Origin: Halomonas piscis
Lineage (GTDB): Bacteria > Pseudomonadota > Gammaproteobacteria > Pseudomonadales > Halomonadaceae
Direction: 5' to 3'
Assembly (NCBI RefSeq): GCF_031886125.1
Contig: NZ_CP119391.1
Span: 1,302,001-1,366,000 of the forward strand
DNA: 64,000 bases
Shown: one piece after another, positions 1-64,000 of the stretch
Position numbering within the stretch: the first letter of the stretch is position 1
Layout: the number at the start of each line of letters is the position of its first letter
Notes under the pieces: generated by a model
What the model saw: only the letters and a program-made list of their open reading frames with translations
Database searches by the model: none
What the model was told of the DNA's origin: nothing
Position numbers and translations under genes: made by a program

Positions 1-1
1 G

Positions 2-214
2 TACGTGGCCGGCGGCTGCAACTCGGCGATGAACAGCCTGCAGCTGGAGTTCGATACCCCGGTGGCCAACGGCGTTCTGACCGTGGAGTCCATCGAGCAG
101 GCCATCGAGCGCGCCGGCACCAAGGCCGGCAACAAGGGCACCGAAGCCGCCATGGCAGCCATGGAGATGGTTTCGCTGCTGCGCACGGTGGGAACGACAG
201 GAGCGGCGCAATGA
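2..214 (+). CDS. ribH: 6,7-dimethyl-8-ribityllumazine synthase, C-terminal part
   Basis: Lumazine synthase condenses 5-amino-6-ribitylamino-uracil with dihydroxybutanone phosphate in the penultimate step of riboflavin synthesis. Only the last 70 codons are in the window; the frame is open from base 2. The segment [19 protein letters not shown] and the following [10 protein letters not shown] are the strongly conserved C-terminal helix region of the family. The stop overlaps the nusB start (ATGA), so the two are translationally coupled, as in the common rib-nusB-thiL-pgpA order of gammaproteobacteria. The truncation is caused by the window edge. Confidence 0.93.
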
Positions 215-708
215 GTCGGCAACGCAAGCCCTCGGCCGCCGGACAAAGCCGCCACGCCGCCCGGGAGCTCGCCGTCCAGGGGCTTTATCAGTGGCAGATG
301 AACAGCAAGTCGATGACCGCCATCGAGGCCGAGTTTCGCGCCCAGAGCCCGGATGACGACCTCGAGCCCCACGAGAACTGGGCGACGGTGATGGGCATTG
401 CCGACCAGGCGCTGTTTTCCGAGCTTCTGCACAATATTGCCCGGCTCAAAGGCGAGATCGACCGCGATATTTCGCCGGTGCTCGACCGCCGGCTGGAAGA
501 TCTCGACGGCGTGGAGCTTGCCATTCTGCGCCTGGGCGCCTATGAATTACGCTATCGCCTGGAGGTGCCGTACCGCGTGGTGATCAACGAGGGCGTGGAG
601 CTGGCCCGCTCCTTCGGCGCGACCGACGGGCACAAATACGTCAACGGCATTCTGGACAAGCTGGCCAACCGGTTGCGCAGTGCTGAAGTCAGCGCGCGGC
701 GACGCTGA
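211..708 (+). CDS. nusB: Transcription antitermination factor NusB
   Basis: NusB binds boxA RNA together with NusE (S10) and supports antitermination of rRNA transcription. The 165-residue length is normal. An Arg/Lys-rich N-terminus leads into [16 protein letters not shown], the typical first helix. The C-terminal half carries [13 protein letters not shown] and [17 protein letters not shown], followed by [10 protein letters not shown], all NusB signatures. The start overlaps the ribH stop by 4 bp. The next gene, thiL, begins 48 bp downstream in the same orientation. Confidence 0.96.
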
Positions 709-755
709 TGCCTGCCGCCGCGTTCGAGGTGCCACTTCCTGTTTAAGAGGCCGTT

Positions 756-1775
756 GTGCTTGCCGAATTCGACCTGATCCGACGCTATTTCACGCCCGGC
801 GGTACTGCCGGGGCAGAAAGCCGCGGCATGACGCTGGGGGTGGGCGACGATGCCAGCCTGCTCTTGCCCCGGTCGGGCCATGAACTGGCCGTCAGCGTCG
901 ATACTTCGGTGGTGGACGTTCACTTTCCCGGGGACGCCCCGGCGCGCGCCTTGGGCCACCGGGCGCTGGCGGTGGCGGTGAGCGACCTGGCGGCCATGGG
1001 CGCGCGGGGGCGCTTTTGCTGGATGGCGCTGACCCTGGACGCCCAGCGCCTGGCCGACGAACATGCCGCCGAGGCGTGGCTTGCCGGCTATGCCCGCGGC
1101 TTCATGGACGGCTGCGCGCGCTGGGAAACGGCGCTTGCCGGGGGCGACGTGACCTCGGGGCGGCTTGCCATCAGCGTCACGGTGATGGGGGAGGTTCCGG
1201 CCGGCCAGGCGCTCAGGCGCAGCGGGGCGCGGGTGGGCGATGTCGTCGCCGTGACCGGGGCGCTGGGCGGCGGTGCCGGCGGGCTTGAGCTGTGGCAGCG
1301 CGGCGAGCGCGACCTTGATCACCCTCTGCTGCGCCGCTACCTGCTGCCCGAGCCGGCGCTTGAGGCCGGTATGGCGCTGCGCGGGCTGGCCTCCAGCGCC
1401 ATGGACATTTCCGACGGCCTGCTGGCGGATCTGGGCCATATCCGCTGCGCTTCCGGCGTCGACGCGGTGCTGAAAGTTGACGCGCTGCCGCTCGCCGACG
1501 GCCTGGGCGCCGCGCTGGGCGCCGATGAGGCCCGCCGGGCGGCGCTTTCCGGCGGCGACGACTACGAGCTTCTGGTCACGCTGCCGCCGGCGAATCTCGC
1601 CCGGGCGCAGCAGGCGCTTGAGGCCGCGGGCATCGCCCTGACGGCCATCGGCCGCTGCGTGGCGCCGGGAGAGGGGCAAAACGCCGCCGAGATTCTCGAG
1701 ACCGCCACCGGCGGCCGGCGCGGCTGGCAGCACTTTACCTCACCGGACCCGGCGCCGACGGAGCCACCCCGATGA
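756..1775 (+). CDS. thiL: Thiamine-monophosphate kinase ThiL
   Basis: ThiL phosphorylates thiamine monophosphate to thiamine diphosphate using ATP. The protein has 339 residues, close to the family norm. The N-terminus (MLAEFDLIRRYF), GVGDDASLL (Mg/ATP-binding acidic loop), VSDLAAMGA, AMDISDGLLADL and SGGDDYELLVT are all ThiL hallmarks of the PurM/AIR-synthetase fold. The start is a GTG preceded by AAGAGG at 745-750. The stop overlaps the pgpA start (ATGA), so the genes are coupled. Confidence 0.95.
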   Translation: MLAEFDLIRRYFTPGGTAGAESRGMTLGVGDDASLLLPRSGHELAVSVDTSVVDVHFPGDAPARALGHRALAVAVSDLAAMGARGRFCWMALTLDAQRLADEHAAEAWLAGYARGFMDGCARWETALAGGDVTSGRLAISVTVMGEVPAGQALRRSGARVGDVVAVTGALGGGAGGLELWQRGERDLDHPLLRRYLLPEPALEAGMALRGLASSAMDISDGLLADLGHIRCASGVDAVLKVDALPLADGLGAALGADEARRAALSGGDDYELLVTLPPANLARAQQALEAAGIALTAIGRCVAPGEGQNAAEILETATGGRRGWQHFTSPDPAPTEPPR

Positions 1776-2245
1776 ATCGCGCCCCGGCCAGCGTCTGGCG
1801 GCGCCCGACCCACTTTTTCGCCTTCGGGCTGGGTAGCGGCACCATGCCCTGGGCGCCGGGCACTTTCGGCACCCTGGCGGCCATTCCCTTTTATTGGCTG
1901 ATGGCCGATCTCAGCCAGGGCTGGTATCTGGGCATCGTGCTGGTGGCCTTCGCCATCGGCGTCTGGCTGTGCGACAAAACCTCCCACGACCTGGGGGTGC
2001 ACGACCATTCGGGGATCGTCTGGGACGAGTTTGTCGGCTACTGGATCACCATGACGGCGGTGCCGTTTTCCTGGGAAGCCGCGCTCTGGGGCTTTGTGGT
2101 ATTTCGCGTTTTCGATGTCTTCAAACCCTGGCCGATCCGCTGGGCGGACCGCCGGGTCGCCGGGGGCTTTGGCATCATGATCGATGACGTCATGGCCGGG
2201 CTCTATGCCTGGAGCTCCATGCACCTGTGGTTCTGGCTGCATTAG
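1772..2245 (+). CDS. pgpA: Phosphatidylglycerophosphatase A
   Basis: PgpA removes the phosphate from phosphatidylglycerophosphate to give phosphatidylglycerol at the inner membrane. The protein has 157 residues with several hydrophobic segments. The N-terminal GLGSGTMPWAPGTFGTLAA, the central SGIVWDEFVGYWI and FRVFDVFKPWPI, and the near-terminal GIMIDDVMAGLY are the conserved PgpA blocks. It overlaps the end of thiL by 4 bp, and the two are adjacent in most gammaproteobacteria. No downstream gene overlaps it; the next gene starts 40 bp later. Confidence 0.95.
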   Translation: MNRAPASVWRRPTHFFAFGLGSGTMPWAPGTFGTLAAIPFYWLMADLSQGWYLGIVLVAFAIGVWLCDKTSHDLGVHDHSGIVWDEFVGYWITMTAVPFSWEAALWGFVVFRVFDVFKPWPIRWADRRVAGGFGIMIDDVMAGLYAWSSMHLWFWLH

Positions 2246-2285
2246 CGGCCCCGGGTGGCAAGCGGTTTAGGCCTGAGGAAGCGTG

Positions 2286-3533
2286 ATGCGTAAAGAGCGC
2301 CTGATAGTGCCCGTGCTGGCGGTGCTGGCGATTGCCTGGCTGGTGGCCCAGCTGGTTTCCAGCGTGCTGTTCGAGCGCAGCCTGAGCCAGGCGCTTTCCG
2401 ACCTCCAGGCCCGCGGGGAGTGGCGAGTCAAGCGGGTGGAAAACGACGCCGGCTGGCTGAGTTCCGAGGGGCGTATCCTGCTGTCGCCGCTGCTGGGCCG
2501 CCCCTGGCGGCTGGAGCTTGACTATGACGTGCGTCACGGCATTTTATCCAGCGAGATCACCGGCACCCTGCGCCCGCGGCTGGACGGCACGCTGCAAAAG
2601 GCCGTGGGCGAAGTCGGTGCTACCGCCGCCCCGCGCCTGAACGGGCGCTATCACACCTACAGCGGGCGCTATGAAATGCGCGTGGCGCTGGCTCCGCTGA
2701 CCATCACCCAGCACGGGCGCGAGCTTGCCGTGCGCGGTGCCCGGGTCAAGCTGCGCGGCGTTTACGGCGACTGGCGCCTGGCGGCCGAGCTCGACGAGCT
2801 TTCCCTGACGGATCACGGCGCCCGCCTTGCCCTGGGGCCGGCCACCCTGGAAAGCCGCTATACCTATATCGACGAAGCCTACCACTTCAACCAGCACGAT
2901 AAATTGCGCATCGAGGCGCTGAGCCTTGACCACCCCGACCTGGCGCTTGAGTCCGCGCCGCTGGTGCTGCATACCGACATGGCGCTCGACGAGCGCGAGC
3001 TGCGCATTGACGGCGAGCTCATCCTCGACAACGTCTGGCTGGCGGAGGAGGCGCCGGATACGCCGGCGCTCCACGGCCGAATCGCGGGGACGCTGTCGCG
3101 CCTGGATGCCGACGCCGTGCGGCGCATCTTTGCCCGGCTGCGCCAGGATGCCGCCCGGGGCGACGCCGACATGCCCGTGGCCGACGACGCGCTCGAGCGC
3201 CTTTCGCCGCTGCTGCGCCAGGTACTGAGCGAGGCGCCGCGGCTGGACATCGAGGAAATTGCGCTGACCAGTCCCCTGCTGGATATCGCCATGGAGGCCG
3301 ACGGCGCGCTGTTCTTTGATGCCCGCAAGATCGACGACCTGGATCTGGCCCGGCTCGACGAACCCGAGATGCAGGCGCGCTTTTTACGGCGGCTGAACGG
3401 CGACATTACCTGGCGCGACGCGCCGGCCGTCGCCGCGCTGTGGCTGGGCCTGCCGCTTGGCGAACGCGAGCTGACGTTTGACCTGATCCGGGGCGACTGG
3501 CGGGTCAACGGCCGCCCGCTGCCGGACTGGTAA
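2286..3533 (+). CDS. DUF945 (YdgA-like) family protein
   Basis: A protein of about 415 residues with a single N-terminal hydrophobic segment (about residues 5-25, signal anchor), then a long soluble part expected in the periplasm. The GRILLSPLLGRPWRLELDYDV region and the repeated alternation of hydrophobic and basic strands resemble DUF945/YdgA proteins, whose function is not established. The ATG at 2286 is preferred over the adjacent GTG at 2283; GAGGAA lies at 2275-2280. It lies between pgpA and the lon-family gene with short gaps and may be co-transcribed. The family assignment is from pattern recall. Confidence 0.7.
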   Translation: MRKERLIVPVLAVLAIAWLVAQLVSSVLFERSLSQALSDLQARGEWRVKRVENDAGWLSSEGRILLSPLLGRPWRLELDYDVRHGILSSEITGTLRPRLDGTLQKAVGEVGATAAPRLNGRYHTYSGRYEMRVALAPLTITQHGRELAVRGARVKLRGVYGDWRLAAELDELSLTDHGARLALGPATLESRYTYIDEAYHFNQHDKLRIEALSLDHPDLALESAPLVLHTDMALDERELRIDGELILDNVWLAEEAPDTPALHGRIAGTLSRLDADAVRRIFARLRQDAARGDADMPVADDALERLSPLLRQVLSEAPRLDIEEIALTSPLLDIAMEADGALFFDARKIDDLDLARLDEPEMQARFLRRLNGDITWRDAPAVAALWLGLPLGERELTFDLIRGDWRVNGRPLPDW

Positions 3534-3626
3534 CGCAGGGGAAGGCTTGAAGTTTGGCTCCGGCGCCCGCATTCCCTTAGCAACCGCCCGGCAGCTACAT
3601 CGCCGGCTTTTGTTAACGGAGGGTGC

Positions 3627-6122
3627 ATGAGCGACCAGGACTATAGCGACCAGGGCTTTGACCGCGACGACCAGGCTCCCCAGTGGGAAGCGCACGACGA
3701 GACCACGGCGTACGAAGATGCCGGCGATGAGCTTGACAGCGAGCACCGCTCCGACGGCGAGCGTGCCCATAACCTTGTGCCGGCCGGCGAAGCGCTGCCC
3801 GAGCGCATCTATCTGCTGCCCATCAACAACCGGCCGTTTTTCCCCGCCCAGGTACAGCCGTTGCTGATCAACCGCGAGCGCTGGGAAGAAACCATGCAGC
3901 GGGTGGCCAACACGCCGCACCACACCATCGGCGTCGCCTTTGTCGGCGACGGCGATGACGGCGACGAGGCGCCCGGGGAAGAGGACTTTCCCGAGATCGG
4001 CACCGCCGTCAGGGTGCACAAGCTCAAGGCCGAAGATCACCAGATCCAGTTTATCGCCCAGGGCATGCAGCGCTTTCGTATCCGGCGCTGGCTGTCGAAG
4101 AAGCCGCCGTACCTGGTCGAGGTGAGCTATCCCAGGGAGCCGGTGGACAGTGAAGACGAGGAAACCCGCGCCTGGGCCATGGCGATCATCAACGGCATCA
4201 AGGAGCTGTTGCCGATCAATCCGCTCTACGGCGAGGAGCTCAAGCACTATCTCAACCGCTTCAGCCCCAACCAGCCCGGGCCGCTGACCGACTTTGCCGC
4301 GGCGATCACCTCGGCCAAGGGGCCCGAGCTGCAGGATGTGCTGGCGACGCTGTCGGTGATCGAGCGCATGCAGAAGGTGCTGCCGCTGCTGCGCAAGGAA
4401 ATTGACGTGGCTCAGCTGCAAAACGAGATCAGCGAGCAGGTCAACGCCAAGATGCAGGAGCATCAGCGCGAGTTCTTCCTTCGCGAGCAGCTCAAGGTCA
4501 TTCAGCGCGAGCTGGGGATTTCCAAGGACGACCGTGAAAACGACGTCGATACCTTCCGCGCCCGCCTTGAAGGGCTCACCGTGCCCGAGCGCGTCCAGGA
4601 GCGCATCGACGAGGAAATGGGCAAGCTCAGCGTGCTGGAAACCGGCTCGCCGGAATACGGCACCACGCGCAACTACCTGGACTGGCTGACCAGCCTGCCC
4701 TGGGGGATCACCAGCGACGACAGGCTGGATCTGGACCACGCCAGGAAGGTGCTCAACCGCGACCACGACGGGCTTGAAGAGGTCAAGGAGCGCATCGTCG
4801 AGTTTCTCGCCGAAGGCACCTTCAAGGGCGACGTCGGCGGCTCGATTCTGCTGCTGGTGGGGCCGCCGGGGGTGGGCAAGACCTCGGTGGGCCGTTCCAT
4901 CGCCGACGCGCTGGGCCGCAAGTTCTACCGCTTCTCGGTCGGCGGCATGCGCGACGAGGCTGAAATCAAGGGCCACCGGCGCACCTACATCGGCGCCATG
5001 CCGGGCAAGTTTGTCCAGGCATTCAAGGAAGTCGAGGTGGAAAACCCGGTGATCATGCTCGACGAGATCGACAAGCTCGGGCAGTCGTTCCAGGGGGACC
5101 CGGCCTCGGCGCTGCTGGAAGTGCTCGACCCCGAGCAGAACGTGGACTTCCTCGATCACTACCTCGACGTGCGCATGGACCTGTCCAAGGTGCTGTTCGT
5201 GTGCACCGCCAACACCGTGGATTCCATTCCCCGGGCGCTGTTGGACCGCACGGAGCAGATTCGGCTCTCCGGCTATATCGCCGAGGAGAAGGTCGCCATT
5301 GCCAAGCATCATCTCTGGCCCAAGCTGCTCAAGCGCAACAATCTGCCCAAAAAGCGCATCAACCTGACCGACGCGGCGCTCAAGCAGGTGATCGAAGGCT
5401 ACGCCCGGGAAGCCGGCGTGCGCCAGCTGGAAAAGCAGCTCCACCGTATCGTGCGCAAGGCGTCGGTAAAGCTGCTGGAAAGCGACCAGGAAGAGGGCGA
5501 GAGCACGGTCAAGGTCTCGGTGAAAAACCTTGAGGACTTTCTCGGGGCGCCACTGTTCCGCAAGGAGAAGGTGCTCAAGGGGGAAGGCGTGGTCACCGGG
5601 CTTGCCTGGACCTCCATGGGCGGGGCCACGCTACCGGTGGAGGCCACCCGGGTGCACGGGCTGGAGCGCGGCTTCAAGCTCACCGGCAAGCTGGGCGAGG
5701 TGATGCAGGAGTCTGCCAATATCGCCTACAGCTATACGCTGGGACACCTGAAGGAAAACGGCGCGCCGGAGGGCTTTTTCGACGCCTCCTTTGTCCACCT
5801 GCACGTGCCCGAAGGCGCCACGCCCAAGGACGGCCCCTCTGCCGGGGTGACCATGACCACAGCGCTTCTGTCCATGGCCAGGCGTCAGCCCATCGGCCGG
5901 CCGCTGGCGATGACCGGCGAGCTGACGCTGACCGGCCAGGTGCTGCCGGTGGGCGGTATCCGCGAAAAAATCATCGCCGCGCGCCGCAGCAGCATTTACG
6001 AAGTCGTGCTGCCGGCGGCCAACCGCCAGGACTATAACGAGCTGCCCGAGTTTCTCCGCGAGGGCATGACGGTCCACTTTGCCGACCGCTACCGCGACGT
6101 GGCCAAGGCCGTGTTTCAGTAG
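3627..6122 (+). CDS. lon: ATP-dependent Lon-family protease (AsrA-like) with acidic N-terminus
   Basis: A serine-lysine ATP-dependent protease that unfolds and degrades damaged or regulatory cytoplasmic proteins. Domains in order: a very acidic tail (residues 1-48), the Lon substrate-binding domain from about residue 55, a coiled-coil linker, the AAA+ module with Walker A GPPGVGKT at about 412-419 and Walker [10 protein letters not shown], and the C-terminal protease domain with the catalytic Ser in KDGPSAG (about 737) and the catalytic Lys in [11 protein letters not shown]. At 831 residues it is slightly longer than standard Lon because of the tail. It resembles the second Lon of pseudomonads (AsrA, from recall), so the genome may carry another lon. 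The stop is followed by a terminator at 6156. Confidence 0.93.
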
Positions 6123-6155
6123 CGCCCGGGCTTTCGTGACGGGCGGTCAACGCCG

Positions 6156-6185
6156 GGGGCTGCCGGCCAGGCGGCCCCTTTTTCT
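6156..6185 (+). terminator. Rho-independent terminator of the lon-family gene
   Basis: GGGGCTGCC and GGCGGCCCC form a GC-rich stem with one wobble around a GGCCA loop, followed directly by TTTTT. It lies between the convergent lon-family gene and nudE, 34 bp after the lon stop. Confidence 0.75.
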
Positions 6186-6214
6186 GGCGGTTCGGCAAGC
6201 GCTGACGCAGGCCG

Positions 6215-6808
6215 TTACGGCACCAGCCCTTGGCGCTCGGCGCGCACCCGGTCCCGGGCAATGTAGAGCGCGGCGATGGCGCGGGCTTCGTGGAAGTCGT
6301 CCCGGGCGAGCAGGGTGTCGATGTCGTCGAGCGGCTGGCTTTCTACCACCAGCGGTTCGGGCTCGTCGCCGGGCAGGCGCTTGTCATAGAGATCGGTGGC
6401 CAGCAGCACGTTCATCCGGTGGCGCATGTAGTTGGGCGCCAGCGACAGCTCGCACAGCGGCTCGATGTGGCGAGCGCCCACGCCGCACTCTTCCATCAGC
6501 TCGCGGTTGGCAGCGGTCTCGGCGTCTTCGCCGGGGTCGATGAGCCCCTTGGGCAGCGTGAGCACGTAGTCTTCAAACCCGGCGGCGTATTCCCGGATCA
6601 GCAGCACGCTTTCCGGGTCGGGCATGGCGACGATCATCACCGCGCCGCTGCCCTTGCCGCCCAGGCGCTCGAACTGGCGCTCTTCGCCGTTGGAAAAACG
6701 CAGGTCAAGGGCCTCGACCCGAAACAAACGGCTTTGGGCAACGGGCGTGCAGGAGAGTATCTGCGGCCTTTGCCCGTGGGGTGGGGCGAGATAATGGTTC
6801 GCTGACAT
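6215..6808 (-). CDS. nudE: ADP compounds hydrolase NudE (Nudix)
   Basis: NudE hydrolyses ADP-ribose, NADH and Ap3A-type dinucleotides to mononucleotides. The Nudix box GLIDPGEDAETAANRELMEECG sits near residues 89-110 (G-x5-E-x7-REL-x2-E-x-G pattern; the REL..E residues bind metal). At 197 residues it is near the family length. The start MSANHYLAP at 6808 is chosen over a much longer open frame because GGAG is correctly spaced before it and homologues start there. It is divergent from yrfG; the nudE / yrfG-hslR-hslO neighbourhood matches E. coli apart from the missing igaA. Confidence 0.92.
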   Translation of the reverse strand: MSANHYLAPPHGQRPQILSCTPVAQSRLFRVEALDLRFSNGEERQFERLGGKGSGAVMIVAMPDPESVLLIREYAAGFEDYVLTLPKGLIDPGEDAETAANRELMEECGVGARHIEPLCELSLAPNYMRHRMNVLLATDLYDKRLPGDEPEPLVVESQPLDDIDTLLARDDFHEARAIAALYIARDRVRAERQGLVP

Positions 6809-7027
6809 GCTGTCTCCGTGGCAGAGCAGGGGTGCGTCCCCCTGGCTGAATGGGTTGCGACCGGTGAACGCGGATCGGCACTCGTGGGCCAGCGGTCGTT
6901 GAGGCATCATCGATAGTCTACAATAGCACGCCTGGCCGGGCCGGCGCAGGCAAGCCCTGACCCGTTGCCCAGAGCCGCGGGCCCCGGCGCGGGAAGCGTC
7001 AGAGAACAGCACGCAAGAGGAGCGGCG

Positions 7028-7717
7028 ATGATACCTTGGCAGACCATTGATACCGTACTGCTGGACATGGACGGCACGCTGCTGGATTTGCACTTTGACA
7101 GTCATTTCTGGCTTGAGCATCTGCCGCGCCGCTATGTGGAGCTGCACCAGCTCGACGAAGCGTCCCAGCGCGAACTTGAAGCCCGCATTGTCGGCGAACA
7201 GGGCACGCTCGACTGGTATAGCCTGGCCTACTGGCGCCGGGAGCTTGACGTGGATATCGTCGCGCTCAAGCGTGAGGTGCAGCACCTGATTGGCCTGCGC
7301 GGCGATGCCCTGGATTTTCTCCGCTGGCTGAAGATCGCCCACCCCAGGGTGGTATTGGCGACCAACGCCGACCGCGAAAGTCTCGAGCTCAAACTGCCGC
7401 TGACCGGCCTTGAGCCCTACCTGGATGCGATTGTGTCGTCTCAGGATCTGGGCGCGGCCAAGGAAGAGCAGGCTTTCTGGCACGCGCTCAGGGCCCGCGA
7501 GCCGTTCGACCCGGCGCGGACGCTGTTCATCGACGACAATCCGCGGGTGCTGGAAAGCGCCAAAACGTTCGGCATCTGCCATCTGCTGGGTATCAAGCAG
7601 CCGGACAGCCGGCGCCCGGAGCGGGAGCTGCAGACCTTTACCGCGCTTGGCCGCTTTGCCGAGATCTATCCCGCCGAGGTGCCGGAAACCGCAATGAAGG
7701 AGGGTTTTCATGGCTGA
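7028..7717 (+). CDS. yrfG: GMP/IMP nucleotidase YrfG (HAD superfamily)
   Basis: A HAD-like hydrolase that dephosphorylates purine monophosphates. HAD motif I is DMDGTLLDL (nucleophile Asp near residue 13), motif II is the Thr/Ser in VVLATNADRES, and motif IV is LFIDDNPRVLESA. The 229 residues fit the family. The ATG at 7028 is preceded by AAGAGGAGCGG, a good ribosome-binding site. The 3' end overlaps hslR by 8 bp. The conserved yrfG-hslR-hslO order supports the call. Confidence 0.9.
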   Translation: MIPWQTIDTVLLDMDGTLLDLHFDSHFWLEHLPRRYVELHQLDEASQRELEARIVGEQGTLDWYSLAYWRRELDVDIVALKREVQHLIGLRGDALDFLRWLKIAHPRVVLATNADRESLELKLPLTGLEPYLDAIVSSQDLGAAKEEQAFWHALRAREPFDPARTLFIDDNPRVLESAKTFGICHLLGIKQPDSRRPERELQTFTALGRFAEIYPAEVPETAMKEGFHG

Positions 7718-8099
7718 TAGCGTACGTCTGGACAAGTGGCTGTGGGCGGCGCGCTTTTTCAAAACCCGCCAGCTGGCGAAAAAAGCCATCGAGGGCGGCA
7801 AGGTGCACTACGACGGCGGCCGGGCCAAAACCAGCAAGCCGGTGGAGCTGGACGCGCTGATTCGCATTCCCCAAGGGTATGATATCTACGAGGTCCGCGT
7901 GACCGGGCTTTCCGACCAGCGCCGGGGAGCGCCGGAAGCCAGAAAGCTCTACGAAGAGACCGCGGAAAGCGCCGAGCGCCGGGCGCGCGAGCTGGAAGCC
8001 CGGCGGCTGGGCCAGCAGGTCATGCAGCATCCGCACCGGCGGCCGGATAAAAAGCAGCGCCGCGAAATCAAGCAGTTCCAGCGTAACCAGGGCGGCTAA
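7710..8099 (+). CDS. hslR: Heat shock protein 15, S4 RNA-binding protein HslR
   Basis: HslR binds free 50S subunits carrying a nascent chain and helps recycle stalled ribosomes. At 129 residues it has normal length. The N-terminal S4 domain starts with VRLDKWLWAARFFKTRQLAKKAI followed by GGKVHYDGGRAKTSKPV, the diagnostic S4 segment. The C-terminus is rich in Arg, Lys and Gln, as in E. coli Hsp15. It overlaps yrfG, and hslO follows after 45 bp. Control by heat shock sigma factor is expected from the family; no clear sigma-32 promoter was identified. Confidence 0.94.
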   Translation: MADSVRLDKWLWAARFFKTRQLAKKAIEGGKVHYDGGRAKTSKPVELDALIRIPQGYDIYEVRVTGLSDQRRGAPEARKLYEETAESAERRARELEARRLGQQVMQHPHRRPDKKQRREIKQFQRNQGG

Positions 8100-8144
8100 T
8101 CCTCGCGCCGGCCGCGATTTCTTCTTTGCAGGTGACCGCACAAC

Positions 8145-9023
8145 ATGAATGACCAGATACAACGCTTTTTGTTTGACAACACCAACGTGCGCGGCGAAAT
8201 CGTCACGCTGGAGAAAGCCTACGGCGACGTACTCAGCCGCCACGCCTACCCCCCGGCGGTGAACGCGCTGCTGGGCGAGCTGCTGGCCGCGGTGGCGCTA
8301 TTGACCGATACCGTCAAGCTCGACGGCGTGATGAGCCTTGAGGTGCGCGGCGAGGGGGCGCTTTCGCTGCTGATGGCCGAATCCAACCCCGGCGGCGAGC
8401 TGCGCGCCATTGCCCGGGTTGCCGAAGACGCCGCGCTGCCCGAAGCCGATACTGAGTTTCGCGAGCTGGTGGGTGAAGGTCAGATCGTGATTACCCTGGA
8501 CCCGCGCGAAGGCAACCGCTATCAGGGCGTGGTCGCGCTGGATCACCCGACCCTGGCCGAGTGCCTGGAGGCCTACTTCAGCCAGTCCGAACAGCTGCCC
8601 ACCCGGCTGTGGCTTGCGGCCGACGGCAAGCGCGCCGGCGGGCTTTTGCTTCAGCGCCTGCCCCACGAAGCGCAAAATCAGGACGTGGACGCCTGGGAGC
8701 GCAGCGCCAAGCTGGCCGAGACAATCAAGCCTGACGAGCTTTTAGGCCTTGAGCAACGCCAGGTGCTCTACCGGCTCTACCACGAAGAAACCGTGCGCGT
8801 TTTCGAGCCCAAGGCGCTGTACTTTGGCTGCACCTGCTCCCGGGAGCGCATGGCCGACGGGCTTTTGACCCTGGGCGCCGAGGAGCTGCGCGATATCGTC
8901 AAGGAGCAGGGCGCCATCGATACCCAGTGCCACTTCTGCCATTCGAGCTACCGCTATACCGCCGCCGACGTGGAAGCGCTGCTCTCGGGTGACCCGGATG
9001 CCCCATCGCCCACGGTGCACTAG
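8145..9023 (+). CDS. hslO: Redox-regulated chaperone Hsp33
   Basis: Hsp33 is a holdase chaperone switched on by oxidative unfolding of its zinc-binding C-terminus. The protein has 292 residues. The N-terminal core has [18 protein letters not shown] and [18 protein letters not shown]. The C-terminal redox switch is visible as CTCSRERM and CHFCHSSY, giving the four zinc cysteines in the usual CxC...CxxC arrangement. It is the last gene of the yrfG-hslR-hslO cluster. The intergenic region that follows carries a REP pair and the iscB element. Confidence 0.95.
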
Positions 9024-9026
9024 CGG

Positions 9027-9118
9027 CAGGCCTGCAGCCTGCGTCGCCCGGTAAACCGGCCTCCCACAAAATCAGCCGACCACGGAGCCTGTGGGAGGGC
9101 GGCTGTGCCGCGCGACGG
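9027..9118. repeat. REP/BIME-like inverted pair upstream of the iscB element
   Basis: Two inverted GTGGGAGG-type REP sequences lie tail to tail: one read on the minus strand (CGTCGCCCGGTAAACCGG then CCTCCCACA) and one on the plus strand (TGTGGGAGGGCGGCTGTGCC, ending GCGCGACGG). About 30 bp separates them. The pair is the same module that forms the arrays at 16.3-20.7 kb, and it closely resembles Pseudomonas GTGGGAG REPs. It sits 4 bp after hslO and could act as a terminator or mRNA-stabilising structure. Confidence 0.8.
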
Positions 9119-9186
9119 TGGTGGCTGGATATTAAAAAGACCAATGGTTGTACGTTGGCTTTTTTTATTGGATTTTCTGTACAAGG

Positions 9187-9524
9187 GTGGTGTTACTATG
9201 CTGGCAGATGGACTCGAAAACCCTGAGGAGGTCTGCCGTCAGCTACCTCTCCCTGAAGGGAGAGGCTTGTGAAAGCAAGCCCGGCTGACCAGGGAAAGCG
9301 GTAGTCAACCCGCTACGCTGGTAACAGGTCGCCAAGACCCACCCCGCCGTGCTTCCTCAGCGGCGGGCTCTGGAAGGTCAGGATCATGCTGGCGCAAGGT
9401 AAAACGCCGAAGGTCTTGATCGCTGCCGTCAGGCAGGAGCCGGTTATCGACATTCCCGAGGGGAGACGGATCGAACGATCCGCGACACCAGGCCCGTAAG
9501 GGCATTAACACAGGAGAAAATCGC
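9187..9524 (+). ncRNA. Putative omega-RNA (HEARO-type) guide RNA of IscB
   Basis: IscB nucleases use a structured RNA encoded just upstream, with the guide at its 5' end. Here the region before iscB folds well by eye. Stem GGCAGA/TCTGCC pairs 9203-9208 with 9232-9237. A three-way junction closed by GTCAGC/GCTGAC (9238-9243 with 9284-9289) holds a CCTCTCCC/GGGAGAGG hairpin and a GCTTGT/GCAAGC hairpin with a GAAA tetraloop. Further hairpins are CCCGCCG/CGGCGGG (9343-9367) and CGGATCG/CGATCCG (9467-9482). By analogy with studied omega-RNAs the ~16 nt guide would lie at about 9187-9202. The exact ends and promoter are not certain. Confidence 0.72.
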
Positions 9525-10892
9525 ATGGCGGTTTTCGTATTGGACAAACAGAAACGGCCCCTGATGCCGTGCAGCGAGAAGCGCGCCCGGTTGTTGCTGG
9601 AACGCGGTCGCGCTGTGGTGCATAAGCGCTATCCGTTCACGATCCGGCTCAAGGATCGGGTGGATGGTGACACCCAGCCGCTGCGACTCGGCATCGACCC
9701 CGGCAGCAAGACCACCGGGCTGGCGTTAGTGCGCGAGGATGCCGAGGATCGTCACGTGCTGTGCCTGTTCGATCTTGTCCATCGTGGCTTTCAGATTCGC
9801 AAGGCGCTGGAGCAGCGCCGAGCCTTTCGTCGCCGTCGTCGCCGTCAGAACCTGCGCTACCGGGCGCCACGCTTCAACAACCGCACCCGACCCAAGGGCT
9901 GGCTGGCTCCCAGCCTGCGGCACCGTGTCGATACCATCACGGCTTGGGTGAACCGGCTGACTCGTCTGGCGCCGGTCACTGCCATCAGTCAGGAGTTGGT
10001 GCGCTTCGATACGCAGAAGCTGGACAACCCGGAGATCAGCGGTGTCGAGTACCAGCAGGGCTCGCTGCTCGGCTACGAGGTGCGCGAATACCTGCTGGAA
10101 AAGTGGGGGCGCGAGTGCGCCTACTGTGGTGATACCGACACCCCACTGGAAGTCGAGCATGTGGTACCTCGTGCTCACGGTGGCTCGCACCGCGTCAGTA
10201 ACCTGACGCTGGCCTGCCACGCCTGCAACCAGGGCAAGGGCAACGGCACGCTGGACACTTTCTTCACCACCGACAAGGGGCTCAAGAAGCGACTCAAGGC
10301 TAACAACCTGTCGGCGGATGCTCGACAGGAGCGCGTGCAATGTGAGCTCAAGCGCCCGCTGCGGGATGCCAGCGCCGTCAACGCGACCCGTTGGGTGCTG
10401 TTCGGTGCTCTCAAGGCCACCGGTCTGCCGGTGACAGCAGGTAGCGGCGGGCGCACCAAGTACAACCGCCAGCGCCTCGGCATTCCCAAGACCCACGCCC
10501 TGGACGCCGCCTGTGTCGGCCCAATGGACGCCCTGCACCATTGGCAGGTGCCGACGCTGACGATCAAGGCCACCGGACGCGGCAGCTATCAACGCACCCG
10601 ATTGAACCGGCACGGTTTCCCGCGTGGCTATCTGATGCGGCAGAAGCAGGTGCACGGTTTTCAGACCGGCGACATGGTGAAAGCCATCGTGCCCACCGGC
10701 AAGAAGGCCGGCATCCATACGGGCCGTGTCGCTGTGCGTAAAACAGGCAGCTTCAACATTCAGACCGAGCAGGGGGCGGTGCAAGGCATCTCGCACAAGC
10801 ACTGCTTGCTGATCCAACGCGGTGATGGCTACGGCTACCGCCTCACCTCATCCATTCAACCAAAGGGAGGAGCGGGGCAGACGGTGGCGTAA
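9525..10892 (+). CDS. iscB: RNA-guided HNH/RuvC nuclease IscB
   Basis: IscB is the ancestor-like relative of Cas9: a compact nuclease guided by omega-RNA to cut double-stranded DNA. All family parts are visible in the 455 residues. The PLMP domain is at residues 12-15 in KRPLMPC. RuvC-I GIDPGSKTTGLA is at 56-67 (Asp58), followed by an Arg-rich bridge helix at about 97-120. RuvC-II is ISQELVRFD (Glu157). The HNH domain spans about 198-240, with CAYCG, VEHVVPRAHGG (His212) and ACHACN. RuvC-III THALDAACVG has Asp327, and a C-terminal basic domain follows. All catalytic residues look intact. CAGGAG lies 8 bp before the ATG. No transposase gene adjoins it, so it appears to be a solitary or non-autonomous IS200/IS605-like insertion between hslO and msrB. 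Confidence 0.92.
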   Translation: MAVFVLDKQKRPLMPCSEKRARLLLERGRAVVHKRYPFTIRLKDRVDGDTQPLRLGIDPGSKTTGLALVREDAEDRHVLCLFDLVHRGFQIRKALEQRRAFRRRRRRQNLRYRAPRFNNRTRPKGWLAPSLRHRVDTITAWVNRLTRLAPVTAISQELVRFDTQKLDNPEISGVEYQQGSLLGYEVREYLLEKWGRECAYCGDTDTPLEVEHVVPRAHGGSHRVSNLTLACHACNQGKGNGTLDTFFTTDKGLKKRLKANNLSADARQERVQCELKRPLRDASAVNATRWVLFGALKATGLPVTAGSGGRTKYNRQRLGIPKTHALDAACVGPMDALHHWQVPTLTIKATGRGSYQRTRLNRHGFPRGYLMRQKQVHGFQTGDMVKAIVPTGKKAGIHTGRVAVRKTGSFNIQTEQGAVQGISHKHCLLIQRGDGYGYRLTSSIQPKGGAGQTVA

Positions 10893-10923
10893 CAGGTCGC
10901 TCTGCGGGCGACGCGCTATCCCT

Positions 10924-10944
10924 CCCGGCACTGAAAGTACCGGG
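10924..10944. repeat. Hairpin downstream of iscB, candidate right end of the element
   Basis: CCCGG...CCGGG with an inner ACT/AGT pairing around GAA forms an imperfect hairpin between the iscB stop and msrB. IS200/IS605-type elements have subterminal hairpins instead of inverted repeats, so this is a candidate right-end structure. It could equally be a terminator for iscB, although no T run follows. Confidence 0.35.
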
Positions 10945-10962
10945 TATCCCGCGCAAAATCTG

Positions 10963-11460
10963 ATGAAACGCCGCCATTTTCTCGGTCTTGCCGGCCTGAC
11001 CGGCGTCGCCGGCGCGCTGCCCGGTGTGTCGTTCGGCTACCCAAGCGTTGATCTGAGCGCGTCCGGCGATATCGAGCCGCTCGAGCTGACCCAGGACGAG
11101 TGGCGCGAGCGCCTCTCGCCCAAGGCCTACAAGGTGCTTCGGGAAAACGACACCGAACCGGCCTTTTCCAGCCCGCTGGACGACGAAACCCGGGAGGGCG
11201 AGTTCCGCTGCGCCGGGTGCGATCTGGTGCTGTTTGAAAGCGCCATGAAGTACGATTCCGGCACCGGCTGGCCGAGCTTTTTCAGACACGTCGAAGGGCA
11301 CCTGCTCAGCAAGCTGGACTTCAGCATGATCTGGCCACGCACCGAATACCACTGCGCGCGCTGCGGCGGCCACCAGGGGCACGTGTTTGAAGACGGCCCC
11401 GAGCCCACCGGCCTGCGCTGGTGCAACAACGGCCTGGCGCTGCGCTTCGAGCCTGCCTAG
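10963..11460 (+). CDS. msrB: Peptide-methionine (R)-S-oxide reductase, exported
   Basis: MsrB reduces the R-form of methionine sulfoxide in proteins. The catalytic domain has zinc cysteines in CAGC (83, 86) and CARC (131, 134), SGTGWPSFF, HCARCGGHQGHVFEDGP, and the catalytic cysteine in RWCNNG (154). The N-terminus MKRRHFLGLAGLTG looks like a twin-arginine (Tat) signal (RRxFLG), so the enzyme is probably periplasmic, unlike the usual cytoplasmic form. The start at 10963 is chosen to keep this signal; the ribosome-binding site is weak, perhaps because the iscB insertion replaced the original upstream DNA. Confidence 0.9.
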   Translation: MKRRHFLGLAGLTGVAGALPGVSFGYPSVDLSASGDIEPLELTQDEWRERLSPKAYKVLRENDTEPAFSSPLDDETREGEFRCAGCDLVLFESAMKYDSGTGWPSFFRHVEGHLLSKLDFSMIWPRTEYHCARCGGHQGHVFEDGPEPTGLRWCNNGLALRFEPA

Positions 11461-11552
11461 GCACCGTTTGTTGCGCGGCTGCCGGAAGCGGGGCGCGGAC
11501 GAGTGTGGTACCTTGTGGCCCTCTTCATTGCTGCATGAGTTAGTTGCGATAT

Positions 11553-13940
11553 ATGAATGTCAATCAGCGTATTATGGAACGCTTGGCCGATGAGCTGGGC
11601 GTTCGCACGGCTCAGGTAGCCGCCACGGTAGGCCTGCTGGACGAGGGCGCCACGGTGCCCTTTATCGCCCGCTACCGTAAGGAAGTTACCGGGGCGCTGG
11701 ACGATACTCAGCTGCGGCGCCTTGATGAGCGCCTGCGCTACCTGCGCGAGCTGGAAGAGCGTCGCGAGGCGGTGATCGCCACGATTGACGAACAGGGCAA
11801 GCTCACCTCGGCGCTTGCCGCTGACCTGAACGCCGCCGATACGAAGCAGCGTCTGGAAGACCTGTACCGCCCGTACCGGAAAAAGCGTCGCACCAAGGCT
11901 CAGATGGCCCGGGAGGCCGGCCTGGAGCCGCTGGCCGACGCGCTGCTGGCTGACCCCAGGCTCGATCCCGAGCGCGAAGCCGCTGCCTACCTGCGCCCGG
12001 CCGAGGGCGAAACCCCGGCGGTGGAGGACGCCAGGGCGGCGCTCGACGGCGCCAAGCAGATCCTGATGGAGCGCTTTGCCGAAGACGCCGAGCTCATCGG
12101 CCGGCTGCGCGAGCGGCTGTGGCGGGACGGCGAGCTCTCCGCTCGGGTGCTCGAGGGCCAGGAGCGCGAGGGCGCCAAGTTTGCCGACTATTTCGAGCAC
12201 GACGAGGCGCTTGCCAAGGTGCCGTCCCACCGGGCGCTGGCGATGTTTCGCGGGCGCAACGAAGGCGTGCTGAGCCTGGCGATCCGCCTGCCCGGCGAAG
12301 ACGAGGCGCCGATTCATCCGGCCCAGCTGGCCATTGCCAGGCAGGCAGGCATCAAGCTTGTACCGGCGGATAAGGCAGGCCCCGAAGGCCAAAGCCCTGG
12401 AGAAAGGTGGCTCGCCGAAGTCGTGCGCTGGACCTGGCGGGTGAAGCTCTACACCTCGCTGGAAACCGAGCTTCTGGGGCAGCTGCGCGAGCAGGCCGAG
12501 CTCACCGCTATCGAGGTGTTCGCCGCCAATCTGAAAGACCTTTTGCTGGCCGCGCCGGCGGGCCCCAAGGTAACGCTTGCCATTGACCCGGGCCTGCGTA
12601 CCGGCTGCAAGGTGGCGGTGGTGGACGCCACCGGGCAGTTTCTGGCCCACACCACGATCTATCCCCACGCGCCGCAGAACCGCTGGCGCGAGTCCCTGGA
12701 CGAGCTGGCTCGCCTGGTCAGGGAGCACGGCGTGGCGCTGATCGCCGTGGGCAACGGCACCGCCAGCCGCGAGACCGACAGGCTCGCCGGCGAGCTGGTC
12801 AAGGCGATGGCGGCCTCGCAGCCGCTGAGCAAGGTGATGGTGTCCGAAGCCGGGGCCTCGGTGTATTCGGCCTCGGAGTACGCCTCCCGGGAGCTTCCCG
12901 ACCTCGACGTCACCGTGCGCGGCGCGGTGTCCATCGCCCGCCGCCTGCAGGACCCGCTGGCGGAGCTGGTCAAGATCGAGCCCAAGTCCATCGGCGTGGG
13001 GCAGTACCAGCACGACGTCTCCCAGCTGCAGCTGTCCAAAAGTCTCGAGGCGGTGATCGAGGACTGCGTGAACGCCGTGGGCGTGGACTTGAACACCGCC
13101 TCGAGCGCCTTGCTTTCCCGGGTGGCGGGGCTGTCCGCCACGCTCGCCGACAATATCGTCGCCGAGCGCAACCGCCGCGGCGCCTTCAATAGCCGCCAGG
13201 CGCTGCTGGAAGTCAACCGCCTGGGGCCGAAGACGTTCGAGCAGTGCGCCGGGTTTTTGCGCGTCACCGGCGGCGACAACCCGCTGGACGCCAGCGCCGT
13301 GCACCCCGAGGCCTATCCGTTGGCGGAGCGTATTGCCGGCCAGACCGGACGCGAGCTGAAAGGGCTGATCGGCGACAGCGCCACTCTCAAGGCGCTCGAC
13401 CCTGCCGACTTCGCCGACGAGCGCTTTGGCGTGCCCACGGTCAGCGACATTCTCGCCGAGCTGGACAAGCCCGGCCGCGATCCGCGCCCGGAGTTCAAGG
13501 CCGCGGCGTTCCGCGAGGGCGTGGAAAGCCTGAACGACCTTGAGCCGGGCATGGTGCTGGAGGGCAGCGTGACCAACGTGACTCACTTCGGCGCCTTTGT
13601 GGATATCGGCGTGCATCAGGACGGGCTGGTGCATATCTCGGCGCTTTCCCACCGCTTTGTGGAAGACCCGCGCAGCGTGGTCAAGGCCGGCGATATCGTC
13701 CAGGTGAAAGTCATGAACGTGGACATACCGCGCAAGCGCATCGGGCTGTCCATGCGCCTGGACGACCAGCCCGAGGCGGACAGGGCCGCCGGTGCCAGTA
13801 GCGGCGCCCCGGGCACGGCCGACGGCAAGGCAGGGGCAAACAAGACCCGGCGCCGCAAGCGCGGCGGCAAGGCCGAGAGCCACGACGCCGACGTGGGGGC
13901 GCTGGGCGCTGCGCTGTTAAAGGCTCGCGGCGATAAATAG
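11553..13940 (+). CDS. tex: Tex family S1 RNA-binding transcription accessory protein
   Basis: Tex is a conserved nucleic-acid-binding protein linked to transcription fidelity and toxin-gene expression. The N-terminal helical domain starts with MNVNQRIMERLADELGV and LLDEGATVPFIARYRKEVTG. A YqgF/RNase H-like domain includes LAIDPGLRTGCKVAVVD, helix-hairpin-helix motifs lie around NTASSALLSRVAGLS, and the C-terminal S1 domain runs from GMVLEGSVTNVTHFGAFVD to RIGLSMR. About 795 residues, a normal length, plus a Lys/Arg-rich tail. The ATG at 11553 aligns with homologues; its ribosome-binding site is poor. Confidence 0.94.
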   Translation: MNVNQRIMERLADELGVRTAQVAATVGLLDEGATVPFIARYRKEVTGALDDTQLRRLDERLRYLRELEERREAVIATIDEQGKLTSALAADLNAADTKQRLEDLYRPYRKKRRTKAQMAREAGLEPLADALLADPRLDPEREAAAYLRPAEGETPAVEDARAALDGAKQILMERFAEDAELIGRLRERLWRDGELSARVLEGQEREGAKFADYFEHDEALAKVPSHRALAMFRGRNEGVLSLAIRLPGEDEAPIHPAQLAIARQAGIKLVPADKAGPEGQSPGERWLAEVVRWTWRVKLYTSLETELLGQLREQAELTAIEVFAANLKDLLLAAPAGPKVTLAIDPGLRTGCKVAVVDATGQFLAHTTIYPHAPQNRWRESLDELARLVREHGVALIAVGNGTASRETDRLAGELVKAMAASQPLSKVMVSEAGASVYSASEYASRELPDLDVTVRGAVSIARRLQDPLAELVKIEPKSIGVGQYQHDVSQLQLSKSLEAVIEDCVNAVGVDLNTASSALLSRVAGLSATLADNIVAERNRRGAFNSRQALLEVNRLGPKTFEQCAGFLRVTGGDNPLDASAVHPEAYPLAERIAGQTGRELKGLIGDSATLKALDPADFADERFGVPTVSDILAELDKPGRDPRPEFKAAAFREGVESLNDLEPGMVLEGSVTNVTHFGAFVDIGVHQDGLVHISALSHRFVEDPRSVVKAGDIVQVKVMNVDIPRKRIGLSMRLDDQPEADRAAGASSGAPGTADGKAGANKTRRRKRGGKAESHDADVGALGAALLKARGDK

Positions 13941-13992
13941 GCCCGCTTGAATATCGTTAGCCGGGCATCATATCTTACGCGTAAACGTTTTG

Positions 13993-14027
13993 GGCTGTGC
14001 CCCGGTGGCACAGCCTGATGCTTTTAT
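13993..14027 (+). terminator. Terminator-like hairpin after tex
   Basis: A perfect 9 bp stem, GGCTGTGCC and GGCACAGCC around a CCGGT loop, is followed by TGATGCTTTT. The T run starts a few bases after the stem, so termination may be partial. Confidence 0.55.
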
Positions 14028-14030
14028 GCA

Positions 14031-14083
14031 GGCTCGCGACGGCGAGCCGGTTAACCAGGCATTCAGGCCCGCGACGGTGGGCC
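14031..14083 (+). promoter_or_regulatory. Two related hairpins in the gshA leader
   Basis: GGCTCGC-GACG-GCGAGCC (14031-14048) and GGCCCGC-GACG-GTGGGCC (14066-14083) are diverged copies of one hairpin. The loop GACG is the same, and a stem difference is compensated (T-A in one, C-G in the other). They lie 22 bp or more upstream of the gshA start. A role as leader or processing elements is inferred only. Confidence 0.4.
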
Positions 14084-14104
14084 GCCTAACTGGGAGTGCA
14101 CTCC

Positions 14105-15745
14105 TTGTCTGAACCACTCACCGTGCCGACCACGCTTGGCCAGCGCATCGCAAAACTGCTGCCGGCCGCACGCGACGGACGCCTGGGCCGCCTGCGCCGA
14201 GGTATCGAGAAAGAAGGGCTGCGCGTGGATGCGAGTGGCCATGTCGCTCAGACCCCCCATCCGGAAGCGCTGGGCTCGAAGTTGACTCACCCGCATATCA
14301 CCACCGATTACTCCGAAGCGCTGCTGGAATACGTCACGCCGGTGCTCAGCGAGCCCCGAGAGGCGCTGGCGTTTCTCTCTGATCTGCACGCCTACAGCTA
14401 TCGTCATCTGGACGGCGAGTGGATCTGGCCGGCGAGCATGCCGTCAAGGCTTTCGGGGAACGCAAGCGTGCCCATCGCCGATTACGGCACCTCCAACTCG
14501 GGGATAATGAAGCACGTCTATCGCAAGGGGCTGGACGTGCGCTACGGGCGCATCATGCAGGCCATCGCCGGGGTGCACTACAACGTCTCGCTGCCCGATG
14601 AGATGTGGCAGGCGCTGCGCGAGGTGGAAGGCCAGAGCGATACCGCGTTCAAGGATTACCGCTCGACGCGCTACTTCAGCCTGATCCGCAATTTTCGTCG
14701 CCACAGCTGGCTGCTGCTTTATCTGTTCGGCGCCTCCCCGGCCATCGACAAGAGCTTTCTCGACGGCAAGCCGGTGCCGTCCAAGCTCGAGCCGCTGGGC
14801 GACGATACCTATATGGCGCCCTACGCCACGACGCTGCGCATGTCCGATCTGGGCTACCAGAACTCGGTGCAGGAGCAGCTCAAGATCTGTTTCAACTCGC
14901 TGTCGAACTACGTCAATACGCTGCGCAACGCCATTTCCACGCCCTGGCCGGACTATCAGGCCAAGGGGGTGAAGGTGGACGGCGACTGGCGCCAGCTCAA
15001 CGCCAACATCCTGCAGATCGAAAACGAGTACTACAGCGACATCCGGCCCAAGCGCGTGGCCCGGTCGGGAGAAACGCCGAGCCAGGCGCTCGAGGCCCAG
15101 GGCGTGGAGTACATCGAGGTGCGCTGTCTGGATCTCGATCCCTTCGAGCCATTGGGCGTCAGCGAACCCCAGATGCGCTTTCTGGACACCTTCCTCATGT
15201 GGTGTTTGCTCAGCGAAAGCCCGTGGATTTCCGATGAGGAGTGCGACCATCTGGACGACAACCGCCGGCTGGTGGTGGAGCGCGGCCGGGACCCGGCGCT
15301 GCGCCTGAACAAGGACGGCGGCGCCATCAGCCTGCGCCAGTGGGGCGAGCAGATTGTCGCCGAGATGCAGCCAGTGGCGGAGCTTCTGGACGCCGACGAA
15401 GACGGCACGCCGCACCTAGATGCTATCGCTGCGCTGGCCCCGCGGCTGCAGGATGCCTCGCTGACGCCTTCCGCCCGGCTGCTCGAGCGGCTGCGCGAGG
15501 AGAACGGCTCCTTTGCCGACGTGGTGATGTCGCTGGCTCGGGAGCAGGCCGACATGCTGCGCCGTCAGCCGGCCACCACGACGCGAGAATCCCTGATGGA
15601 ACAGCAGGCGGTAACCTCGCGCCAGCAGCAGCGCGACATGGACGCCGCCGACGAGCCGTGCTTTGACCGCTTTCTGGAAGACTATTTTGCCCAGGCCCGG
15701 GAATCCCACGCGGTAACGCCGCTGAGCATGGGAGCCGCCCGGTGA
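14105..15745 (+). CDS. gshA: Glutamate-cysteine ligase
   Basis: GshA forms gamma-glutamylcysteine, the first step of glutathione synthesis. Family blocks visible: GRLRRGIEKEGLRV, HPHITTDYSEALLEYVTPV, RHLDGEWIWPASMPS, GIMKHVYRKGLDVRYGRIMQAIAGVHYN, and RSTRYFSLIRNFRRHSWLLLYLFGASPA. The product is about 546 residues, typical of the proteobacterial type. The TTG at 14105 is preferred over the in-frame GTG at 14096 because GGGAG at 14092-14096 is then spaced 8 bp from the start. The palindrome GGAGTGCACTCC overlaps that site. The 3' end overlaps dsbB by 4 bp. Confidence 0.94.
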   Translation: MSEPLTVPTTLGQRIAKLLPAARDGRLGRLRRGIEKEGLRVDASGHVAQTPHPEALGSKLTHPHITTDYSEALLEYVTPVLSEPREALAFLSDLHAYSYRHLDGEWIWPASMPSRLSGNASVPIADYGTSNSGIMKHVYRKGLDVRYGRIMQAIAGVHYNVSLPDEMWQALREVEGQSDTAFKDYRSTRYFSLIRNFRRHSWLLLYLFGASPAIDKSFLDGKPVPSKLEPLGDDTYMAPYATTLRMSDLGYQNSVQEQLKICFNSLSNYVNTLRNAISTPWPDYQAKGVKVDGDWRQLNANILQIENEYYSDIRPKRVARSGETPSQALEAQGVEYIEVRCLDLDPFEPLGVSEPQMRFLDTFLMWCLLSESPWISDEECDHLDDNRRLVVERGRDPALRLNKDGGAISLRQWGEQIVAEMQPVAELLDADEDGTPHLDAIAALAPRLQDASLTPSARLLERLREENGSFADVVMSLAREQADMLRRQPATTTRESLMEQQAVTSRQQQRDMDAADEPCFDRFLEDYFAQARESHAVTPLSMGAAR

Positions 15746-16251
15746 GGCCGGCGTGGCGGTGGCTGCCCCTGGCCGGGGTGGCGTTCTGCGCGCTGATGAT
15801 GGCGGTAGCCCTGGGGCTTGAGCATGTCGGCGGGCTCGAGCCCTGCCCGCTGTGCGTTTTCCAGCGCGTGGGCGTGATCGCGACCGGGGTTGTGCTGGCC
15901 GTGGCGGCAGGGCATAACCCCGACGGCCGCCTGGGGCGCGGGGTTTACGCCGTGCTGGCGCTTGCCGGTGTGGCCGGCGGCGCCTTCGTTGCCGGACGCC
16001 ACGTCTGGCTGCAGTCGCTGCCCGCCGACCAGGTGCCGAGCTGCGGCCCGGGGCTTGACTACATGATCGACGTGCTGCCCCTGCAGGAAGTCATCGCCAC
16101 GGTGCTTTCCGGCTCCGGCGAGTGCGCCGCCGTCGACGCGGCGTTTCTGGGACTGTCGCTTCCGGCCTGGACCCTGGTCGGTTTTATCGCGCTGGCGGCG
16201 TTTCCGCTGGCCATGCTGTGGCGCGCTGTGCGCAGCTGCCCGGTGGAGTAA
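15742..16251 (+). CDS. dsbB: Disulfide bond formation protein B
   Basis: DsbB reoxidises periplasmic DsbA and passes electrons to ubiquinone. The 169 residues contain four hydrophobic segments. The first periplasmic loop has the CPLC pair, after LEHVGGLEP, and the second has a cysteine in VPSCGPG and one in GSGEC, the two redox pairs required. The GTG start overlaps the gshA stop, so disulfide and glutathione functions are coupled here. A REP array begins 15 bp after the stop. Confidence 0.94.
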   Translation: MRPAWRWLPLAGVAFCALMMAVALGLEHVGGLEPCPLCVFQRVGVIATGVVLAVAAGHNPDGRLGRGVYAVLALAGVAGGAFVAGRHVWLQSLPADQVPSCGPGLDYMIDVLPLQEVIATVLSGSGECAAVDAAFLGLSLPAWTLVGFIALAAFPLAMLWRAVRSCPVE

Positions 16252-16266
16252 CGGGCAGGTCAAGGA

Positions 16267-16664
16267 ACCTGTGGGAGGGCGGCTATGCCGCGCGAGGGGT
16301 GCCGTCAGGCACCCTGGGGTTTGCCAGGCTCCATAGCCGGTATCCGGCAGGCTGCGGCCGGCGTCGCCCGGTAAACCGGCCTCCCACACAGTCGGCCGGC
16401 CACGGAACCTGTGGGGGGCGGCTTTGCCACGAGGGGTGCCGTCAGACGCCCCCTGGGGTTTTCCTGCATAGCCGGCATCCGGCAGGCCTGCGGTTTGCGT
16501 CGCCCGGTGAACCGGCCTCCCACACAGTCAGCCGGCCACGTAGCCTGTGGGGTAGGGCGGCTTTGCCGCGAGGGGTGCCGTCAGGCGGCCTGGGGTTTGC
16601 CAGGCTACATAGTCCAGCATCCGGCAGGCCTGCGGCCTGCTTTCGCCCGGTAAACCGGCCTCCT
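16267..16664. repeat. REP/BIME array A, about three 138 bp units
   Basis: Units start at CCTGTGG near 16268, 16408 and 16544 (spacing 140 and 136 bp). Each unit has a GTGGGAGG-type hairpin REP (stem GCGGC-TTT-GCCGC) on the plus strand and an inverted partner ending GGTAAACCGGCCTCCCACA, separated by a diverged ~80 bp filler and a CGGCCGGCCACGG linker. The last unit is interrupted after CGGCCTCC by an IS110 element. REP identity rests on resemblance to Pseudomonas GTGGGAG REPs. Confidence 0.85.
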
Positions 16665-16932
16665 GGTATGGATTGACCTGTCAACGACTGGCTGAGGCTA
16701 ACTACATGCGATGCTCTCCATGCTCATGGCTCAGGAAGCGAAGGGCTGTTAGCGACGGTGGATCTCTCTGGTATTCGTGGGTTGGTTACCGACCTGTCAT
16801 CACTTCGTCGCGGAGCTTCCCGGGTCTACAATCGAGGGTCACCTTACCCCGGAGGGCAGGGCCTCATAGGAGGAGCTGGGGTTCTCCTGTCGGCCCGACG
16901 CCCCCTGAGCCATGAACACGGGAACCGCACGG
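16665..16932 (-). ncRNA. Candidate bridge/seekRNA region of IS110 copy 1
   Basis: IS1111-group elements encode a guide RNA in the noncoding DNA after the transposase stop; this 268 bp region is in that place. On the plus strand, CTCTGGTATT (16766-16775) resembles the left junction CTCCTGGTAT, and GGTCTACAATCG (16823-16834) resembles the right junction TGTCTACACAATCG. That is what guide loops recognising the ends or target might look like. RNA ends, folding and function are inferred. Confidence 0.5.
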
Positions 16933-18135
16933 TTATGCCGTGGCCCGACTGCCGTGGGGCTTGCCCATGGCTTCACAGGCGATGGCCCACAAGAAGCCCG
17001 CCAACTCGCGAGCGACCGCCGTGGTCACTTGCTGTTTGGCCTTCCCCGTAGCGGCTAGCCGGCGATAACGGCCGCACAGGCGTTTCTGCGCCTCCCAGGC
17101 GATGGCTTGTACCATCGGGGACGTTCGCTCGGCACGCTGCTGGATAATACGAGTTTTGCGCGCCGGGTAGCGATAGCTCCAGGCCGACTCCACCAGCACA
17201 CGCCTGACGTGACCGTTGCCCGTCTTGGTGATCCCGCCTTGTCGACGACTGCCGCCGCTGGAGTGCTCGCTGGGCACCAGGCCCAGGTAGGCCATGAGCT
17301 GACGGGGCGAGTCGAAGCGGCTGATATCGCCCAGCTCGGACAGCACGGTCATGGCGGTGATCAAGCTGACGCCGCGCAGCGCCATGAGCGCCTCCACCAC
17401 GGGAGCCAGTGACCACTCGGTCAACGCGGCTCGCATCTGCTTTTCCAGGCCGGCCACACGACGCTCGGCTTCCCTGACGTTTTCGATGTACTCCTGCAAC
17501 ACAAGCTGTTGAATGGGCGAGTCGAATCGGACGGTTTCCAGCCAGCGGTAGTGTGCTGCTGTCCAACGGCTCTTGCCGGGATAGGGCTTGTTGTGGCGCA
17601 ACAGGAACGCATTGAGACGTTGCCGTGCTCGGAGCTCGGCGGCCTTCATGTCTTCTCGCGCCCGTGTTAAGTCGCGTATGGCCTCCTGTTCAGCCGTTGG
17701 CACCCATACGGCCGTCAGTTCCCCGGCACGTGACAGGCGAGCCAGCAACACGGCGTCTCGTCGATCGGTTTTCACCCTGTCCCCCGGCCGCTGGGGAATC
17801 AGCGACGGCGCCACCACCTCACTATCATGCCCGCTAGCCTGGATCTGATGATAAATGCCGTAGCCGCATGGCCCCGCCTCGTAGCAGAACAGCAGCGGCT
17901 GCCCGGCAAAGCGTTCGCTCATTTGCCGAATCAGCTGATCGATGGCCTTGGGCTCGTTGGGTATTTCCCCCAGGAATTCAGGCGCTTGTCGACCTTCTTC
18001 TGCAACGGCGACAGAGATGCTGACCTTGTGGACGTCCAGCCCGATGTAGGCGGCATGGCCGCTGCCGACGGCGTTGAGCCGCTTTGCGGCTTCACTTTCT
18101 ACAAGAACGGGATTTGTTGCGTTAGACTGTTTCAT
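16933..18135 (-). CDS. IS110-family transposase, copy 1
   Basis: A 400-residue DEDD recombinase. The RuvC-like N-terminal catalytic residues are Asp34 in YIGLDVHK, Glu86 in CYEAGPCGYG, and Asp123/Asp126 in KTDRRDAVLLARL. The C-terminal Tnp20 domain has LRGVSLITAMTVLSELGD, LMAYLGLVPSEHSSGG (with the candidate nucleophilic serine) and ITKTGNGHVRRVLVESAW. The frame is intact. It differs from copy 2 by one residue (Ser105 here, Gly there). The 5' side is only about 90 bp, while the 3' noncoding side is 268 bp, which points to the IS1111 group. Confidence 0.95.
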   Translation of the reverse strand: MKQSNATNPVLVESEAAKRLNAVGSGHAAYIGLDVHKVSISVAVAEEGRQAPEFLGEIPNEPKAIDQLIRQMSERFAGQPLLFCYEAGPCGYGIYHQIQASGHDSEVVAPSLIPQRPGDRVKTDRRDAVLLARLSRAGELTAVWVPTAEQEAIRDLTRAREDMKAAELRARQRLNAFLLRHNKPYPGKSRWTAAHYRWLETVRFDSPIQQLVLQEYIENVREAERRVAGLEKQMRAALTEWSLAPVVEALMALRGVSLITAMTVLSELGDISRFDSPRQLMAYLGLVPSEHSSGGSRRQGGITKTGNGHVRRVLVESAWSYRYPARKTRIIQQRAERTSPMVQAIAWEAQKRLCGRYRRLAATGKAKQQVTTAVARELAGFLWAIACEAMGKPHGSRATA

Positions 18136-18227
18136 GACCTGCCTCCTTCAATATTGGCACTGTGTTGTGGTCCCTACTTCAACATAACCCACGACGTTGA
18201 AGCGGGGCAGGTCCATCCATCATGTCT

Positions 18228-18648
18228 ACACAGTCGGCCGGCCAAGGACCCTGTGGGAGGGCGGCTATGCCGCGCGAGGGGTGCCGCCAGGCACCCTGGG
18301 GTTTGCCAGGCTCCATAGCCAGCATTCGGCAGGTCTGCGGCCGGCGTCGCCCGGTAAACCGGCCTCCCACACAATCGGCCGGCCACGGAGCCTGTGGGAG
18401 GGCGGCTTTGCCGCGCGAGGGGTGCCGCCAGGCACCCTGCGGTTTCCCTGCATAGCCGGTATCCGGCAGGCCTGCGGCCTGCGTCGCCCGGTGAACCGGC
18501 CTCCCACACAGTCAGCCGGCCACGTAGCCTGTGGGGTAGGGCGGCTTTGCCGCGAGGGGTGCCGTCAGGCGGCCTGGGGTTTGCCAGGCTGCATAGTCCA
18601 GCATCCGGCAGGCCTGCGGCCTGCTTTCGCCCGGTAAACCGGCCTCCT
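18228..18648. repeat. REP/BIME array B, three units between the two IS110 copies
   Basis: Units start near 18250, 18391 and 18528 (spacing 141 and 137 bp). Order and detail match array A: the second unit of both has CCTGCATAGCCGG and GGTGAACCGGCC, and the third has GTAGCCTGTGGGGTAGGGC. So A plus IS copy 1 and B plus IS copy 2 are probably a segmental tandem duplication. The last unit is again cut after CGGCCTCC by the IS. Confidence 0.85.
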
Positions 18649-18916
18649 GGTATGGATTGACCTGTCAACGACTGGCTGAGGCTAACTACATGCGATGCTC
18701 TCCATGCTCATGGCTCAGGAAGCGAAGGGCTGTTAGCGACGGTGGATCTCTCTGGTATTCGTGGGTTGGTTACCGACCTGTCATCACTTCGTCGCGGAGC
18801 TTCCCGGGTCTACAATCGAGGGTCACCTTACCCCGGAGGGCAGGGCCTCATAGGAGGAGCTGGGGTTCTCCTGTCGGCCCGACGCCCCCTGAGCCATGAA
18901 CACGGGAACCGCACGG
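18649..18916 (-). ncRNA. Candidate bridge/seekRNA region of IS110 copy 2
   Basis: The noncoding 3' region of the second copy, read as identical to that of copy 1, with the same junction-like segments CTCTGGTATT and GGTCTACAATCG at positions 1984 bp further on. The right flank of this copy (ACACAATCG) shares ACAATCG with the internal segment. Confidence 0.5.
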
Positions 18917-20119
18917 TTATGCCGTGGCCCGACTGCCGTGGGGCTTGCCCATGGCTTCACAGGCGATGGCCCACAAGAAGCCCGCCAACTCGCGAGCGAC
19001 CGCCGTGGTCACTTGCTGTTTGGCCTTCCCCGTAGCGGCTAGCCGGCGATAACGGCCGCACAGGCGTTTCTGCGCCTCCCAGGCGATGGCTTGTACCATC
19101 GGGGACGTTCGCTCGGCACGCTGCTGGATAATACGAGTTTTGCGCGCCGGGTAGCGATAGCTCCAGGCCGACTCCACCAGCACACGCCTGACGTGACCGT
19201 TGCCCGTCTTGGTGATCCCGCCTTGTCGACGACTGCCGCCGCTGGAGTGCTCGCTGGGCACCAGGCCCAGGTAGGCCATGAGCTGACGGGGCGAGTCGAA
19301 GCGGCTGATATCGCCCAGCTCGGACAGCACGGTCATGGCGGTGATCAAGCTGACGCCGCGCAGCGCCATGAGCGCCTCCACCACGGGAGCCAGTGACCAC
19401 TCGGTCAACGCGGCTCGCATCTGCTTTTCCAGGCCGGCCACACGACGCTCGGCTTCCCTGACGTTTTCGATGTACTCCTGCAACACAAGCTGTTGAATGG
19501 GCGAGTCGAATCGGACGGTTTCCAGCCAGCGGTAGTGTGCTGCTGTCCAACGGCTCTTGCCGGGATAGGGCTTGTTGTGGCGCAACAGGAACGCATTGAG
19601 ACGTTGCCGTGCTCGGAGCTCGGCGGCCTTCATGTCTTCTCGCGCCCGTGTTAAGTCGCGTATGGCCTCCTGTTCAGCCGTTGGCACCCATACGGCCGTC
19701 AGTTCCCCGGCACGTGACAGGCGAGCCAGCAACACGGCGTCTCGTCGATCGGTTTTCACCCTGTCCCCCGGCCGCTGGGGAATCAGCGACGGCGCCACCA
19801 CCTCACCATCATGCCCGCTAGCCTGGATCTGATGATAAATGCCGTAGCCGCATGGCCCCGCCTCGTAGCAGAACAGCAGCGGCTGCCCGGCAAAGCGTTC
19901 GCTCATTTGCCGAATCAGCTGATCGATGGCCTTGGGCTCGTTGGGTATTTCCCCCAGGAATTCAGGCGCTTGTCGACCTTCTTCTGCAACGGCGACAGAG
20001 ATGCTGACCTTGTGGACGTCCAGCCCGATGTAGGCGGCATGGCCGCTGCCGACGGCGTTGAGCCGCTTTGCGGCTTCACTTTCTACAAGAACGGGATTTG
20101 TTGCGTTAGACTGTTTCAT
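18917..20119 (-). CDS. IS110-family transposase, copy 2
   Basis: A 400-residue DEDD transposase identical to copy 1 except Gly105 instead of Ser105. The catalytic Asp34, Glu86, Asp123 and Asp126 and the C-terminal SEHSSGG serine motif are all present and the frame is intact, so this copy could be active. It lies on the minus strand, with its 5' side facing REP array C. Confidence 0.95.
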   Translation of the reverse strand: MKQSNATNPVLVESEAAKRLNAVGSGHAAYIGLDVHKVSISVAVAEEGRQAPEFLGEIPNEPKAIDQLIRQMSERFAGQPLLFCYEAGPCGYGIYHQIQASGHDGEVVAPSLIPQRPGDRVKTDRRDAVLLARLSRAGELTAVWVPTAEQEAIRDLTRAREDMKAAELRARQRLNAFLLRHNKPYPGKSRWTAAHYRWLETVRFDSPIQQLVLQEYIENVREAERRVAGLEKQMRAALTEWSLAPVVEALMALRGVSLITAMTVLSELGDISRFDSPRQLMAYLGLVPSEHSSGGSRRQGGITKTGNGHVRRVLVESAWSYRYPARKTRIIQQRAERTSPMVQAIAWEAQKRLCGRYRRLAATGKAKQQVTTAVARELAGFLWAIACEAMGKPHGSRATA

Positions 20120-20211
20120 GACCTGCCTCCTTCAATATTGGCACTGTGTTGTGGTCCCTACTTCAACATAACCCACGACGTTGAAGCGGGGCAGGTCCAT
20201 CCATCATGTCT

Positions 20212-20690
20212 ACACAATCGGCCGGCCACGGACCCTGTGGGAGGGCGGCTATGCCGCGCGAGGGGTGCCGTCAGGCCCCCTTGGGTTTGCCAGGCTCCAT
20301 AGCCAGCATCCGGCAGGCCTGCGGCCTGCTTTCGCCCGGTAAACCGGCCTCCCACACAGTCGGCCGGCCACGGAGCCTGTGGGAGGGCGGCTTTGCCGCG
20401 AGGGGTGCCGTCAGGCCCCCTTGGGTTTGCCAGGCTCCATAGCCAGCATCCGGCAGGCCTGCGGCCTGCTTTCGCCCGGTAAACCGGCCTCCCACACAGT
20501 CGGCCGGCCACGGAGCCTGTGGGAGGGCGGCTTTGCCGCGAGGGGTGCCGTCAGGCACCCTGGGGTCTGCCAGGCTGCATAGCCGGTATCCGGCAGGCCT
20601 GCGGCCTGCGTCGCCCGGTAAACCGGCCTCCCACACAATCGGCCGGCCACGGAGCCTGTGGGAGGGCGGCTTTGCCGCGCGACGGCATCC
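20212..20690. repeat. REP/BIME array C, three full units plus a terminal REP
   Basis: Units start near 20234, 20376, 20516 and 20655 (spacing 142, 140 and 139 bp). The first two units are nearly identical over their whole length (GTCAGGCCCCCTTGGGTTTG in both), which implies recent tandem expansion. The array ends in a single plus-strand REP (GCCGCGCGACGGC) 11 bp from the stop codon of the convergent efflux permease gene, and could serve as its terminator region. Confidence 0.85.
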
Positions 20691-20700
20691 CCACTGCGGC

Positions 20701-23700
20701 TTACCCTGAACGCCGCTCCCCCAGCACCAGCATGCAGGGCGTCAGTAAGAGCGTCAGCCCGGTAGCAAAGGTCAGCCCGCCGGCAATGGCGCTGGACATC
20801 TGCCCCCACCACTGGGTGGATGGCGCGTTGAAGCCCAGCGCCGGTGCCATCAGGTTGACGTTGATCCCCAGCACCATGGGCATCAGCCCCAGCACCGTGG
20901 TGATGGCGGTGAGCAGCACCGGGCGCAGGCGCAAACAGCCCGCTTCCAGCGCCGCCGCCGTTGGCGCCATCGGCGCGTCTGCCGTTTCGCCTCCCCGGCG
21001 CAGGGCGTTGTAGGTATCGATCAGCACGATGTTGTTGTTTACCACGATGCCGGCCAGGGCGATGATCCCCATACCTACCATGACCACGCCAAAGGCCTGG
21101 CCGGTGATCAAAAGCCCCAGCAGCACCCCGGCGGTAGAAAGCACAATCGCCGACAGCACCAGCAGCGCCTGATAGAAGCTGTTGAACTGGGTGACCAGAA
21201 TCAGCGCCATCAGGCCGATGGCGACGGCAAAGGCGCTGAACAGAAACTGCGACGCTTCCTGCTGGTCTTCCTGCTGGCCGGCAACGTTGACCCGCGCGCC
21301 GTCGGGAAGCGCACCTTCCAGCTCGTTGAACAGCGTCTCCAGGCGCTCCGCGGACTGGGCTTCGGGCGCGAGGTCGGCCTTGACGGTGATTGCCCGCCGG
21401 CCGTCGATGCGGCTGAGCGTGCCCACCCGGGGCGACGGCGCGATGTCGACAAAGTGGGTAATCGGCACCTGGCCGCGCGGGGTGTTGAGGGTGAGACGCT
21501 CGAGCTGATCGAGCGAGCGCCAGCCTTCGGGCATCCGCACGCGGATATCCACTTCGTCGTTGGCGGTGGGCGGGCGGTATTCGGCGACTTTCAGGCCGTT
21601 GGTCAAAAGCTGCACGGCGCTGCCCACGGTGGTGACGTCGGCGCCCAGCCGGGCGGCGGCCTCGCGGTCGACCCGGATGCGCCACTCCACGCCCGGCAGG
21701 CTGCGGTTGTCCTCGATGTCGATAAAGCCGCCCAGATCGCGCATGGCGCTCTTGAGCCGGTCAACGGCCTGGTTGGCCTTGTCGGGCTCGGCGGCGCTGA
21801 CTTCGAGCACCACGGGCTTGCCGCTGGTGGGGCCCATTTCCTGCTCCTGGGTTTCCAGCACGATGCCGGGGAGCGAGGCGGTGCGTTCGAGCATGTCGTC
21901 AAGGATGGCCCGAGCCGGGCGGCGCTGATGCCAGTCGATGAACTGAAACTGCAGCACGCCGATGACGTCGTTGCCCATCTGCTCGTTGGGCACGGCAAAG
22001 GAGCGGGCGTAAAGCGCTTCTACCTCGCTCATGCCGCCCAGGCGCTGCTCGACCCGCTTGACGATGGCGTCGGTTTCCTCGGCGGAAAAGTCGCCCCGGG
22101 CGCGCACCAGCATCTGGGCGCTGTCGGGCTCGACGCTGGGGAAGAAGTCCACTCCGTGATTGAAGCGCGCATAGCCGCTGTAGACCACGCCCATCAGCAG
22201 CACGGCCAAAAGCACTACCCAGCCGGGGTGGCCGAGCAGCCGGGCGAGCAGCTTGCGGTAGCCGCGGCCAAAGGCGGTGGCGTCGGCGGGGGTGGCGCCG
22301 GCTGATGCGGTAGCGCTGCGGCGGGTGAAGACGCTGCCGAGCGTCGGCAAAAACACCAGCGCCATGGCCAGGGACGCCAGCAGACACAGCACCACCGTGG
22401 CCGGCAGGTATTTCATGAACTGGCCGACCACGCCGGGCCAGAACAGCAGCGGCAGAAACACCACCAGGGTGGTGGCGGTGGAAGCAATCACCGGCCAGCT
22501 CATGCGCGTGGCGGCGGCAAGCCAGGCCTGGCGCGGCGCCATGCCGTCGCGCAGGTGGCGATCGGCCAGCTCGCTGACCACGATGGCGCCGTCCACCAGC
22601 ATGCCGGCGACCAGGATCAGCGCGAACAGCACCACGATGTTGAGCGTGAAGCCCAGCGCCCAGATCAGCATGATGCCGGTGAGGAAGGCCCCGGGAATGG
22701 TCAGCCCGACGAGCAGCGAGGTGCGCCAGCCCATGGCGGCAACCACCACAATGAGCACCAGCACCACCGCGGTGAGCACGTTGTTCAACAGCTCGCCGAG
22801 CAGGTCCTCCACGGTGGTCGACTGGTCGAGAATGGTGGTCAGATCCAGAGCGTCGGGAAAGCCTTCGCTGGCGGTGTCCATCAGCTCGTCCACCGCGCTG
22901 ATGGTGGCGATGATGTTGGCTCCGGCGCGCTTGGAAACCTCCAGCACCACGGCGGGCTTGCCGGCAATCCGGGCAAAGCCCTCGGGGTCCTTGAAGGTGG
23001 GGTGTATCCAGGCGACGTCGCCGAAGGTGACCACGCGGTCTTCTTCCACCTTGATCGGCATGTTCATGACGTCGTCGAGGTTTTCGATGATGCCGGGCAC
23101 CTTGAGCGGCGTGCGTCCGGCGCCGGTATCGAGGCTGCCGGCGGCGACCAGGCGGTTGTTGTTGCGCACCCGGTTGAGCAGGGTGTCGAAGTCCAGCCGG
23201 TAGCTTGCCAGCACCAGCGGGTCGACGACGATCTCCAGCAGGTCGTCGCGCTCGCCGGCGATCTCGACTTCCAGCACGTCGGCGATGCCTTCGATTTCGT
23301 CTTTCAGCCGTCGGGCCACGGCCACGCGCTCGCGCAGGCCAAGCTCGCCGGAGAGCCCCAGGGTGAGTACCGGAAACTCGGAGACGTTGACCTCGTTGAC
23401 CCGGGGTTCTTCGGCTTCATCGGGCAGGCTGCTGCGGGCGATATCGACCTTTTCGCGGACGTCGGAAAGGGCGGTGTCGGCGTCAAAGCCGGCGTCGAAC
23501 TCAAGCGTAACCGAGGCGTGGCCCTCGCTTGCCTGAGCGGTGAACTTGTGCAGCCCTTCGATGCCGCGCAGCTCCTGCTCCATGGGGCGAATGAGCAGGC
23601 GCTCGCCGTCTTCGGGGCTGACGCCGTCAAGGGTCATCGACACGTAAATGATGGGAATGGTGACGTCGGGGTTGGCTTCCTTGGGGATCACCTGCCAGGC

Positions 23701-23784
23701 GGCGATGCCGGCAAGCAGCAGCCCTGTCAGCAGCATCAGGGTGGTGCGCGAATAGGTCATCGCGGCGTTGATCAGCCGGCGCAT
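20701..23784 (-). CDS. RND-family efflux permease (AcrB-like)
   Basis: A 1027-residue inner-membrane proton-driven exporter, the pump of a tripartite efflux system. The N-terminal membrane segment is followed by PKEANPDVTIPIIYVSMTLDGVSPEDGERLLIRPMEQELRGIEG, typical of the RND porter domain. The central membrane block contains LVAGMLVDGAIVVSELADRH, the RND motif with acidic residues. The C-terminal repeat has GIIALAGIVVNNNIVLIDTYN. It resembles the VmeI/MexD-like divergent RND pumps more than AcrB itself. Its start overlaps the stop of the upstream membrane-fusion gene (ATGA). Substrates cannot be told from the sequence. Confidence 0.92.
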   Translation of the reverse strand: MRRLINAAMTYSRTTLMLLTGLLLAGIAAWQVIPKEANPDVTIPIIYVSMTLDGVSPEDGERLLIRPMEQELRGIEGLHKFTAQASEGHASVTLEFDAGFDADTALSDVREKVDIARSSLPDEAEEPRVNEVNVSEFPVLTLGLSGELGLRERVAVARRLKDEIEGIADVLEVEIAGERDDLLEIVVDPLVLASYRLDFDTLLNRVRNNNRLVAAGSLDTGAGRTPLKVPGIIENLDDVMNMPIKVEEDRVVTFGDVAWIHPTFKDPEGFARIAGKPAVVLEVSKRAGANIIATISAVDELMDTASEGFPDALDLTTILDQSTTVEDLLGELLNNVLTAVVLVLIVVVAAMGWRTSLLVGLTIPGAFLTGIMLIWALGFTLNIVVLFALILVAGMLVDGAIVVSELADRHLRDGMAPRQAWLAAATRMSWPVIASTATTLVVFLPLLFWPGVVGQFMKYLPATVVLCLLASLAMALVFLPTLGSVFTRRSATASAGATPADATAFGRGYRKLLARLLGHPGWVVLLAVLLMGVVYSGYARFNHGVDFFPSVEPDSAQMLVRARGDFSAEETDAIVKRVEQRLGGMSEVEALYARSFAVPNEQMGNDVIGVLQFQFIDWHQRRPARAILDDMLERTASLPGIVLETQEQEMGPTSGKPVVLEVSAAEPDKANQAVDRLKSAMRDLGGFIDIEDNRSLPGVEWRIRVDREAAARLGADVTTVGSAVQLLTNGLKVAEYRPPTANDEVDIRVRMPEGWRSLDQLERLTLNTPRGQVPITHFVDIAPSPRVGTLSRIDGRRAITVKADLAPEAQSAERLETLFNELEGALPDGARVNVAGQQEDQQEASQFLFSAFAVAIGLMALILVTQFNSFYQALLVLSAIVLSTAGVLLGLLITGQAFGVVMVGMGIIALAGIVVNNNIVLIDTYNALRRGGETADAPMAPTAAALEAGCLRLRPVLLTAITTVLGLMPMVLGINVNLMAPALGFNAPSTQWWGQMSSAIAGGLTFATGLTLLLTPCMLVLGERRSG

Positions 23785-24884
23785 CAGCGATCACTCCCGG
23801 CAGCGTCGCCCGCCGGCACGGCCTTGACCGGGTCGCCGGGCGCTACCAGCCCGGCGCCCAGGGTGATCAGCCGGGTGGATTCGGGCAGGCCGGCCACGTA
23901 GGCTCGGTCGGTGTCGGCGCTCACCAGCTCGACGGCGGTCTGCCGGACGCGGCCGTCGTCGCCCAGGTGGCGCACGCTGAGTTCGCCGCTGTCGTTCAGG
24001 CGTAACAGCGCCGGGGACAGCGCGTGCACCCGGCGGGGCGGCAGCTCGACGCTGAGCTCGGCGCTGGCGCCGGCCAGCCTTTGGCGCTCGGGGTTGGCCA
24101 GGGTCGCTTCCATGTAGAAGCTGCGGGTGTCGTCCTCGGCGCGGCTGGCCACGTGGGTGAGCGTGCCCTCGAGAGCGTGGCCGCTGAGCAGCCGAGCGGT
24201 CACGCGCTGGCCTTCTTCGAGCGGGCCCACGTCCTGCTGGGAAACCCAGCCGATGCCCTTCAGCGTGTCGTCCGCGATCAGCCGCCCCCACTCTTCCCCG
24301 GGCTGCACCAGTTCGCCCAGGTCCACGCTGACGCGATCGAGGCGGCCGGCAAAAGGCGCCTTGGGGCGGGTGTCGGCCTGCTGCTTTTCCAATCGCGCGA
24401 CCTCGGCGATGCCCTGGCTGAGCGCGGCGCGCCGGCGCAGCAGTTCGGTTTTGGCAATCAGCTCCCGGCGGCGCAGCTTTTCCGCGCCGGCAAGCTCCGA
24501 GCGCGCCAGCTCGACGTTGTCCCGGGCCTCTTTGAGGCGCTCGGGGAGGGCGTCGTTGTCCAGCACCAAAAGCGTCTCGCCCTGGCTGACGCGCTCACCC
24601 TGCTTGACCGGCTTGTCCTGCACAAAGCCCTCGACGCTTGCCCGCAGCGCCACGTCGCGCACGGCTTCAAGTTCGCCCTGCACCACCTGGACGGGCGTAT
24701 ACTCCATGCGCTTTATCTGCCGGGTTTCAACACGGGTGGGAGCGGGCTCTGAGGCGGCATCGGCGGGGGCCTCCGAGCGAAAGGCGTTGAAATCCCCCAG
24801 TACCAGCCACAGCGCCAGTGCGAGCAGAAGCAGGCTTGCCAATACGTAGGAAAAGGGCAGTCGTGAAAATCGCGGTTGCCGCAT
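23784..24884 (-). CDS. RND efflux periplasmic adaptor (membrane-fusion protein)
   Basis: The adaptor links the RND permease to an outer-membrane channel. The ~366-residue protein has an N-terminal membrane anchor (SYVLASLLLLALALWLVLG), a barrel-sandwich half VQGELEAVRDVALRASVEGF, an alpha-helical hairpin rich in Glu/Arg/Leu, and the second lipoyl-like half KAPFAGRLDRVSVDLGELVQPG. The start MRQPRFSR at 24884 is chosen because a further upstream extension is Arg-rich without homology. It overlaps the permease gene, so both form one operon. No outer-membrane factor gene is adjacent. Confidence 0.9.
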   Translation of the reverse strand: MRQPRFSRLPFSYVLASLLLLALALWLVLGDFNAFRSEAPADAASEPAPTRVETRQIKRMEYTPVQVVQGELEAVRDVALRASVEGFVQDKPVKQGERVSQGETLLVLDNDALPERLKEARDNVELARSELAGAEKLRRRELIAKTELLRRRAALSQGIAEVARLEKQQADTRPKAPFAGRLDRVSVDLGELVQPGEEWGRLIADDTLKGIGWVSQQDVGPLEEGQRVTARLLSGHALEGTLTHVASRAEDDTRSFYMEATLANPERQRLAGASAELSVELPPRRVHALSPALLRLNDSGELSVRHLGDDGRVRQTAVELVSADTDRAYVAGLPESTRLITLGAGLVAPGDPVKAVPAGDAAGSDR

Positions 24885-25142
24885 GGGCCTTGTGTCTCTC
24901 GCTGAATCATGGGGCGGTCCGTTGATGCGACCGCCACGGGAAAGCGCCGGGGCGTGAAAACGCCAGGCGCGAAGGCGCTTTAGCCTGCCCGATAGCCGGG
25001 CCAAAGCGCAACTTTGCCAGCCCTACTGTACGGCCAAGGTCGGGCCCTTGACTGATTGTGTTTTGCGTTGGCGACGCCTAACATCGAAAAGGGCGTCGCA
25101 GCGTTTGGCGTGGCGCACTCAAGGTGAAACAACCAAGGAGTC

Positions 25143-26120
25143 ATGATGAAAGATCCCGTACGTATTGCGATTACCGGCGGTGCAGGACAAATCAGCTATT
25201 CGCTTATTTTCCGCATTGCCGCAGGCGACATGCTGGGGCCGGATCAGCCCGTCATACTTCAGCTGCTGGAGATCCCCCAGGCCATGGAAGCCCTCAACGG
25301 CGTGGTGATGGAGATCAACGACTGTGCCTTCCCGCTGGTTCGCGATATCGTCGCCACGGACGATCCCAACGTCGCCTTCAAGGATATCGACTACGGCCTG
25401 CTGGTGGGCTCCAAGCCGCGCGGCCCGGGCATGGAGCGCAAGGACCTGCTGGAAGCCAACGCGGCGATTTTCTCCGTACAGGGCAAGGCGCTCAACGATC
25501 ATGCCAGCCGCGACGTCAAGGTGCTGGTCGTGGGTAACCCCGCCAATACCAACGCGCTGATTGCGTCGTGCAACGCGCCGGATCTCGACGCCGGCCAGTT
25601 TACCGCCATGACCCGCCTTGACCACAACCGCGCCATGACCCAGCTGGCCCAGAAGACCGGCAGGCACGTCAACGATGTGGAAAGCCTGATCGTCTGGGGT
25701 AACCACAGCGCCACCCAGTATCCGGATATTTCCCAGTGTCGGGTCGACGGCAAGCCGGCGCTGGAGCTGGTCGAGCGCGACTGGTACGAAAGCGATTTCA
25801 TCCCCACCGTGCAGCAGCGCGGTGCGGCGATCATCAAGGCCCGCGGCGCCTCGTCGGCCGCTTCGGCAGCGGCGGCGGCCATCGATCACATGCACGACTG
25901 GGCGCTGGGCAGCGACGGCATCGTCAGCATGTCGATCCCTGCCGACGGCAGCTACGGCATCGAGGAAGGCATCATCTATTCCTACCCGGTGCGCTGCAAG
26001 GGCGGAAGCTATGAAATCGTCCAGGGCTTCGAGATCGACGCCTTCAGCCGGGAAAAAATGCAGGCTACCGAGAACGAGCTGCGCGAAGAGCGGGCGGCGG
26101 TGGAGCACCTGCTGGGCTGA
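25143..26120 (+). CDS. mdh: Malate dehydrogenase
   Basis: Mdh interconverts malate and oxaloacetate with NAD in the citric acid cycle. The 325 residues start with [16 protein letters not shown] (dinucleotide-binding glycine motif). They continue with the substrate arginines of [34 protein letters not shown], and [13 protein letters not shown] with the catalytic histidine. The length and motifs fit the cytosolic-type LDH/MDH family. The start has AAGGAG at 25135-25140, ideally placed for the ATG at 25146, although 25143 is also possible. It is divergent from the efflux operon. Confidence 0.95.
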
Positions 26121-26290
26121 GGCGCGCTTCTGCGGCGCCATGCGCAGCCGCATTCTGCCCGCGTGGCGGCAAGCAGCGAGGCCGCAAACAAGCAGGCAAT
26201 ATGAAAACGGGCGGTACGACGTGTACAGACTGCGTTTTGTTGTCTAGCTTGAAAAGTGCGCAGCGGTAGAATGACCTGCCGCACCGATCC

Positions 26291-26319
26291 AGCGCCCTTA
26301 AGCTTTATTCTCGGGCGCT
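26291..26319 (+). promoter_or_regulatory. Hairpin just upstream of the DUF7282-like gene
   Basis: AGCGCCC and GGGCGCT form a 7 bp stem around a 15 nt AT-rich loop. It ends 4 bp before the strong ribosome-binding site AAGGAGG. It may stabilise the 5' end of the mRNA; no ligand class was recognised. Confidence 0.35.
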
Positions 26320-26336
26320 ACTCAAGGAGGTAACGT

Positions 26337-26750
26337 ATGACACTTCGCAACGTATCCCTCTCGATGATGCTGGCACTGGGACTCGCCGGCACCGCCGGCA
26401 CGGCAATGGCCGCAGACGGCCCGTCTCTCGAGGCGGACGCTCAGTCGCCGGGCAAGGAAGTGACCGTCAGCGTGACGGCCGATGAGAAAGGCTTTGTGGT
26501 AATCCACGACAGCAACGAAGAAGGCAAGCCCGTGGCGCCGGCGTCCATTGGCCACGCCGCCATTGACGGCCAGGACGAAGTCACCGTCGAAGTGGATCGC
26601 GAGCTCGAGTCCGGTGACAAGGTGTTTGCCATGCTGCACAAGGACACCGGTGAAGAAGGCAAGTACGAGTTTGGCGAAGGTTCCACCGACGTGGATCCGC
26701 CCATGATGGCCGATGGCGAGCCCGTGGTTATCCCCGTCGATGTCGAATAA
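26337..26750 (+). CDS. Exported DUF7282-like protein
   Basis: A 137-residue protein with a clear Sec signal peptide (SLSMMLALGLAGTAGTAMA, cleavage after AMA near residue 24). The mature part is very acidic, with a beta-rich pattern DAQSPGKEVTVSVTADEKGFVVIHDSNEEG and DEVTVEVDRELESGDKVFAMLHKDTGEEGKYEFG, resembling the DUF7282 domain of halophile surface or periplasmic proteins. Function unknown. The strong ribosome-binding site AAGGAGG (26324-26330) suggests good expression. The acidic composition suits a salt-exposed protein in a halophile. A terminator follows. Confidence 0.75.
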   Translation: MTLRNVSLSMMLALGLAGTAGTAMAADGPSLEADAQSPGKEVTVSVTADEKGFVVIHDSNEEGKPVAPASIGHAAIDGQDEVTVEVDRELESGDKVFAMLHKDTGEEGKYEFGEGSTDVDPPMMADGEPVVIPVDVE

Positions 26751-26816
26751 CGGTTCGGCTCTTGCCGTCGTCATGCTCAGCAGATAGGCAAGACGCTGTA
26801 AACTCATCGTAGCGCC

Positions 26817-26845
26817 ATGGCCCCGGTTCGCCGGGGCCATTTTTG
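26817..26845 (+). terminator. Rho-independent terminator
   Basis: ATGGCCCCGG and CCGGGGCCAT pair around TTCG (a stable UUCG-type tetraloop), followed by TTTTTG. It lies 67 bp after the DUF7282-like gene on the plus strand. Confidence 0.85.
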
Positions 26846-26998
26846 TATTGGGCCCTGGCCTGTAAGGGGTGCCGAGCCATGTGCAACTTTGGTCGCGAAA
26901 CGCGGCGTTTTGCGCTGAAGCGTGGCATCATGCGTCGCGGTAATCGGCAGCGGGGCAGTCCCGGTTGCCGTCGCGACCTGTCTGCTGAAGGAGACCCC

Positions 26999-28537
26999 AT
27001 GTTTGACGAGGATTTGGCCAGCCAGCGCTGCCGCTGGCCCCAGTGGCGCGATAAGCTGCGCACCGCCGAGGAAGCCGCGGCGCTGATCGAGGACGGCATG
27101 ACCGTGGGGATGAGCGGCTTTACCCGGGCCGGGGAAGCCAAGGCCGTGCCCCGGGCGCTGGCTGAGCGGGCCGGCCAGGCGCCGCTTTCCATCACCCTGA
27201 TGACCGGTGCGTCGCTGGGTAATGACCTCGACAAGCTGTTGACCGAAGCCAACGCGCTCTCCCGGCGCATGCCGTTTCAGGTGGATGCCACCCTGCGCCG
27301 GGCGATCAACGACGGCCGGGTCATGTTCATGGACCAGCACCTGTCCGAGACGGTAGAGCTTTTGCGCAATCGTCAGCTGGCGGAAATGGACGTGGCGGTC
27401 ATCGAGGCCTGTGCGATCACCGAAGACGGCGGTATCGTACCGACTACCTCGGTGGGCAACTCGGCCAGCTATGCCATACTGGCCAACAAGGTCATCATCG
27501 AGCTGAACCTGGATTCGCCCGCGGCGCTGGAGGGGCTGCACGATATCTACATTCCGCAGATGCGCCCCACGCGCACGCCGATCCCCGTGGTCGCGGCGGA
27601 TTCGCGCATCGGCACGCCGTATATTCCCATCGATCCCGACAGCATCGCAGCGATCGTGGTGACTCGGGGCAAGGACAGCGCCTCCACGGTGCAGCCGCCG
27701 GACGCCGATACCCAGCGCATTGCCAACCACCTGATCGACTTTTTTGCCGACGAGGTGAAAATCGGCCGCCTGACGCCGTCGCTGCTGCCGCTGCAGGCGG
27801 GTATCGGCAACATGGCCAACGCCGTGATGAGCGGGCTGGCCGAGGGCCCCTTCGAGCACCTGACCATGTATTCCGAAGTGCTGCAGGATTCCACCTTCGA
27901 CCTGCTCGACAGCGGCAAGCTGGACTTTGCCTCGGGCTGCTCGATCACGCTGTCGGAGGAATGCGGCGAGCGGGTGTGGAACAATATCGATCGCTATCGC
28001 GATCGTTTGGTACTGCGTCCCCAGGAGCTTTCCAACCATCCGGGCATCGTCCGCCGGCTGGGGGGCATTTCGATCAACACCGCGCTCGAGATGGACATCT
28101 ACGGCAACGTCAACTCCACTCACGTGAGCGGCACCAGGATGATGAACGGCATCGGCGGCTCGGGAGACTTTGCCCGTAACGCCCAGCTGTCGGTGTTTGT
28201 CACCAAGTCGCTGGCCAAGGGCGGCGATATTTCCAGCATCGTGCCCTTTGTCAGCCACGTGGATCATACCGAGCACGATGTGGATATCCTCGTCACCGAG
28301 CACGGTCTGGCCGACCTGCGCGGGCTGGCCCCGCGGGAGCGAGCGGTACAGGTGATCGAGCGCTGCGTGGATCCTTCCTACCGCCCGGCGCTGCACCGCT
28401 ATTTCGCCGATGCCAAAAAGCGCGGCGGACATACCCCGCACTGCCTGGAGCAGGCGCTTGGCTGGCATGTGGCCATGGAAGAAGAGGGCCACATGCGCCG
28501 CTTCCGGTACGACGCGACCGCCGACGCGGTTTCCTGA
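26999..28537 (+). CDS. Acetyl-CoA hydrolase/transferase family (succinyl-CoA:acetate CoA-transferase)
   Basis: Family members move CoA between succinyl-CoA or acetyl-CoA and carboxylates. The 512 residues start with a region around GMTVGMSGFTRAGEAKAVPRAL. The catalytic glutamate lies in LTMYSEVLQD, flanked by LQAGIGNMANAVMSGL. The oxyanion/CoA site region is GGSGDFARNAQLSVFV, and HVDHTEHDVDILVTEHGLADLRG is the family signature near the end. The ATG at 26999 has AAGGAGA just upstream and is preferred over a longer open frame. Which substrate pair is used cannot be decided from the sequence. Confidence 0.9.
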   Translation: MFDEDLASQRCRWPQWRDKLRTAEEAAALIEDGMTVGMSGFTRAGEAKAVPRALAERAGQAPLSITLMTGASLGNDLDKLLTEANALSRRMPFQVDATLRRAINDGRVMFMDQHLSETVELLRNRQLAEMDVAVIEACAITEDGGIVPTTSVGNSASYAILANKVIIELNLDSPAALEGLHDIYIPQMRPTRTPIPVVAADSRIGTPYIPIDPDSIAAIVVTRGKDSASTVQPPDADTQRIANHLIDFFADEVKIGRLTPSLLPLQAGIGNMANAVMSGLAEGPFEHLTMYSEVLQDSTFDLLDSGKLDFASGCSITLSEECGERVWNNIDRYRDRLVLRPQELSNHPGIVRRLGGISINTALEMDIYGNVNSTHVSGTRMMNGIGGSGDFARNAQLSVFVTKSLAKGGDISSIVPFVSHVDHTEHDVDILVTEHGLADLRGLAPRERAVQVIERCVDPSYRPALHRYFADAKKRGGHTPHCLEQALGWHVAMEEEGHMRRFRYDATADAVS

Positions 28538-28563
28538 GCGCGCGGCGCGGTAACGCTTTCGGG

Positions 28564-28968
28564 TTAGCGGCGCGGCGGGTTGGCGACGGGTTCTGACGGC
28601 GTGGCGGTGGCGTCGGGGCGAGTGGCGATAAAGGTGGCCACCCCGGCGAAGAACAGCGCCAGCGCGGCCAGTAGCCAGGGAGAGGCGCCGCCCAGCCACA
28701 GCGTGACGAGGCTGAATACCAGCAGCGCGTAGGCGGTGAGCTTGGCGCGGGGCGGAATGGCCCGCTGTTCGCGCCAGGCATAGAGGTAGGGGCCGAAGCG
28801 CGGATGGTACAGCAGCCAGTTGGCAAGCCGGGGCGAGCCCCTGGTAGCGGCCCACAGCGCCAGCAGCAGAAAGGGCGTGGTGGGCAGCAGCGGCAGCACG
28901 ATGCCGGCGGCGCCAAGGCCGATACAAAGGTAGGCCAGTGCGCTCCAGGCTAGAGGGGCAAAACGCAT
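28564..28968 (-). CDS. YbaN/DUF454 family inner-membrane protein
   Basis: A 134-residue membrane protein. The conserved DUF454 pattern is visible: LGAAGIVLPLLPTTPFLLLALW in the first membrane segments, then HPRFGPYLYAWREQRAIPPRAK. Three or four hydrophobic stretches and a Pro-rich soluble tail follow. The function of YbaN is not known. It faces the CoA-transferase gene convergently, 26 bp away, and lies downstream of sirB on the same strand with a 36 bp gap. Confidence 0.85.
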   Translation of the reverse strand: MRFAPLAWSALAYLCIGLGAAGIVLPLLPTTPFLLLALWAATRGSPRLANWLLYHPRFGPYLYAWREQRAIPPRAKLTAYALLVFSLVTLWLGGASPWLLAALALFFAGVATFIATRPDATATPSEPVANPPRR

Positions 28969-29004
28969 GTCAGGCTCCTTTGAACTTGCAATGGTCGGCG
29001 CGGC

Positions 29005-29394
29005 TTAGGCGGCGGCAAGCCAGGAAAGCGCGCTGTGCTGCGTTGCCGCACCCAGAATATAGGCAAACACCGCCACGGCGGCAACGGCAAACAGCGCCCG
29101 GCTGGCCGGCGTGGCGCCGCGTTTGATCGCCACGGTACCCAGCACGATATACACGATCAGGGCGACGATCTTTGCCGTGAGCCAGCCCGGCAGCGGCCAG
29201 AAGTTGAGCATGACGGCAAGCGCCACGCCAAACGCCAGCAGCGCGGTGTCGATGACATGCGGGGCAATCTTTACCCAGCGTGCCTTGAGCACGCTGTTTT
29301 CGTTGACCGACCAGAACGCCCGCAGCACAAAGAAGATAAGACTCAGATAAGCGGCGGTTACGTGGAGGTGTTTGACGGCGGTGTAGCTTTCCAT
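29005..29394 (-). CDS. SirB family membrane protein
   Basis: A 129-residue protein with four hydrophobic helices. The start MESYTAVKHLHVTAAYLSLIFFVLR with its histidines and VLKARWVKIAPHVIDTALL match the SirB/SirB2 family (DUF420-like, possible haem- or copper-associated membrane proteins; function unproven). It is flanked on the same strand by nnrS upstream and ybaN downstream, so the three may be transcribed together. Confidence 0.82.
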   Translation of the reverse strand: MESYTAVKHLHVTAAYLSLIFFVLRAFWSVNENSVLKARWVKIAPHVIDTALLAFGVALAVMLNFWPLPGWLTAKIVALIVYIVLGTVAIKRGATPASRALFAVAAVAVFAYILGAATQHSALSWLAAA

Positions 29395-29462
29395 GGAATG
29401 CGTTCCTGTTGTCAGTGTGTTCCGCTTCGGGCGGGATCAAGGCGTACGATGCCCGGACGGCG

Positions 29463-30656
29463 CTAGCCGGCCTTGCCGTCCGGCCGCGCGCTTGTCAAGG
29501 GGATCACATAGTACAGGATAAAGGCCAGATAGCTTAGGCACCACGCGATAATGGTCAGGCTGTACACCCAGTGGCTGGTTTGCGGATACAGCCATAGCCA
29601 CGCCGAGCGCATCAGCGCGGCGAAGAGCATCAGGCCCAGGGCGATCCCGATACCCGGCAGAGTGCGGATGATGCGCCCGGTATGGCCCAGCGATACCCGG
29701 GACATCATCGACAGCATCATGGTGCCCATGCCGCCGATGGCGAGCGCGTGCAGCGCGGTTTCGATCCGCTGGCCGCCGGCGTGCTCGACGGCCCACATGA
29801 AAAGCCCCAGCGGGATGAAGGCGTAGCTGGCGTGCAGCCCCCACAGCAGCGGCTCGCGCAGGATTCTGACGTGATACCAGCGCGACAGCCGCCAGGCGTT
29901 GGCCGTGGCCGCGACCAGCAGCGCCGGCACCAGCAGGGCGTGGGCCGGCCCCAGTCCCGCAGCGGCAAGTATCTGCAGCGCCAGCACGGCGACAACGCCG
30001 CCCAGGCTGGCCGCTTCCAGCGGGCGCAGCCTGACGGGCTGCTCGATGCCTAGCTTGCGCGAGGTAAAGAACGGGATCACCCGCCCGCCGAGCAGCGTCA
30101 TGACCAGCACGATCAGCAGCATGGCAGAGTGGCTGGCTTCGCGCATCAGCGTGCCGTCACCCTGCTGCGCGCCCAGGTGCATAAAACCGTTGGCACAGGC
30201 CAGGGCTAGCAGCAGCGGCACAAACGCCAGGTTGCGCCACATGCGTACGGCGACCACGCGCCGGGCCATGGCCAGCGCCGCCAGGGGCAGAAAGGCCACG
30301 TCCAGGGTAATCAGCAGCGTCGCCGGCAGCGAATCGCCGTAGGCCAGCAGCACGCGCGCCAAAAGCCACAGCGCGGCAAGCCCGGCAAGCGGCCAGCCAC
30401 TCAGTCCGGGCCGGCCGGTCCAGTTCTGCACGGCGGTGAGCAAAAAGCCGACGATAATGGCGCTGCCAAAGCCGAACAGCATTTCGTGAGGATGCCACCA
30501 GAACATGCCGCCGTAAGGCGAAAGCCAGAGATTGCCGTGCCAGAAGGCCAGCCAGGCAAGCAGGGCAAGTACGCTGAACACGGCACCGAGCAGGAAAAAG
30601 GGGCGGAACGCCAGGCGCATGAGCGGCAGGCGGCGAAGCAGAGTCGTTTCCTTCAT
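29463..30656 (-). CDS. nnrS: NnrS family membrane protein
   Basis: NnrS is a haem- and copper-containing membrane protein linked to tolerance of nitric oxide stress. The 397 residues have about twelve hydrophobic helices. Family blocks include LAFRPFFLLGAVFSVLALLAW, the histidine-bearing GMFWWHPHEMLFGFG, NGFMHLGA, RVIPFFTSRKLG and HALAIGGMGTMMLSMMSRVSLGHTGR. An FNR/Anr/Dnr-like box lies 65 bp upstream, consistent with control by low oxygen or nitric oxide. Confidence 0.93.
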   Translation of the reverse strand: MKETTLLRRLPLMRLAFRPFFLLGAVFSVLALLAWLAFWHGNLWLSPYGGMFWWHPHEMLFGFGSAIIVGFLLTAVQNWTGRPGLSGWPLAGLAALWLLARVLLAYGDSLPATLLITLDVAFLPLAALAMARRVVAVRMWRNLAFVPLLLALACANGFMHLGAQQGDGTLMREASHSAMLLIVLVMTLLGGRVIPFFTSRKLGIEQPVRLRPLEAASLGGVVAVLALQILAAAGLGPAHALLVPALLVAATANAWRLSRWYHVRILREPLLWGLHASYAFIPLGLFMWAVEHAGGQRIETALHALAIGGMGTMMLSMMSRVSLGHTGRIIRTLPGIGIALGLMLFAALMRSAWLWLYPQTSHWVYSLTIIAWCLSYLAFILYYVIPLTSARPDGKAG

Positions 30657-30720
30657 GGGCTATTCCTGACGGTTTTGCTGGGGAATGCGCCCCAGCATAC
30701 GAAAAACGCATTAGGAATGC

Positions 30721-30734
30721 ATGATCTGCGTCAA
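30721..30734 (-). promoter_or_regulatory. FNR/Anr/Dnr-like binding site upstream of nnrS
   Basis: ATGATCTGCGTCAA matches the FNR-family consensus TTGAT-N4-ATCAA at 8 of 10 informative bases. It is centred about 71 bp before the nnrS start, so a class II promoter centred at -41.5 would give a leader of about 30 nt. A perfect palindrome GTGCTGCAGCAC abuts it at 30736-30747. Confidence 0.6.
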
Positions 30735-30767
30735 AGTGCTGCAGCACCCGGCGTTACGCTTTGCTAG

Positions 30768-31622
30768 GGCCTGTTGACGTTTCATGGCAGGGGTATTGGC
30801 AGGATAGGGGCAAGCTCGCAGAATAAAGGTTCCCACACCAACAAACTGCAAGCCTGCCATGCCCCGACAAATGCTCACGGATGAACACTGGTCGAAGCTG
30901 AAACCTATCCTGCTTCAACAAGGTATTTATGACAAGGCCGACTTGCGTACCACGATAGAAGGCATCCTTTATCGGATGCGCACCGGCTGCCCGTGGCGGG
31001 ACCTACCGGAGACGTTTGGCCCCTGGAACACGGTCTACAAGCGTTTTAACGCCTGGTCAGCGAGTGGAAAGCTGATGAGGCTTTTCAGCTCTCTGGTGGA
31101 GGAGCCTGATGTTGAGTGGCTGTTCATTGATGGCTCCTACGTCAAGGCCCACCAGGACAGCACCGGAGCTGCCACGGAAGACGCAGAAGCCATTGGCAAA
31201 AGTCGTGCAGGCAATACCAGCAAGATCCACTTGACCGTAGATGCCTATGGGCTACCGATCACCTTCAGAATAACCGGGGGTGAGGTGCACGACAGCACGG
31301 AAGCCCGGGCATTGATTGACGATTTGCCAGCGGGTGATGCATTGGTGGCTGACAAGGGCTATGACAGCGAGCGTATCCGTGGACAGATCGAAGCCAAGGG
31401 CATGGCTGCCGTCATTCCACGCAAACGCAACTCAAAGAAAGGAAATGCCAATCTGGACAGAGGCTTATATCGCTATCGGCATCTGGTTGAGAATGCCTTT
31501 GCTCGATTGAAGCCGTATCGCGCCATCGCAACGCGTTACGACAAGCTCAAGCGAAACTACGAAAGCATGGTGGCCTTGGCCTGCGGCTTTTTATGGCTGC
31601 CCATGTGAAACGTCAACACGCC
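30768..31622 (+). mobile_element. IS5-family insertion sequence with CTAG target duplication
   Basis: About 855 bp with terminal inverted repeats GGCCTGTTGACGTTTCA and its near complement TGAAACGTCAACACGCC (one mismatch). A 4 bp CTAG duplication flanks it (30764-30767 and 31623-31626). It lies between the nnrS promoter region and the next operon; the FNR-like box is left intact. Confidence 0.9.
30859..31608 (+). CDS. IS5-family transposase
   Basis: A single 249-residue frame. The N-terminal IS5 domain has MLTDEHWSKLKPILLQQG and RMRTGCPWRDLPETFGPWNTVYKRF. The DDE residues are in LFIDGSYVKAHQ (Asp), LVADKGYDSERIR (Asp) and HLVENAFARLKPYRAIATRYDK (Glu, in the Y/R-x-E context). The frame is intact and spans most of the element, so activity is plausible. 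Confidence 0.94.
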   Translation: MPRQMLTDEHWSKLKPILLQQGIYDKADLRTTIEGILYRMRTGCPWRDLPETFGPWNTVYKRFNAWSASGKLMRLFSSLVEEPDVEWLFIDGSYVKAHQDSTGAATEDAEAIGKSRAGNTSKIHLTVDAYGLPITFRITGGEVHDSTEARALIDDLPAGDALVADKGYDSERIRGQIEAKGMAAVIPRKRNSKKGNANLDRGLYRYRHLVENAFARLKPYRAIATRYDKLKRNYESMVALACGFLWLPM

Positions 31623-31675
31623 CTAGTGTCCTTGCTTTACACTGAGGTCTGCTTGTCTACCGGATTTGACGCCCT

Positions 31676-32617
31676 ATGCTGGCATTTCTTCAAGGTTTCT
31701 CCTACGGCCTGTTTCTTTCCTGTCTGCCCTGGCTGGTGATCGGACTGGCAAGTCCGCACCGCGCCCTGGGCACGCTGCGACCCACGCGCTTGCAGGCGGT
31801 TGCCCGCTACGGGCTTGCCGTGCCTTTTGTAGCCGGGCTTTTGTGGCTGACGTCGCTGTGGGGCGGTTTCGGGCCGTCGCTCGGCGGCTGGCTGGCGGGG
31901 CTTGGCGCGGTGGCCGTGGCGGTTCCGCTGGAACGCCGCTGGCGCCTCTGGCGGCAAAGGCGCCGGCAGCGGCGGGAGAAAGCCCGCCGCGAGCGCGAAA
32001 GCGCTGCTCGCCGGGCAGAGCAGGCCCGCCAGGCTCGACAAAGAGGCGAGGAAAGCCTCGATCCGGCGCAGCCACCGGCAGACGCGGATGACGTTACCCT
32101 GGCGCTCTGCGAGGCCAAGAAGCGTCTGCTGGCGGCTCGGCAGCCGGCGGTTGCCGGGCAGGCGGACCAGCTTTACGGCCGCTATCGCAAGGCCATGGCG
32201 GTACTTTTAGAGCGCTTCGACCCAGGCGAGCTGGCCTTTGAGCGCGCGCGCTCGCTGGTCGCCGAAGTGTGCTTGACCGCGGTGGACAACCTGACCGCCA
32301 TGGCGGCCCGGGCCAGCGGGGTGGCGGGGGTGGACGCCGAGAGCGCGCGCCGGCGGCTGGCTCGCGAAGGCGAGCGGCTGAGCCAGGCGGAGCGCCTGGC
32401 TCTGGAGCGCCGCCTGGCGCTGGTGGAAGACACCCGGCGGCAGCTCAGCGAGCTTGGCGGCCGCAATGAGGCCGCGCTGACCGCGCTGGACAATATGGCG
32501 GTGGCCATGGCCCGGGTGGATACGCGTCGCCCCCAGGCATCCGTCAGCGCCGATCAGGCGCTGGATGACCTGCAGCGCTTCGTCGCCGGAGCAGAGCGCT
32601 ATAGCCGCCGCAGTTGA
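31676..32617 (+). CDS. Membrane-anchored coiled-coil protein in a TelA operon
   Basis: No named family was recognised. The 313-residue product has two or three N-terminal hydrophobic segments (about residues 5-25, 45-62 and 66-85), then a strongly basic Arg-rich stretch (RRWRLWRQRRRQRREKARRE), an Ala/Glu/Arg-rich coiled-coil region and a helical C-terminal half. It precedes the TelA-like gene by about 60 bp on the same strand, and related membrane proteins are known next to TelA homologues, so it may work with it. The start region has no obvious ribosome-binding site, and the IS5 insertion lies only 53 bp upstream. Confidence 0.6.
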   Translation: MLAFLQGFSYGLFLSCLPWLVIGLASPHRALGTLRPTRLQAVARYGLAVPFVAGLLWLTSLWGGFGPSLGGWLAGLGAVAVAVPLERRWRLWRQRRRQRREKARRERESAARRAEQARQARQRGEESLDPAQPPADADDVTLALCEAKKRLLAARQPAVAGQADQLYGRYRKAMAVLLERFDPGELAFERARSLVAEVCLTAVDNLTAMAARASGVAGVDAESARRRLAREGERLSQAERLALERRLALVEDTRRQLSELGGRNEAALTALDNMAVAMARVDTRRPQASVSADQALDDLQRFVAGAERYSRRS

Positions 32618-32679
32618 ACTCGACGGCCTGGCCGTAGTCTTGTTGAGTTATTCTCTTGCCCAAGAAGGATGCCCGATTT

Positions 32680-33840
32680 ATGTCCACGCCGCAGGATCCC
32701 CGTCATCAGGCACTGTATCTGCCGCCGGCAGAAGACGTTGCCGCCGAGCTTGAGCGCAGGACTTCTGCCGCCTCCGATGAGGAGCGCCTGGCGGATGAGG
32801 CGAAACGCTTTGCCGAGGCCTTGCTGGCCGAAGGGCAGGAGCGCCAGGCCCGGCGCCGCCACGTGGACGAGCTGGGCTACGACGTCCAGCGCCAGGCCGC
32901 CTATCACAGCGAGCTGCTCAAAACGCCCATGCGCACGCTTGCCGAGCAGGGCGAGGAAGGCGGGCCGGTAGCCCAGGCGCTGGCCGGGCTGCAAGGCCGC
33001 ATGCGCGAGCTTGACCCCCAGCGCCATCGGCTTTCCCGGCGGGGGATCGATCGCGTGCTGAGGTTTATCCCCGGCATGAGCACCGGTCTTGAGCGCTATT
33101 TTCAAAAATATGAAAGTGCCCAGCAGGCGCTGGACGCCATCATCCACGAGCTGGAGTCGGGCAAGGACAGGCTGGGCCGCGACAACCTCACCCTGGCGGA
33201 CGACCAGCAGGCGCTGGAAAACGCCGTTGACAAGCTCCAGGAGCAGATCGAGCTGGGTCAGATGATCGATCGGCGCCTGGTGTCGAGCGCCGAAGCGCTG
33301 CCGCCGGAAGACCCCGAGCGTGGCTTTATCGAAGAAGAGCTTGTGTTTCCGCTGCGCCAGCGCGTGGTCGATCTTCAGCAGCAGCGGGCGGTCAGCCAGC
33401 AGGGCGTGCTGGCGCTGGAGGTGCTCATCCGTAACAACCGCGAGCTGATGCGCGGGGTGGACAGGGCGATCAACGTCACCGTGTCGGCGCTGAGCGTTGC
33501 CGTGACCGTGGCGCTGGGGCTTGCCAACCAGCGGCTGGTGCTGGACAAGGTCGAGGCGCTCAACGCCACCACCTCGGACATGATCGCCGGCACCGCCCAG
33601 TCGCTGCGCCGCCAGGGGGCGGACATCCAGACCCGCGCCGGGTCGGCGATGCTCGACATGGAAAAGCTCGAGCAGGCCTTTGGCGACGTTATGGCGGCCG
33701 TTGACGACGTGTCGCGCTATCGCCGCGAGGCGCTGCCGCAGCTGGCAGAGCAGGTCAGCCGTCTGGAGGCGCTTTCCCGCGAGGGCAGTGACGCCATCGA
33801 GCGGATGCAGCGGGCCCGCGACGACGCCTCCTCTCGGTGA
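32680..33840 (+). CDS. TelA/KlaA toxic anion resistance family protein
   Basis: TelA-like proteins are associated with resistance to tellurite and some peptides; the mechanism is unclear. The ~386 residues are almost all helical. Typical features are LSRRGIDRVLRFIPG, YFQKYESAQQALDAIIHELESGKD, DNLTLADDQQALENAVDKLQEQI, and the C-terminal NVTVSALSVAVTVALGLANQRLVLDKVEALNATTSDMIAGTA block. The ATG at 32680 (MSTPQDPRH) is preferred over a TTG eight codons earlier; AAGAAGGA lies 10 bp before it. It overlaps the next gene (GTGA). Confidence 0.88.
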   Translation: MSTPQDPRHQALYLPPAEDVAAELERRTSAASDEERLADEAKRFAEALLAEGQERQARRRHVDELGYDVQRQAAYHSELLKTPMRTLAEQGEEGGPVAQALAGLQGRMRELDPQRHRLSRRGIDRVLRFIPGMSTGLERYFQKYESAQQALDAIIHELESGKDRLGRDNLTLADDQQALENAVDKLQEQIELGQMIDRRLVSSAEALPPEDPERGFIEEELVFPLRQRVVDLQQQRAVSQQGVLALEVLIRNNRELMRGVDRAINVTVSALSVAVTVALGLANQRLVLDKVEALNATTSDMIAGTAQSLRRQGADIQTRAGSAMLDMEKLEQAFGDVMAAVDDVSRYRREALPQLAEQVSRLEALSREGSDAIERMQRARDDASSR

Positions 33841-34532
33841 AGCGACTCCTCGCTTGCCTGGTGCTGATCGCCATTGGCGTGGCCCTCGACAAGGGCCTCT
33901 GGGAGGTTCCCCGGGAGTGGGATCCGTTCGCGCCGCTGCGTATTCGGGATCCGGTAACGCCGGTGACCGGCTGGAAAACCAGCCGGCTCAACGGCGACCG
34001 CGAGGGCTGCCTGGCAGCGCTTGAGCGCCTGCCGGACAGCTCGCTCGACTATCTGGCGCTTGAGGATTACACGCCGGTGCCCGACTGCCCGCTGACCAAC
34101 GTGGTGCGCCTGAACGCCAGCGGCGTGGCGTTCAACCGTCGCTTTGTGGCCAGCTGCCCGCTGGCGCTTGGCTGGCTGATGTTCGAACATCACGTGCTGC
34201 AGCCGGCCGCCAGGGAGCATCTGGGCAGCCCGGTCAGCCGGGTGGAGCACTACGGCAGCTTTGCCTGCCGCAACGTCTACGGGCGCAAGAATGCCCGGCG
34301 CAGCGCCCATGCCACGGCGGACGCGCTGGACGTGGCGGCGTTTGGCCTGGAGGACGGCCGCCGTATCAGCGTGCTCGAAGGCTGGCAGCACGAGGACGAG
34401 CGCGGCCGGTTTCTCAGGGCGCTTCATCGCGGTGCCTGCCGCCACTTTGCCACGGTGCTGGGGCCGGACTATAACGCCGCTCATGCCAACCATTTTCATT
34501 TGGCCATGGGCGGGTTCGGCGCATGCCGCTAG
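33837..34532 (+). CDS. Extensin-like C-terminal domain protein
   Basis: A 231-residue protein with an N-terminal membrane segment (LLACLVLIAIGVAL), presumably anchoring a periplasmic domain. The region from GDREGCLAALERL to the end matches the extensin-like_C domain, with four or more cysteines (GCLAAL, PDCPL, SCPLALGW, ACRN). It has a metal-peptidase-like histidine/aspartate set in RSAHATADALDVAAF and ANHFHLAMG, as in M15/LAS-type enzymes. Its role could be cell-wall related. The GTG start overlaps the telA stop, making a three-gene unit with the two genes before it. Confidence 0.8.
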   Translation: MKRLLACLVLIAIGVALDKGLWEVPREWDPFAPLRIRDPVTPVTGWKTSRLNGDREGCLAALERLPDSSLDYLALEDYTPVPDCPLTNVVRLNASGVAFNRRFVASCPLALGWLMFEHHVLQPAAREHLGSPVSRVEHYGSFACRNVYGRKNARRSAHATADALDVAAFGLEDGRRISVLEGWQHEDERGRFLRALHRGACRHFATVLGPDYNAAHANHFHLAMGGFGACR

Positions 34533-34593
34533 CTACAGCCACTAGCAGCACGCTGGCCGATCGACTTGCCATTTCACTCTGGAGCAGGCGCTT

Positions 34594-36408
34594 GTGGAAA
34601 CCGGACTGCTGTATTCTGCCCTGGTGTTTCTGGTCGCGGCGGTGGCGGTGGTGCCGCTGTGCAAGTGGCTGGGCCTTGGCGAAGTGTTGGGGTACCTGCT
34701 GGCGGGGGTGGCTATCGGCCCGGCGGCGCTGGGCCTGGTGCGCGAACCGGAACAGGTGCTGGGGTTTTCCCAGATCGGCATTGTGTTTCTGCTGTTTATC
34801 ATCGGCCTGGAGCTCAAGCTTTCCCGGCTGAAGCTGATGCGCCAGTCGGTGTTTGTCTTCGGCGGCCTGCAGCTGCTCACCGCCAGCCTGGCCATCGCCC
34901 TCGTTGCCTGGCTGTTGGGGCTGTCGCCCACGGCGGCGCTGATTGTCGGTTTCGGTCTGGGGCTGAGCTCGACGCCGCTGGTGCTGCAGCTGCTGGGCGA
35001 GGGCGGCGAGCTGCAGAGCCGCCAGGGCCGCTATGCCTTTTCCATTCTGCTGTTTCAGGACATGGCGACGATTCCGGTGCTGGCGCTGATTCCTTTTCTC
35101 GGCGCCGGGGCGAACCTGAACGGCAACTCGTCCGAGATTGTCCGGGAGATTGTGCTGGGCATCGGCGCCTTTGCGCTGCTGATCCTCTGCGGGCGCTATT
35201 TGCTGCGCCCGCTATTCCACCAGGTAGCCAAAATGCGCAGCCGCGAAATGTTCCTCGCCGCCGCCCTGATGGTGGTGCTGGGGGCGGCTTTGCTGATGGA
35301 GCAGGCGGGGCTGTCCATGGCGCTGGGAGCCTTTGTGGCCGGCGTGCTGCTGGCGGACTCGGAGTACCGCCCGGCCATCGAGGCCGATATCCAGCCGTTC
35401 AAGGGCCTGCTGCTGGGGCTTTTCTTCATGGCGGTGGGCATGACCGCCCAGGTCGGGCTGCTGCTGGAACATCCGCTGCGCATCCTGCTGTTCGTCATCG
35501 GGCTGTCCGTGCTCAAGTTTCTCATGCTGGTGGTGGCGACGCGGCTGTATCGCCGGCCCTGGACCGTCGCGCTGCGGTTGGGGGTGCTGATGGGGCACGG
35601 CGGCGAGTTCGGTTTCGTGCTGTTCTCTGCGGCGCTCTCCGCCAGCGTGCTGGAGGCGTCGCTGGTCGATACGCTGATCCTGATCGTGTCGCTATCCATT
35701 GCGCTGGCACCCTTGATCAACGCCCTGGCGCTGCGCTCGGGGCTGCTGGCGCACAAAAGGCCGACCCGCGAATTCGACCGACCCCGGGACCACGAGCCCC
35801 GGGTGCTGATCATCGGCTTCAGCCGCTTTGGCCAGGTCGTCGGGCGGGTGCTGCAGAACCTGCAGATCCCCTTCACGGTGTTGGACAGCGACCCCGAGCG
35901 GGTGGATTTTGTCCGCCGCTACGGCCACCAGGTGTATTTCGGCGATGCCTCGCGGCTCGACCTGCTGGAAGCCGCCGGGGCCGGGCGCGCGCATCTGCTG
36001 GTGCTGGCAGTAAGCGAGGTAGACATGTCCCTGCGCGTGGCCGGCCTCATTCGGCGGCGCTTCCCCCGGGCCCGGCTGCTGGCCCGGGCGCGGGATCGCT
36101 ACCATGCCCAGCAGCTGATGCGCCTGGGCGTCTCCGTGGTGATTCGCGAGCTGCTGCTGTCGAGTCTCGAGATGACCCGGCGGGTGTTAACGGAGCTTGG
36201 CGTCAAGGACGAGATCGCCCGGCATACCATCGAGACCTTCCGCCAGCACGACGAGCACACCCTGATGCGGCAGATGGAGGCGTCCCGGGAGGAGCAGCAG
36301 CAGCCACAAAGCCACGCCCAGGCCAACCGCGAACTGCAGGAGCTTTTCGAGGCGGACGCGGAAAGTTTGACCCCCGGAACCCTCGAGACGCCGTCGCCTC
36401 GTCGCTGA
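34594..36408 (+). CDS. CPA2 monovalent cation:proton antiporter (Kef-like) with TrkA-N domain
   Basis: A 604-residue potassium/proton antiporter-type protein. The N-terminal 12-13 helices include LGLGEVLGYLLAGVAIGP, FLLFIIGLELKLSRL, FGLGLSSTPLVLQLL and LLFQDMATIPVLALIPFL, then MGHGGEFGFVLFSAAL. The cytoplasmic RCK/TrkA-N domain begins at RVLIIGFSRFGQVVGRVLQ (nucleotide-binding) and continues through YFGDASRLDLLEAAGA. Overall it resembles KefB/KefC, but no adjacent KefG/KefF partner gene is seen, so glutathione gating is not assured. The GTG start is inferred. Confidence 0.88.
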   Translation: METGLLYSALVFLVAAVAVVPLCKWLGLGEVLGYLLAGVAIGPAALGLVREPEQVLGFSQIGIVFLLFIIGLELKLSRLKLMRQSVFVFGGLQLLTASLAIALVAWLLGLSPTAALIVGFGLGLSSTPLVLQLLGEGGELQSRQGRYAFSILLFQDMATIPVLALIPFLGAGANLNGNSSEIVREIVLGIGAFALLILCGRYLLRPLFHQVAKMRSREMFLAAALMVVLGAALLMEQAGLSMALGAFVAGVLLADSEYRPAIEADIQPFKGLLLGLFFMAVGMTAQVGLLLEHPLRILLFVIGLSVLKFLMLVVATRLYRRPWTVALRLGVLMGHGGEFGFVLFSAALSASVLEASLVDTLILIVSLSIALAPLINALALRSGLLAHKRPTREFDRPRDHEPRVLIIGFSRFGQVVGRVLQNLQIPFTVLDSDPERVDFVRRYGHQVYFGDASRLDLLEAAGAGRAHLLVLAVSEVDMSLRVAGLIRRRFPRARLLARARDRYHAQQLMRLGVSVVIRELLLSSLEMTRRVLTELGVKDEIARHTIETFRQHDEHTLMRQMEASREEQQQPQSHAQANRELQELFEADAESLTPGTLETPSPRR

Positions 36409-36514
36409 CCTGCCGGCTTGCCGGTTCTTTGCATTGTGACTGTGCCGGCTTATGGTGGAGGGAGAGGCCTGCCGGGAGTGGGCCGGCGGCGGGCATGACA
36501 ACCGGGAGGTGGAC

Positions 36515-36898
36515 ATGAGCCAGAAACAGAGACTGACGCAGCTTTACGTGTATTACGACGGCGCCTGCCCCATCTGCCGGCGCGACCGTGCCCGCTACGA
36601 GCAGTGGGCCGGCGAAACCGGCGATACGGTTACCTGGTGCGATCTCAACGAGTACGGCGAGCACCTGCACGCCATCGGCGTGGACCCCGAGGTGGCGCTT
36701 TTGTCGCTGCATCTGGAAGACGCCGAGGGGCGCTTATACGAGGGTATCGACGCCTACGTGCTGCTGATGAAGCGGGTGACCCGGCTGCGCCCGGCAGCTT
36801 TTTTCATGGCGCTGCCGGGCGTCAAGCCCGTGCTGACCGCGGTTTACAAGCGCTGGGTGCGTCGCCGGCTGGCCCGGGAAGGGCGCCTTCCCTCCTGA
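36515..36898 (+). CDS. DCC-family thiol-disulfide oxidoreductase-like protein (DUF393)
   Basis: A 127-residue protein with the DCC-family signature YYDGACPICRRDRARYE (a CxxC pair following D-G). It is followed by VTWCDLNEYGEHL and YEGIDAYVLLMKRVTRL. The family is predicted to have a thioredoxin-like fold; the substrate is unknown. The ATG at 36515 has GGGAGG at 36504-36509 upstream. It lies 107 bp after the Kef-like gene and is convergent with the DUF488 gene 9 bp away. Confidence 0.87.
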   Translation: MSQKQRLTQLYVYYDGACPICRRDRARYEQWAGETGDTVTWCDLNEYGEHLHAIGVDPEVALLSLHLEDAEGRLYEGIDAYVLLMKRVTRLRPAAFFMALPGVKPVLTAVYKRWVRRRLAREGRLPS

Positions 36899-36907
36899 CC
36901 GTTGCGG

Positions 36908-37333
36908 TTACCGGTCGAGTTCGTGGGCGTAGCAGGGCGGCGACGCCACCGGGTCACGGTCAGCGGCGTCTTCCTTTTCCAGCGCCTGCAGCACGCTCTC
37001 GCGCAGCGCCGGCAGATGAGAATCCTCGATACGCCGGCTGGCGGTTAACAGCGTCAGGCGCCCGGTTCGAGCATAGCGCATCAGCGGCAGCAGCAGGTCC
37101 TCGTTGTCGGCAAGCTCCAGACCGTAGCGGGTGTCGAATGCTGCCTTGCTGCGCCGATCGCGCCGGTACTGGCGTCGCAGCGCGTTGGTGGGCGTCGCCT
37201 CCGGATGCCAGGCGCTCAGCGCGAGCGCGTCTTGCGCCTTGCCCCGGGGCCACAGGCGGTCCACCAGCACTCGGGTGCCGTCGTCCGCCTCGGCGGGGGC
37301 ATACACGCGCTTGAGCGCAATCGAGTAGCTCAC
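36908..37333 (-). CDS. DUF488 family protein
   Basis: A 141-residue protein of the DUF488 (YeaO-like) type. Visible blocks are LVDRLWPRGKAQDALALSAWHPEATPT and LTLLTASRRIEDSHLPAL (from the typical TLLYAAKD..NHA region). Its function is not established. The promoter region to its right carries a direct repeat GTTAACYGAGG (37351-37361 and 37365-37375). Confidence 0.85.
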   Translation of the reverse strand: MSYSIALKRVYAPAEADDGTRVLVDRLWPRGKAQDALALSAWHPEATPTNALRRQYRRDRRSKAAFDTRYGLELADNEDLLLPLMRYARTGRLTLLTASRRIEDSHLPALRESVLQALEKEDAADRDPVASPPCYAHELDR

Positions 37334-37510
37334 TGTGCCTTCTCCTTGTTGTTAACTGAGGGGTGTTAACCGAGGATTGCCGGCTGATAAGAGATGGCCC
37401 TGGAAACAGTCTAGCAAATCTCCGGCCGACCGTTTACCGCCTGCAAACAGGTCGTCTATCTTGATCGCAGCGCCAGAAGCCCATAATCTGTCGCGCTATC
37501 GTCTCCCCCA

Positions 37511-38371
37511 GTGATACCGAGCCCCGTTCCCGTGAAGTCTATCGCTTGTGCCCCCGCAAAAGCCGCTGAGCTGACGCCCGCCGGCGATCGCTACTTTGAC
37601 GGCATGGCGGAGAAGTTTGCCCGCTCGCTGTACAGCACCCCTCGGGGCGCGCTGCGCCTGGCGCTGCTCGACGAGCTTCTCCCCGACATGCTGGCCCTTG
37701 ACGGCCAGCCGGCGCTGGACGTGGGCGCGGGGCTGGGCCAGCAGGCCGCCTGGCTGGCTCGGCGCGGCCACCCGGTGACGCTTGCCGAGCCCTCCGCCGA
37801 CATGCTGGCCTACGCCCGCCGAGCGCTTGCCGGGGAGCCCTTTGCCCGGCGCATCGCGTTCCTGCAGGCACCGCTGCAGGCGCTGGAAGCGCGCGCCCCC
37901 GGCCCCTGGCCGCTGATATTCTGCCACGCGGTGCTTGAATGGCTGGGCGACCCCGGCGCGGCGCTGCAGTCGTTGAGCCGGCTGCTGGCGCCCGGCGGCC
38001 AGCTGAGCCTGATGGTGTTCAACCGCGACGCGCTGCGCTTTTCCAACGTGGTCAAGGGCAATCGGCAAAAGGCGCTGGACGACCGCCTGGAGGGCTGGGG
38101 GCGGGGCGCTCGTCTCACCCCGATCAGCCCGCTGACCCACGCCGATATCCAGCGCTTTGCTGCTGCCGCGGGGCTCGAGATCCAGGCCGCGGCGGGGGTT
38201 CGCATCTTCCAGGACTATCTGCGCGAGCCGCCGGCGGACGACGCCGATATGGCCACGCTGGAAGCGCTGGAACGTACCTACTGCCGGGTTGATCCGCACT
38301 GGCGGCTGGGCCGCTATTTGCTATACACCTTGTACAAGTCGCACCCTGCGCAAGCTATCTTCCCACCTTGA
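37511..38371 (+). CDS. cmoM: tRNA 5-carboxymethoxyuridine methyltransferase CmoM-like
   Basis: A class I SAM methyltransferase of about 286 residues. The SAM motif is ALDVGAGLGQQAAWLARRGHPVTLAEPS, with an early AGDRYFDGMAEKFARSLYSTPRGALRLALL typical of CmoM/SmtA. Further blocks are FCHAVLEWLGDP and RLLAPGGQLSLMVFNRDALRFSNVVKGN. CmoM methylates cmo5U34 to mcmo5U in tRNA. The start is uncertain: GTG at 37511 or the in-frame GTG at 37532. It is followed after 18 bp by rsmC, another RNA methyltransferase gene. Confidence 0.85.
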   Translation: MIPSPVPVKSIACAPAKAAELTPAGDRYFDGMAEKFARSLYSTPRGALRLALLDELLPDMLALDGQPALDVGAGLGQQAAWLARRGHPVTLAEPSADMLAYARRALAGEPFARRIAFLQAPLQALEARAPGPWPLIFCHAVLEWLGDPGAALQSLSRLLAPGGQLSLMVFNRDALRFSNVVKGNRQKALDDRLEGWGRGARLTPISPLTHADIQRFAAAAGLEIQAAAGVRIFQDYLREPPADDADMATLEALERTYCRVDPHWRLGRYLLYTLYKSHPAQAIFPP

Positions 38372-38389
38372 GTCACCGGAGAGTCCTGA

Positions 38390-39400
38390 ATGAGTGCCCA
38401 GACGCCCAGCTGCCAGCTGCTTGACCGCCCCGCCTTTGCCGAAGACCCTGATTTTGCCGGCTTTTACGCCGTGGCCCCGCCGGACGATCCCTGGGTGTGG
38501 CACGCTGCTGGCGGCGTCATCAGCGCCGATGAGCGTCTGCTGTCGCGGTCTCGCGCGGCGGGCCGGCCGGCCGTACCGCCGCTGGGTGTGCAAGAAGAGG
38601 CAGTGCCGGCGGCGGTATTGTTCTGGCCCAAGGCGTTAAAGCTGGCCGGCTGGTGGCTGGACTGGCTCAACCGCTCGCTGCCCGATAGCACACCCCTTGC
38701 CGTAGTGGGTGAGCACGGCGGCGGGGTGCGCCGGGCGGCAAAAATGCTCGCCGAGCGCGGCATGGCGTGGGAAAAGCGCGACAGCGCCCGGCGCTGTTCG
38801 GTGTTTGTCAGCGAAACGCAAAAAAGCGCTGCACCGGCGGAAGAGGCTGCCTGGCAAACCTTCGGCATCGGTGAGGTAACGCTTGCCAGCCACCCCGGCG
38901 TATTCGGCCACGGCAAGGTGGACGAGGGCACCGCGCTGCTGCTCGACACGCTGGAAAGCGAGCTGGGTGGGGCGTCGCTCAGCGTACTCGACGTGGGTTG
39001 CGGCGACGGCATCATCAGCGCCTGGCTTGCCCGTCGGGGGCACGATGTCACCGCTGTGGACGTTAGCCACTTTGCGGTGGAGGCGACCCGGCGAACGCTT
39101 GCGCAAAACGGCCTTGAAGGTCGGGTGCTGGCAAGCGATGTCTACGCAGGGCTTGAAGAGGGCGAGCGTTTTGATGCGATTGTCAGCAACCCGCCGTTTC
39201 ATCAGGAGCGCAACATCGACTACGGGCCCGCCGGCCGGCTGATCGGCCAGGCCGCCGAGCGGCTGAACCGGGGCGGGCAGCTGGTGCTGGTGGCCAACGC
39301 CTTTCTGCCCTACGCCGGGCCCCTGGAGCGTGCCCTGGGCAAGTTTGAAACGCTCGCCGACAACCGCCGGTTCAAGGTGTATCGGGCGCGTAAGGCGTAA
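38390..39400 (+). CDS. rsmC: 16S rRNA m2G1207 methyltransferase RsmC
   Basis: RsmC methylates G1207 of 16S rRNA in the 30S subunit. The 336-residue protein has a degenerate N-terminal methyltransferase-like half and a functional C-terminal half. The C-terminal half has FGHGKVDEGTALLLDTL, the SAM motif VLDVGCGDGIISAWLARRG, the catalytic motif IVSNPPFHQERNIDYG, and LNRGGQLVLVANAFLPYAGPL, all characteristic of RsmC. It is in the same orientation as cmoM, 18 bp downstream. Confidence 0.94.
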   Translation: MSAQTPSCQLLDRPAFAEDPDFAGFYAVAPPDDPWVWHAAGGVISADERLLSRSRAAGRPAVPPLGVQEEAVPAAVLFWPKALKLAGWWLDWLNRSLPDSTPLAVVGEHGGGVRRAAKMLAERGMAWEKRDSARRCSVFVSETQKSAAPAEEAAWQTFGIGEVTLASHPGVFGHGKVDEGTALLLDTLESELGGASLSVLDVGCGDGIISAWLARRGHDVTAVDVSHFAVEATRRTLAQNGLEGRVLASDVYAGLEEGERFDAIVSNPPFHQERNIDYGPAGRLIGQAAERLNRGGQLVLVANAFLPYAGPLERALGKFETLADNRRFKVYRARKA

Positions 39401-40384
39401 ATCCGGCAGGCCACGGGCAATGTTGGCTCGTCCCTGTATTCTGGCGATGTGGCTTGATCTTCGCTGAATAAATTCAGCTCCCACCATTCGCCAATAGCCC
39501 GAGCTTGTTGCTATCTTCGCTACGTGGTGGGAAATGGGATGGACCCGTCCTTCTGTGCCAAGCTGGATATAACATCTAGCCAGCAGTGCACAGAACACTG
39601 ACGGCATCGGTGAAGGAGGATCCATCCATGAAACAGATTAGCATTATAGGCATTGACCTGGCGAAACACGTTTTTCAACTGCATGCCGTGGATGCGCACG
39701 GTCACAAAGTATTCAGCAAGCAAGTCCGGCGAGAGAAGTTACGCTTGACGCTGGCCCAAATTCCGCCTTGCCACGTCGCCATGGAAGCGTGCGGCTCCGC
39801 TCATTACTGGGCGAGAGACATTGGCACGCTGGGCCATGAGGCCGAACTACTGCCACCGCAGGCGGTCAAGCCCTTCGTGCTGGGCCACAAGAACGATGCG
39901 CGCGATGCCGCGGCTATCGCCGAGGCCGCGGCGCGCCCGGCCACGCCTCGAGTGACGATCAAGACGGAAGCACAACAGTCCCTGCAAGCAGTGCACCGAG
40001 TACGCAGTCGGTTAGTGCGCGAACGCACCGCCGTCGGCAACGAGCTGCGCGGCCTGCTGGGCGAGTTTGGTCTAATCGTGTCGCAGGGGCACGCGGTGAT
40101 ACGCCAGGGCGTTATTCGTGAGCGGCTGGACGAGCAACGGGCACGGCTGGGGGAAGAACTCTACACCCTGCTGAACGACCTGCTCGATCAATGGCTCGAG
40201 AACGATGCCCGGATCGCGCGCTATGACAAGCGTCTGCAGCGTCTGGCCAGGGCATCAGATGACATGCAGCGGCTGATGAGTCTGCCCGGCATCGGCCCGA
40301 TCAATGCGACGCTGTTGTTCAGCCATCTGGGCGATCCGGCGCGATTCCCCAACGGACGTCAGTTCAGCGCCTCGTTGGGGCTAG

Positions 40385-41211
40385 GGGGCGTTAACAATTA
40401 GGCCAGCCATATGGCGGCTGACACGAGGCAGAGGAGTGACTGGTAGTTTCTTGCCAGTCGCTCATAGCGTGTAGATAACCGCCGGAACTTCTTGATTTTC
40501 TGAAAGAACCTCTCCACCAGATTGCGATCTTGGTAACAGTGCCAGTCTACTTCAATGCGCGCCAAACGATTCTTTTTCGGAGGAATCACCGGCTCGGCAC
40601 CTGCGGCCTGAATCATGTCCCGCAGAGCAGTGGAGTCATACCCCTTGTCGCCCAGCACCGCTTGCGGGGAAAAACCTTCCAGTAGAGCGGGAGCAGCACC
40701 ATACTCCGACGCCTGGCCCGGTGTGAGAACCAATCGTACTGGGTTACCTAACGCATCGACTGCGGCATGAATTTTGGTGCTCAATCCGCCTCGAGATTTG
40801 CCCATGGCTTCGACGTCTTGCGTGTTTTTTTTGACGCTCCATGCTGGTGCACCCTGACGATGCTACCGTCGATCATCAGCTGCTCTAGATCGGGATCGTC
40901 GGCTACTGTGTCAAAAATACGCTGCCAAACGCCCTTTCGTGACCAACGGTTATACCGCATGTAGACGGTGTGCCAGCGCCCAAAAGATTCGGGAAGATCA
41001 CGCCACGGGGCGCCGGTCCGAGCGATCCAGAGCACGGCTTCCACGAACAGGCGATTGTCCTTGGCAGTTACCCCACAGTCTGAGGCTTTGCCGGGGAGCA
41101 GGTGCTCGATTCGCTCCCACTGATCATCGCGTAACTTCAACCGACTCATGGCCCACCAAAATCTATGAATACTAAATCAGTTTAAACGAAACTAATGATT
41201 GTTAACACACC
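40385..41211 (-). mobile_element. IS5-family (IS427-group) insertion nested in the IS110 element
   Basis: About 827 bp with imperfect terminal inverted repeats (GGGGCGTTAACAATT and GGTGTGTTAACAATC). It is flanked by CTAG duplications at 40381-40384 and 41212-41215. It has two overlapping frames on the minus strand joined by an A8 slippery tract, the IS427-type arrangement. Confidence 0.9.
40398..41149 (-). CDS. IS427-group transposase made by -1 frameshifting (orfA/orfB)
   Basis: The first frame (41149 to 40781) encodes MSRLKLRDDQWERIEHLLPG, ARTGAPWRDLPESFGRWHTVY and LMIDGSIVRVHQHGA. The second frame (to 40398) encodes GKSRGGLSTKIHAAVDALGNPV, AVLGDKGYDSTALRD and DRNLVERFFQKIKKFRRLSTRYE, so the two parts together hold the DDE residues. 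They overlap around an A8 tract (T8 at 40825-40832 on the plus strand), where -1 slippage would join them. The frame offset between the two is -1, as required. Confidence 0.88.
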
Positions 41212-41493
41212 CTAGTGCCACGCCAGCATTCCAGCGGGGGTCGCAACCAGTTGATGGGGATCACCAAACGCGGCAATGGCGAGGTTCGAAAGCAGTTGGT
41301 GCACGGTGCCCGCGCGGCATTACGCCAGTTCCAACGTCAGGAACATCCCGACCGGCTGTCCCGTTGGGCCTGCTCGTTAGCGGCGCGTCTTGGGCAACGC
41401 AAGGCCATTGTGGCCCTGGCGAACAAGATGGCGCGGATTTGCTGGTCGCTATTGGCCCATGAACGGCGCTATCAGCCACAGGAGGCCGCTTGA

Positions 41494-41776
41494 TGATACC
41501 GAACAAACAGGGAATATAGCTTAGCATGCGATAAGTTACCCAACCCCGAGGTTGCGCAGGCGAGATGCTTCGATGGCATAACGGGTCAGACCGGCTTTCT
41601 GTCACTCTGTAAAGTGCGCAGGCCCATCACGAGGCCGAGTGGGAGATCAGAGCAGAGAGCGCGTATTCCATCAGGGCCAGGCACGGCAAGTGCCATCAAT
41701 AGGCCGGATATAAGCGTGCAGTCCTCACTCTTATGCGTTGTTGCTTCTGGCTTGCACAACAGGACGGGTCCATATA
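41494..41776 (+). ncRNA. 3' noncoding region of the interrupted IS110 element, candidate guide-RNA region
   Basis: About 280 bp after the transposase stop with no supported gene. In IS1111-group elements this place encodes the seekRNA. I could not define loops or a target here. With the transposase gene broken, any RNA would have to act with a transposase from another copy. Confidence 0.3.
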
Positions 41777-41882
41777 AGCGCAATTTATTGCGCGAATGCT
41801 GTGTTGAAACACTATCTTCCTGATTCGGCATTCGCTTGTACGACAAGCCATCAAAGCGTTGTGCTGTTTACTTGACCTCCAC

Positions 41883-41919
41883 AAAAAAACCGCGCGACCC
41901 GACAGGGCCGCGCGGTTTT
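41883..41919 (-). terminator. Rho-independent terminator of the cyo operon
   Basis: AAAACCGCGCG and CGCGCGGTTTT form an 11 bp stem around ACCCGACAGGGC. On the minus strand the stem is followed by a run of T (A7 at 41883-41889 on the plus strand). It sits 24 bp after the cyoE stop. Confidence 0.88.
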
Positions 41920-41942
41920 GCGTCGAGGGCGTCAGCCCCGGG

Positions 41943-42842
41943 TTACAGCGAGGTCCACAGCGCCACGTTGGGCGCGAGGCTCGAGTCCACCGACATCATC
42001 ACGCTGAGCGCGGTGATGGTAAGGATGGAAAAGCCGAACACCTGCCTGGCCCATTTCTCGTCGTCCCTGGCCTTGTAGCCTTCAAGCCCCAGGTAGAGCC
42101 AGTAGACCCCCATTACCAGGGCGACGGCGAAGTAGCCCACGCCGGCGTAGCCCGCCAGGCTGAGGGTCAGCGTGGCTACCACAAAGGCCAGAATGTAGCC
42201 GAGGATGTAGTGCTTGGCGGTCTCGATGCCGCGCACCACCGGCAGCACCGGAATCGACGCCGCGCGGTAGTCTTCGCGCCGGAAAATGGCGATGGCGTAG
42301 GAGTGGGGCATCTGCCACAGGCAGAAGATCGCCAGCAGGGTCATCGCCCCGGTATCGAACTGCCCGCTCACCGCGCAGTAGCCCACCACCGGCGGTACCG
42401 CGCCGGAGAGGCTGCCCACCAGGGTGCCGAACTCCGAGTGGCGCTTCATGTAGAGGCTGTAGGCACCGACATAGATGGCAAAGCCGAAGGCGGCAAGCCC
42501 TACCGTCAGCGCGTTGGTGCCCAGGGCAAGAAGGCCGAAGCCGCCCAGTCCCAGCAGGGTGGCAAATACCAGCGTTGCCGCCGGGGTAATCCGCCCCTGT
42601 ACCAGCGGGCGGTTTTGGGTACGGCGCATGATGGCGTCGATATCGCGGTCGATGACGTTGTTGTAGGCGCACCCCGAGGCAATCACCAGGCCAAGCCCTG
42701 CCAGGGTGGCAAGAAACAGCCAGGCGTCGAACTCACCCCGGGCGGCGAGAAAATAGCCGCCCATCACCGAGATGACGTTGCCGCCGATGATGCCCGGCTT
42801 GGTCAGGGTGACAAAGTCCTGAAAACGACTCGGCGTCGCCAC
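41943..42842 (-). CDS. cyoE: Protohaem IX farnesyltransferase (haem O synthase)
   Basis: CyoE adds a farnesyl group to haem B to form haem O for the terminal oxidase. The ~299-residue membrane protein starts near [19 protein letters not shown]. It contains the prenyltransferase Asp motifs in [20 protein letters not shown] and the second conserved region [27 protein letters not shown]. The GTG at 42842 directly overlaps the cyoD stop (TAGTG) and is preferred over a longer start at 42884 that would overlap cyoD by 43 bp. It is the last gene of cyoABCDE and is followed by a terminator. Confidence 0.93.
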
Positions 42843-43174
42843 TAGCCGATCATCATGTTGAGATGCAGGTGATGCATGATCCACAGCGAACCTCCCACGA
42901 CCAGGGCCAGTATAGTGAGCGTAAAGACAAACGACGTCAGGTTCCAGCCTTCGTCGGACTTGGTGTTCATGTGCATGAACATCACCAGCTGCACCAGTAT
43001 CTGGGCGATGGCCATGGCCACGATAACGAGCACCGTCGTCGCGGTGTTGAAGGCCCCGCTCATCACCGCGGCAAAGGGAATGACCGTCAGCACAATGGAG
43101 AGGATCAGCCCCGTGACGTAGGTCTTGACGCTGCCGTGGCTGGCGCCGCCCGGCGCGGTATGCGAATCGCTCAT
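42842..43174 (-). CDS. cyoD: Cytochrome o ubiquinol oxidase subunit IV
   Basis: The small 110-residue subunit of cytochrome bo3 oxidase. The sequence [25 protein letters not shown], then [30 protein letters not shown] and a last hydrophobic stretch ending [14 protein letters not shown] give three membrane helices, the typical CyoD pattern. It lies 1 bp after cyoC and overlaps the cyoE start. Confidence 0.94.
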
Positions 43175-43175
43175 A

Positions 43176-43802
43176 TCACAGCACTCCCATCAGGTAGACG
43201 AAAGAAAAGACGCAGATCCAGACGATGTCCAGAAAGTGCCAAAAAAGGCTCAGGCACATGATTCGCGGGCGCGTCATGTTGTTAAGCCCCTTGGTGGACA
43301 CCTGAACCAGCATCACGGCAATCCAGATCAGGCCGAAGGTGACGTGCAGCCCGTGAGTGCCCACCAGGGTGAAGAACGCGGTAAGAAAGGCGCTGCGATC
43401 CGGGCCGAAGCCTTCCTCGATCAGATGGTGGAACTCAAAGAGCTCCATGCCCACAAAGGCCGCGCCGAGCAGAAAGGTAATGCCCAGCCAGGCCTTGACC
43501 TGGCCGGCCCTGTCGGCGTTCATCGAAAGCACGGCCATACCGTAGGTGAAGCTCGAAAACAGCAGCAGGAAGGTCTCGACCAGCACAAAGGGCAGTTCGA
43601 AGATCTCCCGCCCCGAGGGGCCGCCGGCCGTGCCCCCGGAGAGCACGGCGTAGGTGGCGAACAGCGAGCCGAAGATCACCAGATCGCTCATCAGGTAGAC
43701 CCAGAAGCCAAAGACCGTTTTGCCGCCGTCGTCGTGAGCGTCGGCGTGGTGGTCCTGGGCTTTCGCCGGAGCGTGCTGGTTAGTCATGGTTGTGGTTGCC
43801 AT
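43176..43802 (-). CDS. cyoC: Cytochrome o ubiquinol oxidase subunit III
   Basis: A 208-residue subunit with five hydrophobic helices. Family blocks are [65 protein letters not shown] and [22 protein letters not shown]. It overlaps the cyoB stop by 1 bp in the cyoABCDE operon. A His-rich N-terminal stretch ([10 protein letters not shown]) precedes the first helix. Confidence 0.95.
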
Positions 43803-45823
43803 TATGCCCGTACCTCCACGCGGTGGGTGTTGTGCTCGAGTTCGTCGCGACGCAGGAAGCGCTCGCGGTGTTCGCGCTCGATGCGCTCGACCTCGGCGGC
43901 GGGGACGTGGTAGTCGATGTCGTCGTTGAACACGCGCATCAAAAAGGCCATGAAGATGCCCGCACCGCTAAGCGCGGCCAGCCACCAGATATGCCACACC
44001 AGGGAAAAGCCGAGAACGATGCTGAGGATACCCATGACCGGGCCGGCCACGGTGTTTTTGGGCATGTGGATGTCCTCGTAGGGCCCGTGGCTGAGCAGGG
44101 CCTCGGCGCCGTTTCGCTGCTTGTCTGCCCAGAAGCTGTCGATACCGGTGACGACCGGGAGATGGGCGTAGTTGTAGAACGGCGCCGGAGACGAGGTGGA
44201 CCACTCGAAGGTCCGCGCGTCCCAGGGGTCGCCGGTGACGTCCAGGTTCTGCTTGCGGTCGCGCACGCTGACGTAGAGCTGGATCACCGTGCAGGCAATG
44301 CCCGCCATGATGATCACGGCACCCACCCAGGCGACGATCATCAGCGGCTGCCAGTCGGTGTTGGCATAGCTCTGCATGCGCCGCGCGGCACCGTAGAAGC
44401 TCAGTACGTAAAGCGGCATGAAAGCGGTGTAGAAGCCAATGAACCAGCACCAGAAGGCGCGCTTGCCCCATTTTTCGTTCAGGGTGAAGCCGAAGGCCTT
44501 GGGGAACCAGTAGGTGAGCCCTGCCATCATGCCGAAGACCACGGCGCCGATGATGACGTTGTGGAAGTGGGCGATGACAAAGAGGCTGTTGTGCAAGACG
44601 AAATTGGCGCCGGGCACCGCAAGCATCACGCCGGTCATGCCGCCGAGCGTAAAGGTCACGATAAAGCCCAGCGTCCACAGGATCGGCGAGGTGAACTGCA
44701 GGCTGCCGCGGTACATGGTGAACAGCCAGTTGAAGATCTTCACCCCGGTGGGGATGGCGATGATCATCGTGGCAATGCCGAAGAAGGCGTTGACGTTGGC
44801 ACCGGCCCCCATGGTGAAAAAGTGGTGCAGCCAGACGATGAACGACAGCACTGTGATGCACACCGTGGCCCACACCATGGTGGTATAGCCGAACAGCCGC
44901 TTGCGCGCAAACGTCGAGGTGACTTCGGAGAACACGCCAAAGGCCGGAAGCACCAGGATATACACCTCGGGGTGGCCCCAGGCCCAGATGAGGTTGACGT
45001 ACATCATCATGTTGCCGCCAAAGTCATTGGTGAAGAAGTGCATGCCGAAGTAGCGATCCAGGGTGAGCATGGCGATGCTCGCGGTGAGGATCGGGAACGC
45101 CGCGATAATGAGTACGTTGGCGCACAGCGACGTCCAGGTGAAGATCGGCATGCGAAACATCTTCATGCCTTTGGTGCGCATCTTGAGAATGGTCACAAAG
45201 AAATTGATGCCGGTAAGCGTGGTGCCGATTCCCGATATCTGCAGCGCCCATATCCAGTAGTCCACCCCGACGTCGGGACTGTACTGCAGCTCCGATAGCG
45301 GCGCGTAGGCCAGCCAGCCGGTCTTGGCGAACTCGCCGATGAACAGCGACAGGTTGACCAGCACCACGCCGGCGGCAAACAGCCAGAAGCTCAGGTTGTT
45401 GAGAAAGGGAAAGGCCACGTCCCGGGCGCCGATCTGCAGCGGCACCACCAGGTTCATCAGGCCGATGACCATGGCCATGGCGACAAAGAAGATCATGATC
45501 ACACCGTGGGCGGTGAAGATCTGGTCAAAGTGCTCGGGCGGCAGATAGCCCGTCGCGCCCCCGGCGGCCAGCGCCTGCTGGCTGCGCATCATGATGGCAT
45601 CGGAGAAGCCGCGCACCAGCATGACCAGGGCGACGAGAAAATACATGATGCCGAGTTTCTTGTGATCGACGGTGGTAATCCACTCCGACCACAGGTACTG
45701 CCATTTCTTGAAGTAGGTGATCGCCCCCAGCAGCAGCGCTGCCACTACCGCAATAGCCGCAACGGTGCCCATGATGATGGGCTCGTGGACGGGGATCGCC
45801 TCCAGACTCAGTTTTCCGAACAT
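43802..45823 (-). CDS. cyoB: Cytochrome o ubiquinol oxidase subunit I
   Basis: The catalytic, proton-pumping subunit of cytochrome bo3. It holds the low-spin haem, the high-spin haem O3 and CuB. The 673 residues include [31 protein letters not shown] (haem ligand His), the CuB/Tyr region [22 protein letters not shown] (His-Pro-Glu-Val-Tyr), [10 protein letters not shown] (CuB His pair), and [16 protein letters not shown] (haem ligands). All key histidines seem present. Close spacing with cyoA (3 bp) and cyoC. Confidence 0.97.
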
Positions 45824-45826
45824 GGT

Positions 45827-46741
45827 TTACTCCGCTGCCTTGGCGTTTAGCAGTGCCTTGCCATCGCTTGATGACGCGTCATCCGCTTCGCGGCCGGTAT
45901 GAAAGCTTTGCAGGATGTCTTCATAAAGCCCGGGCGATATCTCGGAGAAGTATTTCACCGGCACGTCTCGGGTGGGGAGCGCCAGATGGTCGTACTGCTC
46001 GGGGAACGTCAGGGACTTGTCGGACTCGCGTGCCTTGGCGACCCAGTCGTCAAAGCCTTCTGGCGACATGGCAATCGCGTCAAACGTCATGCCGGCAAAG
46101 CCTGATCCGCTGTAGTTGGTCGAGCGGCCCGGGTAGGTGCCCTGTTCATCGGCAATCAGGTGGACATCGTTGTCCATGCCCGCCATGGCGTAGATCTGGC
46201 TGCCCAGGCGCGGAATGAAAAACGAGTTCATCACCGAACCGGACGTCACCCGGAAGCGCACCGGGACATCCTCGGGGAAAGCCACTTCGTTGACCGTGGC
46301 AATGCCTTCTTCGGGATAGATGAACAGCCATTTCCAGTCCAGCGACACGACCTGGATTTCCATGGGGTCGGCGTCGCTTTCCAGCGGCTTGTGAGGGTCG
46401 AGGCTGTGGGTGGTTTTCCACGTCAGCGTCGCGAGAATCGCGATGATGACGCAGGGAATCAGCCAGACCACGACCTCGATGGCGTTGGAGTGCGCCCAGT
46501 CCGGCTGGTAGACCGCGCTTTTGTTGCTGCGGCGGTAGCGAACGGCAAACCACAGCGTCATGCCGATTACCGGGATAACCACGAGCAGCATCAGGCCGAA
46601 GGCGGTGAGGATCAGCCGGGTCTGCTCATGGCCGATCTGCCCCCTGGAATCCAGCAGGGCAGACCCGCACCCCGCCAGCAGTAGCGGTAGCGTGGTCAGC
46701 AGCAAGGTACCGATGGCGCGCGTAAAGCTCTTTCTTCTCAT
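45827..46741 (-). CDS. cyoA: Cytochrome o ubiquinol oxidase subunit II
   Basis: A 304-residue subunit with a lipoprotein-type signal (LLLTTLPLLLAGCGSALL, lipobox LAGC), two membrane helices, and a periplasmic cupredoxin-like domain. That domain lacks the CuA cysteines, as expected for a quinol oxidase. Blocks: VVWLIPCVIIAILATLTWKTTHSLDP, IQVVSLDWKWLFIYPEEGIATVNEV, and SGSVMNSFFIPRLGSQIYAM. First gene of cyoABCDE. The 460 bp upstream up to the greB fragment hold no gene. Confidence 0.96.
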   Translation of the reverse strand: MRRKSFTRAIGTLLLTTLPLLLAGCGSALLDSRGQIGHEQTRLILTAFGLMLLVVIPVIGMTLWFAVRYRRSNKSAVYQPDWAHSNAIEVVVWLIPCVIIAILATLTWKTTHSLDPHKPLESDADPMEIQVVSLDWKWLFIYPEEGIATVNEVAFPEDVPVRFRVTSGSVMNSFFIPRLGSQIYAMAGMDNDVHLIADEQGTYPGRSTNYSGSGFAGMTFDAIAMSPEGFDDWVAKARESDKSLTFPEQYDHLALPTRDVPVKYFSEISPGLYEDILQSFHTGREADDASSSDGKALLNAKAAE

Positions 46742-47107
46742 CTTGCGACCTCGTGGGAGTGAAGAGACGAGCGCGCTTTCAAACCGACCAGGCCATCAAG
46801 CCAGCGTCATGACAGCCGCCGAGGGAAGCCGTGTCCTTGAGCAGCGTTGGCAGGTTAATTGCTAGCAGGCTAACTTGTTGCGTAAGGCTGGCGTGTGCGA
46901 CTTGGTGTCGGTGCCGGCTGGCGTAGACCTAACGGTAAGGAGGCGCGCCGTCTGGCGTAGGCCGCAGGTAAAGCCAGTGCGTCTGTCCGGCAAAAGGGAG
47001 GGAAAACCGGCGCAAACGCAGCGGCTTTAACCGCGGAGGGCGCATTATTGAACAGGAAAAACGACGCTGAAAAGCGACGTTTTGCCACACCTTTGCACCA
47101 GGGAAGG

Positions 47108-47121
47108 TTGATCTGGGTCAA
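47108..47121. promoter_or_regulatory. FNR/Anr-like binding site upstream of cyoA
   Basis: TTGATCTGGGTCAA matches TTGAT-N4-ATCAA at 9 of 10 informative bases. Anr/FNR proteins repress cyo genes when oxygen is low in related bacteria. The site is about 370 bp from the cyoA start, so direct action would need a distant promoter. Confidence 0.55.
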
Positions 47122-47174
47122 TGCAGCGTGCAGCGCCCGTGTTCAGGGGGCTGGCCAGGAGCGTGCCGGCCGCG

Positions 47175-47200
47175 AAAAAAATGGCTATCGGCCGGATAGC
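47175..47200 (-). terminator. Terminator after the greB remnant
   Basis: On the minus strand GCTATC-CGGCC-GATAGC forms a 6 bp stem, followed by CATTTTTTT. It begins 1 bp after the greB stop codon and shields cyoA from read-through. Confidence 0.8.
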
Positions 47201-47201
47201 G

Positions 47202-47540
47202 TCAGGCAATGGGGGCGTAGCGAATGTCCGTCACCACGTAGTACTGCTCGCCGCCGGGCGCGGCCACGGTGACGTCGTCGTCCACGGCCTTGCCCAAAAG
47301 CGCTCGGGCCAGCGGGGCGTCCACGCTGATCCAGCGTTTTTGGGTATCGGTCTCGTCGTGACCGACAATGCGCAGGGAGAGGGTTTCGCCGTGCTCGTCC
47401 TCGAGCTCGACGAAGGCGCCGAAGAACACCTTGTCGGTGTCCGCCGGCAGACGATCGACCACCTGCAGCTCGTCCAGGCGCTTGGTCAGGTAGCGGATGC
47501 GTCCCAGTACCCGGCCGAGCTCTTTCTTGTTGTAGGTATA
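47202..47540 (-). pseudogene. greB: Host greB, 3' remnant cut by the island
   Basis: The final 112 residues of a transcript-cleavage factor GreB are recognisable: YTYNKKELGRVLGRIRYLTKRLDELQVV, then DKVFFGAFVELEDEHGE, RIVGHDE, ISVDAPLARALLGKAVDDDV and EQYYVV. The N-terminal coiled coil (ITREGY... to GDRSENAEY) is missing. Homology stops at the YTYNKK codons (47523-47540), and the DNA upstream becomes AT-rich. The remnant has host-like GC content and keeps its own terminator. The missing 5' part should lie beyond the other end of the island, outside this window. Confidence 0.88.
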
Positions 47541-47583
47541 AAAGAACCCCTTCCTTCGAATACTATTCCCAAGGAGTTTTTTA

Positions 47584-47612
47584 TTGACGACTGAAGGTTT
47601 TTGGTCTAGACA
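47584..47612 (+). promoter_or_regulatory. Possible promoter of gmtY
   Basis: TTGACG (47584-47589) and TAGACA (47607-47612) are 17 bp apart, 30 bp before the gmtY start. The -35 is good, the -10 weak. Confidence 0.35.
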
Positions 47613-47642
47613 TGAAAACAACCCCTAAAAAAGTACTATCTG

Positions 47643-48971
47643 ATGCCCTTCGCACATAAGGTCCAAGTCCGCTACGTGGATGTGGCTAGCGGTAATGTTT
47701 ACTTGTTGCCGGCTGTTTATACTGAAAGTGGAGTGATTGCATCCCACCTCAGATACTTGGCCTGGTTCAGTTACAAAAGTGAGTCTTGGAAAGAAAGGTC
47801 AGTCTTTTCACTTCGACTTTTGATTTCTTATATAAATTCGTTGAGTGGCGAGATTAGAGCTATTGACTTACTGAAATCATTCACCCGTTCTTTAGTAACA
47901 GGGACTATTGATTATGAAAGCTGTAACGACCCTATGGGGTTGTTCTGGCCCCCGCGTTCAACATTTGATGTGAACAATATCTTGTTTCATATAACACACT
48001 ACACGGATTATTTGGCCAGGCAGCCTGAATATGAGGCCGCTCGTATAAATCCATTTGTAAAAGCAACGGGTTATGAAGAAAGGTTAAACTGGTGCGCATA
48101 CTATAATAGAAATGCCAATGTTTTTCTCAATCACTTAAAGAAAAGAGCGGACGCCTATTTGGAAGTTGGGCGAACGAGAGCCGTGGCAGGGTATCGCGAT
48201 CCTAAAATAGATAACGATAGGGTGGTTAAATTTCCTGATGACATGGTGGATGTTCTTTTGCAGGAAGGGTTTAGCAACTCTGTGGGAGTGAACTACAAAT
48301 ATCAACTAATGACCATGTTGATGAACTATGGGGGGTTGAGGAAGAGTGAGTTATTTCACCTTTACGTTTCAGATATCACTGTGCACCCTGAGCGAAGGGA
48401 CGAGGCACTGGTTAGGGTGTATCACCCAGAGTATGGGAAGTCACCACTGCCGGATTATAAAAATAGAAGAGAATATCTTCTTGCAGAGACGCAATATAAG
48501 CCAAGAAATTCTTACCCGCTAAGCGAGCGGCTTCATGCAGGGTGGAAAGGTGCTCTTCTTACAAGCAGGGCTGGTTTTTTTGAAGTGATTTTTAATCCAC
48601 CTAGCATGGCGAAAACCTTTTTAGCAGTTTGGGTGAAGTATTTAAAATACCAAAGAGTGGAGCCTGCTGCCAGCTTCCACCCATTTGCATTTACTAAAAA
48701 GAATGGCGGGCCTGAAACCTTAAAAAACTTCCAGCGCGCTCACAAGAGAGCCGTAGAAAAAATTGGCTTGGTATGTAAAAAAGAGTTCGGCACGACCGAG
48801 CATGGACACAGGCATGCATATGGTTATAGAGCTAGAAAATTTGGTTTGAGTCGGGTTGAAATACAAAAATCCATGCATCATAGAAGTCCTGATTCTTGTC
48901 TGGTTTATATTAAGCCAACCAATGAAGATATAAGGGAAATAATGCGGGGTGTTGCTGATGAAGATGCGTAA
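47643..48971 (+). CDS. gmtY: Gamma-mobile-trio recombinase GmtY (tyrosine recombinase)
   Basis: A 442-residue protein with tyrosine-recombinase features in the C-terminal half: Arg I in NYGGLRKSELFHLYVSDI (near residue 231), the His-x-x-Arg box in TTEHGHRHAYGYRARKFGLS, a later SMHHRSPDSCLVYI with His/Arg and the candidate nucleophilic Tyr near residue 424. It is the first of three overlapping genes in the order and sizes of the gamma-mobile-trio (GMT) module. AT-rich codon use contrasts sharply with the cyo genes. It starts about 100 bp from the broken host greB and reads away from it. The name rests on remembered family features, not a search. Confidence 0.82.
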   Translation: MPFAHKVQVRYVDVASGNVYLLPAVYTESGVIASHLRYLAWFSYKSESWKERSVFSLRLLISYINSLSGEIRAIDLLKSFTRSLVTGTIDYESCNDPMGLFWPPRSTFDVNNILFHITHYTDYLARQPEYEAARINPFVKATGYEERLNWCAYYNRNANVFLNHLKKRADAYLEVGRTRAVAGYRDPKIDNDRVVKFPDDMVDVLLQEGFSNSVGVNYKYQLMTMLMNYGGLRKSELFHLYVSDITVHPERRDEALVRVYHPEYGKSPLPDYKNRREYLLAETQYKPRNSYPLSERLHAGWKGALLTSRAGFFEVIFNPPSMAKTFLAVWVKYLKYQRVEPAASFHPFAFTKKNGGPETLKNFQRAHKRAVEKIGLVCKKEFGTTEHGHRHAYGYRARKFGLSRVEIQKSMHHRSPDSCLVYIKPTNEDIREIMRGVADEDA

Positions 48972-51714
48972 GCTTAAGATGCTTAATGTGGATGAGGATG
49001 TTCTTAAGCTACCTAAAGCGAATTTTTCTCTGCACGAAATGAAGCTTCTTTGCAAGAAGCATGGGATTAGCAACTCTTCTGAGTACAAGAAGCGATATAA
49101 GGAAGTCCCGGGATTGGTTGCTCATCCGGAGAGGATGTTTCCGGATGAGTGGGTTAGCTACAATGATTTTTTTGACATCCCAGAATTCTATACCTACGAA
49201 GAAGTTGTTTATAAGATTAAAGGGAAGGGGATAAGGTCTCAGTCAGAGTATAAGAAGTATGTCAAAGACCTCGGCGACCCCAGATTTCCATTTGACCCAC
49301 AAGGCGCGTATGCAGAAAGCTGGAAAAACTGGTACAAGTTCTTGGGGAAAGAAGAACCATTCAATGTAGAGTTTATCCTGCCTGAATTTAAGCAGTGGCG
49401 CGTGAAGATAGATGAGTTTATGAGGCAGGCGCTGGGGGGAAGCTCGAAAAAATCCTATCTATGTAGGTTCGTGAGAGTTTATATTGAGAGGCATGATGGA
49501 AGTAAAAGTCCTCAGGAGTTTCTAACAAAGCAAAAAGTCAATATAAAACCATTTAGAGATGAGCTGGAAAATTTCTCAACAGACAATATGAGAAGAAATG
49601 TCATACTGTCAGTGAATGAATTTTTTGATTATATCATCGGGTCTGATTTGACTGTGGAGGATGAGGAGACTGGAGAAGTATTCAGGCTGATGGATGCCCG
49701 AAATCCATTTGAGTTTATGTTGACCGACTCGTATGTGTCTTCGCCTGGAAGAAGCGAGTCAACCAAACCTTGTCTTCAGTATCACTTTGTCAGGAAGGCC
49801 CAGTCATGGATTATTCCAGATTCAGCTAGAAGTTTTCGTGACCTTACACATCTTCATGAGTTCGATTCTGACTGGGTGAAAGTAGAAAGACATATTATTG
49901 ACAAAGATGACCCAGACTGCGTTTACAAGAAAGCAGGGCCTTTCTGGTATCTATGGGTTCCGACAGACTGGATGCACACCTTTGCTTTGACAAAGGTTCC
50001 TCTTCGAGGAAGGCAGATCGCTTATAATGATTCGGGTGAAGCTGACGAATATATACCTGTAATTAAGGATGCTGGAGGAGTGGCGTGGGTAAAGAATCAT
50101 GCCGAAATGGCAGGGATGACTAAGTCGCAGTCTTTTATTAAGCGCTATCCCGATGACCAGATTGGGATGTTTGTTACAACTAATAAGACATCGTCCAATA
50201 ATGGCGGTTACTCCATACCATGGATGCCGGAAGATCTTGCATACTGGTTGATTAAGTTGAGAGAGTGGCAGGCTAAATATAATCCTGTCGATTTTCCTAC
50301 CAGCTGGTCGCGGTGCAAGAGAACCAACTTAAATGAAATTCAGTTGAAGTCAAAAGGTGTTAACTGTTTTTTATTTAGGGCTTTTGAAGATGTTGAGCCA
50401 AAAAATGTCGGCACGGCTTTGACGGGCAGGTTGGCAGCTGCCATTTATCATATACAACCATCGCATCTTAGGCTTTCAGAGCTGAGTGGGCTGCCTAATA
50501 ATATATCTTGTTATAAGTCTCCATACACCCCTCATTCCATGCGGGTGAGCTTGATTACAGCTTATGTTATGGAAATGGGGATGCCGGTTGAAGTTGTCAT
50601 GAAGGTCGTGGGGCACTCCTCGATCGTCATGTCGATATATTATTGCAAAATATCCCATGGGGAAATAAGGCGGCGATTGGAGGAAGGCGAGAAGATTGCG
50701 CTTCAAGCCGAGGTGGAAGCAATACAAAAAACAATTGAGTCCAATAAAATTGAGTCGGTAAAGAATCAGTTAGTTTCTAATAATGAAGACCTTCTGCTGT
50801 CGCTAACCAATAGTGTGCCTGCAGGAAATTTTGTATTCAGAGACTATGGTATTTGTCCATTTGCCGCCTCACGCTGCGATGATGGAGGAGATCAGGTCGG
50901 CGCGACAAGAGTACGGGCTCCGGTTCCCATGGGGTATTTGGGAATGCAGAACTGTCTTAGGTGCAGGCATTTCATCACAGGACCGGTTTTTCTGGGTGGC
51001 TTAATGTCGGTTGGGAACGAGATTTTGTTCGTTTCGAATAAGCAGTCTGAAAAATGTATGCGGCTCCAAGAAGAAATCTCCACAATCACAGCAAGGTTGG
51101 AGAAGATAGATCGAGATGAGTATATTGCAAATGCAAAGGGCATGAATTTTGATCAGGCTGAGAGAGTTTCGCTTGAGGCAGAACAAAGAAAGCTGGAGTC
51201 AGAGTATGAGAGTGCAGCAAAGAAAATGGACATGTTCCTGTGCGATTTGCAGTCCTGCTATAAGCTAATCAGGATGTGCGTGTCAGCTGTCAATGGTGTC
51301 TCTTCTGATGCAGAGGATGGTATTTCGCTGATTAAGATGCCCGATTCCGAAATGGAGATAGAAATGGAGGAGGTCTCTTACTTTCAGCAACTGCATGAGA
51401 TTTGCGAGAATGCAACAATCTACCATTCGGCTGATGCAGCCGTTGCAATAGCTCCGAGGTCTCAATTGTTGGACCGAATGTCGGTTTTTAATGAGTTGCA
51501 GCCGAGCCTTTTTATGTTGACGGATGAGCAGCAGCTTAAAGTTGGTAACCAGGTAGTCGGTTTTTTGAGGTCACGGCTGAAAACCTGGGAAAGAGTTGGC
51601 CAGGTCGTTGACTGTTCAGTGAGGCTAGACGAGTTGATGGAGGAGGAGAGAATTGATAGGTCGGAGCTTTCTCTGATTCTAAAGCCTCAGCTATTAAATG
51701 AGACGGGCTGCTAA
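48958..51714 (+). CDS. gmtZ: Gamma-mobile-trio integrase GmtZ
   Basis: A ~918-residue protein. The N-terminal part has repeated AVP-like helical segments with YEEVVYKIKGKGIRSQSEYKKY. A tyrosine-recombinase-like core follows, with candidate catalytic TPHSMRVSLITAYVMEMG (His-x-x-Arg) and VVGHSSIVMSIYYCK (Gly-His...Tyr) near residues 520-565. The last third has a cysteine cluster (GICPFAASRC, NCLRCRHF), likely a zinc site, and a coiled coil (EEISTITARLEKIDRDEY). The ATG at 48958 is preferred over an upstream GTG because GGGG is spaced before it; it overlaps the end of gmtY. Second gene of the trio. Confidence 0.8.
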   Translation: MKMRKLKMLNVDEDVLKLPKANFSLHEMKLLCKKHGISNSSEYKKRYKEVPGLVAHPERMFPDEWVSYNDFFDIPEFYTYEEVVYKIKGKGIRSQSEYKKYVKDLGDPRFPFDPQGAYAESWKNWYKFLGKEEPFNVEFILPEFKQWRVKIDEFMRQALGGSSKKSYLCRFVRVYIERHDGSKSPQEFLTKQKVNIKPFRDELENFSTDNMRRNVILSVNEFFDYIIGSDLTVEDEETGEVFRLMDARNPFEFMLTDSYVSSPGRSESTKPCLQYHFVRKAQSWIIPDSARSFRDLTHLHEFDSDWVKVERHIIDKDDPDCVYKKAGPFWYLWVPTDWMHTFALTKVPLRGRQIAYNDSGEADEYIPVIKDAGGVAWVKNHAEMAGMTKSQSFIKRYPDDQIGMFVTTNKTSSNNGGYSIPWMPEDLAYWLIKLREWQAKYNPVDFPTSWSRCKRTNLNEIQLKSKGVNCFLFRAFEDVEPKNVGTALTGRLAAAIYHIQPSHLRLSELSGLPNNISCYKSPYTPHSMRVSLITAYVMEMGMPVEVVMKVVGHSSIVMSIYYCKISHGEIRRRLEEGEKIALQAEVEAIQKTIESNKIESVKNQLVSNNEDLLLSLTNSVPAGNFVFRDYGICPFAASRCDDGGDQVGATRVRAPVPMGYLGMQNCLRCRHFITGPVFLGGLMSVGNEILFVSNKQSEKCMRLQEEISTITARLEKIDRDEYIANAKGMNFDQAERVSLEAEQRKLESEYESAAKKMDMFLCDLQSCYKLIRMCVSAVNGVSSDAEDGISLIKMPDSEMEIEMEEVSYFQQLHEICENATIYHSADAAVAIAPRSQLLDRMSVFNELQPSLFMLTDEQQLKVGNQVVGFLRSRLKTWERVGQVVDCSVRLDELMEEERIDRSELSLILKPQLLNETGC

Positions 51715-51715
51715 T

Positions 51716-52318
51716 ATGAAAAATGAAGATCTTTTGTTGAAGCTAAAAGAAGACGCTACGCCTAGAACCAAGAAGACGCTTGATGCAATATATGAAGTGT
51801 GTAGTGAGCAGATGGAGAGAGGTGTTAGTGATTTCTCTATAGTAACTATATCTAGGCTGGGCGCCAAGCGAGGAGTTCCGAAGCCACAAAGTATTAGGAA
51901 CAAGTCTGGAGAAAAATACCGTGCCCTCATAGAATCCTTTTCTGATATGGCCGGCGGCAATGTTAAGCGTCCCTCGCCAAGTGCTGATGACTGGGTAGAG
52001 GAGATTGCGAGTGCTAAACATAAGCTTCTTGTTAGATCGCTTCTTTCCGATCTCAAGAATGCTAAAAACAAGCTCAATGAAATTATTCCTCCGGGTAGTA
52101 GAATAGACGTATACGATCATAGGTCACAGCAAGCGGGCGAGGAAGAGAAGCTCTCCCAGCAGGAGAGAAGAGCGCTGGAATATCTGATATCCAATGAGTT
52201 TGTTGGTAAGTGGAATTTTCGCGCTACTGAGTTTGGTGAGGTTGTGGATGAGGGTGGTCAGGTGGTGTTCAAAGCTGCTACAATCGATGCTATTAAAAAG
52301 GCTCTAAATAACTTGTAG
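51716..52318 (+). CDS. gmtX: Gamma-mobile-trio protein GmtX
   Basis: A 200-residue protein, third of the trio, starting 1 bp after the gmtZ stop. The N-terminus DATPRTKKTLDAIYEVCSEQMERGVSDFSIVTISRLGAKRGVPKPQSIRN looks like a helix-turn-helix region, also seen in recombinase accessory proteins. The rest is charged and helical, with a wHTH-like end GKWNFRATEFGEVVDEGG. The biochemical role is unknown; size, position and start sequence match GmtX by recall. Confidence 0.78.
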   Translation: MKNEDLLLKLKEDATPRTKKTLDAIYEVCSEQMERGVSDFSIVTISRLGAKRGVPKPQSIRNKSGEKYRALIESFSDMAGGNVKRPSPSADDWVEEIASAKHKLLVRSLLSDLKNAKNKLNEIIPPGSRIDVYDHRSQQAGEEEKLSQQERRALEYLISNEFVGKWNFRATEFGEVVDEGGQVVFKAATIDAIKKALNNL

Positions 52319-52325
52319 GTCAGCT

Positions 52326-52799
52326 ATGAAGAATCCACTTGTAACAAGAGAGGGCTATGAAAGCCTGAAAGAAGAGCTTGACCATCTTTGGAGGGTGGAG
52401 AGGAGAGAGGTTACAGCTAAGGTGACATGGGCGGCCGGTCTAGGCGATAGGTCGGAGAATGCAGATTATCAGTATAACAAGAAGCGACTTAGAGAAATTG
52501 ATAGGCGGGTCAGGTATCTACGGAAAAGACTGGATGAGCTTAAGGTGGTTGATTATCATCCGGATCAAGCGGGTAAGATTTATTTTGGCGCCCACGTGGT
52601 GCTTGTTGATGACGATGGCAGGGAGATGAAGTTTCGGATTGTAGGTGTTGACGAGATTTATGGAAAACAGGGGTATGTTTCAATTAATTCGCCTGCGGCT
52701 AGAGCCTGTTTAGGTAAAGAAATCGATGATGAAGTGGAGATCGTAACTCCGGATGGGCGGAAGCTATGGTATGTCGAAAGCTTTTCTTATAACAGATGA
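52326..52799 (+). CDS. greB: Foreign, complete GreB transcript-cleavage factor carried on the island
   Basis: GreB rescues backtracked RNA polymerase by stimulating transcript cleavage. This 157-residue copy is complete: MKNPLVTREGYESLKEELDHLWRVERREV, then the acidic tip GDRSENADYQYNKKRLREIDRRVRYL (catalytic Asp/Glu), and the C-terminal FRIVGVDEIYGKQGYVSINSPAARACLGKEIDDEVEI. It is closer in flavour to the enterobacterial type than to the host remnant at 47202-47540, and it is AT-rich like the GMT genes. It starts 7 bp after gmtX. It could replace the greB broken by the island. Confidence 0.93.
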   Translation: MKNPLVTREGYESLKEELDHLWRVERREVTAKVTWAAGLGDRSENADYQYNKKRLREIDRRVRYLRKRLDELKVVDYHPDQAGKIYFGAHVVLVDDDGREMKFRIVGVDEIYGKQGYVSINSPAARACLGKEIDDEVEIVTPDGRKLWYVESFSYNR

Positions 52800-52829
52800 T
52801 CCTTTTAAGGCTTTTATCTGCGAGTCCTT

Positions 52830-53447
52830 GTGAATACTGACACCTATGACTTCCGCTACGACTCCGACCTCATCGGTGGCTCGTTGATGGTCCGCGAGAG
52901 CCGCATCGTGGCGGAGCTGCTGCTGGCCGGCGTCGATGACGCAGCCTGGAAGGCGGCCATTCTCGACGAGAATCGTCTCCAGAAGGCGCGGCCGGCCACG
53001 GCCAAGCGCATGGCCCAGGCGATCCGCAAGCGGCTTGTGCGGCTGCCTGCGCCGTTCTGGGAGGCGTTGTGTGAGGGGGATGACCAGCTGGCCACCCAGG
53101 TGGCATTCTGCGCGGCGCTGGCCCGCAACCTGCTCCTGGTGGAATTTCTGGAAACGGTGGTGGCCGATGCCGTTGTGACCCAGGCCGAGCGCCTTGAGCC
53201 CTACCAGTGGGATGATTTTCTTGCCGACCGTGCCTATCGTGATTCCGCCATTAGTGGGTGGACGGCATCCTCTAGACGAAAGATGGGGCAGGTGGCCTTT
53301 CGCATGCTTTGCGAAGTAGACTTAATGACTGACAGTCGTAAGCGAACGTTACGACCGCTGATGCTGCGGCCCGAGGTGGTGGAATTGCTGGAGCGCCACC
53401 ACCTGATTCGGCTGCTGGACTGCCTGATGCTCCTGGGGTCGCGTTGA
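52830..53447 (+). CDS. brxA: BREX protein BrxA (DUF1819)
   Basis: BrxA is a small DNA-binding protein of type I BREX phage-defence systems. The 205 residues show the DUF1819 pattern YDFRYDSDLIGGSLMVRESRIVAELLLAG, FWEALCEGDDQLATQVAFCAALARNLLLVEFL and WTASSRRKMGQVAFRMLCEVDLMTDS. The GTG start is used. It opens a GC-rich gene block after the AT-rich GMT/greB part. brxB follows after a 146 bp gap. Confidence 0.9.
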   Translation: MNTDTYDFRYDSDLIGGSLMVRESRIVAELLLAGVDDAAWKAAILDENRLQKARPATAKRMAQAIRKRLVRLPAPFWEALCEGDDQLATQVAFCAALARNLLLVEFLETVVADAVVTQAERLEPYQWDDFLADRAYRDSAISGWTASSRRKMGQVAFRMLCEVDLMTDSRKRTLRPLMLRPEVVELLERHHLIRLLDCLMLLGSR

Positions 53448-53593
53448 ACGCCATGGCTCCGGGCTGGCGGTAGCGTGCCTGTATGTCAGGGCTGTCGGCT
53501 GGCGATGCGGCAAGCTCTCGGGCAGCGTCTCGCAGCACGCCATAAAAAGAATGAGATGATGATAAGGAACGCAGACGCAGGGATGGGAACCAC

Positions 53594-54217
53594 ATGTCAC
53601 ACGCCGACACTCCCCTGGCTCACCGCCAGGCGGTCCGCCAGGACGATCCTCAGCTAAAGGATCGCCTCAACCAGATCGCCGATAAGATCACAAGCCCGGC
53701 CTTCCTTTCCGGCCAGGGCCTGGGCAACGAGATCGGCTTCTGGATCTTCGACTATCCCCCCGAGCACGAACTGCAGGTTCGCGAGTACCTCACCTTCCTG
53801 GAAGGGGTACTGTCCCGTCAGCACAGCGAGCTGACGGTTGACCACGTCAACCTGCTGCGCGTGCTGCGCGACTATCTCCATGAGCGTGGCTTCCTCGACA
53901 AGGCCATTGCCATGCAGCAGACCAAGGGCGATGCGGCGCTGCTCAAGGCGCTGCGCGGCCCGCTGCACATGGACAAGTTCGCCCCCTTCCTGATCCGACA
54001 CGCGCTGTCGGACGACCCCGATATCATTCTGCTGTCAGGCGTGGGTAGCGTCTGGCCGGTGATGCGTGCCCACAGTTTGCTCAATGCGCTGCACGGCAGG
54101 CTCGGCCACAAGCCGCTGGTGCTCTTCTATCCCGGCCGCTACGACGGCCAGAGCCTGACCCTCTTCGATCAGATCGCCAGTAACCACTACTACCGGGCGT
54201 TTTCTCTCGTGCCGTGA
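53594..54217 (+). CDS. brxB: BREX protein BrxB (DUF1788)
   Basis: The 207-residue BrxB family protein (DUF1788) is required in type I BREX; its activity is not well defined. Typical segments are GNEIGFWIFDYPPEHELQVREYL, VDHVNLLRVLRDYLHERGFLD, DPDIILLSGVGSVWPVMRAHSLLNAL, and LVLFYPGRYDGQSLTLFD near the end. Placement between brxA and brxC is the usual order. The 144 bp before brxC holds no supported gene. Confidence 0.92.
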   Translation: MSHADTPLAHRQAVRQDDPQLKDRLNQIADKITSPAFLSGQGLGNEIGFWIFDYPPEHELQVREYLTFLEGVLSRQHSELTVDHVNLLRVLRDYLHERGFLDKAIAMQQTKGDAALLKALRGPLHMDKFAPFLIRHALSDDPDIILLSGVGSVWPVMRAHSLLNALHGRLGHKPLVLFYPGRYDGQSLTLFDQIASNHYYRAFSLVP

Positions 54218-54361
54218 CGCATGGGCGCCCGGCTCAGTCAGTCCCCAGGGAACTCTCGATCTGAAGGCCAGCCGGCAGCCGTGCTGCCCTGGCACCCGCT
54301 TTGTTGACCGCCTTGCCCCACCACGGGAGCGAGGCGTTGCCCGTTAAGGAATCGATCGGAC

Positions 54362-57300
54362 ATGCGTATCCAGGACCTCTTCCAGAAACCTTTGAACCGC
54401 CCCATCAACGGTGTGGTGAAGGCCGACCAGAAGGACCGCGAGACGGTTTACCAGGAGCTCGACGAGTACGTGGTGACCAACGAGCTGGAGAAGCACTTCC
54501 GCGCCTTCTTCGAGTCCTACGCCACGCCGCTCAGTGACCCTTCCATCGCCAACCGGGTCGGGGTGTGGATCTCGGGCTTCTTCGGCTCGGGTAAGTCGCA
54601 CTTCCTCAAGGCGCTGTCGTACCTGCTGGCCAACATCGAGGCCGAAGACGAGGCCGGCAACCACCGCCGCGCCGCCGAGTTCTTCGACGAGCACAAGCTC
54701 CATGACCCGATGATCCGCGCCGACGTCACCAAGGCGGTACAGCAGCCGGCCGATGTCATCCTGTTCAACATCGACAGCAAGGCGAGCTCCAACGACGGCG
54801 GCAACCCGATCCTCAACGTCTTCCTGCGGGTGTTCAACGAGTACCAGGGCTTCAGTGGCGATCACCCGCATATCGCTCACATGGAGCGCCACCTGGCCCA
54901 GCGCGGCGTGCTGGAACGCTTCAAGGCGGCCTTCCAGGAGGCCAGCGGTATGGTCTGGGAAGAGGAGCGCGACGGCTTCCAGTTCTATCAGGACGACATC
55001 GAGCAGGCGATCAGCCAGGCACTGGATCTCTCCCCGGAGGCGGCCCACAAGTGGTTCGAGGATTCCGAGGAGACCTTCAGCGTCTCGGTGGAGAACTTCT
55101 GCCGCTGGGTGAAGGAGTACCTGGACGCGAAATCCCCGACTCAGCGCATCGTCTTCATGGTGGATGAGGTGGGTCAGTTCATCGGCAGCAACACCCGCCT
55201 GATGCTGACCCTGCAGACGCTGACCGAGAACCTCGGCACCATCTGCGGCGGTCGCGCCTGGATCGTGGTCACCTCCCAGGCTGACATGGACGCCGTGCTC
55301 GGCGAGATGACCGCCGCCAAGGCCAACGACTTCTCCAAGATCGCCGGGCGCTTCAAGACCCGTCTGTCGCTGTCGAGCTCAAACTCCGACGAGGTGATCC
55401 GCAAGCGCCTGCTGGCCAAGACCCCCGAGGCCAGCGGTGAACTCGCCCAGGTGTTCGAGGCCAAGGGCGCGGTGCTGCGCAATCAGCTCACCTTCGACCG
55501 CTCCGGCCCTACACTGAGGAACGTCGACGGCGTGGAGAGCTTCGTCGCCAACTACCCGTTCGTGCCGTACCACTTTCAGCTGGTCCAGAAGGTCTTCGAG
55601 GAGATCCGCAAGGTCGGCGCTACCGGGGCGCACCTGGCCTACGGCGAGCGCTCCATGCTCGACGCCTTCCAGATGGCCGCCAAGGCGGTAGGTGACCAGG
55701 AGATCGGCGCCCTGGTGCCGATGCACAGCTTCTACCGCGCCGTGGAGGGCTTCCTCGATACCGCGGTGAAGCGGACCATCGACCAGGCCAGCGAGAACGT
55801 CGCGCTGGATGACTTCGACGTCGAGATCCTGCGTACCCTGTTCATGATCCGCTACGTGGATCTGGTCAAGGGCACCCTCGACAACCTGGTGACGCTCTCC
55901 ATTACCCGCATCGACGACGACCGCCTGGCGATCCGCGAGCGCCTGGAAGGCACCCTGGCGCGGCTGGAGAAGGAGAGCCTGGTCACGCGCAACGGCGAGG
56001 AGTACCTGTTCCTTACCAACGAGGAGCGCGACATCACGCGCAAGATCAAGGCCACCGAGATCACCAGCAGCGACGAGAACAAGCTGCTGGCCGAGATGAT
56101 CTACAAGGACCGCCTGCGCGACCGCAACAAGTACCGCTACCCCCTCAACAAGACCGACTACACCATCGGCCGCTACCTGGATGGCCATACCATCGACGGC
56201 CGCTTCCAGAGCCAGCTGCGCGTCGAGGTGGTCTCGCCGCTGGATATCGATTACGTCCAGAGCTACTCGGTCCAGAACGGCGAAGCGGGCTGCATCCACC
56301 GCAGCAATGAGAACCAGGGCCAGGTGCTGATCCGTCTCGGCGACAACAAGGCCTTCTTCGACGACCTGCGCACCTACCTCAAGACCGAGAAGTACATCCG
56401 CTTGAATGCCGCCTCGGGCGACAGCAGCGTGGAGCGTATCCTTGCCGACCGCGGCCGTGAGAACCAGGAGCGTCGCAAGCACCTGCTGGTGCGCTTGGAG
56501 GACATGCTGCTGGAGGCCGACGTCTACGCCCTGGGCCAGAAACTCGACATCAACCGCAGCAATCTGAGCACCCGCCTCGACGACGCCTGTCAGTACCTGC
56601 TGGAGAACACCTACAGCAAGCTCGGTTACCTGCAAGTACTTACCCCCGACCCCATGCGCGAGCTTGTCGCGGTGATGACCGCCGACGACATCGGTCAGCA
56701 GGCCATCGAACTCGACGGTGAGGAAGGCAACCCCCAGGCGGTGCGCGAGGTGGAGCAGTACATCAGCCTGCACGGCGGCGAGCCGGTGCCCCTCAACCCG
56801 CTGCTGGAGCGCTTCAACAACCGCCCCTTCGGCTGGCCGGTGGAGGAGACCCTGCTGATCCTCGGACGGCTGTATGCCGCAGGAAGACTCACCTTCCACA
56901 CCGCCGGCCCGGCGCTGCCCGGCAAGGAGGCCTTCGAGCTGCTCAACAACAGCCGGCGGCGCAGCGAGGTAAGGTTGCAGAAGAAGCGCCAGACCGACGA
57001 CGCCGTGCTGCGTCAGGTGCGCAACCTCACCAAGGACCTGTTCACCAAGCTCGGGCCCTCCAGCGAGACCGAGCTCTACGCCTTCTACGTTGAGCAGTTC
57101 AGCGCCTGGAAGAAGGACCTGGAGGCCTACCGCAGCAAGACCGAGGTGGGCCGCTTCCCGGGGCGTGCCGCCATCGACAGCACCCTCAAGGAGGTTGAGC
57201 GCCTGCTGCGCATCGACGACAGCTTCGACTTCTTCAAGGCGGTGGCCGACCAGCAGGAGGATCTGCTCGATCTTGAAGAGGAGTATCGCGACCTCCACGA

Positions 57301-58081
57301 GTTCTTCACCAAGCAGCTCACCACCTGGAAGCAGCTCGACCAGGCCCTGACCCGCTTCCAGCCCAACCGCCCGGCGCTGGAGAAGGAGCCCGAGGCGAAG
57401 GCGGCGCTGGCCGAGCTGGACCGCATCTACGCCTCCGAGGCGCCCTACGGCATGCTGCAGAAGGTCTCCGGGTTGATCCAGACCGTCGATGAGACCAACA
57501 CCCAGCTGCTGGAGCAGAAGCGCGAGCATGCCATCGGCCGGATCGACCAGCGTATCGCCAACGTCAGCGCCGAGATCGTCAAGAGCGGCATCGGCACCCC
57601 GGAGCTCAGCAACCGCCTGCTGCGCCCCCTGCAGCTGCTCAAGCAGGACATCGAAAGCGCGGCCAGCATCGCCCAGATCTACCTGCTGCAGGGTGATACC
57701 GCCAATGACCGCGAGCAGGAGAGCCTCGACGAGCTCCACCGCGAGCAGGAAGCCGAGGCCGAACGCCAGCGCATCGCCCGCCAGAAGGCGGATAACGGTG
57801 GCAAGCCGGACCGCGATGCCACGCCAGACGGCGAGGGTGACTCAACCCAGGGCGGCGGCAGCGGTGATACCGGCACACCGCCCGATGAAGTGCGTGAACC
57901 CGCGCCCACCCGAGTCGCCGCACCCAAGCCGGTGGCCAACGTCAGCGTCAGCCAGGTGCTCAGCCGCACCCATGAAGGGGTCTACCTGGAGAGCCAGCAG
58001 GAGGTCGATGCCTTCCTCGACGCCCTCAAGCGCGAGCTCGACGACGCCATCCAGGCCAACAAGCGCATCCGCATCCGCTAA
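54362..58081 (+). CDS. brxC: BREX ATPase BrxC
   Basis: A large P-loop ATPase of 1239 residues in type I BREX. The N-terminal PLNRPINGVVKADQKD (usual conserved start) is followed by Walker A GFFGSGKSHFLKAL at 72-85 and Walker B RIVFMVDEVGQFIG near 261. Long helical and coiled-coil segments fill the C-terminal half. A charged linker (about residues 1130-1180, rich in Glu, Arg, Asp and Gly) precedes a conserved C-terminal domain ending RIRIR. Uniformly GC-rich. pglX follows after 96 bp. Confidence 0.94.
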   Translation: MRIQDLFQKPLNRPINGVVKADQKDRETVYQELDEYVVTNELEKHFRAFFESYATPLSDPSIANRVGVWISGFFGSGKSHFLKALSYLLANIEAEDEAGNHRRAAEFFDEHKLHDPMIRADVTKAVQQPADVILFNIDSKASSNDGGNPILNVFLRVFNEYQGFSGDHPHIAHMERHLAQRGVLERFKAAFQEASGMVWEEERDGFQFYQDDIEQAISQALDLSPEAAHKWFEDSEETFSVSVENFCRWVKEYLDAKSPTQRIVFMVDEVGQFIGSNTRLMLTLQTLTENLGTICGGRAWIVVTSQADMDAVLGEMTAAKANDFSKIAGRFKTRLSLSSSNSDEVIRKRLLAKTPEASGELAQVFEAKGAVLRNQLTFDRSGPTLRNVDGVESFVANYPFVPYHFQLVQKVFEEIRKVGATGAHLAYGERSMLDAFQMAAKAVGDQEIGALVPMHSFYRAVEGFLDTAVKRTIDQASENVALDDFDVEILRTLFMIRYVDLVKGTLDNLVTLSITRIDDDRLAIRERLEGTLARLEKESLVTRNGEEYLFLTNEERDITRKIKATEITSSDENKLLAEMIYKDRLRDRNKYRYPLNKTDYTIGRYLDGHTIDGRFQSQLRVEVVSPLDIDYVQSYSVQNGEAGCIHRSNENQGQVLIRLGDNKAFFDDLRTYLKTEKYIRLNAASGDSSVERILADRGRENQERRKHLLVRLEDMLLEADVYALGQKLDINRSNLSTRLDDACQYLLENTYSKLGYLQVLTPDPMRELVAVMTADDIGQQAIELDGEEGNPQAVREVEQYISLHGGEPVPLNPLLERFNNRPFGWPVEETLLILGRLYAAGRLTFHTAGPALPGKEAFELLNNSRRRSEVRLQKKRQTDDAVLRQVRNLTKDLFTKLGPSSETELYAFYVEQFSAWKKDLEAYRSKTEVGRFPGRAAIDSTLKEVERLLRIDDSFDFFKAVADQQEDLLDLEEEYRDLHEFFTKQLTTWKQLDQALTRFQPNRPALEKEPEAKAALAELDRIYASEAPYGMLQKVSGLIQTVDETNTQLLEQKREHAIGRIDQRIANVSAEIVKSGIGTPELSNRLLRPLQLLKQDIESAASIAQIYLLQGDTANDREQESLDELHREQEAEAERQRIARQKADNGGKPDRDATPDGEGDSTQGGGSGDTGTPPDEVREPAPTRVAAPKPVANVSVSQVLSRTHEGVYLESQQEVDAFLDALKRELDDAIQANKRIRIR

Positions 58082-58177
58082 ACCGACGCTATACCGAGCA
58101 GCCCCGCCTCTCAGAGCACGGGGCCGCCATGCCTCATTTGCCAACCCCTCGGCAACCCGCGCGATCAGGAATCCAGC

Positions 58178-61100
58178 ATGAACACAGGGAACATCAAGAA
58201 GTACGCCCCCAAGGCGCGTACCCGCTTAATCGAGACCATGACCCGCCAGGCCGCCCGCTACGGCATCAGCTCCGGTCACAAGGGCGAGGGCCATGTGGCG
58301 CCCGCCGAGGTGCGCGGCGATGTGATGCTGATCAGCGCCCTGGATGGCCAGACCCACAGCTTCCCCAAGGCCCTGCGCGGCCCCCGCGAGGCACTGGCCA
58401 AGTGGGTGACCCAGCTGGGCTTCGAGCAGGCCATGGAGCAGGCCGCCTACAGCTGGTTCAACCGCCTGTGTGCGATCCGCTTCATGGAGCTCAAGGGCTA
58501 TCTGGATCATGGTCGGCGGGTACTCTCCCACCCGGACCACGAAGGCGGCTTCCAGATCCTCGATGACTGCCTGGAGATCGACCTTCCCGGGCTGGATACC
58601 GCCCGCGTGCGCGAGCTCAAGCTCGACGGCACCCAGGACGAGGCGCTCTACCGCGAGCTGCTGCTGGCCCAGTGTCATGCCCTTCATGAGGCCATGCCGT
58701 TCCTGTTCGAACCGCTGGACGACGCCAGCGAGCTACTGCTGCCGGACAACCTGACCAAGACCGACTCGCTGATTCGCGAGCTGGTGGAAGCGATTCCCGA
58801 GGAGGACTGGCAGGACGTCGAGGTGATCGGCTGGCTCTACCAGTTCTACATCGCCGAGAAGAAGGACCAGGTGATCGGCAAGGTGGTGAAGAGCGAGGAC
58901 ATCCCCGCCGCCACCCAGCTGTTCACCCCCAACTGGATCGTCCAGTACCTGGTCCAGAACTCCGTAGGCCGCCAGTGGCTGCAGACCTACCCGGATTCTC
59001 CCCTCAAGGGCGAGATGCCGTACTACATCGAGCCCGCCGAGCAGGAGCCCGAGGTGCAGGCCCAGTTGGACGCCATCACCCCGGCCAGCATCGACCCCGA
59101 GACCATCAAGGTGCTCGACCCCGCTTGCGGCTCTGGCCATATCCTGGTCGAGGCCTACAACGTGCTGAAGGCCATCTACGAGGAGCGCGGCTACCGCTCC
59201 CGGGACATCCCCAAGCTGGTCCTGGAAAACAACCTGTTCGGTCTGGATATCGACGATCGCGCCGCCCAACTCGCCGGCTTCGCGCTGCTGATGAAGGCAC
59301 GGGAAGACGACCGCCGCATCTTCAGCCGGGGCGTTCGCCTCAACGTGATGGCCCTGCAGAGCACCCAGCACCTGGACGCTAGCACCCTGTGGCGTGACCT
59401 CAACCTCACCGGCGACTGGCACCAGGGCCAGTCCCAGAGCCTTTTCGAGGGCGAGCAGAAGGAGCTTTCCAGCCATGACAGCACCTACAAGGCCATCGTC
59501 GACCTGATCGAACGCTTCCAGGACGCCAAGACCTTCGGCTCGCTGATCGAAGTGCCAAACAGCTTTGAAGCTCCGCTCAAGACCCTGCTGGAGGTGCTCA
59601 CCGGGCTTGTGGATAGTGGCGACACCATGCAGAAGACCGCTGCCAGGCAGCTGATGACGGTTGTGCAGCAAGCTTGGGTATTGGCCCAGAGGTATGAGGC
59701 GGTGGTAGCGAATCCACCTTATTTAGGTGGCAGAGGGGTAACAGGCGTACCCAAAGTACTTGCTCCGTTAGCAAAGGGTGAGTATGCATTGGGTAAGATT
59801 GACGCGTACGCTATGTTTATCATATTGTCAAGAAATTTAGCCGTGGAACATGGTGTGTTTTCTTCTGTTGTTAAAGAAGAGATTCTTTACCTTCCAAGCT
59901 TATCAGAACTAAGAAGAAATCTTCTTGAAAAAAGTAAGGTTAGCAGCATTTGGCGAATTGGGAGTGGGGCATTTTCTGTTAGAGCCGCAGCATACGTGGC
60001 GAATAAAAATGTCACACCTGGTCGATTAAAGGTAGTGAGAAGCAACCGGGATGATGCATCTAAGTTAGGAGTAATGTCAGAATGGGATCAAAAAACGTTT
60101 GATTCACTTCCTTACTGCATAATCGACGATGACCTGCCCTCGAGTGTGGTGGAAATACTAAAGCTAAAGCCAAGGTTCGGAGATTTTACTACTGCAAAGC
60201 AAGGATTATCAACCACTGATAATGAGAGGTTTTTAAGATATTGGTGGGAAATTGGCGCTTCAGAATTAAAAAAGAGCAGGGAGAATCCCGAAAAAAAATG
60301 GCACCCCCACAACAAAGGTGGCAGCCCTAGGAAATGGTATGGGAACGTTATCCACACGATTGACTATAGAGACAACGGCTCTTTCTTGCTTGACTATGTC
60401 AGAGCAAAATATCCAAAAATATCTGACCCAGAGTTTATAATAAGAAATAGGTCTTCATATTTCAAAGAGTCTATTACATGGTCAAGGGTAAGAAGTAGCG
60501 GAAAGAGGGTCGGGTTCAGGCTTTCTCCAGAAGGACATGTTTTTGACACTGCCGCTATGTGCTTCAGTCATCCTGATATTGATAATTTATCAAATCTTGC
60601 ATTCTTGAATTCATCTTTTATTTCCGACGCCATCCAGTTCCTCAGTCCGGGGACTGACCTGAATTCGGAATTCGACCAATTGCCAGCCTGCCCCGAAGAC
60701 CTAAAATCCTCTCTATCACCTATCGCTTCACGTTCCATTAGTGCATCAAAGGAACTTTGGGATAGAGAAGAGATCTCAATGGAATTCTCAGTAAAGTCTA
60801 TGAGGTTAAATTGTGAGGGATTTAAATCTTGGGAGAGAAATTTTTTAGAAGTCGAGAAAGGGTTGATTTCAGAAATCAATATACTCCAAGAAAAAATAGA
60901 TAGGTTGGTCTGCAACTATATTTCTAGGGAGGCGGGTGAGAATCAGGAGTTTAAATCATACGAAGCTGAAAACATCAGTGCATCAGTAGCTCCAGCAAAT
61001 ATCCTAATGGCATTTTCCATTGGGTGTATGTTTGGAAGGTTTTCCCTGGATAAACCTGGCTTAATCCTTGCCAATCAAGGCGAAACCGTTCGCGACTACC

Positions 61101-61759
61101 TCGCCCAGATCCCTGAGCCCAGCTTTGCACCGGATAACAACGCCATTATCCCACTGACCGATCAAGAATGGTTCCCCGACGACGCGACCAACCGCTTCCG
61201 CGACTTCATCCGCACCGTCTGGGGCGAAGAGCACCTGCAGGAAAACCTCGATTTCGTGGCCGAAAGCCTCTGCCTGCATGCCATCAAGCCCAAGAAGGGT
61301 GAGGCGGCTCTGGACACCATCCGGCGCTACCTGAGCACCCAGTTCTACAAGGATCACCTGCGCACCTATAAGAAGCGCCCCATCTACTGGCTGTTCAGCT
61401 CGGGCAAGCAGAAAGCCTTCGAGTGCCTGGTCTACCTGCACCGCTACAACGAGAGCACGCTTGCCGAAATGCGCACCGACTATGTGATCCCGCTTACCGA
61501 GAAGCTCGCCGGCTACGTCGAGAAGCTGGAGCAGGACAAGGAAGCCAGCGCCTCCGCCGCCGAAGCCAAGCGCATCGAGAAGGAGCTGAGCAAGCTCTAC
61601 AAGCAGCAGGCCGAGCTTAATTCTTTCGACGAGAACCTTCGCCACTATGCAGATCAGCGGATCTCACTGGATCTAGATGATGGGGTGAAGGTGAACTACG
61701 GGAAATTTGGTGATCTACTCGCCAACGTAAAAGAAATCACAGGTAGCAAGCCGGAGTAG
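58178..61759 (+). CDS. pglX: BREX adenine-specific DNA methyltransferase PglX
   Basis: PglX methylates host DNA at a BREX-specific adenine, marking self, and is needed for defence. The 1193-residue N6-adenine methyltransferase has SAM motif I DPACGSGHILVEAYN (about 313-327) and the catalytic motif NPPY in VVANPPYLGG (about 510). The central region after NPPY (about 59.70-61.08 kb) is markedly AT-rich, while both flanks are GC-rich like brxABC, as if the target-recognition part was exchanged. The last ~140 bp are again AT-rich, joining the next gene. AGGA is placed before the ATG. All catalytic motifs look intact. Confidence 0.94.
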   Translation: MNTGNIKKYAPKARTRLIETMTRQAARYGISSGHKGEGHVAPAEVRGDVMLISALDGQTHSFPKALRGPREALAKWVTQLGFEQAMEQAAYSWFNRLCAIRFMELKGYLDHGRRVLSHPDHEGGFQILDDCLEIDLPGLDTARVRELKLDGTQDEALYRELLLAQCHALHEAMPFLFEPLDDASELLLPDNLTKTDSLIRELVEAIPEEDWQDVEVIGWLYQFYIAEKKDQVIGKVVKSEDIPAATQLFTPNWIVQYLVQNSVGRQWLQTYPDSPLKGEMPYYIEPAEQEPEVQAQLDAITPASIDPETIKVLDPACGSGHILVEAYNVLKAIYEERGYRSRDIPKLVLENNLFGLDIDDRAAQLAGFALLMKAREDDRRIFSRGVRLNVMALQSTQHLDASTLWRDLNLTGDWHQGQSQSLFEGEQKELSSHDSTYKAIVDLIERFQDAKTFGSLIEVPNSFEAPLKTLLEVLTGLVDSGDTMQKTAARQLMTVVQQAWVLAQRYEAVVANPPYLGGRGVTGVPKVLAPLAKGEYALGKIDAYAMFIILSRNLAVEHGVFSSVVKEEILYLPSLSELRRNLLEKSKVSSIWRIGSGAFSVRAAAYVANKNVTPGRLKVVRSNRDDASKLGVMSEWDQKTFDSLPYCIIDDDLPSSVVEILKLKPRFGDFTTAKQGLSTTDNERFLRYWWEIGASELKKSRENPEKKWHPHNKGGSPRKWYGNVIHTIDYRDNGSFLLDYVRAKYPKISDPEFIIRNRSSYFKESITWSRVRSSGKRVGFRLSPEGHVFDTAAMCFSHPDIDNLSNLAFLNSSFISDAIQFLSPGTDLNSEFDQLPACPEDLKSSLSPIASRSISASKELWDREEISMEFSVKSMRLNCEGFKSWERNFLEVEKGLISEINILQEKIDRLVCNYISREAGENQEFKSYEAENISASVAPANILMAFSIGCMFGRFSLDKPGLILANQGETVRDYLAQIPEPSFAPDNNAIIPLTDQEWFPDDATNRFRDFIRTVWGEEHLQENLDFVAESLCLHAIKPKKGEAALDTIRRYLSTQFYKDHLRTYKKRPIYWLFSSGKQKAFECLVYLHRYNESTLAEMRTDYVIPLTEKLAGYVEKLEQDKEASASAAEAKRIEKELSKLYKQQAELNSFDENLRHYADQRISLDLDDGVKVNYGKFGDLLANVKEITGSKPE

Positions 61760-61761
61760 TT

Positions 61762-63519
61762 ATGTATCAGGCAGGTGGCACTATCGCAGCACTAATGGAT
61801 CAAGTGAAGAACCATGGTCTGATTCTTCCGGCAATCCAGAGGGAATTTGTATGGAAGCCTGACCAGATCTGTAATTTGTTTGACAGCCTTCTTCAGGGTT
61901 ATCCTTTTGGGGTTTTTCTATTTTGGCGAATACAGCCTGAAAACCGAGAAAAATATCAGTTTTACGATTTTGTTAAGGATTTCCATCAGCGTGACAACCC
62001 TCATTGCCCACCATTAAAGGATCTTCCTGAACGTGAGCTTGTTGCCGTTCTTGATGGCCAACAACGGATAACCGCGCTAAATATCGGCCTGCAAGGTTCC
62101 TACAGTCAGAAAATTCACGGGAAATGGTGGTCGAGCTCAGATGCCTTTCCCATGAAACACCTTTATATAAACCTTCTTGGTCAGCCTGAGGAGGAAACTG
62201 GCAGCCAGTATCAGTTTGAATTTCTCACAAGTAAACAGGCTGCTGACAAGAATGGTGAGGAATGCTGGTTCAGGGTTGCGCGGATCCTCGAAGAGGACCG
62301 AGATGATCTAAACGACGATCTCAATGATGGATGGGAAGGCGATAGAGAGTCTTTAAAGGCCGCTCGGAGTGTGCTCAGGCACCTAATCACCACAATCTTT
62401 GACAAAGACAAAATTGCTTACTACGAAGAAAAAGATCAAGACCTTGAGCGGGTGCTTAATATATTCATTCGTATGAATAGTGGCGGAACCATTCTTTCAT
62501 ATTCGGACTTGCTTTTATCAATAGCTGTCGCTCAATGGGACAACCTAGATGCTCGAGAGGAGATCCACTCTCTAGTAGATGAGATGAATAAAATTGGAGA
62601 CGGCTTTTCTTACAGCAAGGATCTTGTTCTAAAAGCTGGATTGATGCTGTCAGATATAGGTAGCGTAGGGTTCAAGGTAGAGAATTTCAATAAATCCAAT
62701 ATGGCAATTCTTGAGCAGAATTGGTCGAATATCCGCAGTGCTCTTTTGCTTGCGACTGAGCTGTTGGCGACCTTCGGATTTAACTCCCAAAACCTTCGAG
62801 CAGATAGCTCAATCTTACCGATCGCTTATTATATTTATACGCGAAAGCCTGGTGAGGGTTACTTGTCTAGATCGGAGTTCGCAAAAGATCGTGAAGCCGT
62901 TCGACAATGGTTAATAAAATCACTTCTGAAAGCGTCAGGTATTTGGGGGAGTGGTCTCGATACACTTCTTACCAGCTTGCGGAGAGTACTAAAAGAAGAA
63001 GGGGAAGCAGGTTTTCCGGCGGATTCACTAGGCTCCGCTATGGCGTCCCGAGGGAAATCACTCCACTTTGTCGATGAAGAAGTCGATGAGCTTTCCGAAT
63101 TGGAGTATGGTGGAAAAAGAACCTTTGCTCTTCTTTTACTCCTGTTCCCGGGGTTTGATTTTTCTAGGCACTTTCATGTTGACCACATTTATCCCAAAGG
63201 GTTGTTTTCAACTAGCAAGCTAAGAAAGTCAGGGGTGCCGGAGGAAAAAATAGAGACCTTCAAAATATGGGCCAATCGATTACCTAATCTGCAATTGCTC
63301 GAAGGTACCATTAATAACGAGAAGCGACAGAAGATGCCGTCAGACTGGTATGATAAAGCATGGCCTGACCCTGAAGCACGTCAACGCCACCTACACTCCC
63401 AAGGAATAGATTTGCTCCCAGGCGATATCAAGGAATTTGAAGGTTTTTACACTCAGAGGAAGAAAATCTTCAAGGCAAGGATCGAACAGGTAGTCAATAG
63501 GAAGGAAGATGGACTTTAA
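61762..63519 (+). CDS. DUF262/HNH (GmrSD/BrxU-like) putative restriction protein embedded in BREX
   Basis: A 585-residue protein with an N-terminal DUF262 domain: PAIQREFVWKPDQICNLFDSLLQGYPFGVFLFW (residues 23-55), the DGQQRITAL motif (about 97-105) and a later IRMNSGGTILSYSDLLL. The C-terminal part has an HNH/DUF1524-like motif, HFHVDHIYPKG (about residue 473), with NRLPNLQLLEGTINNEKRQ. This is the layout of GmrSD/BrxU modification-dependent nucleases. It sits between pglX (2 bp gap) and pglZ (11 bp overlap) and is AT-rich, unlike most BREX genes. BrxU is a known precedent for such a gene embedded in a BREX locus, but equivalence here is inferred. Confidence 0.8.
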   Translation: MYQAGGTIAALMDQVKNHGLILPAIQREFVWKPDQICNLFDSLLQGYPFGVFLFWRIQPENREKYQFYDFVKDFHQRDNPHCPPLKDLPERELVAVLDGQQRITALNIGLQGSYSQKIHGKWWSSSDAFPMKHLYINLLGQPEEETGSQYQFEFLTSKQAADKNGEECWFRVARILEEDRDDLNDDLNDGWEGDRESLKAARSVLRHLITTIFDKDKIAYYEEKDQDLERVLNIFIRMNSGGTILSYSDLLLSIAVAQWDNLDAREEIHSLVDEMNKIGDGFSYSKDLVLKAGLMLSDIGSVGFKVENFNKSNMAILEQNWSNIRSALLLATELLATFGFNSQNLRADSSILPIAYYIYTRKPGEGYLSRSEFAKDREAVRQWLIKSLLKASGIWGSGLDTLLTSLRRVLKEEGEAGFPADSLGSAMASRGKSLHFVDEEVDELSELEYGGKRTFALLLLLFPGFDFSRHFHVDHIYPKGLFSTSKLRKSGVPEEKIETFKIWANRLPNLQLLEGTINNEKRQKMPSDWYDKAWPDPEARQRHLHSQGIDLLPGDIKEFEGFYTQRKKIFKARIEQVVNRKEDGL

Positions 63520-64000
63520 ACAGTTACACCAAGGCCTATCTAGCTCTTTCTTCGCTGACGGCCATCGCCTCGTTTTCTGGTACGACCCCCCGGTCCACTT
63601 TGTCGAAGCACTAGATGAACTCGCACTAGATGGTGTACAGGTTCTCAACATGGCCGGGCAGTCCACCTTCGGCGTGAAGCTGCGCCTGGAGCTAGAGGAG
63701 CCGGAGACGCCGACGCTGCTCTACTTCCCCTACGCCGAGCCAGCGCCGGAGGATGACTGGCTTTTGGATATCAAGCTCTACTCCGGGCGCTTCTACGCCG
63801 ATCAGCTGTCGATGATCTTCAACGAGCTGGGCCTTGCCCGGCATGTGCTGCGTGAGCACCTGGCCAAGCGCCAGGCGTTCCTGGGCAGTCGCAAGCGCAT
63901 TGAGGCGCTCAAGCGCCTGGTCACCCCGGAGATGGACGAAGACGGTCTGGACCTGGCCATGTGCGCCGCCGTGGTGGGGGCGCCGACCTCGGATATTGCG
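63509..64000 (+). CDS. pglZ: BREX alkaline-phosphatase-like protein PglZ, N-terminal part
   Basis: The first 164 codons of PglZ, the phosphatase-fold component of BREX. The start MDFKQLHQGLSSSFFADGHRLVFWYDP and the following VLNMAGQSTFGVKLRLELEEPE and LLYFPYAEPAPEDDWLLDIKLYSGRFYADQLSMIFNELGL match the type I PglZ N-terminus. The start overlaps the previous gene by 11 bp, so translation is coupled. Base composition shifts from AT-rich to GC-rich within the first ~150 bp. The gene runs off the window edge; brxL would be expected after it. Confidence 0.92.
   Translation, partial: MDFKQLHQGLSSSFFADGHRLVFWYDPPVHFVEALDELALDGVQVLNMAGQSTFGVKLRLELEEPETPTLLYFPYAEPAPEDDWLLDIKLYSGRFYADQLSMIFNELGLARHVLREHLAKRQAFLGSRKRIEALKRLVTPEMDEDGLDLAMCAAVVGAPTSDIA

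Follow-up and report, generated by a model that had tools for sequence, protein, structure and literature searches.

A gamma-mobile-trio island in Halomonas piscis that splits greB and carries a complete greB of its own

Introduction

Gamma-mobile-trio (GMT) islands were reportedly described by Mahata et al. in 2024; in line with citing papers, we take their hallmark to be the order gmtY-gmtZ-gmtX at one island end together with defence or offence cargo. The window analysed here, a 64,000-nt stretch of Halomonas piscis (NZ_CP119391.1, genome positions 1,302,001–1,366,000), holds an island of this kind. Like the islands outlined in the sections of PMC12715929, PMC12259885 and PMC12039261 used here, it has GmtY, GmtZ and GmtX in order and defence cargo (BREX, AbiTii); the GMT descriptions in those sections do not include a fixed insertion in greB with greB as cargo.

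Other elements come close in design. As portrayed in the sections of PMC12486829 used here, Tn552-II of S. aureus is a 9-kb transposon with bla genes, tnpABC and a target-gene-like gene (tgl), which its authors suggest may rescue the disrupted gene; they consider its movement consistent with that of Tn554. It shares with the GMT island a recombinase trio followed by a target-gene homologue and then cargo, a short core (7 bp) and a circular form. Its target, unlike that of the GMT island, is a plasmid coding sequence or a yolD-like gene (PMC12486829), and the likeness drawn here is one of described organisation. The strand-biased circularizing integrative elements (SE), found on the chromosome and a plasmid of one strain, resemble GMT in having two tyrosine recombinases, imperfect terminal inverted repeats and a 6-bp fingerprint in which the target's 6 bp stand at attL and the donor's left 6 bp at attR; they have four core genes (intA-tfp-intB-srap) against three in GMT, according to parts of PMC10214605, in whose main text the word greB does not appear. 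Classification of the window island as an SE was rejected: its working is SE-like, but only three trio genes precede greB. Finally, the 32.8-kb recA mobile element of Vibrio cholerae S24, reported from one strain, excises as a circle, and its cargo RecA worked in E. coli; it parallels the GMT island in its short inverted repeats, its insertion in a housekeeping gene and its diverged full copy of the target, and differs in its recombinases and in having recA as target (PMC4405046, in part). Target-gene replacement already has precedents in the recA island and Tn552-II. The window island, too, splits its target and holds a complete homologue inside. As a member of a recurrent GMT lineage it also brings a diverged greB, and we consider it very probable that this greB pays back the broken gene by replacing the lost function.

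Results

Gene content and ends of the island

The features of the locus are collected in Table 1. The earlier note had seen the host greB as cut at its YTYNKK codons (47540), and the 3' part does match TIGR01461 from profile position 47; the fragment is GreB from Tyr-Thr-Tyr-Asn-Lys-Lys through to the C-terminus. The assignment of the three overlapping, AT-rich genes beyond the cut to GMT, which that note had based on gene order, sizes and recombinase motifs, was borne out, all three proteins scoring above the NCBIfam cut-offs for GmtY, GmtZ and GmtX; GC content falls from 0.61 at 46001–47000 to 0.42–0.48 at 48001–53000. The greB that it had read as full-length and foreign is complete by TIGR01461. 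The trio and greB do lie at 47202–52799, as the note had the island, but these positions cover only the left part of an island of 31,682 bp with its first base at 47541. BrxA, BrxB, BrxC, PglX, PglZ and BrxL, which we take to be the BREX type 1 gene set, are all present in the island.

Table 1. Features of the greB locus and its island (window coordinates unless stated otherwise)
Feature	Position	Strand	Remarks
Host greB, 3' part	47202..47540	-	Tyr codon (profile position 47) to stop; TIGR01461, PF01272
Crossover core, 6 bp, target-derived	47535..47540	.	GGTATA; coding strand TATACC = Tyr-Thr codons
Left terminal inverted repeat	47541..47566	.	AAAGAACC...ATACTAT
GMT island, part in window	47541..64000	.	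remainder outside; end = genome 1381222 (window coordinate 79222)
gmtY, tyrosine recombinase	47643..48971	+	NF040693 499 bits (cut-off 340), PF00589
gmtZ, large tyrosine recombinase	48949..51714	+	NF047926 800 bits (cut-off 600), PF13009; longest-frame start
gmtX	51698..52318	+	NF040692 224 bits (cut-off 40); longest-frame start
Cargo greB, complete	52326..52799	+	7 bp 3' of gmtX; TIGR01461 231 bits (cut-off 171)
brxA (BREX cargo)	52830..53447	+	
brxB (BREX cargo)	53594..54217	+	
brxC (BREX cargo)	54362..58081	+	
pglX (BREX methylase)	58178..61759	+	PADLOC top model = type IIG enzyme, PglX second
GmrSD-like / HEC-05 gene	61762..63519	+	flanked by pglX and pglZ
pglZ, start	63509..64000	+	continues outside window (L005 509-3139)
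brxL	L005 3983-6067		3' of pglZ, outside window

At the right end, genome position 1381222, the island is followed by 6 foreign bp (TTCCTA) and then by the 5' part of the host greB (...RSENAD; genome 1381196–1381363). This junction, 15.2 kb outside the window, is where the earlier note had supposed that the missing 5' part might be found. Read inwards, the right end is AAAGAACCTCAAATGACATACTAT, the counterpart of the left terminal inverted repeat. When the flanks were joined in a script, a single GreB frame resulted, 79–83% identical to GreB of four congeners. The comparison with relatives proposed in the note gave the same picture: greB is unbroken in all 18 same-genus genomes searched, which are without this island. 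One of these genomes (G227) harbours a GMT that is distant and of a different type.

Recurrence of the greB insertion

Recurrence was scored over 45 GMT loci, comprising 43 loci from a genome scan (GmtY identity of 39% or more), the window and one further locus (G020). Excluded from the counts were 12 of the 55 scan loci, with GmtY less than 39% identical, and L055 and L094, which lie at contig starts. The 45 do not include the copies on THAF12, in IMG/VR and on Pseudomonas plasmids; the plasmids of P. aeruginosa and NY8896, with 10 differences in 7,700 bp, were treated as a single copy. The scan of viral contigs returned one GMT locus. greB is split at identical codons in 38 of the 45 loci (36 of the 43 scan loci, the window and G020), which settles for other GMT islands the question of greB siting that the earlier note had raised. 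All 38 genomes with a split greB have an intact extra greB, which sits within the island except at L058, where it is on another contig and adjoins gmtX there.

The association between cargo greB and split greB gave a Fisher P of 6e-8 when the four copies that carry greB without sitting in it were treated as exceptions, and of 1.5e-7 when L055 was added as a fifth, both tests being post hoc. Shared descent explains part of it, because the comparison loci without greB are mostly distant GMT types. Cargo greB is also not strictly tied to a broken host greB: in Stutzerimonas 95A6 the island lies elsewhere and carries greB while the host greB is unbroken, and in Methyloprofundus (L055, where the contig begins inside the island) a cargo greB and an unbroken host greB coexist. 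The idea that GMT islands as a rule bring a copy of whatever gene they enter was rejected, since it is contradicted by three Pseudomonas islands (L089, L091, L092) in an MscS-family channel gene, to which each genome has one match; the family was named by Pfam in two of the three fragments. In the stretches covered of two further plasmid GMT loci (GmtY 37–40% identical), greB was not annotated.

The carried greB might instead serve the element itself, for example by aiding transcription of its long AT-rich operon, by aiding recombination or by offering further islands a spare target, with compensation of the host as a side effect. Consistent with this, it starts less than 100 bp from gmtX in 24 of the 36 greB-sited scan loci and directly adjoins the trio in the window, it is carried by the four copies outside greB, and the split greB is itself of cargo type in two Acinetobacter genomes, A. 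S54 (92% identical to its own cargo) and A. rudis (82%). Cargo-type greB can therefore be hit, which partly supports the earlier note's suggestion that the cargo gene holds the same target core. However, no second greB was found in 10 GMT genomes of Gammaproteobacteria in which greB is unbroken (3 with the island in an MscS-family channel gene, and 7 from the host's own family with GmtY 28–38% identical and sites unmapped), so greB is not a general requirement of GMT elements. In Pseudomonas, Stutzerimonas and Hahella the carried gene often occupies another part of the island, and in four genomes (G312, G314, G318 and G320) it lies next to the right end rather than near the trio. We regard a role chiefly for the element as unlikely, and favour replacement of the host function.

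Conservation and descent of the carried greB

The cargo GreB of the window aligns without gaps to residues 1–155 of E. coli GreB (2p4v) and keeps Asp41 and Glu44, a motif retained in 41 of 42 cargo copies; in the exception, L057, Asp replaces Glu44. None of the 42 complete copies has an internal stop, extraction having required a nearly full-length match. The median dN/dS was 0.045 and the maximum 0.11 over 66 pairs, which are non-independent and mostly from Acinetobacter, and these ratios indicate that cargo greB is under purifying selection. Taken with the association above, this lends strong support to the idea, already put forward in the earlier note, that the cargo gene may be a replacement.

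Clustering of cargo greB follows island lineage, and its distances correlate with those of the trio (Mantel r = 0.71; partial 0.60) and of the host (0.67; partial 0.54) over 31 loci. These values do not show a clean co-descent with the trio, as the host distances correlate nearly as well, and the greB tree (113 columns) requires 8 changes of the cargo label. Both the clustering and the host correlation would fit a passenger, captured from a neighbouring greB by an ancestral island in that gene and since carried without function, but the low dN/dS, the stop-free copies (within the limits of their extraction) and the varying position of the gene within islands already disfavour such an origin, which we hold to be very improbable.

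The six-base-pair core and mobility

The 6 bp at the left end are TAY-x, the Tyr-x codons of the target, in 37 of 37 ends read, including L137, the left end of the reversed insertion L095; the left end of L096 was unread and L135, a scar, was not counted as an end. In 36 of 36 cases TAGTA is no more than 40 nt from the left junction, and related terminal sequences are present at other GMT loci. At the right end, TAY-x was found in 8 of 35 loci and foreign sequence in 27, with right ends unread at L058 (contig end), L124/L061 (no recognisable terminus) and L095 (reversed, right end not fetched). In all four readable copies outside greB, the right-end 6-mer is of greB type and identical to one at greB insertions; a search for the left end of the plasmid copy in P. 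aeruginosa was negative. The deposited Halomonas "plasmid" pTHAF12_b consists of the island (47,888 bp, 0 mismatches) plus 6 bp. A circular form is thus seen in a relative whose GmtY is 98.6% identical, not for the window island itself. As a sequence pattern, the target core stands on the left and the donor core on the right, which matches the "brought-in" rule of Tn554 and SE elements and suggests recombination like theirs.

Discussion

According to the proposed explanation, the two tyrosine recombinases and GmtX would insert the island at one fixed position of greB, with the codons of ...Ser-Glu-Asn-Ala-Asp on one side and those of Tyr-x-Tyr-Asn-Lys-Lys on the other. After exchange across the 6-bp core, the left end would retain the 6 bp native to the target, and the right end would receive the 6 bp that the circle had taken from the left flank of the donor; this order of strand exchange is the one we infer. 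Of the two greB halves left behind, probably neither is functional. The diverged complete greB, here the fourth gene of a gmtY-gmtZ-gmtX-greB unit, is presumably expressed and would restore what the split removes, namely the cleavage of transcripts by backtracked RNA polymerase. With that replacement, insertion into a conserved core gene would carry little cost. Since E. coli can do without greB, the burden lifted may be minor. The notion that the host greB decayed independently beside an unrelated greB-bearing island, or that the assembly is at fault, found no supporting point, is refuted by the far junction with the host greB 5' part, by the precise 6-bp junctions on either side of the window island and by the same break in 38 genomes, and deserves practically no credence.

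We are evenly divided on a broader reading, in which greB is the chromosomal home of this GMT lineage and plasmids and other sites are its vehicles. The right-end 6 bp would record the previous address, because they are greB-type in all four copies outside greB and non-greB in 27 of 35 copies within it; the carried greB would be the fee for a core-gene landing pad across gammaproteobacteria and could become the cell's only working greB, as Methylomonas LW13 would illustrate, where the host greB is frameshifted and the damage is limited to the 6-bp core. A relative of LW13 (G350) has two greB genes, with no trio in the ~3 kb around each.

Replacement of greB would explain mechanistically how GMT islands with defence cargo can be tolerated inside a conserved transcription gene. 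Exact ends and a target are now given for one GMT lineage, and GMT islands are linked to the Tn554/SE mode of movement. The readable 6-bp trace of a prior location makes chromosome–plasmid shuttling of defence islands testable from sequence. For annotation, some small deposited "plasmids" are excised islands, and a seemingly redundant greB may be the sole functional copy.

Organization of the GMT island and the split host greB

The genome holding the window (genome positions 1302001–1366000) is a single contig of 3.23 Mb, in which four places match the greB family: the cargo greB, the 3′ and 5′ parts of the host greB, and a greA-like gene. The two host parts flank a gamma-mobile-trio (GMT) island of 31,682 bp (see table). 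The earlier note had described an island inserted in greB, with the gmtY–gmtZ–gmtX genes and a full-length foreign greB behind them, and had proposed a search for the missing 5′ part at the far junction; these observations were confirmed, and the 5′ part directly adjoins the island's right end. When the flanks were joined by script, a single open GreB frame resulted, 79–83% identical to GreB of four congeners and 48% identical to the cargo GreB. In the related-genome search (29 genomes, own included), greB was above the cut-off and unbroken in all 18 same-genus genomes; besides the own genome, 27 of 28 had one greB above the cut-off, the one without being a 75% complete genome (G276), and no second greB above the cut-off was listed in any of the 28. 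The interpretation that the island breaks greB and brings a replacement is supported; that the cargo GreB acts as this replacement is what we infer.

Features of the island and the host greB in Halomonas piscis (L005, locus overlapping the window's end and continuing rightward)
Feature	Position	Remarks
Host greB, 3′ part	window 47202–47540	
AT-rich island start	window 47541	gmtY, gmtZ, gmtX first, each above NCBI cut-off
Cargo greB, complete	window 52326–52799	next after trio
BREX genes		after cargo greB: brxA, brxB, brxC, pglX, GmrSD-like HEC-05 gene, pglZ, brxL
GmrSD/HEC-05-like gene	window 61762–63519	between pglX and pglZ of BREX cluster
AbiTii gene		next after BREX set, inside island
IS-type transposase frame and truncated integrase-like frame	L005 10005–12079 (genome 1375005–1377079), − strand	in island; named from translation alone
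433-aa protein	L005 14834–16135	no Pfam match; last gene ahead of right end
Host greB, 5′ part	genome 1381196–1381363	profile positions 2–57, runs into TAG

The closest relative of this island was found in Halomonas sp. THAF12. Several Acinetobacter islands likewise have gene families in common at the right end.

Recurrence of greB as target and cargo

Whether other GMT islands sit in greB, a question raised in the earlier note, was answered by scanning genome contigs by GmtY alignment. This gave 55 loci; a minimum GmtY identity of 39% left 43 of them (L055–L096, L108). The host greB was split at the same codons in 36 of these, or 38 of 45 with the window and genome G020 added, in hosts including Acinetobacter, Marinobacter, Methylomonas, Pseudoalteromonas, Zobellella, Oceanisphaera, Halopseudomonas, Wohlfahrtiimonas, Hahella and Pseudomonas; one insertion (L095) was in reverse orientation. 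A complete extra greB was present in all 38 split-greB genomes, starting within 100 bp of gmtX at 24 of the 36 scan loci. Of the remaining kept loci, three lie in an MscS-family channel gene (L089, L091, L092), two are sited elsewhere yet carry greB (L064, Methylomonas LW13; L083, Stutzerimonas 95A6), and two begin at contig ends (L055, L094). The three channel-gene loci form a Pseudomonas sublineage inserted at the same place in each, and a second copy of the channel gene was absent from their genomes.

These three genomes have one greB each, as do seven own-family GMT-bearing genomes (GmtY 28–38% identical). In a 17-genome control, which combined six of these own-family genomes with 11 more distant ones, no genome had a second match passing the greB cut-off and no greB fragment began or ended at the core; matches below the cut-off were GreA-type or weak C-terminal-domain matches. 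Two cases speak against a strict rule, 95A6 and L055 (site lost at the contig start): in each, a cargo greB exists alongside an unbroken host greB.

Conservation of the cargo greB

The cargo GreB of the window retains Asp41 and Glu44, which we take to be the catalytic acids of GreB, and 41 of 42 cargo copies preserve the motif around them, the exception (L057) having Glu44 replaced by Asp. The window's product aligns gap-free to residues 1–155 of E. coli GreB (2p4v). For cargo greB, dN/dS had a median of 0.045 and a maximum of 0.11 across 66 pairs whose dS lay between 0 and 1.5, drawn from 70 pairs 80–99.5% identical in DNA (mostly Acinetobacter; ungapped, 148 codons). Within a genome, cargo and host GreB had a median identity of 54% across the part compared (range 45–92%, 31 genomes). 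The two highest values came from Acinetobacter sp. S54 (L068) and A. rudis (L078), where the island-split greB is itself cargo-type. The trio and greB (positions 10001–15100) had a lower GC than the host flank in all 29 loci listed.

Junctions and comparison with known elements

Read in coding orientation, all 37 readable left junctions carry Tyr-x codons (TAY NNN) that are in frame with the host fragment. At the right end the 6 bp are mostly foreign; they start with TAY in 8 of 35, exceeding the base-composition expectation (P = 1e-4). Both ends bear related inverted repeats of the approximate form TTATAACCC-N8-CATACTAT: all 36 left ends examined have TAGTA at most 40 nt from the junction, and all 35 counted right ends contain TACT together with ACC or CCC.

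This 6-bp behaviour is that described for strand-biased circularizing integrative elements (SEs), which have the target 6 bp at attL and the donor's left 6 bp at attR (PMC10214605). It is likewise described for Tn552-II, likened to Tn554 by its authors, which like the GMT island has a homologue of its target gene behind a recombinase trio, with rescue suggested (PMC12486829). In V. cholerae, an island inserted in recA brings a diverged, working recA (PMC4405046). Given these precedents the principle is already known; for GMT islands, no description of the greB case was found in the literature searched, a set in which the original GMT paper is represented by articles citing it. We class the window element as a GMT island working like Tn554/SE elements, and count it as one more element that brings along a copy of the gene it targets.

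A circular form and the right-end 6-mers

The 47,894-bp pTHAF12_b of Halomonas sp. THAF12 (L113, NZ_CP045401.1, 1–47894), deposited as a plasmid, equals the island of pTHAF12_a (L111/L114, NZ_CP045400.1; 47,888 bp, 0 mismatches) plus GGTGTA, i.e. the exact circular form of that GMT island with a 6-bp joint. No replication gene is among its 44 listed features (PLSDB table, which can be incomplete). The pTHAF12_a copy has TTTCAT at its left and GGTGTA at its right; the latter, written for the coding strand of greB, is TACACC, the Tyr-Thr codons also present at the G020 insertion. Since the published SE rule predicts TTTCAT in a circle from the pTHAF12_a copy, a donor copy in a greB, itself not seen, accounts better for the circle.

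Outside greB, the right 6 bp are TACACC in pTHAF12_a, TACATC in LW13, TACACC in 95A6 (the core codons of its own unbroken greB) and TATCAG in the P. aeruginosa plasmid pAFM-PA19-3158, the last less sure because the left end was not found; boundaries in the latter three were placed by spacing and motif from relatives. All four equal a 6-mer found at greB insertions, against 8 of 35 in greB (P = 0.006, in a test made after seeing the data). The trio-plus-greB unit of pAFM-PA19-3158 (L192, 10494–11150) is also present on a second, nearly identical Pseudomonas megaplasmid; hardly any cargo separates its greB from the right end. In LW13 the island with its greB is intergenic and follows a GC-rich inverted repeat (by visual inspection), and the host greB (L135) is 4 bp short and thereby frameshifted; judged against relatives, the loss is confined to the 6-bp core, which looks like a scar of island departure.
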